DNA from: Myxococcaceae bacterium JPH2
GTDB lineage: Bacteria > Myxococcota > Myxococcia > Myxococcales > Myxococcaceae
Reading direction: 5' to 3'
Length of the DNA: 64,000 bases
Assembly: GCA_016458225.1 (NCBI GenBank)
Contig: JAEMGR010000003.1
Location: 558,001-622,000 of the forward strand
Shown here: positions 1-64,000 of the stretch, piece by piece
Layout of the letters: each line of letters starts with the position of its first letter
How positions within the stretch are numbered: the stretch's first letter is position 1
Position numbers and translations under genes: made by a program
Notes under the pieces: generated by a model
Told to the model about the DNA's origin: nothing
The model's input: the letters and a program-made list of their open reading frames with translations, nothing else
Database searches by the model: none

Positions 1-780
1 GCGCGTGTTCCCTTCACCGGGGGCCAGTCGCGCCGTTGCCTCCAAGCGGAACGCGGACACTCGCGCCACTGCGCCCAGCGCGACGAAGTGGTCGTATGGG
101 AACGAGGGGTCGTGCACGTACTGGTAGCCCATCTCCAGCTCCAGCGGCGGCAGTGACGCCGGCACCACACCGGGCTCCACGGCGGGAGCCAGCACCGCGT
201 AGAGGTTCGAGAGCGCCGAGATGGAGAACAGCCCCGCGCCCGCGAGCGTCACCGCGTACAGCGGCCCAATGGTCCGCCGCGATGCCCCCGTCAACACGAT
301 GGGCACACCGCCCACCGCGATGAGCCCAAGGCCCGCGCCCTCCAACGCGAACAACCGGCGTCCAGTCTTCGCGTCTCCCGCCAGCCACGGCCCTACGCCA
401 TGCAACACCAACCCCGGCACCACCGCGGCCACCGCCGGCAACGACTTGAACCCCGGGCGCTCCGCATGGATCCACCGAGACGGCGGAACGGCGACCTCGG
501 CGGAGGGCTCGGGCGAGGAGGGATCCGAGGAGACCTGCTCCGGAGGCTTCGTGGGCGGAGCCACCAGCGTGCGCGACGCGATGTCCGCCGTGGCCCTCCT
601 CGCGCGCGTCTCACCTGGCACATCGGAGGCGCCCAGCTCCGGCCCCCGAGCCAACAGGTCGAGCGCGGAGAACGCGTCGCTCCCCAGTTCCTGTGCTCGC
701 GCGTCGCGCGCAGACACCAGCAGCGCGAACACCGCCGCCAGGACTGCCCACCGACCCGGGAGGTGGAGCGCCGATGCCAT
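1..780 (-). CDS. Exported or membrane protein, 3' end outside window
   Basis: The minus-strand frame stays open from an ATG at 780 to the window edge, giving 260 codons with no stop. The N-terminus is a good Sec signal peptide (VLAAVFALLV then an ARA-Q cleavage-like site near residue 29). A Pro/Ser/Glu-rich linker follows at about residues 55-100. Then come three hydrophobic stretches (around VVPGLVLHGVGPWLAG, GAGLGLIAVGGVPIVLTG and LYAVTLAGAGLFSISALSNLYAVLAP). The last part (PPLELEMGYQYVHDPSFPYDHFVALG) looks like the start of an outer-membrane beta-barrel. I recognise no family. It is divergent from the kinase gene at 1087. The function is unknown and the C-terminus is missing. Confidence 0.6.
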   Translation of the reverse strand, partial: MASALHLPGRWAVLAAVFALLVSARDARAQELGSDAFSALDLLARGPELGASDVPGETRARRATADIASRTLVAPPTKPPEQVSSDPSSPEPSAEVAVPPSRWIHAERPGFKSLPAVAAVVPGLVLHGVGPWLAGDAKTGRRLFALEGAGLGLIAVGGVPIVLTGASRRTIGPLYAVTLAGAGLFSISALSNLYAVLAPAVEPGVVPASLPPLELEMGYQYVHDPSFPYDHFVALGAVARVSAFRLEATARLAPGEGNTR

Positions 781-1086
781 CACCGCTGCCTCGATTCCCG
801 GGAAGGCGCGTCTTCAGTCCGCCCAGCCCGGCATGCGGCCGTACATAACGCCGAGCCCCCTCCAGACCGCATGAAGCGCCGTGAAGAAGTGTGAAGCCCT
901 CCAGCAGCGTGCCTCACGCCTACCTCACGCGGCGTGGATCAGACACCTCCAGGCCCAATGAATCCCAGAGGTTATCGAGCTTCTTCAGATACTTCACGCA
1001 CCTGAACCAATCATTCCGAGACACGACCGACTCGCTTCGAGAAGCACCCGGGTTCCAGATGACCTCAGGATTTCACGGAGCGTCAG
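781..1086. other. Divergent intergenic region
   Basis: This stretch lies between the signal-peptide protein on the minus strand and the kinase on the plus strand, and should hold both promoters. It is visibly less GC-rich than its flanks, especially around 950-1080. Short open frames run through it but have no ribosome site or coding-like composition. I see no RNA gene or clear sigma-70 pair. Confidence 0.4.
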
Positions 1087-4059
1087 GTGGGCGTCGTGGC
1101 GCGGACTTCACCACCGGCAGCGAAAACTTCGCGTGAGATGCGAGCGCTAACGGGACTTTCCGGTGAAGGCGAGTATGCTCCACATCCCTTTTCTTCCCCC
1201 GAACCAGCACCCGTGGCGGACCCGAACAGCCCTCAGCCATTTGGCAAGTACGTCCTGCTGTCGAAGATTGCCGCGGGCGGCATGGCCGTCACGTATCGCG
1301 CGCGACTGACGGGCGCGGCAGGCGTCACGAAGCCGTGTGTCATCAAGCAGATCCTCCCGCACTTCGTCGACGACACTGACTTCGTCGAGATGTTCATCAG
1401 CGAGGCGCGGGTGGCCGCGGGGCTGACGCACGGGAACATCGCGCAGGTCTTCGACTTCGGAGAGGTGGACGGGCAGTACTTCATCGCCATGGAGCTGGTG
1501 CACGGCCAGCCCCTGTCGAAGGTGCTGCGGCGCGCTGCTCGCGCGGGGATGGGCTTCTTCCCCATGCCGCTGGCGCTGCACATCGCCAGCAAGCTGTGCG
1601 ACGGGCTGGACTACGCGCACCGGCACGTGGGCGAGGACGGACGGGCGCTCGGGCTCGTGCACCGCGACGTGTCTCCCGACAACGTCCTCATCTCGTACGA
1701 GGGCGAGGTCAAGGTCATCGACTTTGGCATCGCCAAGGCCACCAGCGTGGTGGAGGCGAAGACGTCTCCCGGCACGCTCAAGGGCAAGTACCCGTACTTC
1801 TCTCCCGAGCAGGCGCAGGGCCGGCAGGACCTGGATCCGCGCACGGACGTCTACGCCGCGGGCGTCGTCCTCTACGAGATGGTCTGCGGACGCCGCCCGC
1901 TGGAGGGCGAGTTCGTCACCGTGTTGCCGCGCATCCTCACGGCGGACTACCTGCCGCCGTCCGCGGTGAATCCCGGCGTCAGCCCGGACCTGGAGACCGT
2001 CATCGGACACGCGATGGCGCTCGACCGGGAGTCGCGCTACCAGACCGCGCAGGACCTCAGCGAGTCCCTGAGCGAGCTGCTGTACCGGGACAACACGCGC
2101 TTCTCCACCGCGATGCTCAGCCAGCTCATGGCCTTCCTCTTCGCCGAGGAGCTGGCCGCCGAGGGGCGCAAGGTGGAGATCGCCCCGAGCTTCCGCGAGC
2201 TGCTCGCGTCGTGGCAGAGCTCCGCGGTGGAGCCGTCGCAAGGACGCGCGAAGCTGCCCTCGTCCGCGGGCGCCGCTCGGCCCTCCAGCGCCAGCATCCC
2301 GCGCGCGCCCAGCTCGGCGGGAGTCCGGCCGCCCAGCGCTCCGGGCTCGCGCCCCGGCAGTGACGGCGGCGCCAAGGCCGTCACCAGCAACCCATCCCAG
2401 CGCCGCAGCACCACGTCCGGCGTGCGCCGGGTGACGAACCCCAACCTCGCGCGCGGAGAGAACACCGGCACGGGACGGCGCCCGCTCCCGCCCACACCGC
2501 CGGAGCTTCCCGCCGAGCCGGACACCGACTCGACGCTGGCGCAGCAGCCCACGGCGATGCCCACGCTGGCCGCTCCGCGCGACACGCCCGTGGAGGTCCC
2601 CGCCGTCATAACGGAGACGGCCACCGCGCGCCCCGCCGCGGCCACCGAGATACACGGGACCGAGGTGCATGCGCCGCCCACCGTGCTCCGCCCACCCGTC
2701 AGCGCGAAGGCCCACGCGGACAACGCGCGCGAGGTGATTGCCCGCGAGGAGGCCGAGCGCAACACGCAGCGCCAGAAGCAGATGCGCACCCTGAGCCTCG
2801 GCATCTTCGGGGCCACCATCACGGTGCTCTTCGTCTGGCTGTTCTGGCGCTTCGTCATCCCTCATGAGGGGGCGACACAGGACCCCGAGACCGTCACCGT
2901 CCTGTGGATCACCTCCAAGCCCGAGGGGGCCACCATCCTCCTCAATGGCCAGGAGCGGGGCCGCACGCCGAGCAAGCTCATGGGCGGCGATGTCCATGCA
3001 CCGCATACGCTCGTGCTCTCGCTCCAGGGATACCAGCCCTGGACCAAGCGCTTCGTGCCCATCAACAGCGAGGTCCATCTCAACGCGGACCTCCAGCGCC
3101 TGCCCGCGGAGCCGGCAGCGACGGCCCCCGCGACAACGGGCGCAGGGGATGCCGGCACCGCGCCCCAGCTCGTCGCCCAAGCGGACACCGACGGCGGCCT
3201 GGCTTCGAGCGACGGCGGCGCGCCGCTGAGCGACGGTGGCACCGCGGTGGCGGAGGCGACGACCGCCGCGGATGACGGGGGCACGGGCGACTCGCTCGAG
3301 GGCAAGAACCGCGAGATGTACGAGGTGGACTACCCCACGCGCCTGCTCGTGCTGCGCCCCATGTTCAACGCGATGCCCGTGCCGGAGTACGCCACGGCCA
3401 ACATCGACGTGAGCCCCAACGCCGCCTACTCCGTCTGGACGGATGGCAGCGCGGCGCTCGCGGAGGGCGAGGGCACGACGTCCAACGCGCTCGTCTACTT
3501 CGCCGAGGGCGATGTCCCCGCCGACAACTCCTTCGGTCTCGTGGGCGCCTCTCCGCGCACCATCAAGGGCGCCAAGCGGCTGCACTTCTTCGTGCTCGAC
3601 GAGAACGGCCCCGAGGACAACCGCGGCAGCGTGCGCGTGCACCTGCGGCAGTCCGCATATGTGCCGCCGCGCGCGCTCGTGTTCGACGCCGAGAAGAACG
3701 CGCTCCAGCTCAAGCCCGAGCACCAGGTCATCCTGCGCGGACTGAACCCGCGCTCCACGTACCTGCTCACCGTGCGCGACGACATCGCGGAGCTTCGCCC
3801 CGGCGCCAACGGCCGCGTGCATCAGGTGCTCTGCGTGGAGCGAGGCCCCACGCCCGAGTCCGTGCGGCGCTCCCATCGGCTGTTCGAGACGGGCAAGCGC
3901 TACCAGGTGACGGGCGCCGAGGACCTGCGCTGCACCTTCCCCGACTCGCGCGCGAGCGACAACCAGGGCGCCATCGACGTGGACATCGTCGACGTCACCT
4001 TGATGAACCGGAAGCAGCGCGCCGAAGCCCTCAAGGGCTCGAGCCGCTCCGAGCGCTGA
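1087..4059 (+). CDS. Transmembrane serine/threonine protein kinase with PEGA domain
   Basis: Hanks-type kinase, up to 990 residues. The kinase domain spans about residues 54-340 (numbered from 1087): glycine-rich loop IAAGGMA, ATP-anchoring Lys87 in CVIKQIL, catalytic HRDVSPDN (Asp194), DFG at 212-214, and SPEQ in place of APE. A low-complexity Ser/Pro/Ala region (about 380-560) leads to one membrane helix near 569-592. Outside it lie a PEGA domain (about 602-673), an Asp/Gly-rich linker and a roughly 240-residue C-terminal region I do not recognise. The start is uncertain: GTG 1087, ATG 1138 and GTG 1213 are all in frame. GTG 1213, just before the kinase domain, is quite possible. It probably senses an envelope signal and phosphorylates cytoplasmic targets. 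Confidence 0.93.
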   Translation: MGVVARTSPPAAKTSREMRALTGLSGEGEYAPHPFSSPEPAPVADPNSPQPFGKYVLLSKIAAGGMAVTYRARLTGAAGVTKPCVIKQILPHFVDDTDFVEMFISEARVAAGLTHGNIAQVFDFGEVDGQYFIAMELVHGQPLSKVLRRAARAGMGFFPMPLALHIASKLCDGLDYAHRHVGEDGRALGLVHRDVSPDNVLISYEGEVKVIDFGIAKATSVVEAKTSPGTLKGKYPYFSPEQAQGRQDLDPRTDVYAAGVVLYEMVCGRRPLEGEFVTVLPRILTADYLPPSAVNPGVSPDLETVIGHAMALDRESRYQTAQDLSESLSELLYRDNTRFSTAMLSQLMAFLFAEELAAEGRKVEIAPSFRELLASWQSSAVEPSQGRAKLPSSAGAARPSSASIPRAPSSAGVRPPSAPGSRPGSDGGAKAVTSNPSQRRSTTSGVRRVTNPNLARGENTGTGRRPLPPTPPELPAEPDTDSTLAQQPTAMPTLAAPRDTPVEVPAVITETATARPAAATEIHGTEVHAPPTVLRPPVSAKAHADNAREVIAREEAERNTQRQKQMRTLSLGIFGATITVLFVWLFWRFVIPHEGATQDPETVTVLWITSKPEGATILLNGQERGRTPSKLMGGDVHAPHTLVLSLQGYQPWTKRFVPINSEVHLNADLQRLPAEPAATAPATTGAGDAGTAPQLVAQADTDGGLASSDGGAPLSDGGTAVAEATTAADDGGTGDSLEGKNREMYEVDYPTRLLVLRPMFNAMPVPEYATANIDVSPNAAYSVWTDGSAALAEGEGTTSNALVYFAEGDVPADNSFGLVGASPRTIKGAKRLHFFVLDENGPEDNRGSVRVHLRQSAYVPPRALVFDAEKNALQLKPEHQVILRGLNPRSTYLLTVRDDIAELRPGANGRVHQVLCVERGPTPESVRRSHRLFETGKRYQVTGAEDLRCTFPDSRASDNQGAIDVDIVDVTLMNRKQRAEALKGSSRSER

Positions 4060-4542
4060 CGCACGACGCAACGCGACAAGCAGATGGACGGGCCCTGGGT
4101 GCGCACCTCGCTCCTCGGGCATGCGCGCGCCGCGCGGACGAACTCGCTCGCTGTCCGCCGCGGCGCCGTGGCTACTTTTCTCCTCAGACACCCCCTCCCC
4201 GTCCTCGAGCTGGCATCCGCATGGCGACCCGGAGGGGGCGCGCTTGGACGGTTCCTTCCGTAAGGGCCAGCAGGGCCGCGGAACACGGACGGCCCGGCTC
4301 AACAAGGACGGGAAAGGCACGTGGGCGCGGCGCCGAGGAGGGCACCGGGCCCACGGGCCTTTTCACGCACAAAGTCTCCCTGCCCTCTCACCGTCCGGGG
4401 CCGTTTTCACCCCATCGGATATGACAATCCATTGCTCACGGCTGAATCCCTGTCAGGGGTAGAGTCGGACTCACGAGCGGGCGACTGTCACCCACTGGAC
4501 ACATTTTCGAACTCTGATACTTCAATCAGCGAATTTTCCGCT
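4060..4542. other. Intergenic region ahead of the stressosome operon
   Basis: About 480 bases without a convincing gene. The left two thirds are GC-rich. From about 4410 the composition drops sharply (4415-4545), as expected for a promoter region. Short inverted repeats occur at 4448-4458 (CCCTG-T-CAGGG) and near 4514-4529 (CTGAT, 6 bases, ATCAG). The promoter of the operon at 4543 probably lies in this AT-richer patch, but I could not assign -35 and -10 boxes with confidence. Confidence 0.4.
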
Positions 4543-5016
4543 GTGACTGCTTGCTTGCCCACCGAGCCTCCTTGTCAGCCACCTGATGCGCCTCCGTTTC
4601 GTTTGTCGATTCGGGTTCCCGCCGATGTGGCCGTCGCTGCGGCCCTCACCCGACGCTTCGCGCGTGAAGCCGGACTGGCGGCCGCGGGCAGCGCGGAGGT
4701 GGCCGTGGTGGTGAGCGAACTGGCCAGCAATCTGATCCGCCACACGCGGGCGGGCGGCACCGTGGACCTCTGGGTGGACGCCGATTGGCTGTGGATCCGC
4801 GCCTGGGATGACGGCCCGGGGATGGTGGAGCCCGAGCGACTCTTCGCGGGACGCGACGGCCGGCCAGGTCCACTGCCAGGCGAGAGCCTGGGCGAAGGTG
4901 GCGCCGCGGTGCGCCGGCTGACGGACGCGGTGCGCGTCACCAACCGCGTGGGCGGCGGACTCGAAGTCGTGGCCCGCAAGCGATTGACACCTCCGGGTGA
5001 GAGGAGACGGTTTTGA
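4543..5016 (+). CDS. RsbW/RsbT-like GHKL ATPase (anti-sigma type serine kinase)
   Basis: A 157-residue GHKL-fold protein of the RsbW/RsbT/SpoIIAB group. The N-box is VSELASNLIRH (Asn63), the ATP-lid box is WDDGPGM (Asp90), and GEGGAAVRRL stands where the glycine-rich G2 box should be. Such proteins phosphorylate STAS-domain partners or bind a target regulator. The frame is open further upstream, but homology-like sequence begins only after the AT-rich patch, so GTG 4543 (or TTG 4555) is the likely start. It is the first gene of a tightly coupled operon and overlaps the next gene by 4 bases (TTGA). Its target cannot be read from the sequence. Confidence 0.82.
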   Translation: MTACLPTEPPCQPPDAPPFRLSIRVPADVAVAAALTRRFAREAGLAAAGSAEVAVVVSELASNLIRHTRAGGTVDLWVDADWLWIRAWDDGPGMVEPERLFAGRDGRPGPLPGESLGEGGAAVRRLTDAVRVTNRVGGGLEVVARKRLTPPGERRRF

Positions 5017-5726
5017 ACGCAGACGGGCTACACGCGCAGCTGCTGCGCGTGCTTCAGGGCTTCATGTCGGAGACGGCGGCGCGACTGGTGCTTCGCGGCA
5101 CCTTGGAGCCCCTGAAGCTGTCCGCAAGCTCGCTGCGCGCGGAGGACCTGCCGCGCATCATCGAAGCGCTCGAGCCCGCCTCGCGGCACTTCATGCATCC
5201 GGCGCAGCGCCCGCGGCTCGCGGCCGACCTCAAGGGATTGGCGACAGGCGTCCCCGCGGGGCGCAGCAGCATGCCGGGGCACGTCGCGCGGCCCACGCCC
5301 AGCTCCCCCGTGGAGGCCACGACGCCCGCGCTCGTGGTTCGTCCCGCCACGCTCACCATCCGCACCGAAGCGGACGCGAGCAGCGCGCGGCTCACGGCGC
5401 GCACGCTGTGCGAGGAATTGGGAGGCCGAGGCTTCGAGTGCCAGAAGGTGGCCACCGCGGTGAGCGAGCTGGCGCGCAACCAGCTCTCGTACGCGGGCGG
5501 CGGCATCATCCACCTGCATCCCGAGCGCACGCCCAAGCGGATGTTGCGCGTGCGCGCCGAGGACAAGGGCCAGGGCATCCCCAACGTGGAGCTGGTGCTG
5601 TCCGGCAACTACCGCAGCAAGACGGGCATGGGCCTGGGGCTGCTCGGCGTGAAGCGCCTGGCGGACCGGTTCGACGTGCGCACCGGCCCCGCCGGAACCC
5701 ACGTGGAGTTCGAGGTGTGGCTGTGA
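5013..5726 (+). CDS. rsbT: RsbT-like switch kinase with N-terminal extension
   Basis: The C-terminal half (about residues 110-237) is a textbook RsbT: N-box VSELARNQLSYAGGG (Asn156), EDKGQGIP (184-190), SKTGMGLGLLGVKRL as G2 box, and a KRLADRF-type ending. RsbT phosphorylates RsbS and RsbR in the stressosome and, once released, activates a partner. The first roughly 75 residues form a predicted helical domain not found in Bacillus RsbT, which is only about 133 residues long, joined by a Pro/Ser linker. The start is TTG 5013 overlapping the previous stop, with a strong AGGAG nine bases upstream. It overlaps the phosphatase gene by 4 bases. Confidence 0.85.
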   Translation: MNADGLHAQLLRVLQGFMSETAARLVLRGTLEPLKLSASSLRAEDLPRIIEALEPASRHFMHPAQRPRLAADLKGLATGVPAGRSSMPGHVARPTPSSPVEATTPALVVRPATLTIRTEADASSARLTARTLCEELGGRGFECQKVATAVSELARNQLSYAGGGIIHLHPERTPKRMLRVRAEDKGQGIPNVELVLSGNYRSKTGMGLGLLGVKRLADRFDVRTGPAGTHVEFEVWL

Positions 5727-6292
5727 GGTGGTCCGCCGCCCACCGCTCACGGCCCCGCCAGGGCGAAACGGCGAACGGAGACAGCGCGCTGATCCGCGAG
5801 GACGGCGGACACACGCTGCTCGCGGTGGTGGATGCGCTGGGCCACGGGCCGTTGGCGGCGGACGCGGCCCAGGCGGCCTTGCGCTGCCTGGAGCAGGTGT
5901 CGCTCACGGCGGGCCTGGCCTCCGTGTTGGAGTCGCTGCACCAGGCGCTGCGCGGGGGCCGAGGCGCCGCGGCCATGCTCGCGCTGTATGACGGACGCAC
6001 CCTGCGCTGCGGCGGCGTGGGCAACGTGGAGCTGCGCGCGCTGGGCACGAAAATTCCCGTGCTGCCCACACCCGGAATCCTCGGGCAGCATGTGCGCGCG
6101 GTGCGCGAGGCCGAGGTCACTCCGGCGCTCGGCGACCGGCTGGTCCTCTTCAGTGACGGCGTGAGTTCGCGGCTGGAGCTGGATATGACGCGCGGGCTGA
6201 CGCCCGAGGCGGCGTGCGCGCTGTTGCTGGAGCGCTACGGCCGCGAAACCGATGACGCCACCGTGCTGGTGGCGGACGTGGAGAATCCATGA
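5723..6292 (+). CDS. SpoIIE/RsbX-type PP2C phosphatase
   Basis: A 189-residue PP2C-like phosphatase of the RsbX/SpoIIE class. Metal-binding and core motifs are visible: NGDSALI near the start, VVDALGHGPLAADAA, VGNVELRAL, LFSDGVSSRL and DDATVLVADV at the end. In stressosomes RsbX removes phosphate from RsbS and RsbR and resets the switch, and the small single-domain form fits that role. The frame is open back to 4997, but the overlap GTGA at 5723 makes GTG 5723 the best start, because it preserves translational coupling with the RsbT gene. It also overlaps the next gene by 4 bases. Confidence 0.85.
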   Translation: MRWSAAHRSRPRQGETANGDSALIREDGGHTLLAVVDALGHGPLAADAAQAALRCLEQVSLTAGLASVLESLHQALRGGRGAAAMLALYDGRTLRCGGVGNVELRALGTKIPVLPTPGILGQHVRAVREAEVTPALGDRLVLFSDGVSSRLELDMTRGLTPEAACALLLERYGRETDDATVLVADVENP

Positions 6293-6786
6293 GCTACCCG
6301 GACGAGAACCGGCCCTCGGGGCCCTCGCGCGAGACCTCGCGCATCCCCATCATTCCGCTGTGGGGACAGCTCATCGTCCCCCTCCAGGGCGACATCACGG
6401 ACGCCCAGGCGGCGCAGCTCTGCTCGGACGTGCTGCGCGACATCCAGCGCAGCGGCGCGCGCGGCATGGTGGTGGACATCTCCGGCCTGTGGCTGGTGGA
6501 CAGCCACCTGTGCGCGGTGCTCGCGCGGCTGGCGAACGCGGCCCGGCTGATGGGCACGCGCACGGTGCTCTCCGGCATGGGCGCGGACGTGGCCCTCACG
6601 CTCCAGAGCATGGGCATCCAGTTGGAGGGCGTGGAGACGGCGCTGGGCCTGGAGGAGGGCCTCGCCATGCTCGGCGTCCAGGTGACGGGCGCGCGCACCG
6701 CCGAGGCCGAGCGCGAGGCCGCGCAGCAGCTCGCCGACGAGATGCTTGGACTGACCACCCCCGCCCCGATGAAGAGCAGCGCCTGA
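6289..6786 (+). CDS. rsbS: RsbS-like STAS domain protein
   Basis: A 165-residue protein with one STAS domain at about residues 18-135 and short low-complexity tails. The phosphorylation loop VVDISGLWLVDSHLC carries Ser65 and Ser72, so it should be phosphorylatable by the RsbT-like kinase encoded just upstream. It continues into LARLANAARLMGTRTVLSGM, the STAS alpha-helix and strand typical of RsbS/RsbR. With RsbR it would form the stressosome core. ATG 6289 overlaps the phosphatase stop (ATGA). Confidence 0.87.
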   Translation: MSYPDENRPSGPSRETSRIPIIPLWGQLIVPLQGDITDAQAAQLCSDVLRDIQRSGARGMVVDISGLWLVDSHLCAVLARLANAARLMGTRTVLSGMGADVALTLQSMGIQLEGVETALGLEEGLAMLGVQVTGARTAEAEREAAQQLADEMLGLTTPAPMKSSA

Positions 6787-6796
6787 GGCTTGCGCG

Positions 6797-7483
6797 ATGA
6801 CGACCTCGCCCACCCCCCCGCCCGACCTGACTGTCCGCCCCGACCGCGTGAGCCGCATCATCGACGTGCTGTCGATGATCTCCGTGGGCCAGTACGACGC
6901 CGCACGCACCACGCTGTCCATCCAGGAGCAGGACGAGTTCGCCGCGCTGGAGGAGACGCTCAACGTCTTCGTGCGTGAGCTGGCCGCCACCCGCCGCGAG
7001 AACGAAGAAGCCCTCGCGCGCCTGGAGGCGGGACACCGCGAGCTGCAGGAGAAGCTGACCACCATCGAGCAGCAGCGGATGGCCATCCGCGACCTGTCCA
7101 CGCCCATCATCGAGCTGTGGGACGACATCGTCACGCTGCCCATCGTGGGCGTGGTGGACACGCAGCGCTCGGTGGAGATGACCGAGCGGCTGCTCCACCG
7201 CATCGTCCAGACGAAGGCCCGCTGCGTCATCATCGACATCACCGGCGTGGAGGTGGTGGACACGATGACGGCCAACCACTTCATCAAGATGGTGAACGCG
7301 GCGCGGCTGCTCGGCGCCTACTGCGTGGTGACGGGCATCAGCCCGCTCATCGCGCAGACGCTGGTGCAGATTGGCGTGGACCTGCGCGAGGTGCGGACGC
7401 TCAGCAGCCTCAAGGAAGGCCTGCGCGAGTGCTTCCGCCACCTGAGCGACCGCACCACCGCGCCCACCGCGTCGCGCCGCTGA
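6797..7483 (+). CDS. rsbR: RsbR-like STAS protein with HAMP/coiled-coil N-terminus
   Basis: A 228-residue stressosome scaffold protein. Residues about 15-70 resemble a HAMP-like helical segment (YDAARTTL, ALEETLNVFVREL), and 65-100 form a coiled coil (ENEEALARLEAGHRELQEKLTTIEQQ). A C-terminal STAS domain at 102-215 carries the RsbR-type loop IIDITGVEVVDTMTANHFIKM, with Thr149 and Thr156/158 as candidate phosphosites. The Bacillus RsbR N-terminus is a globin fold; here it is a short linker-type module, so signal input is probably different. The gene sits 10 bases after rsbS. Confidence 0.87.
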   Translation: MTTSPTPPPDLTVRPDRVSRIIDVLSMISVGQYDAARTTLSIQEQDEFAALEETLNVFVRELAATRRENEEALARLEAGHRELQEKLTTIEQQRMAIRDLSTPIIELWDDIVTLPIVGVVDTQRSVEMTERLLHRIVQTKARCVIIDITGVEVVDTMTANHFIKMVNAARLLGAYCVVTGISPLIAQTLVQIGVDLREVRTLSSLKEGLRECFRHLSDRTTAPTASRR

Positions 7484-7549
7484 TTCTCCGAGCCCAGACG
7501 CTTCGAGCCGCTGACCTTTCGAGCCACGACAACACGGGAGCAAGACATC

Positions 7550-7972
7550 TTGGGAGCTGAGTGGACCTACGGCCCGCACACGCTGTCGTTCGAGGAACCC
7601 GACATCGTGCGGCTCACCCTGGTGGGTGAGCTGTCCGAGAAACACATGCGGGAGATGATTGTCGGGGTGCGGGCCTTCCACGAGGGCAAGCCCGCCATCT
7701 ACCTGCTGGCGGACGTGCGCCAGGGCACGGGCTTCTCCGCCGAGACCCGCAAGGCCGTCAGCGACGACCCGAGCCTGACGCCCTACGCGGCCACGGTGTT
7801 CTTCGGCGCCAGCTTCGCCATGAAGACCATCGCCAACATGATGATGCGCGCCATGGCCCTGCTGGGCCGCGCGGCCTCGGGCGAGATGATGTTCCTCGAC
7901 TCCGAGGAAGCTGGCCGGGCGTGGCTCGCGGACCACCGGGCCCGCGCTGAGGCGGCTCGCAAGTCCACCTGA
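7550..7972 (+). CDS. STAS/SpoIIAA-like protein, last gene of stressosome operon
   Basis: A 140-residue protein with an alternating strand-helix pattern: DIVRLTLVGELSEKHMREMI, PAIYLLADVRQGTGFSAETRK and ATVFFGASFAMKTIANMMMRAM. The ending GEMMFLDSEEAGRAWLADHR is typical of the SpoIIAA-like (DUF5063/STAS-like) group often linked to stressosome or two-component modules. No conserved Ser/Thr phospho-loop is obvious. The start is TTG 7550 with GGGAG about ten bases upstream. It lies 66 bases after rsbR and before a terminator, so it is probably co-transcribed. The function is unknown. Confidence 0.75.
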   Translation: MGAEWTYGPHTLSFEEPDIVRLTLVGELSEKHMREMIVGVRAFHEGKPAIYLLADVRQGTGFSAETRKAVSDDPSLTPYAATVFFGASFAMKTIANMMMRAMALLGRAASGEMMFLDSEEAGRAWLADHRARAEAARKST

Positions 7973-7985
7973 GCCGCAAGGTGCC

Positions 7986-8012
7986 CGCGCGCCAGCGAGT
8001 GACTGGCGCGCG
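7986..8012. terminator. Bidirectional hairpin between stressosome operon and gyrB
   Basis: A perfect 10-bp stem, CGCGCGCCAG pairing with CTGGCGCGCG across a 7-base loop, lies between the convergent ends of the STAS-like gene (7972) and gyrB (8024). There is no U-tract, as is common in very GC-rich genomes, so function as a terminator is inferred from symmetry and position. Confidence 0.7.
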
Positions 8013-8023
8013 CGGCCCTTGGC

Positions 8024-11096
<3,073 letters not shown>

Positions 11097-11199
11097 GGCG
11101 GGCGGCCACGCACCCTAGCCGTCCATGCGCTCCCCTGCCTGTCCTTTCCGCGCTTCGTGTTCTCCGTCCGGCGACGCAAAGCCTAGGCTCGGCCACCGC

Positions 11200-11952
11200 A
11201 TGACGGATGCCGAACTGACCGCGCGACTGCACACCAACCTCCTCGCCTTCAAGCGCCTGCAAGGTGAGCGCGGCCTCCTGCGCCACCTCGCCCTTCCGGG
11301 CCTGGAGGCCTTCGCCCTGCCCTCGCACCCCCACGAGGTCCACTTCCAGCAGGTGCTCTTCACCCACGCCGGCGCGCTGGAGGTCCACCTGCCCGCGCTC
11401 ACCGCGTTCTACCGGGACCTCGGAATCCCCCGCTGGCGCGTCACCGTGCTTCCGGGAGAGCCCGAGGCCGCCCGCCTGCTCGATGCCCAGGGGTACCGTC
11501 CGTCGGAGGCCCTGTGCGCCATGGGGCGCGTCCTGGACGACGTGCCCGCGGGGTCCTCGGACGCCCCGGTGGAGGACGTGGACGCGCTCGGGGCCGTGGT
11601 GGGGCTCAACGCAGAGGCCTACGGCGAGCACTGGCGCGACATGCTGGCCTCGTGGGAGCGCGCCCCCAGGCCTCCCGTGTACACCGTGGTGGCGCGCGAG
11701 GCGGGGCGGGAGCTGGCGTGCGGCGTGGCGCTGGATACCGAGGACACCGCGGGCATCTACCTGGTCGCCACCGCGCCCTCCGCGCGCAAGCGGGGGCTGG
11801 CCTCGGCGGTGATGCAGGGGCTGCTCGCGGGTGCGCGGGCCCGGGGTCGCGTGGCGTCCGCCCTGCACTCGACGCCCTCGGGACACCGCGTGTATCAGCG
11901 CCTGGGCTACCGCGACCTCGGCCCCTGGTGGCACTGGGTCCCCGGCGGCTGA
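11200..11952 (+). CDS. GNAT family N-acetyltransferase
   Basis: 250 residues. The C-terminal half carries the acetyl-CoA binding segment of the GNAT fold: IYLVATAPSARKRGLASAVMQGLL (about 186-210, with the R-x-x-G-x-A/G loop), then HSTPSGHRVYQRLGYRDLGPWWHW, where the final strand and Tyr-rich tail are typical. The N-terminal half (about 1-110) also looks GNAT-like (ALTAFYRDLGIPRWRVTVLPGEPEAARLLDAQGYRPS), suggesting a tandem or degenerate duplicated fold. ATG 11200 is preferred over the upstream open frame because MTDAELTARL begins plausible helical sequence. The substrate is unknown. Confidence 0.85.
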   Translation: MTDAELTARLHTNLLAFKRLQGERGLLRHLALPGLEAFALPSHPHEVHFQQVLFTHAGALEVHLPALTAFYRDLGIPRWRVTVLPGEPEAARLLDAQGYRPSEALCAMGRVLDDVPAGSSDAPVEDVDALGAVVGLNAEAYGEHWRDMLASWERAPRPPVYTVVAREAGRELACGVALDTEDTAGIYLVATAPSARKRGLASAVMQGLLAGARARGRVASALHSTPSGHRVYQRLGYRDLGPWWHWVPGG

Positions 11953-11962
11953 GCGCGGGCGT

Positions 11963-12802
11963 TCAGCGCAGGGCTTCGAGTTCCTCCAGGCGCGCGATGA
12001 CCTCCGCGGGCTGGCGCGCGTCCATCAGCCAGTCCGCCATGCCTCGCCCCGCCAGCCGCGCCACGTGCGCCAGCCGCACCAGGCGCGCGCGGCCGTGCAG
12101 TCCATCCAGCAGCGCCACCACCAACCGCAGCGGCTGCCCATCCGGCGTGTCGCGCGGCAGGGGCTGGGCCAAGGTCACCAGCACCGCCGCCGGGGCCGCG
12201 CCGGCCGAGTAGCCGTGGGGCGTGGCCACGCCATTGCCCACCGTGCTCGCGGACTCCTCCTCGCGCTGCCGCAGGTGCGCGGCCAGCCGCGCCGAGTCCA
12301 CGCCCGGGCACGCCGCCGCGAGCCGCCCCGCGACGACGTCCAGCGCGTCATCCCAGCTCTCGCAACCCAGTTGCAGGACGACGCGCTCGGGGGACAGGAG
12401 CGAGGAGAGGGCCGGCACGGGCTCATCGCCGCGCGCCTCGCGGACCGGGAACTCGGCGTCCAGGAAGTTCCGCACGCGGGCGAGCTGCGCGGCGGTGAGC
12501 CGGCGCCGCGCGATGTCCAGCAGGAGCGTCCCCGCCGCGGGCACTTCCTCCAGGTAGCCCGTCACGTAGGGGCTCACCTTGTTGGCCACGTCCATCAGCA
12601 GGGCCGCGGGCACATCCAGCTCGCGGGCAATGGCGGACAGGCGCTCCTGCGTGGGCGGCGCGTCGAGCCCGTTCTCCACGCGGCTCAGGTACGCGCTGGA
12701 CACGCCGATGCGGCGCGCCAGGTCGCGCAGGGACAACCCCGCGTCGACGCGCAGCAGGCGCAAGGTGGCTCCCATGTGCATGCCTTGGGGGACCTTTCCC
12801 AT
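11963..12802 (-). CDS. XRE-type HTH regulator fused to PTS EIIA (nitrogen/fructose type)
   Basis: 279 residues. An XRE helix-turn-helix lies at about 10-65 (LRLLRVDAGLSLRDLARRIGVSSAYLSRVENG). A linker region follows, then a PTS EIIA type-2 domain at about 130-279 whose active-site motif VGNGVATPHG keeps the phosphorylatable His196. The protein could therefore combine DNA binding with a phosphotransfer input. The gene begins 18 bases after the antiporter stop on the same strand, so it should be co-transcribed and may control that operon or the transporter itself. An alternative ATG lies 9 codons downstream. Converges with the GNAT gene (10-base gap). Confidence 0.88.
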   Translation of the reverse strand: MGKVPQGMHMGATLRLLRVDAGLSLRDLARRIGVSSAYLSRVENGLDAPPTQERLSAIARELDVPAALLMDVANKVSPYVTGYLEEVPAAGTLLLDIARRRLTAAQLARVRNFLDAEFPVREARGDEPVPALSSLLSPERVVLQLGCESWDDALDVVAGRLAAACPGVDSARLAAHLRQREEESASTVGNGVATPHGYSAGAAPAAVLVTLAQPLPRDTPDGQPLRLVVALLDGLHGRARLVRLAHVARLAGRGMADWLMDARQPAEVIARLEELEALR

Positions 12803-12820
12803 GGGGGAGGACGGCGGGAC

Positions 12821-14956
12821 TCAGCCTCGCGCGGAGGCCACGTCCGGGGTTCGGGTGCTGGTGCTGGCCACGGGGCTCGCGGCGGGCTCGGCGGCCAGGG
12901 CGGGCTCCGGCTCGCGCACCATCAGCAGGGAGCCCGGGGCGTCCCGCACGATGCGCTCGCGCTGCAGGCCGAACAGGCGCCCCTCCAGGCCCCACTCGGC
13001 GCCCACGCCCACCACCACGAGGTCATAGCCGGCGCGCGCCTCCTCCAGCGCCGCGTCCTCCGGGGACTCGTGGCGCACCACCTTGAACCGCACGCGCGCG
13101 CCCTCCTCCCCGGGGAAGAACTCCTCCACCACCGCGCGCGCCTGTCCCTCGCGCTCCGGCGACGTCACGTGCAGCACGGTGACCTCCGCGCCCGAGTGCC
13201 GCATCAGCCGCCGCGCCAGCTCCAGCGCCGCCTTGTCGTGCCGGCCCGCCGCGAAGGGCACCAGCACGCGCTTCACGTCGGACAGGCCGCGGTCCACCAG
13301 CACCGCCACCGTGCCCGTGGCGCCCTGCATCACCTCATGCACCGTGCCCCCCAGCACCGTCTGGCTGAAGAGGGGCTTGTGCATTCCCAGCAGCAACAGG
13401 TCCGCGTGCTTGGCCTCGGCGGTGCGGCAGATGTCCACCGCGGGCTCGGTGGACACGAAGGACAGCGGACGCACCGACAGGCCCAGCGCCTGGGCGCGCC
13501 CCAGCAGCGGGGCCAGCGCGCCATCGCCCGCCGGCTCCTGCCGCGTGCGCAGCGGGCGCTCCGGGGACAGGAGGTGCAGCGCGTAGAGCCCGTCCTGCGG
13601 CGAGGCCAGGGCCTTGGCCAGCGCGGCCATGCCCGCGCCCACCTGCTCGTGCGACACGCACATGAGGACCGTGAAGCCCGGGGCCTCCGTGGCCACCGAG
13701 GGCGTCAGCGACACGCGGTCGCGTGCCAGCTCCTCGGGCGAATACATCCAGCGCAGCAGCGGCGTGGTGATGAAGGTCGTCACCAGCGCCATCAGCACCA
13801 TCATGGTGAAGAGCGTGGGGGAGATGACGCCCAGGTCCAGGCCCAGGTTGAGCACGATGAGCTCCATCAGGCCCCGCGTGTTCATCAGGATGCCCACCGC
13901 GCCCGCCTCGCGCCAACGCAGGCCCGTGAGCCGCGCCGCCACCGCGCTGCCGCCGAACTTGCCCAGACACGCCAGGACGATGATGGCGCCGCAGGTCATC
14001 CAGGCCTCGGAGCTGTCGAGCAACCCCACCTGGGTGCGCAGGCCGCTGAAGGCGAAGAACACGGGCAGCAGCAGGACGACGGCCACGTCCTCCAGCTTCT
14101 CCAGCAGCGCCGCCGCGAGCCCGCCCTCCTTGGGGATGACCGCGCCGAAGAGGAACGCGCCGAACAGCGCGTGGATGCCGATGAGCTCCGTCACGAACGC
14201 GGAGCCGAGCAAGAGCAGGAGCGTGCCCGCGACGATGTTCTGCGTGAGCCCCTCGCGGCTGGCCACCCGGGCGCCCAGGCGCGCCAGGAACGGGCGCACC
14301 AGCAGCAGCATGAAGGCGATGTAGAGCAGCGCGAACACCGTGGTGAGCGCCGCGTGCGTCAGGTCCGACGCCCGCACCAGCGAGACGACGAAGGCCAACA
14401 GACACCACGCCGTCACGTCGTCCACGGCCGCGCACGCGATGGCGATGGTGCCGACCTTGGACTGCATGAGCCCGCGCTCGGTGAGGATGCGCGCCAGCAC
14501 CGGGAACGCGGTGATGCTCATGGCCACGCCCGCGAAGAGCACGAAGGACGAGAACGGCACCGTCGGGCTCGACCAGTCCTTGTACAGCCACAGCGCCGCC
14601 GCCCCCGCGCCCAGCCCGAACGGCACGATGATGCTCGAGTGGCTGATGGCCACCGAGGCGTGCCCCCGGCCCTTCAAGAGCTTCGGATCCAGCTCCAGCC
14701 CGATGAGGAACATGAAGAGCACCAGCCCCACCTGGCTGAGCATCTTCAGGACCGGCAGCGAGTCCGTGGGGAACAGCCAGTTCATCGCGCTCGGGGAGAC
14801 CCAGCCGAGCAGCGACGGCCCCAGCACGATGCCCGCCACCACCTCGGCGATGACCAGCGGCTGCCCCAACCACCGCGCGCCCCGCCCGATGAGCCGGGAG
14901 AGCCCGATGATGACCATGAGCTGCACGATCAGCAGCGCGAGTGCGTTGGAGTGCAT
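12821..14956 (-). CDS. CPA2-type cation/proton antiporter with C-terminal universal stress domains
   Basis: 711 residues. Residues 1 to about 415 form a 12-13 helix Na+/H+ exchanger domain of the CPA2 (KefB/NapA-like) group, with the discontinuous helix region AIACAAVDDVTAW holding the Asp-Asp ion-binding pair. The cytoplasmic part holds two tandem universal stress protein domains, about 430-560 (APGFTVLMCVSHEQVG to DLLLLGMHKP) and about 565-690 (VKRVLVPFAAGRHDKAALELARRL to YDLVVVGVGAEWGLE). It exports cations or K+ in exchange for protons at the inner membrane, with activity probably tuned by the USP domains. The downstream EIIA-HTH gene is a likely partner. Confidence 0.93.
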   Translation of the reverse strand: MHSNALALLIVQLMVIIGLSRLIGRGARWLGQPLVIAEVVAGIVLGPSLLGWVSPSAMNWLFPTDSLPVLKMLSQVGLVLFMFLIGLELDPKLLKGRGHASVAISHSSIIVPFGLGAGAAALWLYKDWSSPTVPFSSFVLFAGVAMSITAFPVLARILTERGLMQSKVGTIAIACAAVDDVTAWCLLAFVVSLVRASDLTHAALTTVFALLYIAFMLLLVRPFLARLGARVASREGLTQNIVAGTLLLLLGSAFVTELIGIHALFGAFLFGAVIPKEGGLAAALLEKLEDVAVVLLLPVFFAFSGLRTQVGLLDSSEAWMTCGAIIVLACLGKFGGSAVAARLTGLRWREAGAVGILMNTRGLMELIVLNLGLDLGVISPTLFTMMVLMALVTTFITTPLLRWMYSPEELARDRVSLTPSVATEAPGFTVLMCVSHEQVGAGMAALAKALASPQDGLYALHLLSPERPLRTRQEPAGDGALAPLLGRAQALGLSVRPLSFVSTEPAVDICRTAEAKHADLLLLGMHKPLFSQTVLGGTVHEVMQGATGTVAVLVDRGLSDVKRVLVPFAAGRHDKAALELARRLMRHSGAEVTVLHVTSPEREGQARAVVEEFFPGEEGARVRFKVVRHESPEDAALEEARAGYDLVVVGVGAEWGLEGRLFGLQRERIVRDAPGSLLMVREPEPALAAEPAASPVASTSTRTPDVASARG

Positions 14957-15098
14957 CGATCTTCCCTCGCCGGAATGGGTGTTAAGTGAGCGCTTATCAG
15001 CCGTTCGCGCGCAGCGTCAACGCGCGCGAACTCGCTCGCCTGCCTCATCCGCGACTCGGGGACCGCGACTGGCGCGGCGCGCCATGCACGCCCGCCGC

Positions 15099-15713
15099 TC
15101 AGCTCCAGGACAGGTCGTACTCGCTGTCGAGCAGCGCGAGCTGGCGTCCGCGCACGGACACGTCGCGCGCGCCCACGGCCTCCAGGACGCCCTGGAGCAC
15201 CCCCTCATGGTAGGCGGCGGGCATGAAGTCGCGGCGCATGACGAAGCGCGCGCTGCGATCTCCCGTCCACTCCACGTGGCGCTCGCCGTAGCTCACCGCC
15301 GCGCGGTAGCCCTCGATGAGGTGCGGCAAGAGCCGGCGCGGGTTGCCCGCCGCCGCCTGCATCAGCTCGCGGCCGAACATGGACGCCAGGTAGTCCACCG
15401 TCGCCTGTGTCCCCATTCGCCGGAGCACGCCCTCCCAGCCGTCCAGCTGCGGCCACAGCAGCCGCGCCGCGGTGGAGGTCATCTTCAGGAAGCGCGCCAC
15501 CGGATACATGTGGAAGGGGTCCAGCTCGCGCGTGCCGCACTCCTCCATGCACCGCTCGGCCACCGCGTCCCCGCCCACGAAGCCCACCACGTCCAGCACA
15601 CCGAGGAAGAACATGCCCCGTGCGGTGTCCTGCTCACTGGCTGCAAGCCGCCGCAGTTCCATCTCCCAGCCCGACCCACCTCCCACCGCCCGCTCCAACG
15701 GCCCGACGTGCAT
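15099..15713 (-). CDS. DUF2378 (TIGR02265) family protein
   Basis: 204 residues. Family features are clear: ARGMFFLGVLDVVGFVGGDAV, DPFHMYPVARFLKMTSTAARLL, YRAAVSYGERHVEWTG and RRDFMPAAYHEGVLQGVLEAVGARDVSV. DUF2378/TIGR02265 is a paralogous family expanded in Myxococcales; its biochemical function is not established, though the distal part resembles heme-NO-binding-like folds in family descriptions. The start ATG 15713 has an excellent AGGAGG eight bases upstream. Flanked by unrelated genes and probably monocistronic. Confidence 0.88.
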   Translation of the reverse strand: MHVGPLERAVGGGSGWEMELRRLAASEQDTARGMFFLGVLDVVGFVGGDAVAERCMEECGTRELDPFHMYPVARFLKMTSTAARLLWPQLDGWEGVLRRMGTQATVDYLASMFGRELMQAAAGNPRRLLPHLIEGYRAAVSYGERHVEWTGDRSARFVMRRDFMPAAYHEGVLQGVLEAVGARDVSVRGRQLALLDSEYDLSWS

Positions 15714-15971
15714 GGTGACCTCCTTGTCGTTGTCGTCGCGACGCGCCGCCCCCCCGCTCCCGGTGGGTCTGCTCGCGTCGCCTCCCCCTCACGCTCGCCG
15801 GCACTCCCGCCGACCCGGCGCCCTCACGCCCTTCCGGATAATTACGACTTTGTCGAATAATTCAGTAGAGCCCGGAAGTCATGTATTCCGTTTGAAGAGT
15901 GGACGGAGGGGACGTCCGTCTCCGTGGGCACGGGTGGTCAGCGCGGCCACGGAGTCGCGGATGGGGTGGAA
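15714..15971. other. Intergenic region with promoter-like AT-rich patch
   Basis: It lies upstream of the DUF2378 gene and downstream of the aminotransferase. An AT-rich stretch at 15838-15865 contains an inverted repeat (CGAC-TTT-GTCG, 15845-15855) and could be a promoter or operator for DUF2378. A weaker hairpin (GGACG, CGTCC) near 15901-15917 could terminate the aminotransferase transcript. Confidence 0.35.
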
Positions 15972-17135
15972 CTAGGCGGCACCGAGCGCGGCCTGGGCGG
16001 CGGCGACGGCACTGCCGGGGGTGGCGTGGCGATGACCCGCCTGGAGCAAGGCGCGCTCGATGGCCCCCACCGTGGTGAGCACGTCCGAGGCGTTCACGCG
16101 GTTCATGTGGCCCACGCGGAAGTAGCGCGCCTTGAGTTCCGGGTGGAGTCCGCCGGCCACGACCACGCCCTGGCCGCGCACGCGGGCCACCAGCCCCGCG
16201 TCCACGCCCTCGGGATAGTAGACGGCGCTCAAGGTGTGAGCGGCCACGGCCTCCGAGGTGGGCAGCATGCGCAGCCCCAGGGCGCTCCACGCGGCGCGGA
16301 AGGCGAGCGCCATGCGACGGTGCCGAGCGAAGCGCGCCTCCATGCCCTCGGCCAGGATGAGGCCCAGGCTGACGTCGAGCGCGCAGACCAGCGAGGTCGG
16401 CGGCGTGGCGAAGTAGGCGTTGCGACCCGCCTCGTAGGCTTCCATGACGGGGAGCCACTCCGCCCAGTCCGCGTACACGCTGGCCACGGGCGCCTTGCGC
16501 GCGCGCCACGCCTCCAAAGCACGGGGGCTCGCCGTCAAGAGCGCGAGTCCCGGCGGAACACCGAGCGCCTTCTGGCTGGCGGTGAAGTACACGTCCGCGT
16601 CCCAGGCGTCCTGGTGGAAGGCCTCGCCCGCGGTGGCGCACACGCCATCCACCACGGACAGCACGCCACGCTGACGGGCCGCGCGCAGCAGCGGCTCCAC
16701 CGGCGCGAGCACCGCGGTGGACGTGTCCACGTGGGTCACCGACATCAGCTTGAAGCCGCCGCGCGCCAGCGCTGACTCCACGCGCGCGACATCCGGCGCC
16801 TCACCCGGCGGAGCGCGCACGTGGGTGACGCGGGCGCCGTGGCGCTCCAGGATGTGCGCCATCCGGTCGCTGAAGTAGCCGGTGTTCACCACCAGCGCGG
16901 CGTCGCCGGGCTCGACGAGGTTGGCCGCCGCCAGCTCCATGGCCAGCGTGCCGCTTCCCGCCACCACGAAGGGCTGCGCGCTCGGCGCCAGACACACCTC
17001 GCGGAGTCGGCGCAGCGCGCGGCCGAAGGTGGCCACGAAGGTTGGATCCAGGTGTCCGGGCACCGGCGCGCTCAGCGCCTGCAGCACCTCCGGCTCCACT
17101 TCCACGGGGCCGGGAATCATCAGCAGATCTCTCAC
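15972..17135 (-). CDS. PLP-dependent class V aminotransferase (alanine-glyoxylate type)
   Basis: 387 residues, the usual length for the serine/alanine-glyoxylate aminotransferase group. It opens with LLMIPGPVEVEPEVLQA, binds the cofactor phosphate through VVAGSGTLAMELA, has Asp163 in SVVDGV and the Schiff-base Lys189 in FTASQKALGVPPGLAL. The end FRVGHMNRVNASDVLTTVGAIERAL also matches the family. The substrate could be alanine, serine or a phosphonate such as 2-aminoethylphosphonate; the sequence does not decide. ATG 17135 follows 130 bases of spacer; it is probably monocistronic. Confidence 0.9.
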   Translation of the reverse strand: MRDLLMIPGPVEVEPEVLQALSAPVPGHLDPTFVATFGRALRRLREVCLAPSAQPFVVAGSGTLAMELAAANLVEPGDAALVVNTGYFSDRMAHILERHGARVTHVRAPPGEAPDVARVESALARGGFKLMSVTHVDTSTAVLAPVEPLLRAARQRGVLSVVDGVCATAGEAFHQDAWDADVYFTASQKALGVPPGLALLTASPRALEAWRARKAPVASVYADWAEWLPVMEAYEAGRNAYFATPPTSLVCALDVSLGLILAEGMEARFARHRRMALAFRAAWSALGLRMLPTSEAVAAHTLSAVYYPEGVDAGLVARVRGQGVVVAGGLHPELKARYFRVGHMNRVNASDVLTTVGAIERALLQAGHRHATPGSAVAAAQAALGAA

Positions 17136-17205
17136 GCCACCACTGTCGCCAACCCGGGCCGCGGCTGTCCACGTCCGCGCGCGACGGTGTGCTGGAAACG
17201 ACGAC

Positions 17206-17233
17206 GCCGGAGCGACCTGATGGTCACTCCGGC
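17206..17233 (-). terminator. Hairpin downstream of the metalloprotease gene
   Basis: A near-perfect 12-bp stem (GCCGGAG-GACC with GGTC-CTCCGGC, one mismatch) closes on a TGAT loop, starting 33 bases past the metalloprotease stop codon. There is no U-tract. The position fits a terminator that keeps protease transcripts out of the aminotransferase promoter region. Confidence 0.65.
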
Positions 17234-17265
17234 GCCGACTTCACATCAGGCTGCGTGAACGCTGA

Positions 17266-18159
17266 TTAGCGGTACGTCGCCATCAGGCTGTCCGCCCGCG
17301 TGACCTGGCCCGCGGTGAACGAGTTCATGCAGTTGTCGTCGGTGTAGTCCATGAAGTTGTAGATGGGGTCCACGCCGCCGCCGGAGCAGGTGTCGCGGCC
17401 GGCCGGGCAACCGAAGGCCGCGGAGGCCTCGGGCGCGGTGTCGCTCACGCTGTCACCCGTGCCAGTGCAGCCGCCCTGGAACGTGTGGTACAGGCCCACC
17501 CAGTGACCAACCTCGTGGGTCACCGTGTCGCCCTCGTTGTACGGGGCCGCGGTGCCGCCCGGCACGCTGGTGTACAGGAACGCCACGCCGTCCATGCTCG
17601 GCTGCGACGCGTAGCTGGAGGGGAAGGTCGCCCAACCCAGCAGGCCGCCACCCAGGTTCGCGGAGTAGAGGTTCAGCGCGTTCTTGCCGCCCTTGCGCAG
17701 CGCCGCCTTCATCTTCTTCTCAGCGGCGCCGCCCTGGCTCAGGTTGAACCAGGTGGAGTTGGTGGTGCGGTCCGTGCCCTGGAGCACGAACTTGAACGGG
17801 GTGGTGCTGTACGCCGCGTTCAGCACGTTCATCTGCGCGGTGATCTGGGAGTCGGGGATGTCGCCGTTGGCCAGGCCCGTGCCCTTGTTGATGACGTGGA
17901 AGTAGACCGGGATGGTCACCGAGCCCACCGCGCGCATCTCGTGCTTCTGGGTGCGCACGAACGCGTCGATGGCCTCGCGCTCATCGGCCGACGGCTCGAT
18001 GGTGGCGCAGCCACGGTGCGGGGTCTCCTGCTGCGTCGCGGCAGGCTGCTCCGCCGGCTTCTCCTCCGCGGGGGCCGCGTTGTTACAGCCCGCCAGCGCC
18101 GTCAGGGCACCGACAACCATCGCGAAACGACCACTGCGACGCGCAACGATACCAAACAT
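17266..18159 (-). CDS. M43 (pappalysin/ulilysin-like) zinc metalloprotease lipoprotein
   Basis: 297 residues. The signal peptide ends in a lipobox ALAG-Cys25, followed by a Pro/Glu/Ala linker. The catalytic region carries the metzincin zinc motif HEVGHWVGLYH (215-225) and a Met-turn YNFMDYTDD (Met270), with the Cys-rich insert CTGTGDSVSDTAPEASAAFGC between them, as in family M43. It would act outside the cell or at the outer membrane, cutting peptides or proteins, which suits a predatory bacterium. A hairpin terminator follows. The upstream spacer (18160-18277) is AT-rich and probably holds its own promoter, so it is likely separate from the mla operon. Confidence 0.92.
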   Translation of the reverse strand: MFGIVARRSGRFAMVVGALTALAGCNNAAPAEEKPAEQPAATQQETPHRGCATIEPSADEREAIDAFVRTQKHEMRAVGSVTIPVYFHVINKGTGLANGDIPDSQITAQMNVLNAAYSTTPFKFVLQGTDRTTNSTWFNLSQGGAAEKKMKAALRKGGKNALNLYSANLGGGLLGWATFPSSYASQPSMDGVAFLYTSVPGGTAAPYNEGDTVTHEVGHWVGLYHTFQGGCTGTGDSVSDTAPEASAAFGCPAGRDTCSGGGVDPIYNFMDYTDDNCMNSFTAGQVTRADSLMATYR

Positions 18160-18277
18160 TTCCCGACTCCTCGGAAAAGGGGGAGTACGGAAATACCCTT
18201 ACGTGAATTATCTGTCAACTCCACATTAGTTGGTCTTGTCGCGAATCGCGATTTAGGTCTTCCGACGCTCCAATGAT

Positions 18278-19510
18278 TTACGGATTTGGCGTGACTTCGG
18301 TCGGAGCCTGGGCCTCGCCCTCGGTCGTGGGGGAGGCCGGGCTTGCGCCCAGGGTGTTCGTGGGCGGAGTGGGGACGGGCTTCTCGCGGGGCTTGCCGAC
18401 CTGATCGAGGCTCTCGCGGTTGTCGAGCGAGAAGCGGACCAGCGCCCGGAGGATGCGGTTGCGCTTCACGTTGCCGAGCACCTCGCGGATGTCCTCGTAG
18501 ATGGTCGGGTCGGAGATGAGACCGCCGACGGTGCCCTCGCCCTTGGCCACCGTGGCGGTCACCTTGCGCAGGTCCGCGGCGGCCCCGCCCAGGTTGGCGA
18601 AGAGGTCGCGGGCGTCCCCGTAGATGAGCTGATGCACGGCGCCGTTGGGGCTCTTCTTCGCGTCCTCCAGCAGGCCCGCGAGCTGTCCGGCCGCCTCGCC
18701 CAGCTCGTGCAGCGCGGTGGTGCCCTCGCTGCCGTAGATGAGCTGATGCGCGGTGCCATCGCCGCGATGCACCTCGGCGAGGATGGCCTCCACGTGGCCC
18801 ACCGCGCCGTCCAGCCGCTCCGCCGCGCTCGCGGTGCGAGCCAGCAGGGCGCGCACTTCACGCCCCGAGGCCTTGTCGAAGATGAGCGCGTGCAGCGCGC
18901 CGTCGCCCTTCTCCACCTCTTCCAGCACGACGCGCAGGGAGGCCACGCTGCGCGCCAGGTCCCGGCCCATGTCGGGGTTCGAGTAGGCGGCGACCGCTTC
19001 CTTCAGCGACTCGCTGATGGCCACGGAGTTCTCCATCACCCGGCTCGCGCTGCGCATGAGCGAGGACAGGTCCCCGCCCTCGGTGGTCTGGAGCACGCCG
19101 CCGGGCTGCACCTGCGGCGATTGCGCCGTGCCCATGGAGATGTCCACGGCCTTGTCCCCCAGCACGCCCATGCTGGTGAGGCGCACCACCGAGTCTCCGC
19201 GCACGCGCTCGGCGTATCGCGAGGACACCTCCAGCTCCACCTCCAGCCGGGCGTCTCGGATGTCCGGCGCGAAGTTGACCGCCGTGACGTGGCCCACTTC
19301 CAGACCGCCGAGCCACACCGGCGACTTGTCGCTCAGGCCATCCACGTGGGTGAAGAAGGCGCGGTAGCGCACCTTGCTCTGGAAGAGGTGCGATTCCTGG
19401 CCGATGAAGAACACCACGACACCGGCCACCGCCAGACCCATGGCGACGAACAGCCCCGCGCGCAGGGCCAGCCGGCGTTCCTTCGTCGTGACGGAGGTGA
19501 AGAGACTCAT
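18278..19510 (-). CDS. mlaD: MlaD/MCE-family lipid-binding protein of an ABC transporter
   Basis: 410 residues. One N-terminal membrane helix (about 16-35, GLFVAMGLAVAGVVVFFIG) precedes an MCE domain at about 45-125 (YRAFFTHVDGLSDKSPVWLGGLEVGHVTAV). The rest is helical and unusually long, with about four copies of a motif of the form GDG-x-x-H-x-LIY-D/G spaced 40-60 residues apart. A Pro/Thr-rich tail ends it. MCE proteins pass phospholipids between inner and outer membranes. The ATG overlaps the ATPase gene by 4 bases. Confidence 0.92.
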   Translation of the reverse strand: MSLFTSVTTKERRLALRAGLFVAMGLAVAGVVVFFIGQESHLFQSKVRYRAFFTHVDGLSDKSPVWLGGLEVGHVTAVNFAPDIRDARLEVELEVSSRYAERVRGDSVVRLTSMGVLGDKAVDISMGTAQSPQVQPGGVLQTTEGGDLSSLMRSASRVMENSVAISESLKEAVAAYSNPDMGRDLARSVASLRVVLEEVEKGDGALHALIFDKASGREVRALLARTASAAERLDGAVGHVEAILAEVHRGDGTAHQLIYGSEGTTALHELGEAAGQLAGLLEDAKKSPNGAVHQLIYGDARDLFANLGGAAADLRKVTATVAKGEGTVGGLISDPTIYEDIREVLGNVKRNRILRALVRFSLDNRESLDQVGKPREKPVPTPPTNTLGASPASPTTEGEAQAPTEVTPNP

Positions 19511-20328
19511 GGCATTCCTCGGGCGCCCAGCTCCAGGCGGCGCGCGTCCAGGAAGGCCCGAACCTCCGGCACGGTGGAGCGCCGCATCTCATCCGGCGTC
19601 CCCACCGCCACGATGTGGCGATTGGCCAGCATGGCCATCCGGTCCCCCACCGAGAAGGCACTCACCATGTCGTGCGTGACGACGATGGAGGTGCAGCCCA
19701 GCCGGGCCTTCATGGAGTTGATCATCTCGTTGATGGTCTGCGTGGTGACGGGGTCCAGGCCCGTGGTGGGCTCGTCCCAGAGGATGACTTCCGGATCCGT
19801 GGCGATGGCCCGCGCCAACCCCACGCGCTTCTTCATGCCGCCAGAGAGGTCCGCCGGCATCATCGCCTCGATGCCCGGCAGGTCCACCAGCTCCAGCTTC
19901 TCCGCGACGCGGCGGCGCAGCTCCTCGCGGGACAGCTCCGGGAAGTGCTCACGCAGCGGATAGGCCACGTTCTCTCCCACGCTGAGCGAGTCGAACAGCG
20001 CCGCGCCCTGGAACACCATGGCCACGTGGCGGCGCACCTGGATGAACTGCTCCTCGGTGAAGTTCGTGACGTCGTGCCCCTCGAAGAGGATGCGGCCCGC
20101 GTCCGGGCGCATGAGCCCGATGAGGCACTTGAGCAGCACGCTCTTGCCCACGCCCGAGCCGCCCATCACCACCATCGTCTCCCCGGCGCGCACGTCCAGG
20201 TTCACGTCGTCGTAGATGTGCTTGGCGCCAAACGCCTTCACCAGGTTCTCGAAGCGGATGAGCCCCTCGCCCGGCGTGGGCCGGCGGAACTCGAAGGTGG
20301 AGGGCGCGTAGCGGCGGGCAGGAGGCAT
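19507..20328 (-). CDS. mlaF: MlaF-like ABC transporter ATPase
   Basis: 273 residues. Walker A is GGSGVGKSVLLK, the Q-loop lies in AMVFQGAALFDSLSVGENVAYPL, the signature is LSGGMKKRVGLARAIA, Walker B is EVILWDEPTTGLDP, and the switch His sits in IVVTHDM. The GMKKR variant of the signature is typical of MlaF/Ttg2A-type ATPases. It energises lipid transport at the inner membrane with the MlaE permease encoded 6 bases upstream. An N-terminal extension of about 20 residues precedes the domain. Confidence 0.95.
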   Translation of the reverse strand: MPPARRYAPSTFEFRRPTPGEGLIRFENLVKAFGAKHIYDDVNLDVRAGETMVVMGGSGVGKSVLLKCLIGLMRPDAGRILFEGHDVTNFTEEQFIQVRRHVAMVFQGAALFDSLSVGENVAYPLREHFPELSREELRRRVAEKLELVDLPGIEAMMPADLSGGMKKRVGLARAIATDPEVILWDEPTTGLDPVTTQTINEMINSMKARLGCTSIVVTHDMVSAFSVGDRMAMLANRHIVAVGTPDEMRRSTVPEVRAFLDARRLELGARGMP

Positions 20329-20334
20329 GGCGCG

Positions 20335-21141
20335 TCAGAAGAAGAGCGTCAGCTTGGTGATGAAGAAGTCCGCCAGACACACCGCGACGGAGGTGATGGC
20401 CACCGTCTGCGTGGTGGCGCCGCCCACGCCTTCCGTTCCGCCCTGCACCGTCAGCCCCTTGAAGCACCCCACCAGCCCGATGATGAGGCCGAACACCGCG
20501 CCCTTCACGACGCCGGAGATGAAGTCGTTCATCAGCACCGAGTCCAGCGCGCCCTGGAAGAAGAGCTCCAGGGTGATGCCGTACTGCAGCCGCACCACCA
20601 GCCCGCCCGCGCACAGGCCCACCACGTCCGCGAACACCGTGAGCACGGGCATCACCAGCAGGCACGCTTGCACGCGCGGCACCACCAGCTTGCGCAGCGG
20701 ATCCGCGCCCAAGGCGCGAATGGCGTCCACCTGCTCCGTCACCGACATGGCGCCCAGCTCCGCCGCCATGCCGGAGCCGATGCGCGCGCCCACCGTGAGC
20801 GCGGTCAGCACCGGCGCCAGTTCGCGGAACAAGGTGAGCACGACCACGCGCCCCACCGTGTACTGCACGCCGAAGCGCGCCAGGAAGTAACCAAACTGCA
20901 GCGAGATGACGAGGCCCGCGAACGTCGCGGTGAGCAGCGCGATGGGCAGCGAGCGAACGCCCAGCGACTCCGTATGGTAGACGAGCGCGCTCCAGCTGTA
21001 CGGCGGGCGCACGGCGCGGCTGAACACCTGCCCCGTCATGCGCGTCAGCTCGCCCAAGGACTCCAGGCTCGCCCGCGCGCGCATGCCCAGCGGCAACCGC
21101 GACGCGAGCGAAACTGCGCCAGCCTCGACCTCCGAGTTCAT
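20335..21141 (-). CDS. mlaE: MlaE-type permease
   Basis: 268 residues with five to six membrane helices and the MlaE family signature ALLTATFAGLVISLQFGYFL plus EQVDAIRALGADPLRKLVVPRVQACLLVMPVL. The segment GARIGSGMAAELGAMSVTEQVDAIRALG is diagnostic of MlaE/YrbE. It forms the membrane channel of the lipid transporter. The start ATG overlaps the stop of the upstream lipoprotein gene by 4 bases, so all four genes form one operon. Confidence 0.95.
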   Translation of the reverse strand: MNSEVEAGAVSLASRLPLGMRARASLESLGELTRMTGQVFSRAVRPPYSWSALVYHTESLGVRSLPIALLTATFAGLVISLQFGYFLARFGVQYTVGRVVVLTLFRELAPVLTALTVGARIGSGMAAELGAMSVTEQVDAIRALGADPLRKLVVPRVQACLLVMPVLTVFADVVGLCAGGLVVRLQYGITLELFFQGALDSVLMNDFISGVVKGAVFGLIIGLVGCFKGLTVQGGTEGVGGATTQTVAITSVAVCLADFFITKLTLFF

Positions 21142-21641
21142 CGCTGGGGCTCCGTGTGGAAGCCCGCGAGCAATGCGTCGAAGTCCGCCATGCGCGCCTC
21201 GGCCTGTCCCGGGGGCGCCACGTAGGTGAAGTCGAAGACGCAGCCGTCCTTCTTCAACACCACCAACTCCAACTCCACCGGCACGCCGTCCAGCTTCGCC
21301 TCGTAGCGGCTGCGCAAAGCCTCACGCCCGTCCAGCGGAATGGTGCGCTGCGCGAGTTCCTGCCGCTCGGTGAAGCCCATCAGCAGGTGGCGCGTGAGCA
21401 CGGGCAAGGGCGGGTCATCGTGGCCCTTGCAGGTGGAGTTCACCGACAATACCCGGCCCGTCTCCGCGCGCTCCGCGAAGGCCAGGTCATTGTCATTGAA
21501 ATAGACCCGCTGCCAATCCTTGGACACCTCGCCCACGCGATAGCGAACGTCTGACTTCTGCAACACGGAGTCCTCGAAGCTCACGTGCCGACAGCCCGTG
21601 AGCGAGGCGAGCAGCACGAGCATCCCCAGCGTCCGCGACAT
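21138..21641 (-). CDS. Lipoprotein, first gene of the mla operon
   Basis: 167 residues from ATG 21641; the frame is open further upstream but the signal peptide (MSRTLGMLVLLASLTG-Cys17) fixes this start. The mature part is mixed alpha/beta (VSKDWQRVYFNDNDLAFAERAET, PVELELVVLKKDGCVFDFTYVAPPGQAEARMADFDALLAGF) with no family I can name. Cysteines in NSTCKGHD and KKDGCVFD could form a disulfide. Translational coupling to mlaE suggests a role in the lipid pathway, perhaps as an outer-membrane partner, but this is inference. Confidence 0.82.
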   Translation of the reverse strand: MSRTLGMLVLLASLTGCRHVSFEDSVLQKSDVRYRVGEVSKDWQRVYFNDNDLAFAERAETGRVLSVNSTCKGHDDPPLPVLTRHLLMGFTERQELAQRTIPLDGREALRSRYEAKLDGVPVELELVVLKKDGCVFDFTYVAPPGQAEARMADFDALLAGFHTEPQR

Positions 21642-22058
21642 GGCACCGTTCTTCGGCAGTCCCGAGTCTCCCGGCCCGACGTCGGAGTCATGGTGCAGCG
21701 GCGGCGCAACCGCAAGGAATTCGTGCGCACAAACGTCCACTTCCCCGCCGAGCCCACACGACCTGCGCCCGTCTCCTTCCTCGCCTTACCTCGCGGGAGT
21801 GCGCTGCATTCCCACGCGCGCGCCGCGCCGCTCTCCCGCTGCGTCCCCGGTCGGTCACGTTGAGTGGCGGCGCACAGGGAGTCCCGCGCCAGGGATGAAC
21901 TCCCCATGTTCGTGCCAGGGCGTGGACTCGTGACGCGAGGTGGCGCGCGGCGTCCTGTCAGCGACGCCTGGCTTCGACGGGCGGCGCCCTGTCAGCGACG
22001 CCTGGCTTCGACGGGCGGCGCCCTGTCAGCGACGCCTGGCTTCGAAAGGAGGCACATC
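21642..22058. other. Divergent intergenic region carrying the tandem repeat
   Basis: About 417 bases between the mla operon and the small membrane protein gene. The right third consists of the 34-bp tandem repeat listed separately. The rest (21642-21950) is moderately GC-rich, contains no convincing gene, and should hold the mla operon promoter. Confidence 0.4.
21954..22046. repeat. 34-bp direct tandem repeat, 2.7 copies
   Basis: Exact head-to-tail copies start at 21954, 21988 and 22022. The first two are full 34-mers. The third keeps the first 24 bases (CCTGTCAGCGACGCCTGGCT and the next four) before running straight into the AAAGGAGG ribosome site of the gene at 22059. There are no spacers, so it is not a CRISPR. 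It may act as an operator array or in mRNA leader structure, or it may simply be a recent duplication. Confidence 0.9.
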
Positions 22059-22442
22059 ATGGATGGCGGACTCGCGGTGTTCGGCTTCGGGTTGTTCCTG
22101 CTGTCGATCGCCAACCTGTATGCGCGCAGCGCGTTCTGGCTCGCGTGGTCCACGCTGGCGCTGGCACTCATCGCGATGGGCATGGCCTTCAGCGAGTCGA
22201 AGCGGCTGCGTGAGTGGTCGCTGGGTATCGCCGTGGCGCTCGGCGTGCTGACCCTGGTGGCGCTGGTGAGCGGGACCGCGTGGTGGCTGACCCTGGCGAC
22301 GTTCTTGTTCGCCGCGGCCTTCGGCATCCTGTGGGCGGAGTACCGCTTCGCCTACTTCGAGCACGTCTCGCCCACGGAGGCACACGCCTCGGAGCGGCGC
22401 TTCCACGTGCACTGGCCCTGGCACCGGCGGCACACCGCCTGA
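22059..22442 (+). CDS. Small four-helix membrane protein
   Basis: 127 residues from ATG 22059, chosen because a perfect AAAGGAGG lies six bases upstream; the frame is open before it but is only repeat sequence. Four hydrophobic helices are visible (GLAVFGFGLFLLSIANLYA, FWLAWSTLALALIAMGMAF, WSLGIAVALGVLTLVALV, WWLTLATFLFAAAFGILWAEY). They are followed by a His-rich basic tail (FHVHWPWHRRH). The layout recalls SPW-repeat-type integral membrane proteins, without a firm match. It converges with recF, leaving a 3-base gap. The function is unknown. Confidence 0.75.
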   Translation: MDGGLAVFGFGLFLLSIANLYARSAFWLAWSTLALALIAMGMAFSESKRLREWSLGIAVALGVLTLVALVSGTAWWLTLATFLFAAAFGILWAEYRFAYFEHVSPTEAHASERRFHVHWPWHRRHTA

Positions 22443-22445
22443 GCG

Positions 22446-23579
22446 TCAGGGGGGCGTGGCCTCGAGGCCCTCGCGCACCTGGCCCGTGCTCACGGAGAGC
22501 CAGAGGGTGTCCTGCGCCGCGGCGGCGTGCACCAGCGACGCATCCGTCGTGGTGAGGAACACCTGCGCGCCACTCTTCGCCAGGTAGTTCATGAGGTACG
22601 CGTTGCGCTCGGGGTCCAGCTCGCTCGACACATCGTCGAGCAGGAGCAGCGGCAGGAAGCCCGTGGCGCCCTCCAGGTTTTCGATCTCCGCGATCTTCCA
22701 CCCGAGCACCAGGGCGCGCTGTTGTCCCTGGCTCGCGTAGGCGCGCGCGCTGCGACCGCCGAGCGTCACCGTGACATCGTCCGCGTGCGGCCCCACCGAC
22801 GTGAAGCCTCGCTCCAGGTCCCGGCGGATGCGCGCGGTCAGGGCCTCGCGCAGCGCACTGGCGAGCGCGGCCTCGTCCGCTTGGGAGAAGTCTCCGCTCA
22901 GGTGCGCCGGGTGATAGCCATACACGGCGGGATCCACGGTGCGACCAATCGACGCGAACGTGGCCTGGGCGCGGGGCGCCAGCTCGGCCATCAGGGCCCG
23001 GCGCCTCGCGTAGATGCGCGCGCCAGCCTTCGCGAGTGTCTCGTCGTAGGCCTCCAGGTAGGCGGCCTCCACGGACGGTCCTTCGCGCAGCAGGCGGTTG
23101 CGGTTCTTGAGCGCGCGCGCGTACTCGCGGCTCTCGCGGAGGAAGGCGGGGAAGCGGTTGAACACCGCGCGGTCCAGGAACGTGCGCCGCGCCTCCGGCC
23201 CGCCCTTGATGACCTCCAGGTCATCCGGCGTGAAGGCCACCACGGACACGCCGCCGAAGTAGTCCTCCAGGCTCGCGGCCTTCTTGCCGTCCACGAAGGC
23301 CTGGCGCGTGCCACCGCCGACCTCCACGGAGATCTCCCGCTCGGCGCCCTTGAGGAGGAAGCGGCCCGTCACCCGAGCGTTGGACGCGCCCCACCGCACC
23401 AACTCCGACAGCCGTCCCGCGCGCAGGGGCTTGAGGGTGGCCAGAAAGTAGAGCGCCTCCAGCAGGTTCGTCTTGCCCTGCCCGTTCTGACCCACGGCGA
23501 TGGTCGCGTGGGTGCTGGGGAGGAGCTGCACCTGAGAGAGGTTGCGGAAGTCTTGAAGCTGAAGCCCGAGGAGACGCAA
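22446..23579 (-). CDS. recF: DNA replication/repair protein RecF
   Basis: 377 residues. It is an SMC-like ATPase that loads RecA at gaps with RecO and RecR. It opens with LRLLGLQLQDFRNLSQVQL, has Walker A GQNGQGKT (30-37), the family segment VVAFTPDDLEVIKGGPEARRTFLDRAVF, YASQGQQRALVLGWKIAE (signature) and Walker B LPLLLLDDVSSELDPER. The frame is open far upstream, but the preceding gene stops at 23591, so TTG 23579 is the natural start. It gives normal RecF length. It follows the membrane protein gene by 11 bases and is probably transcribed with it, an unusual partner for recF. Confidence 0.95.
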   Translation of the reverse strand: MRLLGLQLQDFRNLSQVQLLPSTHATIAVGQNGQGKTNLLEALYFLATLKPLRAGRLSELVRWGASNARVTGRFLLKGAEREISVEVGGGTRQAFVDGKKAASLEDYFGGVSVVAFTPDDLEVIKGGPEARRTFLDRAVFNRFPAFLRESREYARALKNRNRLLREGPSVEAAYLEAYDETLAKAGARIYARRRALMAELAPRAQATFASIGRTVDPAVYGYHPAHLSGDFSQADEAALASALREALTARIRRDLERGFTSVGPHADDVTVTLGGRSARAYASQGQQRALVLGWKIAEIENLEGATGFLPLLLLDDVSSELDPERNAYLMNYLAKSGAQVFLTTTDASLVHAAAAQDTLWLSVSTGQVREGLEATPP

Positions 23580-23590
23580 GCCGGCCCACC

Positions 23591-25189
23591 CTACTGCGAT
23601 TCGATGCGACAGATGCGCTCGCGTGACAACCCCCGCGCGCGGACCCAGTCCTCCAGTGCGGCGTCCAGGCGCGCGGCCGACGACGCGTCGAACCGCGTGG
23701 TGTCCTCCAGTCGCCATCCCCGCGGCACGTTGCCGGAGTATCCGTTCACGGTGGGCACGCCCGACTCCATCGCGGCCCAGATGGCGTCCACCTGATACCG
23801 CCAGAACGGCCAGTCCCCGGACGTCGGGGTGTAGATGAAGCTGTCGCAGCCGGAGGGGATGCGCGCGGCGAGCGCTCGAATCGCCGCACGGGAAGCGAAG
23901 CGATCGAACGTCGGGCCCGTCAGGCCCTGCTCCAGCAGACAGAGCGCCCCGAGCCCCACCGCCAGCGCCACGCGCCCCGCCTCCCACTGACGCTGAAGGA
24001 ACAGCGCGAGCCCCACGGATGCGGGCACGAGCAGCCACAACCCCATGCGCGCCACCGCGCGGATCGCCGAGGCGCCGGGCACGACGTGGAAGATGAGCTC
24101 CCACGGCATGATGCCGCCCGCGTAGCGCGTGGAAAGCAGGATCGTCACCACGGTGACGAGCATCAGCAAGCGGATCCCTGGGCGGCTGCGTGCCTTCCAC
24201 AGCCCCACCGCGGCCACTCCCGTGGTGATGAGCCCCAAGCCGAGCCGCTGCTCCCAGGGAACAGGGAGCCGCTGAAAGCGCACGAAGGGGTTGGTCCAGC
24301 CATACAGCCAGCTGTCCTGGCCCAGATAGAACCAGCTCCAGAAGCGAGGAATCATCGACTGGGCTTCGGAGAAGTCACGCAGGCCGACCTCGCGAATGAC
24401 CTGTCGCGAGTGGAGGACCAGCGGCGCGAGCACGGCGAGGCCCACGACGCCGAAGAGCACGAGCGCGGGCGCATGCGTGCGAAGCGCGGACAGCAAGCGG
24501 GGGCGCAGGTCGCGCAGACAGAGCGCGACGATGGCCGAGAGGAGCAGGAAGAAGAACAGGAACCAGCCCCAGTAGAAGCCCGCATAGAGCTGCGCCACGC
24601 CGGATCCGACGAGCAGGGCGGCCCACGGAATGCCCTGCCGGCGACTCATCTCCGGGCGAAGCAGCGCGAGCACGGCCGCGATGGCCAGGAGGGGATAGAA
24701 CTGGGCGATGAGCTGAGGATGGTTGGCTTGGTTGATGCGTGACGCGCCGATGGTGAAGAGGATGGCGCCCATCACGGAGGGCCCCAGGCGCAGGCCCAAG
24801 GGTCGAGCGAGGCACCACGCCGCGACCAGGAAGTTGAGGGACGCCATGGTCAGACACCACGCTTGCCAGGCGAGGTCTTCATCCAGGCCCACCGCGCGCC
24901 AGACCCAATAAGCGGGAGCCACGCCGAGCAACACGTCCGAGTACGCGGCGGCATTGGGCGCCGGGTGGAACATGTTCGGGTCCCAGAAGCTGGCGTCGGC
25001 GGGGGCACCGGTGACATGCCGCCAGCCGTGTTCGAGGACGTAGTGGTTGAAGCGGACGTCGCCCTCGTCGCCTTGCATGAGCCGCAGCCCGGAGAAGATG
25101 ACCGGGTGCTGTGAGACCAGGAGCGCCACTGCCCAACCAGCGACGACGAGCAAGGCGCGACGGGTGTGGGACGAGGAGGACAGGCTCAT
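23591..25189 (-). CDS. Polytopic membrane protein, GT-C/YfhO-like
   Basis: 532 residues with about eleven hydrophobic helices. The first periplasmic loop (GDEGDVRFNHYVLEHGWRH then DASFWDPNMFHPAPNAAAYSD) resembles the acidic first loop of GT-C lipid-linked glycosyltransferases. The C-terminal soluble part (GCDSFIYTPTSGDWPFWRYQVDAIWAAMESGVPTVNGYSGNVP) is typical of the large membrane proteins related to YfhO/DUF6044-like sugar transferases. I infer a lipid-linked sugar transferase or cell-surface glycan protein, without a known substrate. ATG 25189 follows a GAGGA ribosome site. recF lies immediately downstream. Confidence 0.75.
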   Translation of the reverse strand: MSLSSSSHTRRALLVVAGWAVALLVSQHPVIFSGLRLMQGDEGDVRFNHYVLEHGWRHVTGAPADASFWDPNMFHPAPNAAAYSDVLLGVAPAYWVWRAVGLDEDLAWQAWCLTMASLNFLVAAWCLARPLGLRLGPSVMGAILFTIGASRINQANHPQLIAQFYPLLAIAAVLALLRPEMSRRQGIPWAALLVGSGVAQLYAGFYWGWFLFFFLLLSAIVALCLRDLRPRLLSALRTHAPALVLFGVVGLAVLAPLVLHSRQVIREVGLRDFSEAQSMIPRFWSWFYLGQDSWLYGWTNPFVRFQRLPVPWEQRLGLGLITTGVAAVGLWKARSRPGIRLLMLVTVVTILLSTRYAGGIMPWELIFHVVPGASAIRAVARMGLWLLVPASVGLALFLQRQWEAGRVALAVGLGALCLLEQGLTGPTFDRFASRAAIRALAARIPSGCDSFIYTPTSGDWPFWRYQVDAIWAAMESGVPTVNGYSGNVPRGWRLEDTTRFDASSAARLDAALEDWVRARGLSRERICRIESQ

Positions 25190-25245
25190 GACAGCCGGAC
25201 CGTTAACACAAGGCGGCCCTCACGGTCCCGGGCTACGACAAGCCC

Positions 25246-25842
25246 TCAAGGACTTCCCGCATCCCCTCTAAGACGAGGGTTCGGCGCGACAATTGGGGCA
25301 ACGCTCTCGCCCGGGACAAGCAATTCGGTGCTGCCATCAGACATCGCAGGTCCCGCGTCGGGCGACACCGTGCCCCCATCGCCATGGGTCCCCGCGAACC
25401 AGGTCGCATCGTCCTCATCGAGGCCATCCACGATCCGTCGGAGAATGCGGCCATCCGTTCCGATGGCGTACTTCGCACCCGAGTCCATCGCCGGGAACCG
25501 GCGCCCGCACGCCGCCAGATTCTCCTCGATGAAAATGAAGATGACGTCCCCTTTGCGGATGACCCGGTATGTCTGGGCCTCCATCCGATTCGCGCACGAT
25601 GCGGCGCGAGTGCCGGGAGGGAACAGGTCGTTCGCCGCGATGACCATGGCACGCAGGACATCTCCGTCGAGCGCATAGGACACACCGGGCTTCCCACGGA
25701 GATGGCCTCAGCCTCCGACTCCACAGGAAAGACCACGAACCTGTCATTCACCACGGCCGCGGACAGTGGCTCTGGACGTCGCGCGCAAGCGCTCACACTC
25801 GCCATGAGCATGAGGAACAGTCCCCCCAGAGAGCGCGACACG
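25246..25842 (-). pseudogene. Lipoprotein gene with apparent one-base frameshift
   Basis: The N-terminal part is in one frame: signal peptide GGLFLMLMASVSA-Cys, then AAVVNDRFVVFPVESEAEA (GTG 25842, or TTG 25859). The rest is in another frame, ending at 25246: GKPGVSYALDGDVLRAMVIAANDLF, then MEAQTYRVIRKGDVIFIFIEENLAACGRRF and ILRRIVDGLDEDDATW. Adding one C at the GGCC at 25704-25707 would join them as EAEA-HLRGKPGVSYAL. Each half has coding character only in its own frame, so this is a frameshifted gene or a sequencing error. I recognise no family. It directly follows the JAB-motif lipoprotein and is less GC-rich than the neighbours. Confidence 0.7.
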
Positions 25843-25845
25843 GGT

Positions 25846-26591
25846 CTATTGGGGCTCAAGGCGATAGGGCCTCTCGTTGATCCAAGTCACGATACCGTGC
25901 ACATCCAGCTTCCACTGCCCCTGTTGCCGTATCCAAAGCATCATCTCGCGCGTAGCGGGAACGCACTGGTAGAACCCATCGCACGTCGGCGCCGCAGGGT
26001 CTTGCGATTTTGAGAAGAACGCGATGATGGAAAGGCGAACCTTTCCATTTCGCGTCTTCACCTCCCAATCATGAACGCCTGCCATGGCCTCGATGAACCG
26101 AAGGTCGTTCGCGGAAAGTCGTGTGCCGAATGGATGATTGTGCAACGCGAAGATGTGTTTGAGCCGATCTGCCGAGTACCGCGGGTCATCCACAAACGGA
26201 GGGAGCGCACAACTGCGCATTCCGCTGACGAAGTCCCCCGGACCTGACTGGTCCGCCAACATGCTCATCTCATAGAGTTCGCTGGGCGTGTAATACAACC
26301 AAGCGCAATACTCTGTCGCTGCACGCCGAGCCACGTCGGGCGATGAGTCTTGTAGATGAACGACCGTAGCGTTCGGCTTCGACAAGATGAGCGGGCATGC
26401 TGCATCGAGAGCAGCCGCATAAGACTCGAATGGCCCGAAGTTCTTCATGGGCCCGGAATATGCGCTCCATCTGAATTGGGTCCTGGACGCCAAACTCCCT
26501 CAATGGCGGTGGGAGCTGAGCAGCCAAACCCTACCGCCAACAATGCACCCAGGAGGCACAGTCGGGCGACGACACGACATCGTGGATTCAC
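25846..26591 (-). pseudogene. JAB/JAMM-motif lipoprotein with apparent one-base frameshift
   Basis: A lipoprotein signal peptide begins at GTG 26591 (RLCLLGALLAVGFG-Cys) and its frame stops at 26445. The main domain is in another frame, ending at 25846. One extra base in the GGGCCC run near 26448-26454 would join PNSDGAHIPGP to MKNFGPFESYAAAL. The domain contains IFALHNHPFGTRLSANDL, which fits the JAMM metallopeptidase pattern His-x-His-Pro, Ser, Asp, with a possible upstream Glu in LYEMSM. Without the frameshift it would be about 248 residues, exported and membrane-anchored. Codon use is clearly less GC-rich than the neighbours, hinting at transfer. A shorter cytoplasmic form from TTG 26493 is possible. 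Confidence 0.65.
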
Positions 26592-26639
26592 GCCATTGCC
26601 AGTAGCACACGGCACCATTGGAACCCCAGGCTGTCCCGG

Positions 26640-29060
26640 CTATCGCTTCGCCGTGCCCAGTCGGTACACGTAGCCTGTGTGGGTGAAGAGGTAGAGCGTC
26701 TCCGTGCCGCTCGGGTCCTTCACTACGTCGATGCTGGCTCCGGTCAGTCCATCCGCGGGCAGACCGGCCGGTGCGTCCAGCGCCTTCCAGCGCAGCAACC
26801 CCTGCTTCCCGTCCGAGCGCTTCGAGACCTCCGTCGCCGCGTAGAGCCGATGCTCCGTCAACGCCACCGGCCACCCCGCCAGCGATGCATACCCCACCAC
26901 CCGCTCTCCCTCCTGCAACGGCTCCGTCAGCGGCAGTCCCGCCGGCAGGCGCAAGACCAATCCATCTCGCAATCCCACGCGCCCATAGCTGACTCCCACT
27001 CCGTCCAGACTCCACACCGCCACCGGCTCGCCCGTGCCCAGGGGCAGCGGCGTCAGCGCCCACTTGCCGTCGGCAGCTTGCGTGAACTCGAACAGGCTGC
27101 GTCCCGTGGCCAACCACCCGCGCACGCGCGGCGACGCGGTCCCCGTGAAGCTCACCGTCCTATCTCTCGCGAGCGAGCGCACCGGGAAGCCTGGCTCCGG
27201 CGTCAACCGTGGCAACAACCCGGGCAACTGCTTGGGCTCCGCCCCCAACGCAGACAGGTCCTGCTCCAACACATACACCTGATCATTCGCGCTGATGACC
27301 AGCGAGGCCTTGCCGTTCTCCGACAGGCCCTGCCCCAAGAAAGGCCCCGTGGCCGGCTCTCCACTCGGCGCCAACAAGGGCGGCCCATACCCCACGCCCA
27401 ACGTCCCCACCCCGGCCCCGTCCCGCTGCAAGCGCACCAGGTGCCCCGAGTCCTCCACCAACCAACCCGACACCCCTTCAATCAACGCCCCCAACCTGCG
27501 CGGCTCCGACGCGCCCAGGTCCGAGGGCGGCACCACGGACAAGCCCACTCGCGCTGGCTCGCTCAGGTCCGGGAGATCCAACGCGAAGTAATCCCGCGTC
27601 ACCGTCAGCAGTCCCCCCGCGAACGGCGCGGCGCCCATCGGCACTCGGTCCAGATACAGCGGACGCAGCGTGGACAACGTGTGCCCACCCCAGAGCTGCC
27701 CGTGCGTTCCTCCCAGCCACGCGCCCGTGCCCGAGGTCGTATCCACCGCGCCCGGCCGCACGTCATGGCCCGCGCTCCCGTCCTGGCTCGCGACCTCGGA
27801 GAAGTCCACCGGCGCGTCCAATGACTGGCGCTTGCACGTGTCCAGCGGCGACACCACCGAGGACGCCACCACGCGAAACAAGCTCCGAGAGCCCTGCGAC
27901 GACCGACACAACACCTCGACGCTCATCGTCCCCTCCGACACCGGAGAGAACGTGATCAGCTTCCCATCCGCGCACGGCGCGCAGTCATCCCAGGCGCGCT
28001 CGAACACGGGCCCCTGCGCCGTCCGACGCAGCCCCCACGTGCTCAGCACGTCTCGATTCCCCACCGGCCGCCGCACCGCCCACAGCGCGCCGCTCTCGCT
28101 GTGGCGCATCAGCCAGTCCTCGCGCGGCGGGCTCTCCGGCCCACCGCTCGAAATGGGGTCCTCCGGGTTCATCACCCGCCACGCGCCGGGGAGCCCTGTC
28201 GCGCTCGGCGGCGTGCGCCAGAAGAAGAACTCGGGCGTGACCACCACCGGCACCGTCACCGCGGGGTCCTCGCCTCCATCGCGACGCCCTGGCAGCGTCA
28301 ACAGCGCCGACGACACCGGCCGCACGTCCATGTACCGCACCAGCCCCGCCGAGCCCGGACACGGCGGCAGCGGCGTGACGCCACACAACACCGGCCCCGC
28401 GTCCGCGCCCACATCCAGACTGCCCGGATACGCCTGATACGTGCCCGAGGACAGGTCCACCTCGCCTGCCGAGAAGCCCTTGCCCAACGCGGCCATCACC
28501 TCTCGGCCACCCGCGCCCGGAGAGACGCGCAGCGCACGCAGCCCCGTCACTCGGGTGTCCTCTGGACCGAACGTGAGCTGGCCCGCGCTCGCCTCCAGCG
28601 TCCCCATCCGCACGCTTCCTTGCGCCGTGAGCAGGGCCACGCGGTCCCCCGCGAACGCGACCGTGTCTCCCAGCTCCGCGTTGGAGAGAACCGACCGAGC
28701 CACGCGACCGTTGGTGACGAAGACACCGCCGTCCGTGTAGCCCACCAACACCTGCACACCGCGCGGGTCATACGCCACCACCCGAGCCTCACCGTCGAGC
28801 CGCTCCGGATACCGCCGCGCCACCGCGAAGCTCGGCGGCTCGCCCAGCGACACCGACTCGGCGCCGTCCTCCTGACAGCGACTGTCGATGCCACACCGCC
28901 ACGCGGGAGGACACGCCGTATCCCGCGTCTCCACCGCCTGCGTGAAGTCACACGGATAGGGATTGCCCGCGTCCACCTTCAAGCCGCCCGAGCACGCCAC
29001 CGCCACCGCGAGCGCGCCCACCGCCACGCCCAGCCCCACCAGTCCCCGCCCCGCGCTCAT
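26640..29060 (-). CDS. Large lipoprotein, probable beta-propeller
   Basis: 806 residues with signal peptide and lipobox (VAVGALAVAVA-Cys23). A Cys-rich N-terminal stretch follows (YPCDFTQAVETRDTACPPAWRCGIDSRCQ), typical of myxobacterial surface lipoproteins. Many strand-turn segments then recur (VVAYDPRGVQVLVGYTDGGVFVTNG, DTVAFAGDRVALLTAQGSV, LYLFTHTGYVYRLG at the end), as in multi-bladed beta-propellers. I cannot name a family. It overlaps the CsgG/TolB-like gene by 4 bases, so the two proteins are made together. It is probably exposed in the periplasm or on the outer membrane. Confidence 0.8.
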   Translation of the reverse strand: MSAGRGLVGLGVAVGALAVAVACSGGLKVDAGNPYPCDFTQAVETRDTACPPAWRCGIDSRCQEDGAESVSLGEPPSFAVARRYPERLDGEARVVAYDPRGVQVLVGYTDGGVFVTNGRVARSVLSNAELGDTVAFAGDRVALLTAQGSVRMGTLEASAGQLTFGPEDTRVTGLRALRVSPGAGGREVMAALGKGFSAGEVDLSSGTYQAYPGSLDVGADAGPVLCGVTPLPPCPGSAGLVRYMDVRPVSSALLTLPGRRDGGEDPAVTVPVVVTPEFFFWRTPPSATGLPGAWRVMNPEDPISSGGPESPPREDWLMRHSESGALWAVRRPVGNRDVLSTWGLRRTAQGPVFERAWDDCAPCADGKLITFSPVSEGTMSVEVLCRSSQGSRSLFRVVASSVVSPLDTCKRQSLDAPVDFSEVASQDGSAGHDVRPGAVDTTSGTGAWLGGTHGQLWGGHTLSTLRPLYLDRVPMGAAPFAGGLLTVTRDYFALDLPDLSEPARVGLSVVPPSDLGASEPRRLGALIEGVSGWLVEDSGHLVRLQRDGAGVGTLGVGYGPPLLAPSGEPATGPFLGQGLSENGKASLVISANDQVYVLEQDLSALGAEPKQLPGLLPRLTPEPGFPVRSLARDRTVSFTGTASPRVRGWLATGRSLFEFTQAADGKWALTPLPLGTGEPVAVWSLDGVGVSYGRVGLRDGLVLRLPAGLPLTEPLQEGERVVGYASLAGWPVALTEHRLYAATEVSKRSDGKQGLLRWKALDAPAGLPADGLTGASIDVVKDPSGTETLYLFTHTGYVYRLGTAKR

Positions 29061-29989
29061 GGCAGCACCCCCGCCACGCCCAGGCCATTGTGCGAGGGCA
29101 CCAGGGCCACGCGCGGCCCGCCCTCGGGCGGCGGCATGAAGTGCAGCCCCGCGCCCGCCAGCAACACCCCCACCGCCATCAGCCCCACCGCCAGCGTCTT
29201 GTCATTGCCCAGCTTGCGGTCCTGCTCGCGGTAGTACGACAGCGGGCGCAGGTTCTGTCCGTCGCACGAGGTGCCCTTGCCCGGACACAGCTCGTCATTG
29301 AGCACCTTCTGTCGCGACAGCGTGATGAGTCCATACACGCCACCGCCCAGCAGCACCGCGCCACCGCTCGTGAGGAGCGAGTAAGGCAAGAGCCGCGACG
29401 CGGGCGGCGGCAAGGGAGAGCCGCTCGCCTCCGCCACCACCCAGGGCACCAACTGCCGCAGCGTCTCCGGATCCTTCGCCAACCGCGTGCTGCGTCCCAC
29501 CGGCAAGCTCTTCACCGTGTCGAGCACCTGGAGCGACAGCTCGTACACGGCCCCGAGCTTGGACAGCGAGCCCGTCATCACGTAGCGCGCGCCCAGCGTG
29601 CTGCCCAGGTCCGTGGCGCACGCGGACGGGTCTTCGTCACACGCGCCCAAGAGCTGGCGCTGCCGCTCGGTGCTCAGCACCGTCTGGATGTCCTTGCGCG
29701 AGAGGACCTGGAACAAGGCCCGCGCGTTGAGCGTCTGCACCACCGCGTCGGTGAGGGCCGCGGCCTGCGCGGGCTCGGTGCCCTGCGCCGTGAGGTCCGA
29801 CACCACGAGCCTCGGCTTCTCACCGTCCTTCAAGGGGAGGATGGGCGCCGCGCTGCTCCCCGCGGGCATGCACACCAGGGGGCGCGTCACCTGCGCGGGA
29901 CACTGAGCGCTGCCCTCGCCCGCAGCCACCGCGCTGAAGCCCCACAGCCCCACGAGAACCACCACGAACTTGCCCAAGGCCCCTCCCAC
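29057..29989 (-). CDS. CsgG/TolB-N-like exported protein with C-terminal membrane helices
   Basis: 310 residues. Signal peptide (FVVVLVGLWGFSAVAAG), then a domain with the pattern of FlgO/CsgG or TolB N-domains: KPRLVVSDLTAQG, LTDAVVQTLNARALFQVLSRKDIQTVL, LGSTLGARYVMTGSLSKLGAVYELSLQVLDTVKS. After a Pro linker, two hydrophobic stretches (LLTSGGAVLLGGGVYGLITLS and TLAVGLMAVGVLLAGAGLHFM) flank a short Cys-containing loop. The family architecture is common in myxobacteria next to lipoproteins. It is first in a two-gene operon with the propeller lipoprotein. The role is unknown. Confidence 0.78.
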   Translation of the reverse strand: MGGALGKFVVVLVGLWGFSAVAAGEGSAQCPAQVTRPLVCMPAGSSAAPILPLKDGEKPRLVVSDLTAQGTEPAQAAALTDAVVQTLNARALFQVLSRKDIQTVLSTERQRQLLGACDEDPSACATDLGSTLGARYVMTGSLSKLGAVYELSLQVLDTVKSLPVGRSTRLAKDPETLRQLVPWVVAEASGSPLPPPASRLLPYSLLTSGGAVLLGGGVYGLITLSRQKVLNDELCPGKGTSCDGQNLRPLSYYREQDRKLGNDKTLAVGLMAVGVLLAGAGLHFMPPPEGGPRVALVPSHNGLGVAGVLP

Positions 29990-30231
29990 TCAGGTGCTCC
30001 AGGAGCGGCCCTCTCCTGGCTTCGACACGGTGTGACGCGACGACAATGTAGCGGAGCGCCCCCGACCCGCGCGAGTCGACTGCTTACGGTCCACGTCCCC
30101 CGCGTCGCCATGCGTCCCGCGCCATCGAGCAGCGCTGCCAGTCACGCGGCGAGGCGCGCCATGTCACGAGCACGCGCAGGGCCACGTGTCTCATGGCTCA
30201 GACACGAGCGGCGATGCGTTGGATGTGACGC

Positions 30232-31428
30232 TCAGCCCGGGCGCAGGGCCGCTTGCCTCGCGGCCCTCGCCAGCGCGGGCAGGTCATCTCGCTCGGAGGA
30301 TTCGGCCTCGGAGGAGACCGGCACTCGCGCGCGCTCCGGCGAGAACAGGCGCGCGGGTGTCCGCGACTGACCTCGCAGCCGGATGAACAGGCGCAGCTGC
30401 TCGCGCAGCTCCTCCACCTCGGGACCCTGTTCGTCCCGCGCGCGCCGCGCCGCCGCGTCCAGCCGAGCCCACGCTGCTTCTTCGTTCCACACACCCACGG
30501 GCCGCGCCCGAGACAGGGACGCGAGCGCCGCGGCGACTTCGTAGAGGCCCGCCCTTCCTTCCGTGAAGTCCTCACCGGAGGGCAGGCGCGCTTCGGAGGA
30601 GGACTCGCGCGCGGCCAGCCAGGACAGCAACGCGGGCACCTCGAACTCGCGCGGCACCACGGGCGAGAGCCACGCCTCCAACACGGCCTGCACCCGCGCG
30701 CGCGCCACATCGCACCAGAAGGCCGCGTGCAGCAGCAGCTCCGGACCGCTGCGGGCCACCCGCTGCGGCGCGCGCCGTGCCCGCTTCAAGAGAAAGTCCT
30801 TCACCCGACCGCTCACATCGAAGCGCGCCAGTCGCTCCCACAGCGCGGTCAGCGCGGCGTTCGCCAAGGGCAGCGCGCGGGCCAGCTCGTCGGCCTCGGC
30901 CGAGGTGAAGGGCAGCGCGCCCTCGGCGACGGGCCGCTTGAAGACGCGCTCGAACACCTCACCCGCGGCGCAGGCCGCGCGCAGCTCCGGCAGGTTGCGT
31001 GGCAACAGCTCCACGGCCCGCGCCCACTCGCGCCGACCCAGGAGCGGGCCCGCGTCCAGCACCACCGTCTCCAATCGCAGCAGCGCGCTCCCCAGCGCAT
31101 CCGCGGGCGCCACGTCCGGCAGGCGCTTCAGCACCGCCTTGCGCACGGCCTCGCGCAGCCGCTCCACCTCTTCCATCAACTTCACGGGCGAGGAGCCGCG
31201 CGGCCAACCTTCCGCGGCGGCGCGGCGCTGGAGGGCCACGAGCGCGGCATCGACCTCGGGCTGCGCCGTGGCCACCTCGCGCAACAGCTCCACGTCCGCG
31301 CGCAGCCGGTCCTTCCAGAAGAAGGCCTCCAGCAAGCCCTTCAGCGCGCGGTAGCGCAGGCGCGTGGCCTCCAGGAGGTCCGCTCGGTCCTCCAGCCGCG
31401 CCCGCAGGTCCTCGGGATGGGTGGCCAC
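30232..31428 (-). CDS. Hypothetical Ala/Arg/Leu-rich helical protein
   Basis: About 398 residues from GTG 31428 (VATHPEDLRARLEDRADLLEATRL). The frame stays open upstream, but that part overlaps dnaN antisense and lacks coding character. The protein is almost all alpha-helix, acidic and basic in alternation (LRADVELLREVATAQPEVDAALVALQRRAA, KLMEEVERLREAVRKAVLKRL). It has no signal peptide or membrane helix and ends with a disordered tail. I recognise no family. It follows dnaN on the same strand with a gap of about 115 bases and could be co-transcribed with it. Confidence 0.7.
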   Translation of the reverse strand: MATHPEDLRARLEDRADLLEATRLRYRALKGLLEAFFWKDRLRADVELLREVATAQPEVDAALVALQRRAAAEGWPRGSSPVKLMEEVERLREAVRKAVLKRLPDVAPADALGSALLRLETVVLDAGPLLGRREWARAVELLPRNLPELRAACAAGEVFERVFKRPVAEGALPFTSAEADELARALPLANAALTALWERLARFDVSGRVKDFLLKRARRAPQRVARSGPELLLHAAFWCDVARARVQAVLEAWLSPVVPREFEVPALLSWLAARESSSEARLPSGEDFTEGRAGLYEVAAALASLSRARPVGVWNEEAAWARLDAAARRARDEQGPEVEELREQLRLFIRLRGQSRTPARLFSPERARVPVSSEAESSERDDLPALARAARQAALRPG

Positions 31429-31543
31429 GGGCGCATCATAGAGAAGCGCGCCAAGGCTCGCCCCAAACGACACCGGGCGCCTCCGTCGAGTGAACGGAGC
31501 GCGCCCGGAAGCTGAACCGCAGGGGACGGTGACGTCCGTCGGC

Positions 31544-32650
31544 TCACACCCGCATGGGCATGACCACCGCGGTGAAGCTGCGGTCGCCGGGGCCGTGGAG
31601 CACGCCCGGGCTGTGCTCGTCACCCAGCTCGAAGCTGACCTCGTCCGTGTCCGTGACGCCCAGCACGTCCATCAGGTAGCGCGCGTTGAAGCCCACCGTG
31701 ATGTCCGAACCCCGGTACGCCAGCTCCAGCTCGTCCTTGGCCTCGCCCAGGTCCGGGTTGCTGGCGGTGATGATGAGCTTGTTCTGCGCCAGCCCGATGC
31801 GCACGGCGTTGCTCTTGTCCGCGGACAACAGCGCGATGCGCTTGAGGCTCTCCAGCAGGCGCGTCTTCGGCACGAGGACGACCTTCTCGCCCTCCTTGGG
31901 GATGACGCGCTGGTACTCGGGGAACTGGCCGTCGATGAGCCGCATCACCATGGTGAGGCCCGGCTTCTTGAACAGCGCCGAGTTCTCCGCGAAGCCCAGG
32001 TGACACTCGGCGTCGGGCGCCTCGTCCAGCAGGCGCTTGAGCTCCATCAAGCCCTTGCGCGGGATGATGACGCCACTCTTCAGCTTGAAGTCGCCGGGCA
32101 GCTCGCGCTCGATGAGCGACAGGCGGTGGCCGTCCGTGGACACCATGCGGACCTTGCCGTTGGTCTGCGGCTCGAAGAAGACGCCGTTGAGGATGTAGCG
32201 CGTCTCGTCGCTGGAGATGGCGAACTGCGTCTTCTTGATCATCTCCAGGAGGATGTTCCCGGAGATCTGCACCAGCGGAGCGCTCTCCTCCTTGGGGAGC
32301 TTCGGGTACTCCTCCGCCGCCATGCCGACAATCTTGAAGTGGGCCGAGCCGGAGCTGATGTCCACGTAGTTGTTCGCCAGCTTCTTCAGCGTCACCTGCG
32401 CATCCGGCAGGTTCTGGACGATGTCGAAGACGTACTTGGCGCTCAGCGTGACGGCGCCGGGCTTGGTGACCTCGGCGGGGTGCTCGGAGACGACACCGAT
32501 GTCCAGGTCGAACGCCGTGACGGTGACGCCCCCCTTGTTCGCCGTGACGAGCACGTTGGCGAGGATGGGCATCGTCGTCTTGCGCTCCACGATTCCCTGG
32601 GCGCGATAGAGGGCCTTCTTCAGCTCGTCGGCGGCGATGCGGAATTCCAT
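31544..32650 (-). CDS. dnaN: DNA polymerase III beta sliding clamp
   Basis: 368 residues, the standard length of the three-domain beta clamp. Recognisable segments are MEFRIAADELKKALYRAQGIVERKTTMPILANVL, RYILNGVFFEP, VSTDGHRLSL, the domain 2 IIPRKGLMELKRLL, DGQFPEYQRVIP, and the C-terminal FTAVVMPMRV that forms the partner-binding pocket. It confers processivity on the replicase. ATG 32650 has AAGGA eight bases upstream and a good sigma-70-like promoter 40-75 bases further on. Confidence 0.98.
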   Translation of the reverse strand: MEFRIAADELKKALYRAQGIVERKTTMPILANVLVTANKGGVTVTAFDLDIGVVSEHPAEVTKPGAVTLSAKYVFDIVQNLPDAQVTLKKLANNYVDISSGSAHFKIVGMAAEEYPKLPKEESAPLVQISGNILLEMIKKTQFAISSDETRYILNGVFFEPQTNGKVRMVSTDGHRLSLIERELPGDFKLKSGVIIPRKGLMELKRLLDEAPDAECHLGFAENSALFKKPGLTMVMRLIDGQFPEYQRVIPKEGEKVVLVPKTRLLESLKRIALLSADKSNAVRIGLAQNKLIITASNPDLGEAKDELELAYRGSDITVGFNARYLMDVLGVTDTDEVSFELGDEHSPGVLHGPGDRSFTAVVMPMRV

Positions 32651-33062
32651 CGGGGGTCCTTAACGGGTCGCGGCCCACGGGGTCGCGAGGCGACGCCGGA
32701 TGTAGCCCGCACGAGGGGGGGCGTCAATCAACGGCGCATGCCCTTCGCCCCTCGTCCCACGCTCGCGACGCCCCCCTCCCCCGCCCCGCCACACTGACTG
32801 GACGTTCAGCCCACACACCCAGGAAATACAGGGGGTTCCAGGGCGAGCCGACCCACGGAGGGCAGCCAAGGCCGCCGCGCGCGGACCTCCAGCGGCGGGC
32901 GCGGGAAGTCCCCCGGCGAACGGTGTGTCCATGCATCAGGGGTCCAGGCGCCTCGTGGGTTCCCCTCGTGGTTTCCCGAAGGAGGGCTCGGCCACTCCAC
33001 GGGGGACTGGCCCCCGAGGCGGGGGCAGGTGAGACTGCCGCACTCTTTCCACCGGAGTTGCC
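32651..33062. other. Divergent intergenic region upstream of dnaN
   Basis: About 410 GC-rich bases. The dnaN promoter lies at its left end (listed separately). The remainder shows no believable gene; short open frames on the minus strand have Gly/Arg-rich, non-protein-like translations. The promoter of the plus-strand lipoprotein at 33063 should lie near its right end. I see no cluster of DnaA-box-like sites. Confidence 0.4.
32699..32727 (-). promoter_or_regulatory. Candidate sigma-70 promoter of dnaN
   Basis: Reading on the minus strand, TTGACG (32727-32722) and TACATC (32704-32699) are separated by exactly 17 bases. The leader to the dnaN ATG would be about 40 bases and includes the AAGGA ribosome site. 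Confidence 0.55.
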
Positions 33063-33572
33063 ATGACCGTCCGCACGATGCTGCTCTCCGCCGTCCTCGC
33101 GCTCGGCCTCGCCGCCGGGTGCAGCAAGCCGCCCTCGCCTTCCGCTCACCCCTCGAGCGAGCCGGGCGCAGAGGCCGTCCCCACCGAGGCGAAGCAGCCC
33201 GACACGAAGCAACCCGACACCGCGCCGGCGCCCAACGAGCCGGGCACGGCGCCCAGCGCAGGAGGTCCCGAGATGAAGAAGGGTGAGCCCGTGGTCTACA
33301 TCATCAAGAACAGCGGCGTGCGGTGCATCACCACGCCGTGCCCCTACTACAACGCCTTCCGGGCGGATGATCCGAACGCGGACCCCATCCCCGTGCACGA
33401 GCTGGACCTGACCGCGGTGACGGGCGGGCAGCAGGAGCGCCAGGACTCGCTCGTGAACCAGACGACCGCGAAGGACGGCCTGCGCGTGGAGGCCACGCTG
33501 GACAAGCGCGAGCACGCGGGCCCCGCCGGCACCGCGACGGTGCTGCGCGCCAGCAAGCTCGTCGGCGGCTGA
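33063..33572 (+). CDS. Lipoprotein with DUF6748-like domain
   Basis: 169 residues. Signal peptide MTVRTMLLSAVLALGLAAG with lipobox Cys20, then a Pro/Ser/Thr/Ala linker with repeats of KQPDT. A C-terminal domain of about 85 residues contains VRCITTPCPYYNAFRADDPNADPIPVHELDLTAV. The CxxxPCP motif resembles the DUF6748 domain of myxobacterial lipoproteins; my family match is from memory of the motif and is moderate. The rest (TAKDGLRVEATLDKREHAGPAGTATVLRASK) matches the same pattern. Probably monocistronic and anchored in the envelope. Confidence 0.8.
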   Translation: MTVRTMLLSAVLALGLAAGCSKPPSPSAHPSSEPGAEAVPTEAKQPDTKQPDTAPAPNEPGTAPSAGGPEMKKGEPVVYIIKNSGVRCITTPCPYYNAFRADDPNADPIPVHELDLTAVTGGQQERQDSLVNQTTAKDGLRVEATLDKREHAGPAGTATVLRASKLVGG

Positions 33573-33607
33573 TTCCGCCTCGCGCCGCGGCGGTGTGCAG
33601 CGAAGGC

Positions 33608-33631
33608 GCGGGAGCGAAGCACCGCTCCCGC
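33608..33631. terminator. Bidirectional hairpin between convergent genes
   Basis: A perfect 9-bp stem, GCGGGAGCG with CGCTCCCGC, closes on a six-base loop in the 66-base gap between the DUF6748-like gene and the caspase gene. It can serve both strands. There is no U-tract. Confidence 0.7.
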
Positions 33632-33638
33632 GTCCGGC

Positions 33639-35897
33639 TCACAGCCGCAGGCCCACCTGGAACCCGGGCCAGTTCTGCAGCCGGGTGCTCAGGTCCCACT
33701 GGGTGTGCACGCGCATCGTGGTGATGGACTGGAAGTCCGGCGTCTCATCCCAGGTGGCGAACACGTTGTAGGTCGGCCCCGCGAACACCGCCAGCCGTGG
33801 CAGCACCTGGAAGCCCACCATCGCCCGGACCTGGCCCAGCAGAGGGACGCTGTCCTCGAAGGGCTTGCGCATGGGTGTGACCGCGTGGGCCGCCACGTCC
33901 ACGTCCACCCAGAAGCGCTCGCTCACGGGGATGTGGCCGCCCAACCCAATGCCCAGGCTGAAGCGGTCGAGTCGATCATCCGGCCCCATGCCCGCGATGA
34001 GCGTCGTGTAGAGGTAGCGCCCGCCGAACTTCAGCCCCAGGTTGGTGAGCTGGATGTCGCTGGACCACACCTCCACGTGGAACTGGCCCTCGCGCTCGAT
34101 GCTCAGCAGTCCGAGCGGCACGCCCGTCATCCGGTCGGAGAGGTTGATGAGGCCCACCTGCGTACCCGTCACGTGCGCGGCCACGTTGATCAACCCGAGC
34201 TGGATGCCCGTCACCTCGCTGGCCACGTTGAGCATCGCGACCTGCCCGCCCGTGACGTGCTCCGCGCGGTTGAGCCCCATCGCGGCCTGCACGCCCGTCA
34301 GGTCGGCCTTCGTCGAGTTGATGCCGAGGGCCCCTTGGAAGCCCTGCATCGAGCCCTTCACGTGGTTGAAGCCCAAGGCGGCCTGGAAGCCCCACGCGTC
34401 CCCGCCCACGTAGTTGAGGACCGAGGCACCCTGGAAGCCCTCGAAGTCCCGGCGCGCCACGTTGACGCCACCCGCGAGCTGCCCCACGACGCCGACGTCA
34501 TCGCCCGCGTAGTTCACGCCGAACGTGCCCTGGAAGCCTCGCAGCCGCGCACCCGCCACGTTGGTGAACAGGGAGAGCTGCGCGCCGGCCATCTCGCCAC
34601 TCGCCACATTGACGGCCCCGGCCAGCATCACGCCCTTGGACTCCGCGTCGTACCAGTTGCTCACCAGGCCGATCGCCAGCCCGCCACCGAGCGACGCGCC
34701 GCCATTCACCACCCCCAGCGCCAGCCGGTTCTCCACGGGCGCGCTGCCCACGGCCACCGCGTTGGTGCTCACCGAGGGCACCAGGCTCAGGTTGACGGGC
34801 AGGCGCACGCGAAGCCCCGCGCTCGCCAGCTCTCCCGCGGGGGCGGGCCCACCGCGCAGCGCGGTCAGCTCGCCCGGCACGCTCACGAAGTCCGCGGGCG
34901 CCAGCGGCGTGCGCGCGTTGTCGCGCAACACGAAGGCCGCCTCGGCCACCGTGCCTGACAGCTCCCGCCGCGCCGTGTAGCGCCCGGGCGCGAGCCCCAG
35001 CTCGGTGAGGCGACCGGGCGTCTTCTGCACCTCGACCACCAGCGTGCCCGCCGCGTCGCGCACGTACAGCCGGCCCTCCAGCGGCTCGGTGAGCACCAGC
35101 CCCGCGGACGTGGCCCGCAGGTCCGTCATCACCAGGTCGCCTGTGCCCGCCAGCTCGATGTCATACGCCGGATGCTGCGCGCCGCCCTGCGTGCGCTCGG
35201 TGCGCGCCAGCGTCTCGTGGAAGGCGAACTGGTACGCCTCCGTCAGCGTCACGCGGCCGTCGTGCGTGGCGTCCGCCGCGCCTCGCAGGCCAGACACCAG
35301 GTTGTGCGTGAAGTACGAGCCGCCCAGGCGATCCGACTCCTGCGACGCCTCGCTCTCGCTGGAGGACGTGAGGATGGCGTGGCCCTTCACCTGGTTGCCC
35401 ACGTCCACCAGGAACGCCGGCCGCGCCACGCCGCCCTTGCGCCGCGCGAACGCGCCTGACGCGCACGAGTCCAGCACCGCGATGCGCACGTCCGCCGGCA
35501 ACGCGTCCAACGCGCGGCGCAGCTCGCCGTAGTCCACGCGCTGGCCCTGCAGCAGCAGGCCCTCTTCGTCCGAGTGGCCGGAGTAGTACAGCAACACCTC
35601 CACGCGCAGCGCCCCGGAGTCCCGCGCGCCCTCGGCCAGCCGCCGCACGCGGTCAAAGCCCGCCAGCAGCCCCTGGCGATCCACATCCAGGAGCAGCACC
35701 CGGTCCGAGGCCGCCACGCCGCCCAGCTCGCCCAACACCTGCGCGAAGGCGCGCGCGTCCGTGGCCGCGTACTGCAACCGCGTGCGGCCCGGACCTCCGT
35801 CGTTCACCCCGACCAACAGCGCGAGCCGGCGCACCGGCTCCGCCTCGGCGGCCGCCGTTGCTGACCACAACGCCACCAGCAGGGCGAGTCCCCTCAT
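33639..35897 (-). CDS. Exported caspase-family (C14) protease with repeat and barrel-like C-terminus
   Basis: 752 residues. After a signal peptide (LALLVALWSATAAAEA) comes a peptidase C14/metacaspase-like domain at about 22-250: LALLVGVNDGG, catalytic His108 in LLYYSGHSDEEG and catalytic Cys145 in VLDSCASGAF. A small beta domain (about 265-345) follows. Residues about 393-600 hold some ten copies of a roughly 20-residue repeat of the form G-x-Q-x-x-x-G-x-N (GFQGALGINSTKADLTG, GIQLGLINVAAHVTG). The end (about 605-752) has beta-barrel-like strands and finishes FQVGLRL. It is the last gene of an ECF sigma operon and overlaps the anti-sigma gene. It probably acts at the outer membrane. Confidence 0.88.
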   Translation of the reverse strand: MRGLALLVALWSATAAAEAEPVRRLALLVGVNDGGPGRTRLQYAATDARAFAQVLGELGGVAASDRVLLLDVDRQGLLAGFDRVRRLAEGARDSGALRVEVLLYYSGHSDEEGLLLQGQRVDYGELRRALDALPADVRIAVLDSCASGAFARRKGGVARPAFLVDVGNQVKGHAILTSSSESEASQESDRLGGSYFTHNLVSGLRGAADATHDGRVTLTEAYQFAFHETLARTERTQGGAQHPAYDIELAGTGDLVMTDLRATSAGLVLTEPLEGRLYVRDAAGTLVVEVQKTPGRLTELGLAPGRYTARRELSGTVAEAAFVLRDNARTPLAPADFVSVPGELTALRGGPAPAGELASAGLRVRLPVNLSLVPSVSTNAVAVGSAPVENRLALGVVNGGASLGGGLAIGLVSNWYDAESKGVMLAGAVNVASGEMAGAQLSLFTNVAGARLRGFQGTFGVNYAGDDVGVVGQLAGGVNVARRDFEGFQGASVLNYVGGDAWGFQAALGFNHVKGSMQGFQGALGINSTKADLTGVQAAMGLNRAEHVTGGQVAMLNVASEVTGIQLGLINVAAHVTGTQVGLINLSDRMTGVPLGLLSIEREGQFHVEVWSSDIQLTNLGLKFGGRYLYTTLIAGMGPDDRLDRFSLGIGLGGHIPVSERFWVDVDVAAHAVTPMRKPFEDSVPLLGQVRAMVGFQVLPRLAVFAGPTYNVFATWDETPDFQSITTMRVHTQWDLSTRLQNWPGFQVGLRL

Positions 35898-36721
35898 TGC
35901 GTGGGCTTCTCCAAGAGGAAGGAAGTCTGCTCCAGGCCCTCGGGCAGCGCGAGCGCCCCCGTCCGCGCCTCTGGAGACGCGACCAGCGCGCGTGCCGCGG
36001 CCAACACTGGCTCCAGCTCGAACGGCTCCGCGGAGGTGATGAGGAAGAAGCGCTCGAAGCCCGGCGCGTCATCCAACTCATAGGCGCCCGACAGCGAGTG
36101 GCGCGCGGAGGGCTCCAGCACCGCGGACGTCTCGCCGCTCTCGGGCAGGTGCCGGGTGACGGCGCCGCGCCCATCCACCGACACGATGAGCCCATGTCCG
36201 CGGCCCGCCGCCACGTAGGCGAGCTGCACCACATCACCGGCGACGGCGTGGGCCCCGGTATCCAGGCGCTCGGGGGCGCCGGCGCCCTGCCGGTGCACGA
36301 CGAGCTGCGGCGTCAGGCCCTTGATGCGGGTGGACTCGGGCACATCCCCCGACATCCCGCGGCCCGCTCCGGCGCCGTCCGGCAGGGCACCCGGCCGCAC
36401 GAGGACGAACAGGGCCATGGCGGCCAGCACGGGCACCAGCCCGAGGACCGGCCCGAAGCGGAGCAAAGGGCGGGAGGTGTCCCGCCGCGCGGCCTCCACG
36501 CGGGCATTGCGCTCGGCCCGGGCCATCACCTCGCGGGCCACGGCCTCGGCGGGCAACTTCTCCAGGGTGGCGCGGTTGTCGGCCTCCAGGGCCGCCAGTC
36601 GCGCGGCGCCGTCCGGCTCACGGGCCAGGCGGTCCTTCGCGGCGGCCAGCTCGGCGGGGGGCAGGTCGCCCAGCGCGATTCGCTCCAGCAGCCAATCCGG
36701 GGTGCGTTGGGGGGACGTCAT
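35894..36721 (-). CDS. Membrane anti-sigma factor (zinc-finger-less) with sensor domain
   Basis: 275 residues. The N-terminal part (about 1-85) is a cytoplasmic helical segment suited to sigma binding (PDWLLERIALGDLPPAELAAAKDRLAREPDG). One membrane helix follows at about 88-108 (FGPVLGLVPVLAAMALFVLV). The outer domain (about 130-275: LTPQLVVHRQGAGAPERLDTG, VQLAYVAAGRGHGLIVSVDGRGAVTRHLPE) resembles the DUF4384-like sensor of myxobacterial ECF systems. No zinc-binding HxxxCxxC is present. It overlaps the sigma gene by 4 bases upstream and the caspase gene by 4 bases downstream, so it most likely holds the sigma factor at the membrane. Confidence 0.82.
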   Translation of the reverse strand: MTSPQRTPDWLLERIALGDLPPAELAAAKDRLAREPDGAARLAALEADNRATLEKLPAEAVAREVMARAERNARVEAARRDTSRPLLRFGPVLGLVPVLAAMALFVLVRPGALPDGAGAGRGMSGDVPESTRIKGLTPQLVVHRQGAGAPERLDTGAHAVAGDVVQLAYVAAGRGHGLIVSVDGRGAVTRHLPESGETSAVLEPSARHSLSGAYELDDAPGFERFFLITSAEPFELEPVLAAARALVASPEARTGALALPEGLEQTSFLLEKPTQ

Positions 36722-37203
36722 GCAGCCTCCAGCTCCAGCTCCTGCAACACGGCGGACAGCGCCCGCAGCCGCTTGCGCACGCCCGAGACGGACAAGCCCA
36801 CCTCGCGCGCCGTTTCCTCCAACGTCATGCCATCCACCAGGTGGAGCACGGCGATGTCCCGACTGGACGCGGGGACCCGACCAAAGAGCCGGTCGAGCAG
36901 GCCCTTCGCGGCGGTCCGGGCCTCGGTGTCCTCGGCCGAGGCGATCCTCAGCACCAGCTCATCCTCACGGTCCTCGGGCCTGCGCTTGGCGCCGCGCAGG
37001 CGGTTGAGGCACACCCGGGTGGCAATCTGGTGCAGCAGGCTCGACGGCGCGGTGTCCTTCAGCGCCGACTGGTACCGCAAGAGCTGCACGAAGACGTCGT
37101 GCATCGCATCCACGGCCTTCTCCTCGTCCCGCAGGAGGAAACGGCAGCGCCGGAGCACCTGGGGGCCATAGCGGCGGTAGTAGGCCTCCACATCGAGTGA
37201 CAC
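36718..37203 (-). CDS. ECF-family RNA polymerase sigma factor
   Basis: 161 residues from GTG 37203, chosen because AGGAGG lies seven bases upstream; an extension to 37257 is open but lacks such a site. Region 2 is YYRRYGPQVLRRCRFLLRDEEKAVDAMHDVFVQLLRY with the DAxQDVF-type core promoter-recognition helix, then LHQIATRVCLNRLRGAKRR. Region 4 is DIAVLHLVDGMTLEETAREVGLSVSGVRKRLRAL, a canonical -35-binding HTH. It would direct transcription of its own operon, including the anti-sigma and caspase genes. Confidence 0.93.
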   Translation of the reverse strand: MSLDVEAYYRRYGPQVLRRCRFLLRDEEKAVDAMHDVFVQLLRYQSALKDTAPSSLLHQIATRVCLNRLRGAKRRPEDREDELVLRIASAEDTEARTAAKGLLDRLFGRVPASSRDIAVLHLVDGMTLEETAREVGLSVSGVRKRLRALSAVLQELELEAA

Positions 37204-37417
37204 CGGGCACGCCTCCTGTTCGGCGAGGAAAACACCGGTGCCCAGAAAAACTGTCACCCGCCCTCGGTCGAGGCCGCGTGCCTATCCGTTTTTCGGGCGC
37301 CGGACCATTCCAACCCCACGCCCGACCGCTCGCCGCCCCGACCCCCGGGCCATCCCACCGGGAACAGGGGGGAGGCACACATGGAGGGGCCCGGTCCAGG
37401 ACCGCCCAGCGGGGCGC

Positions 37418-37786
37418 TCAGCGCCGCATCAGCGCGTTGGCCACCAGGCCCAACAGCTTCACCTGCGCCGGGTCCAACTGGCGCACCCCGCGCAGCAGTC
37501 GGCGCACCTCGGGCCGTTCCTGGGCGTGCGGAGGCGGCTCACTCGAACGGGCCAGGGCGCTGGCGCCATGGGACACCAACCCCAGCAGCTCGTCCGCGGA
37601 GACTTGCAGCTCGTGACACAGCTTCAGCAGCGTCTGCACGCTCGGCAGCATGCCGCCGCGCTCCAGCCGACCGTAGACTTCGGTCGCGACGTCGATGCGC
37701 TCGGCCACGTCGGCCTGCGTCAGCTCCAGGCGGGCCCGGGCGACGCGCGCTGCCGCTCCGATGGTGGTTGCGAGTTTCTTGTCCAT
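37418..37786 (-). CDS. XRE-family transcriptional regulator
   Basis: 122 residues from ATG 37786 (MDKKLATTIGAAARVARARLEL). The frame is open upstream, but a coding-like HTH begins only here. The HTH spans about residues 8-65: LTQADVAERIDVATEVYGRLERGGMLPSVQTLLKLCHELQVSADELLGL. A C-terminal helix region (EVRRLLRGVRQLDPAQVKLLGLVANALMRR) probably mediates dimer contacts. The spacing and start leave it as a stand-alone gene between the ECF operon and the TolC gene. Its targets are unknown. Confidence 0.88.
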   Translation of the reverse strand: MDKKLATTIGAAARVARARLELTQADVAERIDVATEVYGRLERGGMLPSVQTLLKLCHELQVSADELLGLVSHGASALARSSEPPPHAQERPEVRRLLRGVRQLDPAQVKLLGLVANALMRR

Positions 37787-38192
37787 GCCTTGCTTGCCGA
37801 CCCGAAACGTTTGGCCGACGGCATAGGACGTATGGAGGCAGACAGACAGAACTTGCCGGGTTAGCCTCCAGTTATCCACCCATGGGGTTGCCGTTCCCGA
37901 GGGAGACTTTCGGAGTCTGGGCGGGCCCGACACCGGCCCTGTTCCGAGACGAGACTCCCTCGAAGACAGCGCAATCACGGGCTCCTGAAAACACGCGGTC
38001 GCCGCGGAGTCGTGGCGACCTGTCACGTTGGACCCCGCATTTCCTACGGTGCCGAGGAGTCCTGCCGCCACTGCCTCCCCTCAGGGTTGGCTCGGCTTGG
38101 CGGCGAGCCATGACGTGCGCGCATGCGAGGACTTGCAGCGCGCACGCCATGCATTGCGGCGCGGCGGCCCCCAGTGCAACGAAGCGCCGTGG
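37787..38192. other. Intergenic region between the XRE gene and tolC-like gene
   Basis: About 400 bases. It should hold the XRE promoter near 37800-37860 (an AT-richer stretch) and the 3' end of the efflux operon. Open frames in this stretch have no ribosome site or coding composition. I see no RNA gene. Confidence 0.35.
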
Positions 38193-39517
38193 CTACCGCG
38201 CGGCCACGGCCGTCTTGAGCGACTCCGAGCCCAGCGCACGCGCCAGCGTGGCGCGCGACGTGGCGAGGTCGTAGTTGGCCTGGACGTGCTGCGCGGCGGC
38301 GTTGGTGTAGGCCACCTGCGCGTCGCTCAGCTCGATGATGTTGCCCACGCCGGCCTGATAGCGGCCTTCCGCCAGCCGCAGCCGCTCGCGTGCGTTCACC
38401 TGCGCCTCCTCCGCGGCGGAGAGCGCCTCGCGCGAGGCCACCACCGCGAGCCGGGCCTGCTCCACCTGGAGCCGCACCTGCTGCCGCAAGAGGTCGCGCT
38501 GGGCCTGGAGGTCCCGCAGCGTGGCGCGCTGCTCGCTCACCTGCGCGCGCGTGAGTCCGCCCTGGAACAACGGCCAGCTCAACGACAGGCCACCCGTCGC
38601 GTTGAGGCGGTTGTCCACCACGGGGTCCTCGCCCGTGTCCGCCACGTTGGCGGTGGCGCTCAGGCTGGGCCAGTACCCACCGCCCGTCGCGCGCACGGTC
38701 AGCTCCTGCGCTTGAATCTGGCGGTCCCTCGCGGCCACGTCCGAGCGGGCCGCCAGCGCGCGCGTCACCAGCGGCTCCAACGGCTGGTCCTCGCCCTCCA
38801 CCGGCACCACCGCCACGTCCTGGACGGAGTAGTCCGTGGCGGTCTCCACGCCCATGGCCTGATTGAGCTGGGCCTTGGCGGTGGCGTAGCCGTTCTGCGC
38901 GCGGATGTTCGCCACCTGCGCGTTGGCGCGCGCGGTGCGCTGCTGGAGCAAGTCAATCTCCGGCCGACTGCCCACCTGCACCGCGGCGGTCACCTGCCGC
39001 AGCCGAGCCTCCTCGCTCTGGAGCGTCTCGCGCGCCACGTCCAGCAGCGCCTTCTGCGTGAGCACGTTGAAGTACGCCGAGCGCACGTCGAGCAGCACGT
39101 CCTGGAGCACCTGCTCCTGGTTCTGCGTCTGGGCTTCCGCGCTCTGCTTGGAGGCGTTGTAGCGGCCGGTGGTGCGGCCAAAGTCATACAGGAGCTGGGT
39201 GGCCGTCACGCCCGCGCTGAAGCGCCGCGACGTCCCGGTCACCGTGGGGTTGGAGCCCGTGCCCGGCGGGGTCTGCACCACGTTGCGGTTGTTCGTCCCC
39301 ACCTCGTAGCTGGCGTTGGCGTTCACCTGGGGCAGCAGGCTGGAGCGCGACTGGTCCACCCGCGCCCGCGCCGCGTCGGTGCCCGCCTGGGCCGAGCGGA
39401 GCTGGGGCTGGTGCTCGCGCGCCGAGGACTCCGCCTCCTCGAGCGACAGGACCCGGCTCTCCGGAGCCTGGGCGCCGGCGGGAAGGGCCAGCAGCAGCAT
39501 CAACGGAAGCGCGCGCA

Positions 39518-39518
<1 letters not shown>
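38193..39518 (-). CDS. TolC-family outer membrane efflux protein
   Basis: 441 residues with signal peptide (MRALPLMLLLALPAGAQA). Two tandem OEP repeats show the expected coiled-coil pattern: LEEAESSAREHQPQLRSAQAGTDAARARVDQSRSSLLPQVNANAS, and RDLQAQRDLLRQQVRLQVEQARLAVVASREALSAAEEAQVNARERLRLAEGRYQAGVGNIIELSDAQVAYTNA. The phrase AEGRYQAGVGNIIELSDAQ is diagnostic. It forms the outer-membrane tunnel for the MacA/MacB-type pump encoded just before it. ATG 39518 shares one base with the permease stop. Confidence 0.95.
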
Positions 39519-40746
<1,228 letters not shown>

Positions 40747-40750
<4 letters not shown>

Positions 40751-41505
40751 GGCCCCACCCCCTCTTCCGCGGTCTCGGCGGGGACGACGGCGGGGCTCGG
40801 CGCCTGGTGCTTGTCGGACACGATGCGGCCGTCCTTCACCACCACCACCCGCTGCGTGAACGAGGCCACGTCCGGCTCGTGCGTCACCAGGACGAGCGTG
40901 AGCCCCTCCTTCTGGAGCTGCTGGAACAACGCCATCACCTCGATGCTGGTGCGCGAGTCCAGGTTGCCCGTGGGCTCGTCCGCCAGGATGACGCGAGGGC
41001 GCCCCACCAGCGCGCGAGCGATGGCCACGCGCTGCTGCTGTCCACCGGAGAGCTGGCGCGGGTGATGATCCAACCGCGACCCCAGCCCCACGCGCTCCAG
41101 CGCTTCCTTCGCCCGAGCGCGGCGCTCCTTGCCCGGGACACCCGCGTAGAGCATGGGCAGCTCCACGTTCTCCAGCGCGGTGGTGCGCGCCAAGAGGTTG
41201 AAGCTCTGGAACACGAAGCCCAGCGTGCGATTGCGCACGCGCGCGAGCCCGTCCCGGTCCAGCCGCGCCACGTCCCGCCCTTCCAGCAGGTACTCGCCCT
41301 GGGTGGGCCGATCCAAGCAGCCCAGGATGTTCATCAGCGTGGACTTGCCCGAACCGCTGGAGCCCATGATGGCGACGAACTCGCCCGGCTCCACCGTGAA
41401 GTCCACTCCGCGCAGCGCCCGGACCTCGACATCGCCCGTGCGGTACACCTTGCTCACGCCCCGCAACTGCACGACGGGGGGCGGCCGTCCCTTGCCCGCG
41501 TCCAT
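40747..41505 (-). CDS. MacB-type ABC ATPase
   Basis: 252 residues of the LolD/MacB ATPase group. Walker A GSSGSGKSTLMN, Q-loop LGFVFQSFNLLARTTALENVELPMLYAG, signature LSGGQQQRVAIARAL, Walker B RVILADEPTGNLDSRTS and switch His in LVTHEPDVA. The LDRPTQGEYLLEGRDV insert and the YxG-type coupling region fit MacB rather than nutrient importers. It powers the tripartite pump with the neighbouring permease, the adaptor encoded upstream and the TolC-like protein. A short Pro-rich tail follows residue 230. Confidence 0.95.
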
Positions 41506-41525
41506 CCGGCTCTCCTTCCCCTCGC

Positions 41526-42869
41526 CTAGAACGGTCCGCGACGCATGCCCGGCGGTCGTCCGCCACCGAGTCCACCCGGAGGTGCTCCCGTGTTGGTGGG
41601 CGAGGCCGTGGCGCCGGGGGTGGTGGAGCCCGTGATGATGGCGTCGCCCGCCTTCAGCTCTCCCTCGACAAGCTCCGTGTACGTGCCGTCCGTCATGCCG
41701 GTGCGCACGCGCACGGGCTCGGGGTGGGCCTGCTCGCCCTCGCCGCGCAGCACGTACAGCGCCCGGGTGCCATCCGGAGCACGGTCCGGAGACATGGGCG
41801 CGGCCGGCGGCTGGCCCGGCGCGCCCGTGACGGGCACCGGGGGCCGGAAGCGCAGCGCCGCGTTGGGCACGGACAGCGCGTCATGCTTCTCGCCGGTGAT
41901 GATGGTGGCGTTGGCCGTCATGCCCGGCTTGAGCTTGAGGTCCGGGTTGCTCACGTCGATGACGGCGTCGTACGTGACGACGTTCTGCACCGTCTGCGCC
42001 GCGTTGCGAATCTGCCGGATGATGCCGCTGAAGCGCTCACCGGGATAGGCATCCACCGTGAAGGTGGCCTTCATGCCCGGCTCCAGCCGGCCCACGTCGG
42101 ACTCGGCCACGCTGGTGTCCACCTGCATCTTGCGCAGGTCCTCCGCGATGGTGAACAGCGTGGGCGCCTGGAGCGAAGCGGCCACCGTCTGCCCCACGTC
42201 CACGCTGCGCGAAATCACGATGCCGTCGGTGGGTGAGACGATGGTCGTGTACTTCTCGTTGACCTCGGCCTCGTTGAGCGCGGCCTGCGCCTGCGCCAGC
42301 GAGCCCTCGGAGGCCATCACCTCGGCCGCCGCGCCCGCCGCGCTGGACTCGGCCGTGTCCAACTCCGACTGCGAGATGAACTGCTGGGCCCGCAGCGCGC
42401 GCGAGCGGTCGGCCTGCTTGCGCGCCACGTCCGCCATCACCTTCGCCTTTTGAAGGTTGGCGCGCGCCGCCGTCATGTTCGCCTTCGCCCGAGCCAGCGC
42501 CGCCTGCACGAGCTGCGGATCGATGCGGGCGATGACCTGCCCCTTCTTCACCGGCGAGTTGTAGTCGACGTTGATTTCCTGGATGCGGCCGGACACCTGA
42601 CTGCCGACCTGCACCGTCACCAACGCGGACAAGGTGCCGGTGGCCGTGACCTTCGACACCAGCCGCCGCGGCTCCACCTTCGCCGTCTCGTAGGTCGGGA
42701 GCGCCGACTTCGCGGACGCTTGCACGCGCCACCAGCCCACCACGCCCAACCCCACCACGCCCACCGTCACCCAGACCCAACGGGAGATCCGCCGCGCGCG
42801 GCCCTCCTCCTCGAAGGAGGCCGGCACCGGCTGCGCCACTTCTCTTGGCATCTCGTTCACGACCTTCAT
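41526..42869 (-). CDS. MacA-type periplasmic adaptor (HlyD/RND MFP family)
   Basis: 447 residues. A cytoplasmic N-terminus is followed by one membrane helix (about 28-47, WVWVTVGVVGLGVVGWW). Next come a lipoyl-like half (VTVQVGSQVSGRIQEINVDYNSPVKKGQVIARID), a long alpha-hairpin with coiled-coil (AALARAKANMTAARANLQKAK to AQAALNEAEV), the second lipoyl half (YTTIVSPTDGIVISRSVDVGQTVAA), the beta-barrel domain, and a MacA-type tail rich in Pro/Gly. It bridges the ABC pump and TolC-like channel. Gap to the histidine kinase gene upstream is 45 bases. Confidence 0.95.
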   Translation of the reverse strand: MKVVNEMPREVAQPVPASFEEEGRARRISRWVWVTVGVVGLGVVGWWRVQASAKSALPTYETAKVEPRRLVSKVTATGTLSALVTVQVGSQVSGRIQEINVDYNSPVKKGQVIARIDPQLVQAALARAKANMTAARANLQKAKVMADVARKQADRSRALRAQQFISQSELDTAESSAAGAAAEVMASEGSLAQAQAALNEAEVNEKYTTIVSPTDGIVISRSVDVGQTVAASLQAPTLFTIAEDLRKMQVDTSVAESDVGRLEPGMKATFTVDAYPGERFSGIIRQIRNAAQTVQNVVTYDAVIDVSNPDLKLKPGMTANATIITGEKHDALSVPNAALRFRPPVPVTGAPGQPPAAPMSPDRAPDGTRALYVLRGEGEQAHPEPVRVRTGMTDGTYTELVEGELKAGDAIITGSTTPGATASPTNTGAPPGGLGGGRPPGMRRGPF

Positions 42870-42914
42870 GCTACGGGTGTAGGGCCTGGGGCATTACGGT
42901 GAATCTCGCCCGTA

Positions 42915-44327
42915 TTACGAAAGATGACGGGCCTCGGGGCTGGCTGCCTGCCCGGCCTCCTGCGCCACCCCGGGGAGCCTGACGCGCACGAGCGTGCCCT
43001 GCCCCGGCCGACTCTCCAGCGTGAGCGTGCCCCCGTGGGCATCCACGATGCGCCGCACCAACGTGAGCCCCAGCCCCACGCCGCCCGTGGTGCGCGCGCG
43101 GCTGCGGTCGGTCCGGAAGAACGGCGTGCCAATGCGAGGCAGGTCCTCCGACTCGATGCCGATGCCCTCGTCGGACACCTCCACCACCAGGCCTTCGCCC
43201 TCGGGCCTCGCCTGGAGCCGCACCTGCGTGCCCGGCTCGGAGTACTTGCCCGCGTTGTCGAGCAGGTTGTCGAGCACCCGGCGCAGCAGCACGGGGTCCG
43301 CCACCAACGACGGCAGTGGCTCCTCCACGCGCACGTCCAGGTGATGACGGCTCCACGAACTCCGGAAGCGCTGCGCGGCCTTGTCCACCAACATCCGAGG
43401 CTCCACCCGCTGCACGCGCAGGGGCGGCGAGGCGCCCGTGGACCCTTCCGCGCCCAGCTCCAGCCGCGACGTCGTCAGCACGTCGTCCACCAGTCGCTCC
43501 AGGTCGGACAGGTCCTCCGCGATGTCCGCGAGCGACTCGCGCGCCATGGTCGCGTCGCCCTCGGAGGCCAGGTCCAACGCCACGCGGATGCGGGACAGCG
43601 GCGTGCGCAGCTCGTGCGACACGTTGGCGAGCAGCTCCTTCTGCGAACGCAAAAGCAAGGTGATGCGCCCGGCCATCTCGTCGAAGGCCTCGGACACTTC
43701 ACCCAGTTCGTCCTGGCGTCGCAGGCCCGTGCGCACATCCAAGCGTCCCGCGCCGAACGAGCGCGCCGCAGCCGCCAGCTTCAACAGCGGCACCGCCAAC
43801 GTGCGCGCGAAGAGGACGGACGTGATGGCCGTGCACACCAGCACCAGCCCCACGAAGAAGGGCACGTGCCCATCCGGCGGAGGCGGCGGAGGCCACGACA
43901 CGCTCGTGTACACCTGCATGGAGCCCGGCCAGGGCCCCAGCGCGGTGAAGGGTCCCGGCGGGCCCGAGACCCTCCCGGGCCGGCTCGCCACGGAATCCAG
44001 CTCGTCTCCTCGCAAGGGAGGCGCGGGGATGGGCCGGGTGTTGGCGAGCAGATGGCCATCCACCCGGCGCACCGTCACCTGCACGCCCATGCGCGAACGG
44101 GCCCGCTCCAGCGAGGCCTGGAGCGCGGCGGGGTCCTCCGCCTGCCGGGCCCACTCATCGCTGAGATAGGAGACCTCCTCGACGAGGCGCGTCTTCCACG
44201 GCTGGTCGCGCAGGAAGTCTCGCGCCACCGCGAGCGTGACGGCGACGAGCACGAGCTGCGCCACACCCACCAGGTAGATGCGCGGCAGCAAGCCCGTGGG
44301 GAGTCGAAGCCAGCGACGAAGGCTCAC
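42915..44327 (-). CDS. Membrane sensor histidine kinase
   Basis: 470 residues with two N-terminal membrane helices (about 14-36 and 156-178) flanking a periplasmic sensor of about 115 residues. A HAMP domain runs to about 225. The dimerisation box is NVSHELRTPLSRIRVAL with phospho-acceptor His238. The ATPase boxes are DNLLDNAGKYSEPG (N), VEVSDEGIGIESEDL (G1) and RTTGGVGLGLTLVRRI (G2). It is the CpxA/EnvZ type. The gene overlaps the response regulator by 4 bases and stands just ahead of the macA-type gene, so it probably controls the efflux operon it sits in. Confidence 0.95.
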   Translation of the reverse strand: MSLRRWLRLPTGLLPRIYLVGVAQLVLVAVTLAVARDFLRDQPWKTRLVEEVSYLSDEWARQAEDPAALQASLERARSRMGVQVTVRRVDGHLLANTRPIPAPPLRGDELDSVASRPGRVSGPPGPFTALGPWPGSMQVYTSVSWPPPPPPDGHVPFFVGLVLVCTAITSVLFARTLAVPLLKLAAAARSFGAGRLDVRTGLRRQDELGEVSEAFDEMAGRITLLLRSQKELLANVSHELRTPLSRIRVALDLASEGDATMARESLADIAEDLSDLERLVDDVLTTSRLELGAEGSTGASPPLRVQRVEPRMLVDKAAQRFRSSWSRHHLDVRVEEPLPSLVADPVLLRRVLDNLLDNAGKYSEPGTQVRLQARPEGEGLVVEVSDEGIGIESEDLPRIGTPFFRTDRSRARTTGGVGLGLTLVRRIVDAHGGTLTLESRPGQGTLVRVRLPGVAQEAGQAASPEARHLS

Positions 44328-45055
44328 GACTCGTCTCCTGTCGCGAGCATGTAGCCCGCGCCCCGCACGGTCTTCAGCAGGCGCGGGTTGCGCGGGTCCT
44401 CCTCCAGCTTCTGGCGCAGGCGGAAGATGTGCACGTCCACCGAGCGGTCGAACACCTCCTCAGCGCTGCCCTTCACCAGGTCGAGGAGCTGCTCGCGGCT
44501 GAGCACCCGGCCCGCGCGCTCGGCGAGCACGCGCAGCAGGCTGAACTCATACGTGGTCAGCGCGAGCGCCTTTCCATCCAACGTGGCGCGGAGGCTGCGG
44601 GGGTCCAATACCAGACGTCCCACCTGCACCGGCTGACTGGAGGGCCCCACCTTGCCGCGCGCGCGCCGCACCTGCGCGCGGATGCGAGCCAGCAGCTCGC
44701 GCGACGAGTAGGGCTTGGGCAGATAGTCATCCGCGCCGGACTCCAGCCCGAGCACGCGGTCCGCCTCCTCGCCTCGGGCGGTGAGCATGATGATGGGCAC
44801 ATCCGTGCGCGTGCGCAGCTCGCGACATACCTCCAGGCCGTCTCGGCCCGGCAACATCAGGTCCAGGAGGATGACGTCGAACGCGTGGCGCGTGGCCTCG
44901 AAGAGGGCGTCCGAGCCGTTGTGCGCCACGGTGATGACCAGGCCGTGCTCCTGGAGGTAGCGCGCGGTGAGACGGGCGAGTCGCTCGTCATCCTCCACGA
45001 GCAGCACCTGGACAGTGCCCTCGTCGGAAGGGGTGGGGCGTGTCGTCGTCTCCAT
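44324..45055 (-). CDS. OmpR-family response regulator
   Basis: 243 residues. The receiver domain (about 15-128) has the acidic pocket EDD, phospho-acceptor Asp65 in VILLDLMLPGRDG, Thr in MLTARGEE and Lys in DDYLPKPYSSREL. The DNA-binding winged helix follows (about 140-238: VGRLVLDPRSLRATLDGKALALTTYEFSLLRVLAERAGRVLSREQLLD, SVDVHIFRLRQKLEEDPRNPRLLKTVRGAGYML). It is first in the regulator-kinase-MacA-MacB-TolC transcription unit and divergent from the Spy-like lipoprotein gene, both of which are plausible targets. Confidence 0.96.
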   Translation of the reverse strand: METTTRPTPSDEGTVQVLLVEDDERLARLTARYLQEHGLVITVAHNGSDALFEATRHAFDVILLDLMLPGRDGLEVCRELRTRTDVPIIMLTARGEEADRVLGLESGADDYLPKPYSSRELLARIRAQVRRARGKVGPSSQPVQVGRLVLDPRSLRATLDGKALALTTYEFSLLRVLAERAGRVLSREQLLDLVKGSAEEVFDRSVDVHIFRLRQKLEEDPRNPRLLKTVRGAGYMLATGDES

Positions 45056-45378
45056 GGACCATCTCTCCCGCGTGTACTGGCCGTCCTCCGCAAGTTAGCC
45101 GCGCTGAAGGCAAGTTGCGGCCCGGAGACGTCGAGGGGGTCCGATCTCCTCTCCGAAGACCAGCACTGGCATGTCCGCCCCCGAGCCGCGCCATGCAACG
45201 TCGCACTGGCATGTGTCCGAGAAGCTACCGCCGCATGACGAAATATTACGGCCAGCCAACCCGACATCCTCCGTAACGGGCCGTTCATGGCGAGGACATG
45301 ACAGCTCGCCAGCGTGCCTGGATGCCATCCCTGGAAGGTCTCGTCAGACTGGGAATGGCTCGCGTCACGAGGAACCGC
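45056..45378. other. Divergent regulatory region of efflux regulator and Spy-like gene
   Basis: About 320 bases between the response-regulator gene (minus) and the Spy-like gene (plus). It contains an AT-richer patch near 45235-45260 (GACGAAATATTACGG), the best promoter-like composition. The layout, a regulator divergent from a Spy/CpxP-like gene, recalls the cpxRA-cpxP arrangement. I could not identify a repeated regulator box with certainty. Confidence 0.4.
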
Positions 45379-45984
45379 ATGTCTCGCCCGCTGCTGCCGC
45401 CCTGGCTCTTGCTGTCACTGCCCCTGCTCGCTTGTTCCCACTCGCCCCCCGCGCAGCCCGCGCCCGAGGCCGAGCGGTGGAGCAGCCCCGCCTTCCGCTC
45501 ATCGCTCGCGCTGCTGCTGGACCACCGCGCCGAGCTTCAACTGAGCGAGGAGCAGGTCCCTCGCCTGCAGGACCTGGAGCGAGCGCTTCAGGAGAAGAAC
45601 GGCCCCTTGCGCGACAAGCTCCGCGACCTGCGCCCGAAGCGCGCGGACACCGAGGGCCGACACGGCGGCGGCTTCAGTCCTTCGGGTGGCGGGAGAGGAA
45701 TGGGCGGCGGCATGGGAGGAGGAATGGGCGGCGGACATGTGGGCGGCAGCCACGTGGGAGGCATGGGCGGCCCGCGCGGCGGCGGCTCCGCCGATGGCGA
45801 CCGTCCGTCGCGCATGAAGGAAGCCGAGGCCCTCTGGCAGCAGATGGAAGACAACGACACGCAGGCCTATCTGGAAGCGGAGAAGGTGCTCAGCGCGCAG
45901 CAGCAGCCCCGGGCGCGTGAGCTGGTGTCGCAGCAGCGCGAGGCCCTGCTCCAGATGCGGGAGCGGATGCGGGAGAATCGCTGA
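45379..45984 (+). CDS. Spy/CpxP-like periplasmic lipoprotein with Gly/Met/His-rich linker
   Basis: 201 residues from ATG 45379, which has GAGGA in front; the upstream open frame has no such site. The lipobox is LPLLA-Cys19. A helical segment (about 40-95: ALLLDHRAELQLSEEQVPRLQDLERALQEKNGPLRDKLRDL) matches the Spy/CpxP LTxxQ-like fold. A Gly-Met-His repeat segment follows (about 107-137). Then comes a second helical region (EALWQQMEDNDTQAYLEAEKVLSAQQQPRARELVSQQREALLQMRERMR). Spy-like proteins are envelope-stress or metal chaperones. Facing the response regulator, it is a likely target of that system. Confidence 0.8.
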   Translation: MSRPLLPPWLLLSLPLLACSHSPPAQPAPEAERWSSPAFRSSLALLLDHRAELQLSEEQVPRLQDLERALQEKNGPLRDKLRDLRPKRADTEGRHGGGFSPSGGGRGMGGGMGGGMGGGHVGGSHVGGMGGPRGGGSADGDRPSRMKEAEALWQQMEDNDTQAYLEAEKVLSAQQQPRARELVSQQREALLQMRERMRENR

Positions 45985-46103
45985 TGCTCTGGGCCTGCTT
46001 CTGGCTGCTCCCGCCAAAGCCGTCTCCCGCGCCACGCCCGCGCAAGAAGCCCGCGCCGCGTCCGAGCAAGAAGCGGCTCAAGCCTCGCCGTGCGCCGCAC
46101 TGA
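45984..46103 (+). CDS. Possible 39-residue basic peptide, translationally coupled
   Basis: An ATG overlaps the stop of the Spy-like gene (TGATG) and opens a 39-codon frame. The predicted peptide starts with a hydrophobic MLWACFWLLPP and continues with Pro, Lys and Arg only (PRPRKKPAPRPSKKRLKP). It has no ribosome site of its own beyond coupling. It overlaps the 3' end of the convergent ligase gene by 26 bases. It may be a real small gene or a chance frame in Pro/Ala-rich DNA. Confidence 0.3.
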   Translation: MLWACFWLLPPKPSPAPRPRKKPAPRPSKKRLKPRRAPH

Positions 46104-47592
46104 GCGCGCGGCGATCCACCTTGCCCGCGGACGTGCGCGGCAGCGCCTCGAGGAGGCGCACCGAGCGCGGCGTCTTGTAGCGAGCCAGCCGTCCCTCACA
46201 GAACCCCAGCAGCGCCTCGGATGAGAGCGAGGCGCCCACGCGCGGCACGACGAGCGCGCGAGGCGTCTCACCCCAGCGCGCATCGGGCACACCGATGACC
46301 GCCACCTCGGCGACGTCCGGATGGCCGGCGAGCACGCTCTCCACCTCGGAGGGATAGATGTTCTCGCCTCCGGAGATGATGAGGTCCTTGCTCCGCCCCA
46401 CGATGCGGAACGCGCCGTCCTCATCGCGCGTGGCCAGGTCCCCCGTGCGCAGCCACCCCTCCACGAACGCGCGAGCGGTCTCCTCGGGACGCCGCCAGTA
46501 CCCCGCGCACAGGTGGGGTCCGCGCAGCAGCAGCTCGCCCACGTCGCCCGGACGAAGCGCACCGTCGACCTTCGCTTCGACGTGGAAGAGCGGCACGCCC
46601 ACCGCGCCCGGCTTGCGGCGCGCATCCTCCGGCGGCAGCCAGAAGTTGTTGGGCCCCGCCTCCGTGAGCCCATAGCCCGTCTTGAACGCCACGCCTCGGG
46701 CGAAGAAGCGCTCGAACACCGGCGCGGGACACGGCGCGCCGCCGCTGATGAGCAACTTCACGCGGGAGAAGTCCACCGCGTCGAAGCGCGCGTGGCGCTG
46801 CATCTCGATGAACATGGTGGGCACGCCGAAGACGAGGTTGACCTCGCCGCCCTGGATGGCGTCGAACACCTGCGCCACCTCGAAGCCTCGACACACGAGC
46901 GACGCGCCCCCCGCGTACACCAGCGGCGTGGTGAAGACATTCAACCCGCCGGTGTGGAACAGCGGCGCGTTGAGCAGCGCCACGTCCTCGGACGTGAGGC
47001 CCCAGCTCACCACGGTGTTGGCTGCGTTGGCGGTGATGGAGCCATGCGTGAGGATGGCTGCCTTTGGCAGACCGGTGCTGCCGCCCGTGTAGCAGAGCAC
47101 CCACGGCGCATCCGCCTCCAGCGACAGCTCCGGCAGCAAGCCCTGCGACACGCCGTCCCGACTGGAGAACGGAAGCTCTCCCGCGCCCGGCTCACCCAAT
47201 GACACCCAATGCCGCACGCAGGGCGCCTCGGGCCTCACGGCATCCACCTGCGCGCGGAACTCCGGACCAAACACGAGCACCCACGGCTCCGCGTCCGCGA
47301 GCAGCGCCCGCAGCTCCACGGCGCTCAAGCGCCAGTTGAGCGGCTGGAGGATGGCGCCCAGCTTCGCGCAGGCGAAGAGCAGGTCCAGGAACTCCACGCA
47401 GTTGTGCGCGAGCACCGCCACGCGCGAGCCTCGCTCCACGCCGAGCTGTCGCAACAGGAGCGCGGTGCGATGCGCGGCGGCATCCCACGCGCGCCATGAG
47501 ATGCGACGGCCACCGTGAAGCGCGTCGATGAGCGCGGTGCGCTCCGGCGCGAGCAACGCTCGGCGGGCCAGCCAGTCATGGACGATGGGCAT
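46078..47592 (-). CDS. Acyl-CoA synthetase / AMP-dependent ligase
   Basis: 504 residues from ATG 47592 (MPIVHDWLARRALL). It adenylates a carboxylic acid and transfers it to CoA. The ATP loop is CYTGGSTGLPKAAILTHG; motif FHTGGLNVFTTPL, GYGLTEAGPNN, EGWLRTGDLATRDEDGAFRIVGRSKDLIISGGENIYPSEVES and the catalytic lysine PRTSAGKVDRRAL are all intact. The chain length of the substrate is not readable. A second ligase of the same class lies at 54680. Start 70 bases from the dehydrogenase gene stop on the same strand. Confidence 0.93.
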   Translation of the reverse strand: MPIVHDWLARRALLAPERTALIDALHGGRRISWRAWDAAAHRTALLLRQLGVERGSRVAVLAHNCVEFLDLLFACAKLGAILQPLNWRLSAVELRALLADAEPWVLVFGPEFRAQVDAVRPEAPCVRHWVSLGEPGAGELPFSSRDGVSQGLLPELSLEADAPWVLCYTGGSTGLPKAAILTHGSITANAANTVVSWGLTSEDVALLNAPLFHTGGLNVFTTPLVYAGGASLVCRGFEVAQVFDAIQGGEVNLVFGVPTMFIEMQRHARFDAVDFSRVKLLISGGAPCPAPVFERFFARGVAFKTGYGLTEAGPNNFWLPPEDARRKPGAVGVPLFHVEAKVDGALRPGDVGELLLRGPHLCAGYWRRPEETARAFVEGWLRTGDLATRDEDGAFRIVGRSKDLIISGGENIYPSEVESVLAGHPDVAEVAVIGVPDARWGETPRALVVPRVGASLSSEALLGFCEGRLARYKTPRSVRLLEALPRTSAGKVDRRALSAAHGEA

Positions 47593-47661
47593 GAGCCCAA
47601 GGCTAGAGCGAACCGCGCCGACGCGACATGGCCATTTCACGGCGGCCCGCGCCGCGTGAAC

Positions 47662-48699
47662 TCACGGTATCAACACGAGCTTGCCCACCGTGGTGCCGGA
47701 CTCCAACGCGCGGTGCGCATCCGCCACCTGGTCGAACGGGAACGTCGTCACCCGAGGCGCCACCAGCCGCCCCGCCTCTACCCACCCGAGCAGGCGAGTC
47801 ATGGCCTCCTGGAGGATGCTTCGCGACTCGAACAGGTACGAGAGATTGAAGGCGAGCACGCTCGTGTTGTCGTTCGTCAGCGTGAGCGGATTGAACCGCG
47901 GCGTGCGCAACCAATCCCAAGCGAGCCTGGCGAAGTTCGGTCGCCCGCCCTGGCGCGGCAGCATCGAGTGGAAGCCGTAGATGATGAGCTTCCCCGGCGA
48001 CGCGAGGTGCCGGTAGCTCTCGCGCAGCGTGGTGGGGCCGTTCGCGTCCAGCACCACGTCATATCCGCGCGGCGCGGCGTGCTGGGCCACCACCCACAAG
48101 TCCTCGCGGCTCTTGTCGATGACGACCTCCGCCCCCAGCTCGCGCGCGACCGCCACCTTGTGCGGACCACCCACCACTCCGACCATCCGGCATCCCGCGA
48201 TGCGGCCAATCTGGAGCAGCGCGCCGCCCACGCCGCCCGCCGCCGAGTGCACCAACACATTCGCGCCCGGCTTCGGATGCGCCAGCTCCCACAGCGCGTA
48301 GTACGCGGTGAGGAACACCGCCGGGAAGCCCGCCGCCTGCGCCATCGTCCAGCCCGCCGGCAAGGCGAACACCTGATGTCTGGGGATGCGCACGTGTGTG
48401 GCATAGCCATCGAAGCGCGTCACGCCGAACACGCGCATGCCCGGTGACACATCCGTCACATCCGGGCCCACCGCCGCCACCGTCCCGGCCACCTCGAAGC
48501 CTGGGGTGATGGGCCACCCCACGTATTCCTTGGCAGAGGAATACAAACCCATGCGGACGACACAGTCCGCGTAGTTCACGCCCACCGCCTCGGTCGCGAT
48601 GACCACCTCGCCCGGGCCCGGTTCGGGCACGGACATGGACTCAATCAACAGTCGCTCGTGACCGCCTGCTTTGTGAATGACGACCTTTCGCGCGCGCAT
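47662..48699 (-). CDS. Medium-chain zinc-type alcohol dehydrogenase / quinone oxidoreductase
   Basis: 345 residues. MDR-superfamily, quinone-oxidoreductase type. The N-terminal GroES-like part (VGVNYADCVVRMGLYSSAKEYVGWPITPGFEVAGTVAAVG) carries the qor-like VNYxD...PGFE signature, and the nucleotide-binding loop is VLVHSAAGGVGGALLQIGRIAG. It lacks the Cys set of structural zinc, so it is a zinc-free NADPH-dependent reductase. An insert around 250-300 (RTPRFNPLTLTNDNTSVLAFNLSYLFESR) is typical of the synaptic vesicle VAT-1-like subgroup. It shares an operon orientation with the upstream ligase and is divergent from the lipase. Confidence 0.92.
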   Translation of the reverse strand: MRARKVVIHKAGGHERLLIESMSVPEPGPGEVVIATEAVGVNYADCVVRMGLYSSAKEYVGWPITPGFEVAGTVAAVGPDVTDVSPGMRVFGVTRFDGYATHVRIPRHQVFALPAGWTMAQAAGFPAVFLTAYYALWELAHPKPGANVLVHSAAGGVGGALLQIGRIAGCRMVGVVGGPHKVAVARELGAEVVIDKSREDLWVVAQHAAPRGYDVVLDANGPTTLRESYRHLASPGKLIIYGFHSMLPRQGGRPNFARLAWDWLRTPRFNPLTLTNDNTSVLAFNLSYLFESRSILQEAMTRLLGWVEAGRLVAPRVTTFPFDQVADAHRALESGTTVGKLVLIP

Positions 48700-48786
48700 A
48701 GGCTCGCTCTACACTACGCAACGCGCTCGATGAACACTCCAACGGGTTCCGCGCGCGATTCCCCCACCACATCAAGGAGCAACACC

Positions 48787-49803
48787 ATGCGATTGCGACA
48801 CTCGCTCACCCTCGCTGGCGCCCTGCTGCTCGGCCCTCTGACGGGCTGCGGCACGGAGACGGAAGCCCCTCTCTCCTCTCAGGAGACAGGTGATGTGATT
48901 GCGACCCAGGCCGCGGTCACCACCACGGGCTTCACCTCGCACTTCCGCCAGTGGTTGTCAGACAATGGCTATGAGCCCACCTACAACCTCATCCGAGACG
49001 ACCTCTCGGGCGGCAGCTACGGCGGCAAGTCCAGCGCCAGCGATACCGTGGTGAATCAGCCGGTGATTTTCATTCACGGCAACTCGGACAAGGCGGTGGG
49101 CACCGGCACGGCAGGACAGACGGGCTGGAATGCCTCGCTCGATTACTTCCTGGCCAATGGCTACAAGACGAGCGAGCTGTATGCGACGACCTGGGGCCCG
49201 GCCAACGCCGCCATGTCCGCATACCAATACCATTCCAAGACAAATGTGATGAAGGTCCGCAAGTTCATCGAGGCGGTGAAGGCATACACCGGCGCCGCCA
49301 AGGTGGACATCGTCACGCACTCCATGGGCGTGACGCTGACGCGCAAGGCCATCCTCGGTGGCTGGGCGCATGACGCGGCGGACGGCGGCGATTACTACGT
49401 GGGCGCGCCGCTCACGTCCTCGGTGGATACGTTCGTCGGCATCGCGGGCGCGAACCTCGGGCTCACGTCCTGCTACCAGACGGGCCCCGGCACTCCGACG
49501 TGCGGCTCCACCAATGGCTTGTACCCGGGCTACCTCTACTTCGGCTTCGTGACCGGGCGCTCCGAGTACCTCAATGACTTGCTCGCCAGCTCGGGCTACG
49601 AGGGCACGTACCGATACAGCATCTACTCCACGGCCGATGAAATCATCGGCTACGGCGGCATCGTCTACGGCAGCTACACCTCACGCATCCCCGGGCAGAC
49701 CGGTGAGAAGGTCTACACCGCGTATCCGTATGGCCACTTCAACAGCAAGGACCTCACCGGGAGCGTCCAGTTGAGCATGGTCAAGAACCACACCATCCCG
49801 TAG
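48787..49803 (+). CDS. Lipase class 2 (EstA-like) lipoprotein
   Basis: 338 residues from ATG 48787, which follows AAGGAG; the open frame upstream overlaps the dehydrogenase start. Lipobox LLGPLTG-Cys21. The alpha/beta-hydrolase core has the oxyanion region PVIFIHGNSDKAVG and nucleophile Ser180 in VDIVTHSMGVTLTRKAI, with the catalytic His probably in YPYGHFNSKDL. It resembles the Lipase_2 group of secreted bacterial lipases such as Bacillus EstA but is longer. It should act at the cell surface or outside, hydrolysing esters. A hairpin terminator follows. Confidence 0.9.
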   Translation: MRLRHSLTLAGALLLGPLTGCGTETEAPLSSQETGDVIATQAAVTTTGFTSHFRQWLSDNGYEPTYNLIRDDLSGGSYGGKSSASDTVVNQPVIFIHGNSDKAVGTGTAGQTGWNASLDYFLANGYKTSELYATTWGPANAAMSAYQYHSKTNVMKVRKFIEAVKAYTGAAKVDIVTHSMGVTLTRKAILGGWAHDAADGGDYYVGAPLTSSVDTFVGIAGANLGLTSCYQTGPGTPTCGSTNGLYPGYLYFGFVTGRSEYLNDLLASSGYEGTYRYSIYSTADEIIGYGGIVYGSYTSRIPGQTGEKVYTAYPYGHFNSKDLTGSVQLSMVKNHTIP

Positions 49804-49808
49804 TCGCA

Positions 49809-49857
49809 GTGAGCTGGGGTGCATCCCGAAGCCTCGGCCTCGGGATGCACCGCTCAC
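49809..49857. terminator. Bidirectional hairpin between lipase and alpha/beta hydrolase genes
   Basis: A long, almost uninterrupted stem: GTGAGC plus GGTGCATCCCGA pair with TCGGGATGCACC plus GCTCAC across a ten-base loop. It fills the 55-base gap between the convergent genes, so it can stop both transcripts. Confidence 0.75.
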
Positions 49858-49858
49858 C

Positions 49859-50968
49859 CTACTCCTGCTTCTCGGGCGTCCCCTGCCGAGCCGGCTCGGT
49901 GGGCGCGGACTCCGGCGCCACCGCTCCAACACTCGGCGCAGGGACCGTCTGAAGGAACGCCGTCAGCGCGGCATTGAAGGGACCCGGGCAGTCGAGTTGG
50001 AGGATGTGCCCACACCCCGGGAACCCCACCAGCTTCGAGCCGGCGATGCGCGAGTGGCCGTACTCGAAGATGTCTCGCGAGAAGCCACCGTGCATGAACG
50101 GGTTGGGAATCAACCGGTCGTTCTCACCGAAGAGGATGAGCGTGGGCGCGGTGATGTGCTGGAGGTTGTCGCGCACGAAGTCATCGTGGGCGAGCCCCGA
50201 CACCGAGCGGACGTTCGCATAGGCATACGCGTCGAACTCGGGCGCCTTGGAGAGGCGCACGCGCTCCTCGATGAGCCACTCCAGCTCCGGACGCCACTGC
50301 TGGAAGTTGGCCTGCCGCACGCTGCCCCAGATGGCGTACTCCGGCGCGCTCTTGATGAACTCCGTGCTCATGACGCGCGCGAACCACGCCTTCTCCTTCG
50401 GCGTGAACTTCTCGAAGCCCGCGGGCGACACCAGCACCACCGCCGCCGGCTCGCTCGGGTAGCGAATGGCATACGACAGCACCGTCTGCCCGCCCATGGA
50501 GTGGCCCACCAGGATGGGGTGCTCGATGCCCAGTCCCAGGGTCAGCTCGCGCACCGCGTCCGCCATGGCCTCCATGGTGTACGGGAACGTGCCGGGCTTG
50601 TCTGACTTGCCGAAGCCCGGCAGGTCCACCGCGATGACGCGGTAGCCCGCCTGACTCAGCACGTCGATCTGCGCGCGCCAGAACTTCAGGTAGCTGCCCA
50701 GTCCGTGGACGAGCACCACGGTGCGCGCGCCGGGCGCGGCGGGCATCTCCACGTAGGCCATCTCTGGCACGCGGGTCAGGCCATACGTGGCCGCCGTCTT
50801 CGGCAGGGCCACGCGCTTCAGGGGCCAGGGCGTCTTCGTCTCCGGCGACGAGTAGTCCAGGTCCTGGAACGACAAGGCGGGCGCGCTCGCATAGGAGCGG
50901 ACGCAGCCGGATGCAGAGGCGAGCCCCGCCGCGAGCAGCAGGGCCTTGAGGGCGCGGGAGGTGCTCAT
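49859..50968 (-). CDS. Alpha/beta hydrolase lipoprotein
   Basis: 369 residues from ATG 50968. Lipobox GLASASG-Cys22, then an alpha/beta-hydrolase domain: oxyanion HG in VVLVHGLGSYLKFW, the LPGFGKSDKP loop, nucleophile Ser157 in ILVGHSMGGQTVLSYAIRYP, acid in LILFGENDRLIPN, and His in FPGCGHILQLDCPGPF. The C-terminal tail is Pro/Glu-rich. It is the last gene of the TetR operon side, 2 bases after the outer-membrane protein gene (TGA-CC-ATG), which suggests the two work together, for example cleaving an ester before or after it crosses the outer membrane. Confidence 0.9.
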   Translation of the reverse strand: MSTSRALKALLLAAGLASASGCVRSYASAPALSFQDLDYSSPETKTPWPLKRVALPKTAATYGLTRVPEMAYVEMPAAPGARTVVLVHGLGSYLKFWRAQIDVLSQAGYRVIAVDLPGFGKSDKPGTFPYTMEAMADAVRELTLGLGIEHPILVGHSMGGQTVLSYAIRYPSEPAAVVLVSPAGFEKFTPKEKAWFARVMSTEFIKSAPEYAIWGSVRQANFQQWRPELEWLIEERVRLSKAPEFDAYAYANVRSVSGLAHDDFVRDNLQHITAPTLILFGENDRLIPNPFMHGGFSRDIFEYGHSRIAGSKLVGFPGCGHILQLDCPGPFNAALTAFLQTVPAPSVGAVAPESAPTEPARQGTPEKQE

Positions 50969-50970
50969 GG

Positions 50971-52638
50971 TCAGAACGCGTACCAGGTGAAGGTGGTGAA
51001 GGCGGCGAAGGGGTTCGTCTTCACCGTGGTGGAGCCGTCGTAGAAGCTGCCGCGGAACAGGTAGCCCGCGTGCAGGCCCACCGTCATGAGGTAGCGAATG
51101 GTGTAGCGGAGCTCCGCGTTCACCTCGGCGCCAATGAAGCGCCCGCGCCGCACCGCCGGGTCCCAGCGCGGCGGCGTGGCGCCCGAGTTGGCCAGGCCCG
51201 TGGCCAGCTTGAGGTTGAGCTTGTTGGGAATCATGTCCCACGCGGCGCTCGCGATGCCGGTGCGCAGGCCATAGCCCTGGTTGGAGATGTCCGTCACCGC
51301 GCCCGTGTAGTTGTTCACGGTGCTGGTGAAGGGGAACAGCAGGAGCATCTTGTGGTCGAACCACACCGAGCCCGGCAGGCCGTACTGGTTCAGCGTGAAG
51401 GCGCCGGTGTAACGGTCGTCATCCAGGTTGCTGTCGCCGGTGGTGAACATGCCCTCCAGCGACACCACGTCCGCGGGGCCACGGCCCCACTGGTAGAGCA
51501 GCTCCAAGTTGGCCGACAGGCCGGAGATATCCACCTTCTTGTTGAAGGTGGTGTCCTCGCGGTCGCTCTTGTAGCTGCCGGCGTTGTACATGACGAAGCC
51601 CGAGGCTCCGAAGCGGCCGGTGCGGAAGTCGATGTTGTGGTGGAAGTTGGCGCCCAGCCAGAAGACGCTGCCGGTGGGCCGCTCGATGTTGAAGCGCGGC
51701 GTGCCCACGAACGGGTTGAGGCCCGTGGACGAGGGGCCGCTCTTCACGATGCCTTCATAGGCATACGCGTCGCCCTTGGTGTCGTCGCGCAGGAACCAGA
51801 AGGACAGGCCCACGTTCGTTCCGGGCTGCACCGGGTACGCATAGTCCGCGGTGAGCAGGTAGATGAACTTGAGGCGCGGGTCGTCCTTGGCCGCCTTGTC
51901 CGTCTGCGCGCTGCCCAGCGGCAGCAGGCTCAGCTTGGACAGGCCCTTGTAGTTGCTGAACAGCGTCAGGCCCGTGGCGTCGCTGCCCAGGAACGCCAGC
52001 TTGTAGCCCGTGCGGATGATGTCGTTGAGGGGCGTGCGCGTCGGGTCGAAGATGGAGTCGTAGACGGGCTGCGTGCCGATGAGCAGCGTCAGCCGCGCCG
52101 GGTTGCGCGTGGGGTACAGCGCGACGTTGACGTTCTTCGTCTGGAGGTTGACCTGGTCGGCGTTGAAGCCGCCACCCTCGTTCTGCTGCGAGGCGTTGGC
52201 GGCGCGGCCCCAGAGGTAGTCCACCTCGAACTGCGCGCGGAAGGACGCCAGTCCATCCACGAAGGACGGGCTGTACTCGATGACAGGAATCCAGCGCTGC
52301 TCGACGTAGTACGCCGAGCGCCCCTGCTCCACGCGCACCGCGCTGCCGGACAGCGAGCCGATGGGCCCCAGCGACACGCCCTTGAGGCCCGAGGGGTCAC
52401 CGATGCTGTTCGTCACCGACAGCCGGGTGAAGAAGTAGTTGATGAGGACGAACTCGCGCGGCTTCGCGTCCTCCTCGCGGTCATTCGCATCCAACCAGTC
52501 GCCGTAATACAGACCCGGCACCGTGGAGGTCTGCGCCACGGCGGGCCCTGACAGCCCCACCAGTCCGAGCGCCGCCCAGGCCGCGCACCGGCGCAATCCC
52601 TTGCGTGCTTCGCCCAACCACCCTCCCGACATACGCAC
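50971..52638 (-). CDS. Outer-membrane beta-barrel protein, probable channel
   Basis: 555 residues. Signal peptide (AAWAALGLVGLSGPAVAQ), then many amphipathic strands with aromatic edges (FVLINYFFTRLSVTNSIG, RFGASGFVMYNAGSYKSDRED, LMTVGLHAGYLFRGSFYDG) and a C-terminal Phe (FTTFTWYAF), as needed for BAM insertion. Length suggests 14-18 strands. I do not recognise a named family; it is unlike classical porins and may be a lipid or hydrocarbon channel, by its neighbourhood. It follows a hairpin after the lipoprotein gene, so it may have reduced or separate expression. Confidence 0.8.
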   Translation of the reverse strand: MRMSGGWLGEARKGLRRCAAWAALGLVGLSGPAVAQTSTVPGLYYGDWLDANDREEDAKPREFVLINYFFTRLSVTNSIGDPSGLKGVSLGPIGSLSGSAVRVEQGRSAYYVEQRWIPVIEYSPSFVDGLASFRAQFEVDYLWGRAANASQQNEGGGFNADQVNLQTKNVNVALYPTRNPARLTLLIGTQPVYDSIFDPTRTPLNDIIRTGYKLAFLGSDATGLTLFSNYKGLSKLSLLPLGSAQTDKAAKDDPRLKFIYLLTADYAYPVQPGTNVGLSFWFLRDDTKGDAYAYEGIVKSGPSSTGLNPFVGTPRFNIERPTGSVFWLGANFHHNIDFRTGRFGASGFVMYNAGSYKSDREDTTFNKKVDISGLSANLELLYQWGRGPADVVSLEGMFTTGDSNLDDDRYTGAFTLNQYGLPGSVWFDHKMLLLFPFTSTVNNYTGAVTDISNQGYGLRTGIASAAWDMIPNKLNLKLATGLANSGATPPRWDPAVRRGRFIGAEVNAELRYTIRYLMTVGLHAGYLFRGSFYDGSTTVKTNPFAAFTTFTWYAF

Positions 52639-52705
52639 CTCGACCCCGCGCGCGGGGCGCTCCTGGCCTCGGATACCGCCGGGCCGCTCTCACTGACTTC
52701 GAGAA

Positions 52706-52731
52706 GGACCGGGGACATCGCGCCCCGGTCC
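52706..52731 (-). terminator. Intra-operon hairpin
   Basis: A perfect 9-bp stem GGACCGGGG with CCCCGGTCC on an eight-base loop lies just after the lipoprotein gene (stop at 52747) and before the outer-membrane protein gene. It may terminate or attenuate readthrough, splitting the operon into two parts. Confidence 0.65.
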
Positions 52732-52746
52732 CGTGCCCGCTCGCGA

Positions 52747-53364
52747 CTAGTTGATGACGTAGACCTGCACGGCGTTGCCGGCGAAGGCCTTGCCCGAGGT
52801 GCTCACGGACTTCGCGCCCACCGCGCCGTCCGCGCAGTGCCAGCCGGTGGCCTTGGTCTCGAAGTACAGCTCCATGGAGAGCTTCTTCGCGTCGTCGGTG
52901 AAGCGGGCGCGGCCCTCCTGCTTGAAGCTGCCGTAGTCCACCAGGACCTCGAAACAGCTCCCGTCCGTGGCGATGTTGGTGATGGTCACGGCCTTGGAGT
53001 CGAACACCAGCGCGTTCTGCGCCGCGTCGTGGTCACAGGTGCTGCCCGGCTGACCCACGCCCGTGGAGTTGCGGATGGTGCCCGGCGTGCTCGTCACGTG
53101 GAAGTTGCCGCCGCCCACGCCAATGGAGACCTTCTGGAAACACTGGGACGCCGAGCCCCAGTTGATGTCCTCATCCAGCGACAGGGGATGGCTGGGGATG
53201 TTGGCGCCCTCCATCAGGAGCGTCTTGCCCTCCAGGAACGCCAGGATGTTGGCCTGCGTGTCCAGCTTCGGCTTGGTGTCCACCGGCGTCTCGGTCTTGT
53301 CATCCCCACAGCCGGCGAGTCCCAGCGTGCACACCATCATCGCGGACCAGAACGTCTTCTTCAT
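52747..53364 (-). CDS. Lipoprotein of unknown function
   Basis: 205 residues from ATG 53364 (ribosome site GAGGAG at good spacing). Lipobox VCTLGLAG-Cys19. The mature part has paired cysteines (SASQCFQKV, GSTCDHDAAQ, DGSCFEVL, GWHCADGAV) suggesting two disulfides, and beta-rich sequence. No family recognised. The N-terminal LDTQANILAFLEGKTLLMEGANIPSHPLSLDEDINWG is distinctive. It lies between the MFS gene and the outer-membrane protein gene in the TetR operon, so it may be the periplasmic or outer-membrane partner of the transport route. Confidence 0.82.
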   Translation of the reverse strand: MKKTFWSAMMVCTLGLAGCGDDKTETPVDTKPKLDTQANILAFLEGKTLLMEGANIPSHPLSLDEDINWGSASQCFQKVSIGVGGGNFHVTSTPGTIRNSTGVGQPGSTCDHDAAQNALVFDSKAVTITNIATDGSCFEVLVDYGSFKQEGRARFTDDAKKLSMELYFETKATGWHCADGAVGAKSVSTSGKAFAGNAVQVYVIN

Positions 53365-53423
53365 GTGAGTGCTCCTCGTAGCTTCCGGCGACAGCGCCGG
53401 GGGGTGACAACACAGACACAAAC

Positions 53424-54683
53424 TCAGTGCATGGCCGGCGCGGGGCTCGACTCCACCGCACTTCCGGGCGAGTCCTTCGGGCGCAGCAGGTACACGCCGA
53501 GCATCAACACGCCGCCGCCCGCCGCCGTGATGGCGATGACCTCCGACAGCGACAGGTTCGCCTTCTCATGCAGCGCGGCCATGGCCGTGGGCACGCCGGC
53601 CGCGAGGAAGGCACCCACGTGGTAGACCAGACCCACGCAGCGCCCGCGCACGTGGGCCGGGAAGATGGACGTGAGCAGCATGGGCGTCACGCCGGTGATG
53701 CCCGCGCCCAGCACGCCGCCCGCCAGCGCGCCCAGCCACAGCGCGGACGGCACCATGCCGACGTAGAGCGGGATGAAGGGCAGCGAGCCCAGCACGGGGA
53801 TGGCCAGCGCCAGTCCCGCGCCGCGCCGTGCCGCCAGGCTGCCGCAGAAGATGGCGCCCACCAGCATCCCGATGTTGAACAGGTACAGCATCGGCGCGAG
53901 CTGCTGCTGCGTCATCCCCAACTGCGTCTGGAGCAGCGTGGGGTAGAGGCTGGTGTAGCCGTAGTAGGAGACGAACCCGAAGCCGAGCAGCACCGAGGCC
54001 CAGACCAGTCGGACCCCCAGGCCCTGGCGCACCAGCGCCATCAGTGAGGGCTGCGGCTGCTTCGACTCAGCGGCCTTCTTCCAGTCCGGGCTCTCCGGCA
54101 CCCAGAAGCGGATGGGCAGCACCAGCAGCGCGGGCGCGGCGGCGAGCAGGAACAGCGCGCGCCAACCCCACACCGGCACCACCACGGCCGCGGTCGCGGT
54201 GGCCAGCAGGTAACCCACCGCCCAGCTCCCCTGGAGGATGCCGGACGCGATGCCTCGGCTGCGCTCCGGCCAGTTCTCCATGGCCAGCGTGGCGCCGCTC
54301 GTCCACTCCGCGCCCATGCCAAAGCCAAACAGCGTGCGCAGCACCAGCACCATGGTGAACGAGTGCGAGAACGCCACCGCGCCATCACACACGGCGAACC
54401 ACACCACCGAAATCATCAGCGGCAGCTTGCGACCCCACCGGTCCGAGGCCCATCCCGCCACCACGCCACCCACCAGACGCAGCAGCAGCGTGAGGGTGAT
54501 GGAGAGCGACGTCACCGTCATGGTCGCGCCGAACTCCTTGGCGATGGCCGGCATGACGAGCAGGAAGATGGTGAAGTCGAACGCGTCGAGAATCCAACCG
54601 ACCCACGCCGCCAGGAAGGACATCCACTGGCCCTTCGTGGGCTCCTTCCACCAGGGCACCTGCGCCGGGCTCTGCGTCGTCAT
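53424..54683 (-). CDS. MFS transporter of the carboxylate/sialate type
   Basis: 419 residues, 12 helices. Motif A GWASDRWGRKLPLM between helices 2 and 3, and the opening DAFDFTIFLLVMPAIAKEFG, which in MFS proteins such as NanT, JEN1 and ShiA binds anionic substrate via the DxFD sequence. The central loop is short. It is probably a symporter of an organic acid, with the acyl-CoA ligase encoded immediately upstream (4-base overlap) acting on the imported acid. The exact substrate is unknown. Confidence 0.9.
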   Translation of the reverse strand: MTTQSPAQVPWWKEPTKGQWMSFLAAWVGWILDAFDFTIFLLVMPAIAKEFGATMTVTSLSITLTLLLRLVGGVVAGWASDRWGRKLPLMISVVWFAVCDGAVAFSHSFTMVLVLRTLFGFGMGAEWTSGATLAMENWPERSRGIASGILQGSWAVGYLLATATAAVVVPVWGWRALFLLAAAPALLVLPIRFWVPESPDWKKAAESKQPQPSLMALVRQGLGVRLVWASVLLGFGFVSYYGYTSLYPTLLQTQLGMTQQQLAPMLYLFNIGMLVGAIFCGSLAARRGAGLALAIPVLGSLPFIPLYVGMVPSALWLGALAGGVLGAGITGVTPMLLTSIFPAHVRGRCVGLVYHVGAFLAAGVPTAMAALHEKANLSLSEVIAITAAGGGVLMLGVYLLRPKDSPGSAVESSPAPAMH

Positions 54684-56245
54684 GGGGACTCCTGGTTCGC
54701 GCGAGCAGCCGCGGCGATGGCCGCGTCGCGCAGCTCGCGCTTGAGAATCTTTCCGGCCGGGGACACCGGCAGCCGCTCCACCAACTCCACCTGCTTGGGC
54801 ACCTTGAAGCGGGCCACGCGGCCCCGCAGGTGCTCCAGCAGCGCCTCGGCCGAGGCGGCCTGCCCGGGCTTGAGCACCACGAAGGCGCGCCCCACCTCAC
54901 CCCACTTCGCGTCGGGCACGCCGACGACGGCGCACTGCTGCACGGCCGAGTGCTCGTAGAGCGCGGACTCCAGCTCCAGCGGGTACACGTTCTCGCCGCC
55001 GGAGATGAACATGTCCTTCTTGCGGCCCGCGATGGTGAAGAACCCATCCGCGTCCTGGCTCGCCAGGTCACCGGTGCGCAGCCAGCCATCCGCGCCAATG
55101 GCCTCGCGCGTGGCGGCCTCGTCCTCGAAGTAGCCCGAGCACATCGAGGGCCCCTTCAGCCACAGCTCGCCCACCTCGCCCACGGGCACCGTCTGTCCGT
55201 GGTCATCCACCAGCTTCGCGTCGACGAAGTAGTTGGGCCGGCCGATGGAGCCCGCCTTGGACACCGCGAACTCGGGGCCCATGCTGAAGATTCCGGGCCC
55301 GAACTCGGTCATCCCGAAGCCCTGCTTGAAGGGCACCGCGTGCACCGCTTGCCACGCCTGGAGCAGCGGCACCGGCAGCGGCGCGCCACCGCTGGTCATG
55401 AAGCGCACCGAGGAGAAGTCCGTGCTCCGCCAGCGCTGCGAGTCGAGCAGCTGCTGATATTGCGTGGGCACCGCGAAGAAGAACGTCACCTTCTCGCGGG
55501 CGATGAGCGCGAGCAGCTCCTCGGGGTCCCATCGCCGCATGATGACGACGGTGCCGCCCACGGTGAGCAGCGGCACCGAGTACACGAGCAGCCCGCCCGT
55601 GTGGAACATGGGCGTGTGCGTGAGGGTGACGTCGCCCGGGCGAAGCTCATGCACCAGCGTGTTGAGCGTGTTCCACGCCACCATGCGGTAGGACACCTGC
55701 GCGCCCTTGGAGCGCCCCGTGGTGCCGCCCGTGAACAGCAGACAGACGATGTCCTCCGCGTCCACGGTGGGGTTGGACACGGGCGTGGCCGAGGTATGCG
55801 CCAGCACCGTCGCGTAGGCGTCCGCGCCCGGCAGGCCCACGGACTCCAGTGCCACCAGCCGCGGCCCACCGACGACGTGCTCGCGCACGTGCGCCACGGC
55901 GTCCCGGAAGTCATCGCCGAAGAGCAGCACGCTCGGGCGGACGGAGCGCACCAGGTCCGCCAGCTCGGATGCGTGCAGGCGCCAGTTGTACGGCACGAAG
56001 ATGGCGCCCAGCTTCCCGCAGGCGAAGAAGGCGTCCAGGTACTCCACGCCGTTGTGCGCCACCAGGCCCACGCGGTCGCCGCGCTTCACGCCGGCCACGT
56101 CGCGCAGCCACGCGGCCAAGGCCTCACAGCGCGCGTTCAGGGCGCGGTAGGTGAAGCGGCCCGCGTCACCTCGGGCCACATCCACCACGGCGAGCTGCTC
56201 CGGCCAGTAGAGCGCGCCCCGTCCCATCCAGTCTCCGATGAACAT
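54680..56245 (-). CDS. Acyl-CoA synthetase / AMP-dependent ligase
   Basis: 521 residues. ATP loop LLFTGGTTGRSKGAQVSY, motif HTGGLLVYSVPL, GFGMTEFGPGI, DGWLRTGDLASQDADGFFTIAGRKKDMFISGGENVYPLELES and catalytic Lys in SPAGKILKRELRD are all present. About 50% similar by eye to the ligase at 46078, so the two are paralogues. It would activate a carboxylic acid imported by the MFS protein. ATG 56245 stands 39 bases after the KAS III-like gene stop and overlaps the MFS start by 4 bases. Confidence 0.94.
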   Translation of the reverse strand: MFIGDWMGRGALYWPEQLAVVDVARGDAGRFTYRALNARCEALAAWLRDVAGVKRGDRVGLVAHNGVEYLDAFFACGKLGAIFVPYNWRLHASELADLVRSVRPSVLLFGDDFRDAVAHVREHVVGGPRLVALESVGLPGADAYATVLAHTSATPVSNPTVDAEDIVCLLFTGGTTGRSKGAQVSYRMVAWNTLNTLVHELRPGDVTLTHTPMFHTGGLLVYSVPLLTVGGTVVIMRRWDPEELLALIAREKVTFFFAVPTQYQQLLDSQRWRSTDFSSVRFMTSGGAPLPVPLLQAWQAVHAVPFKQGFGMTEFGPGIFSMGPEFAVSKAGSIGRPNYFVDAKLVDDHGQTVPVGEVGELWLKGPSMCSGYFEDEAATREAIGADGWLRTGDLASQDADGFFTIAGRKKDMFISGGENVYPLELESALYEHSAVQQCAVVGVPDAKWGEVGRAFVVLKPGQAASAEALLEHLRGRVARFKVPKQVELVERLPVSPAGKILKRELRDAAIAAAARANQESP

Positions 56246-56284
56246 GCGCGGCGTCTCCTTCCGGGTGGGGGTGGTGGGTGGGAC

Positions 56285-57280
56285 TCAGGCCGTCCAGCGG
56301 TACAGCGCGGAGGCCATGGCGAGTCCGCCGCCGCTGGCACAGAACGCCACCAGGTCGCCGCGCCGGACCTTGCCCTGCAGCACGGCGTCATCGAGCGTCA
56401 TGGGGATGCAGGCCGAGCCCGTGTAGCCCCACTTGTCCATCGTGTAGTGGGCCTTGGCCATGGGCTGCTGCATCGCCTTCATGGTGGCCTCGATGGTGCG
56501 CAGGTTGAGCTGCGTGAAGACGAACAGCTTCACGTCATCCAGCGACTGGTCCGCGCGCTTGAGGAGCTGATCCAACAGCATGGGCCAGCGCTCGGTGTTG
56601 AAGGTCGCGGGGAACTTGCGGACGAACTGCACCGCGGGCTTGCCGCCCGTGAGCGCCAGCGACTCCGCGGTGGCCGGGCGGTGCGTGCCGCCCGTGTAGA
56701 TGCCGAGCGCGTCGTGGTACTCGCCGTTGGCCAGGAGCTTGGCGCCCAGGAAGCCGGGCGTGGTGCCCGCGCCCAGCACCACCGCGCCCGCGCCATCCGC
56801 GAACAGGGTGCAGGTCTTCTTGTCCTTCCAGTTGATGTAGCGGCTCATCCCGTAGGCGCCCACCACGAGGATGCGGCGGTAGCTGTCGTCCGCGGCAATC
56901 GTCTTGGAGCCCACGTCGAGCGCCGTCACCCAACCGGCGCACGCCGCGTTGATGTCATACGTGCCCGCGTTCGCCGCGCCCAGCTTGGCCTGCACCACGG
57001 ACGCGGTGCCGGGGCTCAGGTAGTCCGGCGTGTCCGTGGAGACGATGATGAGGTCCAGGTCGCTCGCGGTGACACCCGCGCGCTCCATCGCCTGGCGCGC
57101 GGCGGCCACGCACAGGTCGCTGGTCGCCTGGTCGTCCGCCATGTGGCGGCGCTCCTTGATGCCCACGTTCTGCTGGAGCCACTCGTCCACGGACTCGCCG
57201 AGAATCTTCTCGACGTCCGCGTTGGTGATGAGCTTCTCGGGGACGTAGCGACCCGTGGAGAGGATCTGCGCGTATCGCAT
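56285..57280 (-). CDS. KAS III (FabH)-like protein with altered active site
   Basis: 331 residues with thiolase fold of the FabH type. The nucleophile Cys114 is intact in YDINAACAGWVTAL. At the place of the catalytic His of FabH (VPHQANLRI) the sequence is FVFTQLNLRT (Thr256), and the catalytic Asn (HGNTSAAS) is replaced by WGYTGSAC (Tyr286). GAGAVVLGAGTT and the final ASGGGLAMASALYRW match the family. A standard decarboxylating condensation is therefore unlikely; acyl transfer or non-decarboxylating thioester chemistry is more plausible. It lies 8 bases after the TetR gene in the same operon. Confidence 0.9.
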   Translation of the reverse strand: MRYAQILSTGRYVPEKLITNADVEKILGESVDEWLQQNVGIKERRHMADDQATSDLCVAAARQAMERAGVTASDLDLIIVSTDTPDYLSPGTASVVQAKLGAANAGTYDINAACAGWVTALDVGSKTIAADDSYRRILVVGAYGMSRYINWKDKKTCTLFADGAGAVVLGAGTTPGFLGAKLLANGEYHDALGIYTGGTHRPATAESLALTGGKPAVQFVRKFPATFNTERWPMLLDQLLKRADQSLDDVKLFVFTQLNLRTIEATMKAMQQPMAKAHYTMDKWGYTGSACIPMTLDDAVLQGKVRRGDLVAFCASGGGLAMASALYRWTA

Positions 57281-57288
57281 GAGGGTGT

Positions 57289-57984
57289 TCAGCTCCGGGC
57301 GCCGCGCGCCGGACGGCGGGCGGCGGGACGCAAGGTGTTCTTCAACGGCTGCTTCTTCTTCGGCGGAGACTTCTCTTCACGGGCCTGGAGGCCGTGGCGG
57401 ATGAGGGACATGGCCGTGTCGAGCACGCGCTCGAGGCCCGGGTCCTCCTCCCACATCACCCAGCGCATCCCCAGGAAGTCGCCAATGCCCATCAGGCAGT
57501 ACGCCAGGGCCTCGGCGTCCATCTTCCGCACTTCGCCGTCGTCCATGGCGCGCGTGAGGCCGCGCACGTAGCCCTTGGCGAAGCGGTCGTAGTAGCGGCG
57601 GTAGCAGGCCTCGTCCACGAACTCGGCCTGGCGCACCACGCGGTAGAGGTTCGGGTGCTGGCGCGCGAACTGGAAGAACGCGCGCAATCCCTCGCGCTCG
57701 GTGTCCATGCGGTTGGCGCAGGCCGCGGTGGACTCGGCGATGAGCCGCCGCAGCCGCGCGCCCAGCTCGTCCACCACCTCGACGAAGATGGACTGCTTGT
57801 CCGGGAAGTACACGTAGAACGTCCCGAGCGCGACCCCACCCTTGCGCGTGATGTCCGCGATGGACGCGCGCTCGTAGCCCTTCTCACCAAAGACCGACTC
57901 AGCGGCCTTGAGCAGCTTCTGCCGCGTCCGCTGACCTCGCGGCGTGACGGGAACCCGCTCCTGGGAAGTTGAAGGCCGATTCAT
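57289..57984 (-). CDS. TetR-family transcriptional regulator
   Basis: 231 residues. HTH at about 14-62: RQKLLKAAESVFGEKGYERASIADITRKGGVALGTFYVYFPDKQSIFVEVV. The ligand domain is large and helical, with a basic Lys/Pro/Arg-rich tail (SPPKKKQPLKNTLRP). It is the first gene of the operon reading toward the KAS III-like, ligase and MFS genes, so it most likely represses its own operon and is released by an acyl ligand. Perfect palindromes sit just upstream (57992-58025). Confidence 0.93.
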   Translation of the reverse strand: MNRPSTSQERVPVTPRGQRTRQKLLKAAESVFGEKGYERASIADITRKGGVALGTFYVYFPDKQSIFVEVVDELGARLRRLIAESTAACANRMDTEREGLRAFFQFARQHPNLYRVVRQAEFVDEACYRRYYDRFAKGYVRGLTRAMDDGEVRKMDAEALAYCLMGIGDFLGMRWVMWEEDPGLERVLDTAMSLIRHGLQAREEKSPPKKKQPLKNTLRPAARRPARGARS

Positions 57985-57991
57985 GTTTCAC

Positions 57992-58025
57992 CTACCGGTA
58001 GCATTCGTTTGACAGCCTTGTCAAA
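57992..58025 (-). promoter_or_regulatory. Promoter-operator of the TetR operon
   Basis: Two inverted repeats precede the TetR start: CTACCGGTAG (57992-58001) and TTTGACA-GCCT-TGTCAAA (58008-58025). The second supplies a consensus TTGACA -35 on the minus strand, and the first overlies the -10 at 17-18 base spacing. A TAGGTG ribosome site follows. Regulator binding would block polymerase. Confidence 0.6.
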
Positions 58026-58228
58026 AGACAGACGATGACCTTCCGCGTCAAGGATTCGCACCAACGCGGGGCGTCAGCGACTCACCGTGAGTCGCATGCG
58101 GGCGTGGAGGGAGCGTCACGGAATCGTGCTCGGCGGCGTGCGTGGCCTTGCATGTCCGTGCGCGTCGCTCGACGCCTCGGGGCGCTCGGTGGTTCGATGC
58201 GCGCCTCGTCCCTGGGAGTCCCGTCACG

Positions 58229-59179
58229 ATGAAGCGTCCGTTTCCCCTGAAGCTCCTGCTGCTCTCCGTGCTGCTCGGCGTGGGCTGCGCCACCGCGCCG
58301 CGCGCCGTGCCGGACACCACGCCCGAACCCAAGCAGCGGGCCATGCTGTGGGAGGTGAGGAGCCCCAGCGGCGCCACCGCCTACGTGGTCGGCTCCGTGC
58401 ACGTCGCCAAGGACGGACAGCTCGAGCTGCCGGGCTCCATGGAGAGCGCCTTCTCGCGCGCGGACACGCTCGTGGTGGAGCTGGACACCACCACGCTCGA
58501 CAAGACCGAGATGCAGCAGCTCGTGCAGCGCCACGGCATGCTGCCGCGAGGCCAGCGCCTGTCGGAGCACATCGAGCCCGAGACGAACGCGCTGCTCGTC
58601 CCCGCGCTCTTGCGCGTGGGCATCCCCCGCTCGACCTTGGAGCCCATGCGGCCGTGGCTCGTGTCACTCACGCTCACCACGGTGGGGCTGATGCGCGCGG
58701 GCTATGACGGGAACAAGGGCGTGGACCAGACCTTCTTGAAGCGCGCGCACGCCGCCTCGGACTCGGGGCTGCGCGGCAAGGACATCATCCCGCTGGAGAC
58801 CGCCGAGCAGCAGGTCATGCTCCTCGCGGGAGTGCCCGAAGCGCTCCAGGACCTGATGCTCCGCGAGCAGTTGCAGAACGACGAAGAGCAGACCACCGCC
58901 TACTTCGAGAAGATGATGGGCCTGTGGAATGAAGGGGATGCGACGGGACTGGCCGCGATGATCTTCCCCTCGTCCGCGGATCCGAAGTACCAGCCCGTCT
59001 ACGAAGAGGTGTACTTCAAGCGCAACGAGCGCATGGCGCATCGGCTCGATGGCCTGCTGCGCGAGCCACCGCGCACGCACTTCGTCGTGGTGGGCGCGGG
59101 CCACGTGGTGGGGCCGCGAGGGATTCCCGCGCTGCTCAAGGCGCGGGGCTACGAGGTGCGCCAGCTCGGGCGCGACTGA
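58229..59179 (+). CDS. TraB/GumN-family lipoprotein
   Basis: 316 residues from ATG 58229; signal peptide with lipobox GVG-Cys20. TraB/GumN (Tiki-like) features: MLWEVRSPSGATAYVVGSVHV with the first conserved His, a mid-part FLKRAHAASDSGLRGKDIIPLETAEQQ, and the second motif THFVVVGAGHVVGPRGIPALLKARGYEV. These are proposed metal-dependent proteases or hydrolases in the envelope. The frame is open for 29 codons upstream but lacks signal-peptide character there. It precedes the SDR gene by 66 bases. Confidence 0.9.
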   Translation: MKRPFPLKLLLLSVLLGVGCATAPRAVPDTTPEPKQRAMLWEVRSPSGATAYVVGSVHVAKDGQLELPGSMESAFSRADTLVVELDTTTLDKTEMQQLVQRHGMLPRGQRLSEHIEPETNALLVPALLRVGIPRSTLEPMRPWLVSLTLTTVGLMRAGYDGNKGVDQTFLKRAHAASDSGLRGKDIIPLETAEQQVMLLAGVPEALQDLMLREQLQNDEEQTTAYFEKMMGLWNEGDATGLAAMIFPSSADPKYQPVYEEVYFKRNERMAHRLDGLLREPPRTHFVVVGAGHVVGPRGIPALLKARGYEVRQLGRD

Positions 59180-59245
59180 CGAGCTGCCGCGACGGCGGCG
59201 GGCGCGCTAAGAAGGCTCCTTCGCGACCTCCCAGGAGCCTTCTGC

Positions 59246-60067
59246 GTGACGAGCCTCAAAGGAAAGACCCTCTTCATCACCGGCGCGAGCCGGGGCATCG
59301 GCAAGGCCATCGCCCTGCGCGCGGCGCGTGATGGCGCGAACATCGCCATCATCGCCAAGACGACCGAGCCGCACCCGAAGCTGCCTGGCACCATCTACAC
59401 GGCGGCCGAGGAGATTGAGCAGGCGGGAGGCAAGGCCCTGCCCTGCGCCGTGGACATCCGCGACGAGCAGGCCGTGGCCGCCGCCGTGGCGAAGACGGTG
59501 GAGACGTTCGGCGGCATCGACATCCTGGTGAACAACGCGAGCGCCATCAGCCTCACGGGCACGCTGGAGACGCCCATGAAGCGCTATGACCTCATGCACG
59601 GCATCAACACGCGCGGCACGTTCGTCTGCTCGCAGGCGTGTCTGCCGCACCTGAAGCGCGCCAGCAATCCGCACATCCTCAACAACTCGCCGCCGCTCAA
59701 CATGGAGCCCCGCTGGTTCGGGCCTCACGTCGCGTACACCATGGCGAAGTTCGGCATGAGCATGTGCGTGCTCGGCATGGCGGAGGAGCTCCAGTCCGAC
59801 GGCATCGCGGTCAACGCCATCTGGCCGCGCACCGTCATCGCGACCGCCGCCGTGCAGAACCTGCTGGGCGGCGACGAGACCATCCGCGGCTGCCGCAGCC
59901 CGGAGATCATGGCGGACGCCGCCTACGCCATCCTCACCAAGCCCAGCCGCGAGTTCACCGGCAACTTCTGCATCGACGAGGACGTGCTGCGCGGCGTGGG
60001 CGTCACCAACTTCGACAAGTACCAGATGGTCCCCGGGGCCGAGCTGCTCCCCGACTACTTCATCTGA
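59246..60067 (+). CDS. SDR-family oxidoreductase (HSDL2-like)
   Basis: 273 residues from GTG 59246, with AGGAG nine bases before. NAD(P)-binding TGASRGIGKAIALRAA, core NNAS, catalytic Ser in LNNSPPLN and Tyr-x-x-x-Lys in YTMAKFGM. The segments IAKTTEPHPKLPGTIYTAAEEIEQAGG and NAIWPRTVIATAAVQNLLGG are typical of the HSDL2 group. HSDL2 proteins oxidise hydroxyacyl or hydroxysteroid-like substrates; here the substrate is unknown. A strong hairpin terminator follows. Confidence 0.93.
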   Translation: MTSLKGKTLFITGASRGIGKAIALRAARDGANIAIIAKTTEPHPKLPGTIYTAAEEIEQAGGKALPCAVDIRDEQAVAAAVAKTVETFGGIDILVNNASAISLTGTLETPMKRYDLMHGINTRGTFVCSQACLPHLKRASNPHILNNSPPLNMEPRWFGPHVAYTMAKFGMSMCVLGMAEELQSDGIAVNAIWPRTVIATAAVQNLLGGDETIRGCRSPEIMADAAYAILTKPSREFTGNFCIDEDVLRGVGVTNFDKYQMVPGAELLPDYFI

Positions 60068-60104
60068 GCCCCTGCTGAACCGCGGCGCGCTCCGCGCGAC
60101 CGAA

Positions 60105-60129
60105 GTCCCTCCCGGATGCCGGGAGGGAC
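60105..60129 (+). terminator. Strong hairpin after the SDR gene
   Basis: A perfect 11-bp stem GTCCCTCCCGG with CCGGGAGGGAC on a three-base loop lies 38 bases after the SDR stop. There is no U-tract. Confidence 0.75.
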
Positions 60130-60279
60130 CCGTGAGCTGAAGCGCGCGCCGCCGTGCAGTGCCCAGGCGAGCCGCGGGCCCTCGCTCGCTCCATCCGGCC
60201 TCCCCGCCAGGTTGCTGGCCCGCCGTCAGTCCACGAGCCCCACGCCGTCCGCCCCCGCCGCCCTTCCACCGCCCGAGGA

Positions 60280-60330
60280 ATTTCACCCGGATTTTATTGC
60301 CGGGGACATTTTGCCCGGGTAAATACCGCG
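60280..60330 (+). promoter_or_regulatory. Promoter with overlapping CCCGGG repeats ahead of the DUF2239 gene
   Basis: TTGCCG (60297-60302) and TAAATA (60320-60325) are 17 bases apart, a good sigma-70 pair in an AT-rich island. Near-palindromic TTGCCCGGGTAA overlaps the -10, and related ATTTTATTGCCGGGG and ACCCGGAT elements lie just before, suggesting operator sites for a dimeric repressor. Confidence 0.5.
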
Positions 60331-60342
60331 AGCCGGACGAAC

Positions 60343-60984
60343 ATGAGGCAGCCTACCCACATGGACGCACCCCCACTCCCTGACTGTACGGCCTTCGCTG
60401 GGCCGCGCCGCATCGCCTCGGGTGACTTGCTGCGCGTGGCCCTGAGGACGAAGGAGGTCCTCGACCAGGGGGAGCAGGCCCCCGTCCTCATCTTCGATGA
60501 GACGACCAGCGAGCCCATCGACGTGGACTTCCGAGGCGCGGCCGATGAGGTGGCGAAACGCCTGACCGAGCGATTCGGCGCGAGGCCCCCACCGGAGCCC
60601 CGGCCGGAGACGCCCCGAGGCCCGGGCCGCCCGAAGCTGGGCGTGGTGGCCCGCGAGGTCACCCTGCTCCCCCGCCACTGGGAATGGCTGAGCAGCCAGC
60701 CCGGCGGCGCGTCCGTCACCCTCCGCAAGCTGGTGGAGGAAGCCCGGCGCACGAACGCGGGCAAGGACCGGATCCGCCAGGCGCAGGAGGCCACCTACCG
60801 CTTCATGCAGGCCATGGCGGGCAACCTCGTGGGCTTCGAGGAAGCCACCCGGGCCCTCTTCGCCAGCAACCCGCAGCGCTTCGACTCCCTCATCCACACC
60901 TGGCCCGCAGACATCCAGGTGCATGCCCGCAAGCTCGCGGCGCCTGCGTTCCAGACCACCGCGGCATCGGAGACCCCAACGTGA
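60343..60984 (+). CDS. DUF2239 family protein
   Basis: 213 residues from ATG 60343 (ATG 60361 is an alternative). Family features: CTAFAGPRRIASGDLLRVALRTKEVLDQGEQAPVLIFDETTSEPIDVDFRGA near the start, then GRPKLGVVAREVTLLPRHWEWLSSQPGGASVTLRKLVEEARR, and YRFMQAMAGNLVGFEEATRALFASNPQRFDSLIHTWPADI. The family function is not known. It overlaps the MATE transporter gene by 4 bases (GTGA), and a good promoter stands upstream. The pairing with a drug-type transporter suggests it controls or senses the substrate. Confidence 0.9.
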   Translation: MRQPTHMDAPPLPDCTAFAGPRRIASGDLLRVALRTKEVLDQGEQAPVLIFDETTSEPIDVDFRGAADEVAKRLTERFGARPPPEPRPETPRGPGRPKLGVVAREVTLLPRHWEWLSSQPGGASVTLRKLVEEARRTNAGKDRIRQAQEATYRFMQAMAGNLVGFEEATRALFASNPQRFDSLIHTWPADIQVHARKLAAPAFQTTAASETPT

Positions 60985-62333
60985 CGCCCTCGTCGCCCCC
61001 TACGTGGAAGACGTTCCTCGCCTTCCTCGGCCCCTTGATGTTGAGCAACGTCCTGCAATCCCTCTCGGGCACCCTGAACAATGTCTATCTGGGCCAGATG
61101 CTCGGGGTGCAGGCGCTCGCCGCGGTGACGGCGTTCTTCCCGGTCCTGTTCTTCTTCATCTCGTTCATCATCGGCCTGGGCGCGGGCGCCTCGGTGCTCA
61201 TCGGACAGGCCTACGGCGCGCGCAACCCCGAGCGGGTGAAGGCCATCGCGGGCACGGCGCTGTCGGTCACGCTGGTGGCGGGCTTCGTGGTGGCCCTCTT
61301 CGGCGGCGCGTTCACGCACATGCTGCTGACGTCGCTGGGCACGCCAGCCAACATCCTCCCCGACGCCACGGCCTACGCGCGGGTGATGCTGCTGTCCATG
61401 CCGGCGATGTTCACGTTCCTGCTCCTCACCGCGATGATGCGCGGCGTGGGGGACACCGTGACGCCCCTGTTCGCGCTCATCCTGGCCACGGTGATTGGCC
61501 TGCTCGTGACCCCGGCGCTCATCCGCGGCTGGGCCGGGCTTCCCGCCCTGGGTGTCCGCGCGGGCGCCTATGCCTCCGTCATCAGCACGTTCGTGACGGT
61601 CACCTGGCTGGCGTTCTACATGCGCCGGCGCAAGCACCCGCTGGCGCCGGACGCCACCCTCGCGCGCCACATGTGGATCGACTGGAGCATCCTCAAGACG
61701 GTGCTGCGCATCGGCGTGCCCAGCGGCGTGCAGATGATCGTGCTCTCGCTGTCGGAGCTGGCCGTGCTGTCGCTGGTCAACCGCTTCGGCTCGGACGCCA
61801 CGGCGGCCTACGGCGCGGTCACCCAGGTCCTGAGCTACGTGCAGTTCCCGGCCATCTCCATCACCATCACCGTCTCCGTGTTCGGCGCGCAGGCCATTGG
61901 CGGCGGCCACGTGGACCGGCTGGGCGGAATCACCCGCACGGGCGTCCTGCTCAACCTGGTCGTCACCGGCGGACTCGTGGCGCTGACCTCGCTCGGCGCG
62001 CGCACCATCGTCGGGTTCTTCATCACCAGCCCGGAGGTGGTCGAGATGGCGGTGGGCCTGCTGCACATCGTCCTGTGGAGCTCCGTCATCTTCGGACTGG
62101 CCGGCGTGTTCTCCGGCATGATGCGCGCCAGCGGCACGGTGATGGTCCCCACCCTCATCTCCGTGTTCGCCATCCTCGCCGTCGAGGTCCCCGTCGCCTA
62201 CGTGCTCAGCGGGCGCATGGGCCTCAACGGCATCTGGACGGCGTACCCGGTCGCGTTCGCCACCATGCTCATCCTGCAGGCCACGTACTACCGGATGGTG
62301 TGGAGCCGGCGCGCCATCACGCGGCTCGTCTAG
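60981..62333 (+). CDS. MATE-family efflux transporter
   Basis: 450 residues from GTG 60981, coupled to the DUF2239 gene. Two six-helix halves of the MATE (DinF/NorM) type are visible: FLAFLGPLMLSNVLQSLSGTLNNVYLGQMLG, GLGAGASVLIGQAYGARNPERV, then LKTVLRIGVPSGVQMIVLSLSELAVLSLVNRFGSDATAAYGAV. It likely exports a cationic or organic compound with Na+ or H+ entry. It converges with the DUF1304 gene, separated by ten bases. Confidence 0.95.
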   Translation: MTPSSPPTWKTFLAFLGPLMLSNVLQSLSGTLNNVYLGQMLGVQALAAVTAFFPVLFFFISFIIGLGAGASVLIGQAYGARNPERVKAIAGTALSVTLVAGFVVALFGGAFTHMLLTSLGTPANILPDATAYARVMLLSMPAMFTFLLLTAMMRGVGDTVTPLFALILATVIGLLVTPALIRGWAGLPALGVRAGAYASVISTFVTVTWLAFYMRRRKHPLAPDATLARHMWIDWSILKTVLRIGVPSGVQMIVLSLSELAVLSLVNRFGSDATAAYGAVTQVLSYVQFPAISITITVSVFGAQAIGGGHVDRLGGITRTGVLLNLVVTGGLVALTSLGARTIVGFFITSPEVVEMAVGLLHIVLWSSVIFGLAGVFSGMMRASGTVMVPTLISVFAILAVEVPVAYVLSGRMGLNGIWTAYPVAFATMLILQATYYRMVWSRRAITRLV

Positions 62334-62343
62334 CGGGACGCGC

Positions 62344-62733
62344 TCAACCGAGCAGCGCGGCGATGATGGCGATGAGGGGCGGCCCCGCCTGCATCATCGC
62401 CGCGCGCAGGAACCGGCGGTCGCTGCTCAACAGCACCGCCCCCGCGCCCACCATGACGGCCATGGTGAAGAGCACCAGCGTGCGCCCCGGCACCACCGCG
62501 CCGGCCAGCACCAGGCCCACGCCCACCAGCGCGCCCACCGCGAGGAAGAGATTGTAGAAGCCCTGGTTGTAGGCCATCCGGCTCAACGTGTCGGCATCCG
62601 CCTGCGAGGCAATGCCGAAGCGCTTCCACGTCGCGGGCTTGCGCCACAGCACGCTCTCGAACGCGAAGAAGAGGATGTGGAGCAGGGCGGCAAGCCCCGT
62701 CGCGACCAGGGACACGGCGAGAAGGACGGACAC
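62344..62733 (-). CDS. DUF1304-family membrane protein
   Basis: 129 residues from GTG 62733 (GGAG nine bases upstream); the open frame continues to 62820 but that part covers the operator-like repeats. Four helices: LLAVSLVATGLAALLHILFFAFE, YNLFLAVGALVGVGLVLAG, TLVLFTMAVMVGAGAVLL, GPPLIAIIAALLG. The motif WRKPATWKRFGIASQADADTLSRMAYNQGFYNLFLA is the DUF1304 signature. Function unknown. It is divergent from the TetR gene, which probably controls it. Confidence 0.88.
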   Translation of the reverse strand: MSVLLAVSLVATGLAALLHILFFAFESVLWRKPATWKRFGIASQADADTLSRMAYNQGFYNLFLAVGALVGVGLVLAGAVVPGRTLVLFTMAVMVGAGAVLLSSDRRFLRAAMMQAGPPLIAIIAALLG

Positions 62734-62764
62734 GGCGGAATCTCCAGGGTGGCGGAAGTGTATG

Positions 62765-62809
62765 TGTACCGGTCGATACAGTTTACCGGGACCATGGTTC
62801 ATCCGGTAC
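62765..62809. promoter_or_regulatory. Operator region between DUF1304 and TetR genes
   Basis: TGTACCGGTCGATACA (62765-62780) is an imperfect 16-base inverted repeat, and GTACCGG (62766-62772) recurs inverted as CCGGTAC (62803-62809). The site lies between divergent starts, as expected for a TetR-type repressor controlling both genes. Confidence 0.5.
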
Positions 62810-62831
62810 GGTCCCGTCAACAGGAGCGAGA

Positions 62832-63425
62832 ATGGCGCGCACGCGCACCTTCAACACGGATGAGGCCGTTCGCGCGGCGCGGGACCTCTTCTGGGAGCGC
62901 GGCTACGAGGCGACGTCGCTGGCGGACCTCGAGGACGCCACGGGCCTGGGGCGCTCCAGCCTCTATCAAGCGTTCGGCAGCAAGCGCGGCCTCTACGATG
63001 CCGCCGTCGAGCACTACCTCCGGCACGTCATCGCGCCGCTGATTGCTCCGCTCGAGGCGCCGGGCGCCACGCGCCAGGACGTCGCGGAATACTTCCGGAC
63101 CCTCTCCGAACGACTGTCGCGTCAGCTCGGCCTGGGCGTCGGGCGCGGCTGCCTCATCCTGCAGACGACCAGCGAGCTGGCGGTTCGGGACGCCGCGGCC
63201 CGTGAGGTCGGGCGCACGTACCGTGAGCGCCTGCTGGCGGCGTTCATCCATGCCCTCACCCCGCCGCGCGGCGCGGGAACGGACGCGGCGAGGGCCACGC
63301 GGGAGCGGCGCGGTCAGCTCCTGGTGGGCGCCGTGACGGCCATCCTGGTCACCACGCGCATCGACCTGAAGGCGGCGCTCGCGCTGTGCCAGGCCACGCT
63401 CGCGGAGGTCGACGCCTGGGCCTGA
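62832..63425 (+). CDS. TetR-family transcriptional regulator
   Basis: 197 residues. HTH at about 8-55: NTDEAVRAARDLFWERGYEATSLADLEDATGLGRSSLYQAFGSKRGLYDAAVEHYL. The C-terminal domain has the helical layout of the AcrR/YcdC-like (TetR_C) group, with a GRGCLILQTTSELA segment that typifies regulators of oxidoreductases or small membrane proteins. It probably represses the divergent DUF1304 gene and itself. Confidence 0.92.
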   Translation: MARTRTFNTDEAVRAARDLFWERGYEATSLADLEDATGLGRSSLYQAFGSKRGLYDAAVEHYLRHVIAPLIAPLEAPGATRQDVAEYFRTLSERLSRQLGLGVGRGCLILQTTSELAVRDAAAREVGRTYRERLLAAFIHALTPPRGAGTDAARATRERRGQLLVGAVTAILVTTRIDLKAALALCQATLAEVDAWA

Positions 63426-63530
63426 ACGGCCGCCGCCCGGACGGGTGAACGAGAGAGCCAGACCTTGCGGCCCTCGCACGCCGAGCCGACCTCAAGGGGA
63501 GAACCCCTGCATCTCCCACGAGGGACCGCC

Positions 63531-63998
63531 ATGGCCACCATCGACAACGCCGCCATCCTCCGAGACATCTACCAGGCCTTCAACGACAAGAACGTCCAGC
63601 GCGTGGGCGAGCTGTCCCTCCCCGACGCGCGCATCATCCGAGTCCCCTCGGGCGAGTCGCTGAGCGTCTTCGACGACTTCCAGGGCTGGGCCACCGCCTT
63701 CCCGGACGGCCAGGTCGAGGTCACCCAGATGGTGGCCCAGGGCGACTGCGTGATGGCGGAGATCATCGGGCGGGGCACGCACCTGGGCCCGCTCAGCAGT
63801 CCGCAGGGCCCCATCGCCCCCACCCAGCGCCGCGTGGAGCTGCGATTGGTGGACGTCTACCTCTTCCGAGACGGCAAGGTCACCGGCGGGCGCACGTACT
63901 TCGACGCGATGAGCCTGATGCGGCAGCTCGGCCTGCTGCGCGCGCCCGAGGCCCCGGCCCGCGCAACCTCCGAATCGCGCCCCGAGGCCCGACACTGA
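63531..63998 (+). CDS. SnoaL-like / NTF2-fold protein
   Basis: 155 residues from ATG 63531, chosen because MATIDNAAILRDIYQAFNDKN is the typical SnoaL opening; GAGGG lies seven bases upstream and the 22 codons before it are not protein-like. The fold pattern is intact: helix, FDDFQGWATAFPDGQVEVTQMVAQGDCVMAEIIGRGTHLGPL, then VELRLVDVYLFRDGKVTGGRTYFDAMSLMRQLGLL. The family includes ester cyclases and polyketide-related enzymes as well as many proteins without known activity. It ends two bases before the window edge. Confidence 0.88.
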   Translation: MATIDNAAILRDIYQAFNDKNVQRVGELSLPDARIIRVPSGESLSVFDDFQGWATAFPDGQVEVTQMVAQGDCVMAEIIGRGTHLGPLSSPQGPIAPTQRRVELRLVDVYLFRDGKVTGGRTYFDAMSLMRQLGLLRAPEAPARATSESRPEARH

Positions 63999-64000
63999 GC

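Follow-up and report, generated by a model that had tools for sequence, protein, structure and literature searches.

The window analysed here is a stretch of 64,000 nucleotides from a Myxococcaceae genome which carries, on its minus strand, an operon that includes a gene for a protein of the ketoacyl-ACP synthase III (KAS III) fold, with a convergent lipase gene beyond its far end. The features are as follows.

57289..57984, minus strand: TetR-family regulator (Pfam TetR_N), 8 bases upstream of the KAS III gene and its most constant neighbour in Myxococcota
56285..57280, minus strand: KAS III-fold protein by alignment, domains and model, with Cys114, Thr256 (FabH H244), Tyr286 (FabH N274), Asn228 (FabH A216) and Ser316 (FabH F304)
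54680..56245, minus strand: acyl-CoA ligase (AMP-binding); among solved structures it is closest to a feruloyl-CoA synthetase and to fatty-acyl-CoA ligases
53424..54683, minus strand: MFS transporter, which some relatives have in the operon and others lack
52747..53421, minus strand: predicted lipoprotein, no Pfam family
50971..52638, minus strand: outer-membrane-type protein, rich in strands and with a signal peptide, for which neither a Pfam family nor a PDB relative was found
49859..50980, minus strand: alpha/beta hydrolase whose start resembles that of a lipoprotein, with weak similarity to PcaD and to meta-cleavage hydrolases
48658..49803, plus strand: secreted class 2 lipase, convergent with the operon; the PDB search gave strong matches only to the PHB depolymerase PhaZ7 (E 1.9e-20)

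An earlier note on this DNA had listed the ligase, the MFS transporter and the TetR regulator as the surroundings of the KAS III gene and all three assignments were correct. Orthologues of the outer-membrane-type protein are 72-96% identical to it, and its structure model (pLDDT 43) was left out of the analysis. The KAS III-like open reading frame starts with ATG and encodes 331 amino acids. Because its GC content by codon position is 0.63/0.48/0.96 and its dN values against six relatives lie 3- to 30-fold below dS, we regard it as a real gene under purifying selection, and a pseudogene or sequencing slip was ruled out by the alignment, codon GC and dN/dS. A 913-aa open reading frame on the plus strand (54830-57571) runs antisense to the ligase, the KAS III gene and part of the TetR gene and is probably a shadow ORF, a by-product of the high third-position GC.

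Pfam places the 331-aa protein in the KAS III superfamily with matches to ACP_syn_III and ACP_syn_III_C (E 1.7e-25 and 3.9e-25). An AlphaFold2 model built from 36 sequences reached a mean pLDDT of 94.3, and the superposition on E. coli FabH (1ebl) that the earlier note had proposed gave the full KAS III fold with its thiolase-type double arrangement (VIA Z 47.8, 1.5 A across 317 residues). The top structural matches of the model are FabHs, the enzymes with which fatty-acid synthesis begins, and a search for PDB relatives likewise returned ordinary FabHs as best matches and no solved structure with the Thr/Tyr (T/Y) residues. Sequence identity to E. coli FabH and to the FabH-like paralogue of the same genome is 32-38%, while the closest named genome, Citreicoccus inhibens, encodes a protein 99% identical. 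Further KAS III paralogues in the window's own genome keep the His, and the most FabH-like of them (C30:84694-85683) has the complete Cys/His/Asn (C/H/N) set.

In the alignment to E. coli FabH the residues C114, T256 and Y286 stand at the positions of C112, H244 and N274. That the Cys is kept and the His and Asn are exchanged for Thr and Tyr had been claimed for this single protein, and it holds for 47 of 47 members of the clade to which it belongs, whereas all 40 ordinary KAS III homologues aligned carry C/H/N. The split is far beyond chance, with no intermediate found among the 47 and the 40. The window gene is thus one copy of a clade of KAS III-fold enzymes with a Cys-Thr-Tyr site, and our literature searches for a KAS III with this residue set returned no described case.

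On a tree of 63 sequences the T/Y proteins make up one side of a single branch with support of 100/99, so that the phylogeny called for earlier returned a single clade, with conserved gene neighbours. Its members were found in Myxococcaceae, Chloroflexota and Pseudomonadota. The main clade was sampled with 42 sequences of 58-99% identity, some of them near copies, from Myxococcaceae genera, two Chloroflexota and two Pseudomonadota, and a deeper sister branch with five sequences of 42-44% identity from Chloroflexota and one other Myxococcota. An exact DNA-pattern search for the WGYTG-AC motif, part of whose matches were read, gave matches in 70 of 195 Myxococcota, 5 of 350 Chloroflexota and 5 of 229 genomes of the class that holds the Competibacteraceae genome. 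Of the four new matches in that class, three lie in genes for sister-branch proteins; at the locus of the fourth (L173) no KAS III gene was identified. One record labelled Comamonas sp. KCTC 72670 (L031, BNCN01000009) carries a Myxococcus-type operon with a KAS III protein 88% identical to ours and is probably a mislabelled or contaminated assembly.

In FabH, Cys112 accepts the acyl group, the amides of Cys112 and Gly306 form the oxyanion hole and His244 and Asn274 hold the malonyl-derived enolate (PMC10054515, PMC4807248). With this pair lost, decarboxylative condensation should stop while acyl loading would be possible, and by analogy with FabH we consider decarboxylative Claisen condensation by the T/Y protein unlikely. 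The earlier argument against normal Claisen condensation is well supported, and the exception it allowed for, another His and Asn filling the site, was looked for across the clade alignment, where no column holds an invariant His. H278 was considered as a substitute catalytic His and rejected, since it sits at FabH V266 and is Asn in three members (L005, L027, L029). The new invariant Asn228 could help but makes no His-Asn pair.

The exchange at the catalytic positions is accompanied by others. Among the positions with one residue throughout the T/Y clade and others in ordinary KAS III are D83 (FabH T81), Y143 (D140), M145 (L142), N228 (A216), W232, G288, C291, which is position +5 after Tyr286, and S316 (F304). 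Among the FabH contacts to CoA and ACP, R36 is replaced by N/S, R151 by K/D, K214 by T/E, G209 by R/T and F213 by A/P. Counted over the six contacts W32, R36, R151, K214, N247 and R249, the main clade keeps W32, N247 and R249 with N, K and T at the others, and in the sister clade all six are gone. As A216N, F304S, T81D and L142M are fixed and R36, R151, K214, G209 and F213 are lost, the acceptor tunnel has been rebuilt, with Cys114, the GGG-type loop and D162 kept throughout. The residue that closes the acyl pocket in FabH, F87, is replaced by S/T in the T/Y clade, as it is in long-chain FabHs, a point established for mtFabH. Near the GGG loop the alignment with thiolases leaves a doubt of one or two residues, and we claim neither Ser316 nor Cys314 as the counterpart of thiolase Cys378.

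That the new residues are all strictly fixed implies a site under selection, and this, together with the complete KAS III fold and the new invariant Asn at FabH Ala216, would be expected of an enzyme that still condenses, using a new catalytic set in which Thr256, Tyr286, Asn228 and Ser316 stabilise an enolate or a non-malonyl nucleophile to give a beta-keto product. We think such an enzyme unlikely, however, given the lost CoA/ACP contacts, a score of 261 bits where the TIGR00747 fabH cut-off is 292 (the broader subfamily model PRK09352 is passed, 290 against 249) and a Myxococcaceae operon without ACP, ketoreductase, dehydratase or PKS genes.

The neighbourhoods of relatives give a view of the likely physiological setting. 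Most Myxococcaceae with enough flanking sequence share the order TetR, KAS III, acyl-CoA ligase, (MFS), lipoprotein, outer-membrane protein and alpha/beta hydrolase, followed by a convergent class 2 lipase and ADH. Corallococcus keeps TetR-KAS III-ligase with a different hydrolase and a 666-aa protein without a Pfam family. This last protein (L018:3902-5902, plus strand), of no known family, takes the place of the outer-membrane and lipoprotein genes and adjoins the KAS III-ligase pair. Divergent myxobacterial genera have TetR-KAS III with an outer-membrane protein, a hydrolase or an MFS transporter, the ligase not being close by, and a PF10503 esterase occurs at two of these loci. The two Chloroflexota loci of the main clade contain ligases, two kinds of hydrolase and branched-chain-type ABC transporter genes. 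In the Chloroflexota of the sister branch there is a strongly conserved run of SDR, KAS III, CoA-transferase, SCP2-type thiolase, OB-fold protein, PcaD-like hydrolase and an ABC importer, again of the branched-chain type. One such catabolic-looking operon, from SDR to ABC importer and with a T/Y KAS III, lies at 9185-20879 of an annotated Chloroflexota plasmid (L147, CP069395.1), and similar runs are present in the genome contigs L148-L151.

Because import, CoA activation and hydrolysis recur in two branches with non-homologous activating enzymes, the context of the T/Y KAS III gene looks catabolic. Against this reading, no operon partners were visible at L033, L036 and L037. Nor was an operon of this kind seen beside the Gammaproteobacteria-type sister members. 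Catabolism of PHB as the specific pathway is suggested by the PhaZ7-like esterase and by the PF10503 esterases beside KAS III genes in L085 and L136, but it was not adopted since class 2 lipases and PF10503 each cover a broad range, a feruloyl-CoA synthetase is the nearest relative of the ligase and a search of the window genome for PhaC found none.

The sensing role that the earlier note had offered as one option fares poorly here, as the rebuilt tunnel and the catabolic neighbours favour a new enzyme activity over simple loss or sensing. A non-catalytic sensor of acyl groups or acyl-CoA working with the adjacent regulator would account for TetR being the neighbour that varies least in Myxococcota, in many cases overlapping the KAS III gene or lying within about 12 bases of it, yet TetR genes are usually located beside the genes they control in any case. 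Moreover, no member has lost Cys114 or the GGG-type loop, and in the Chloroflexota branch no TetR adjoins the gene, a large BTAD/TPR-type regulator lying upstream instead. All of this makes a sensor very unlikely.

The same note had also offered acyl transfer or thioester exchange, either of which may apply, and had placed the protein's action on a compound made by the ligase. Action on the ligase product fits most Myxococcaceae, where the ligase is the next gene, but the ligase is not obligatory, several divergent myxobacterial loci having none close by and the Chloroflexota a CoA-transferase instead. A related reading, possible though somewhat doubtful, is an acyltransferase or transacylase (or a hydrolase) in which Cys114 would move the acyl group of the ligase's CoA product to an alcohol, amine, thiol or water with no C-C chemistry, as in CerJ, ChlB3 and non-elongating KS domains. 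Acyltransferases of the KAS III fold do exist (PMC9573744), and as FabH relies on Cys112 for acyl loading and on His244/Asn274 for decarboxylation (PMC4807248), transacylation should survive the loss of the His/Asn pair. The adjoining ligase of most Myxococcaceae agrees with this, the loci without a ligase less so; CerJ and ChlB3, however, require a His-Asp pair for activation of the Cys where the T/Y clade has no invariant His, and the catabolic neighbours offer no obvious acceptor.

Taking these lines together, a non-decarboxylative acyl-enzyme acting in catabolism is likely. With Cys114 at a helix N-terminus and the Cys114/Gly318 amide oxyanion hole kept, the acyl-enzyme would still form, and malonyl decarboxylation would be lost with the His/Asn enolate pocket, judging from the homologue FabH. 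Less certainly, the pathway may import an acid or ester product and activate it with CoA, after which Cys114 would attack the beta-carbonyl, the C-C bond would break, the leaving enolate would be protonated by Tyr286 in surroundings formed by Thr256, Asn228 and Ser316, and the acyl group would pass to CoA or another acceptor. The net result would be thiolase-direction chemistry with a Tyr acid replacing the thiolase His. As an overall explanation, a Cys-Thr-Tyr acyl-enzyme carrying out thiolase-direction cleavage in catabolism is possible rather than probable, and the C-C cleavage direction taken by itself is tentative; our best guess puts cleavage with Tyr286 as proton donor slightly ahead of plain acyl transfer, which is almost as likely. 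Speaking against cleavage, a thiolase is already present in the Chloroflexota operon and seven in the window genome, and only a special substrate would leave room for a thiolytic role. Speaking against a CoA-bound substrate, the FabH CoA contacts are partly lost in the main clade and entirely in the sister clade, unless binding has been rebuilt.

The NCBI model for beta-ketoacyl-ACP synthase 3 accepts the T/Y clade, and an annotated Chloroflexota relative is named ketoacyl-ACP synthase III, although the residues for that reaction are missing. The lineage is probably a differently working enzyme for which the database label of fatty-acid synthase is wrong. It lends itself to a clean natural experiment, separating the part of the KAS III site that decarboxylates from the part that loads the acyl group, and presents a biosynthetic fold rebuilt for apparent catabolism in at least three phyla. 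A bolder proposal, which we regard as doubtful, is a new catalytic class of the thiolase superfamily with a Cys nucleophile, a Tyr general acid and no His. Its members, now under the wrong label of fatty-acid synthase, would cleave C-C bonds or move acyl groups on a CoA-activated acid, in breakdown pathways that have so far gone undescribed in myxobacteria and Chloroflexota.

Compared with known systems, the protein shares with FabH the fold, the Cys nucleophile and the GGG oxyanion loop but differs in having Thr/Tyr for His244/Asn274, in the changes at R36, R151, K214, G209, F213 and A216 and in its catabolic-looking context. The Cys-His-Asn triad is absent from all 47 clade members and the full FabH set of CoA/ACP contacts from both the main and the sister clade; on its sequence the protein should not be filed as FabH, failing the triad test. 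CerJ and ChlB3 likewise combine a KAS III fold and a Cys nucleophile with the absence of Claisen condensation, but theirs is a Cys-His-Asp triad (PMC9573744), whereas the T/Y clade has no conserved His. PqsC of PqsBC is a FabH relative without the catalytic Asn, which unlike the T/Y protein retains the His (a Cys-His dyad with Val for Asn) and pairs with PqsB. Non-elongating KS domains (KS0) of trans-AT polyketide synthases keep the Cys, lose the decarboxylation His and carry out acyl transfer only. In Cys retention and His loss they resemble our protein, but they are KAS I/II-type domains within a PKS where the T/Y protein stands alone as a KAS III and has many other fixed changes besides. 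OleA has Cys-His-Asn and accompanying OleBCD genes; here the His and Asn are absent, no OleC/OleD-like pair was identified and the ligase best fits ordinary acyl-CoA ligases. Nor does the protein carry the thiolase set of Cys, NEAF Asn, GHP His and CxG Cys. A profile alignment of ordinary KAS III with the thiolases of the window genome puts H244 (T256) at the NEAF Asn and N274 (Y286) at the GHP His.

The steroid retro-aldolases Ltp2 and Sal resemble the T/Y protein in their Tyr acid/base residues, remodelled thiolase-superfamily site and catabolic C-C cleavage, but they are far in sequence, belong to an SCP2-thiolase subgroup without a nucleophilic Cys and bind a DUF35 partner. No DUF35 gene was found in the Myxococcaceae operon, and the OB-fold gene of the Chloroflexota operon lies beside that operon's own thiolase. 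At the position of the Ltp2/Sal motif Tyr (YDHF/YDCY) our protein has T256. Thiolase-fold C-C cleavage with Tyr as acid/base is described for Tyr294/Tyr344 of TcLtp2 and Tyr302/Cys304 of CtSal, TcLtp2 being a thiolase-fold retro-aldolase in which Tyr344 serves as the acid (PMC12329534). Tyr344 lies 50 residues past the motif Tyr, the same spacing as that from the HDCF His to the GHP His in the Chloroflexota thiolase, and because of this match TcLtp2 Tyr344 probably occupies the place of Y286, the FabH N274 position.
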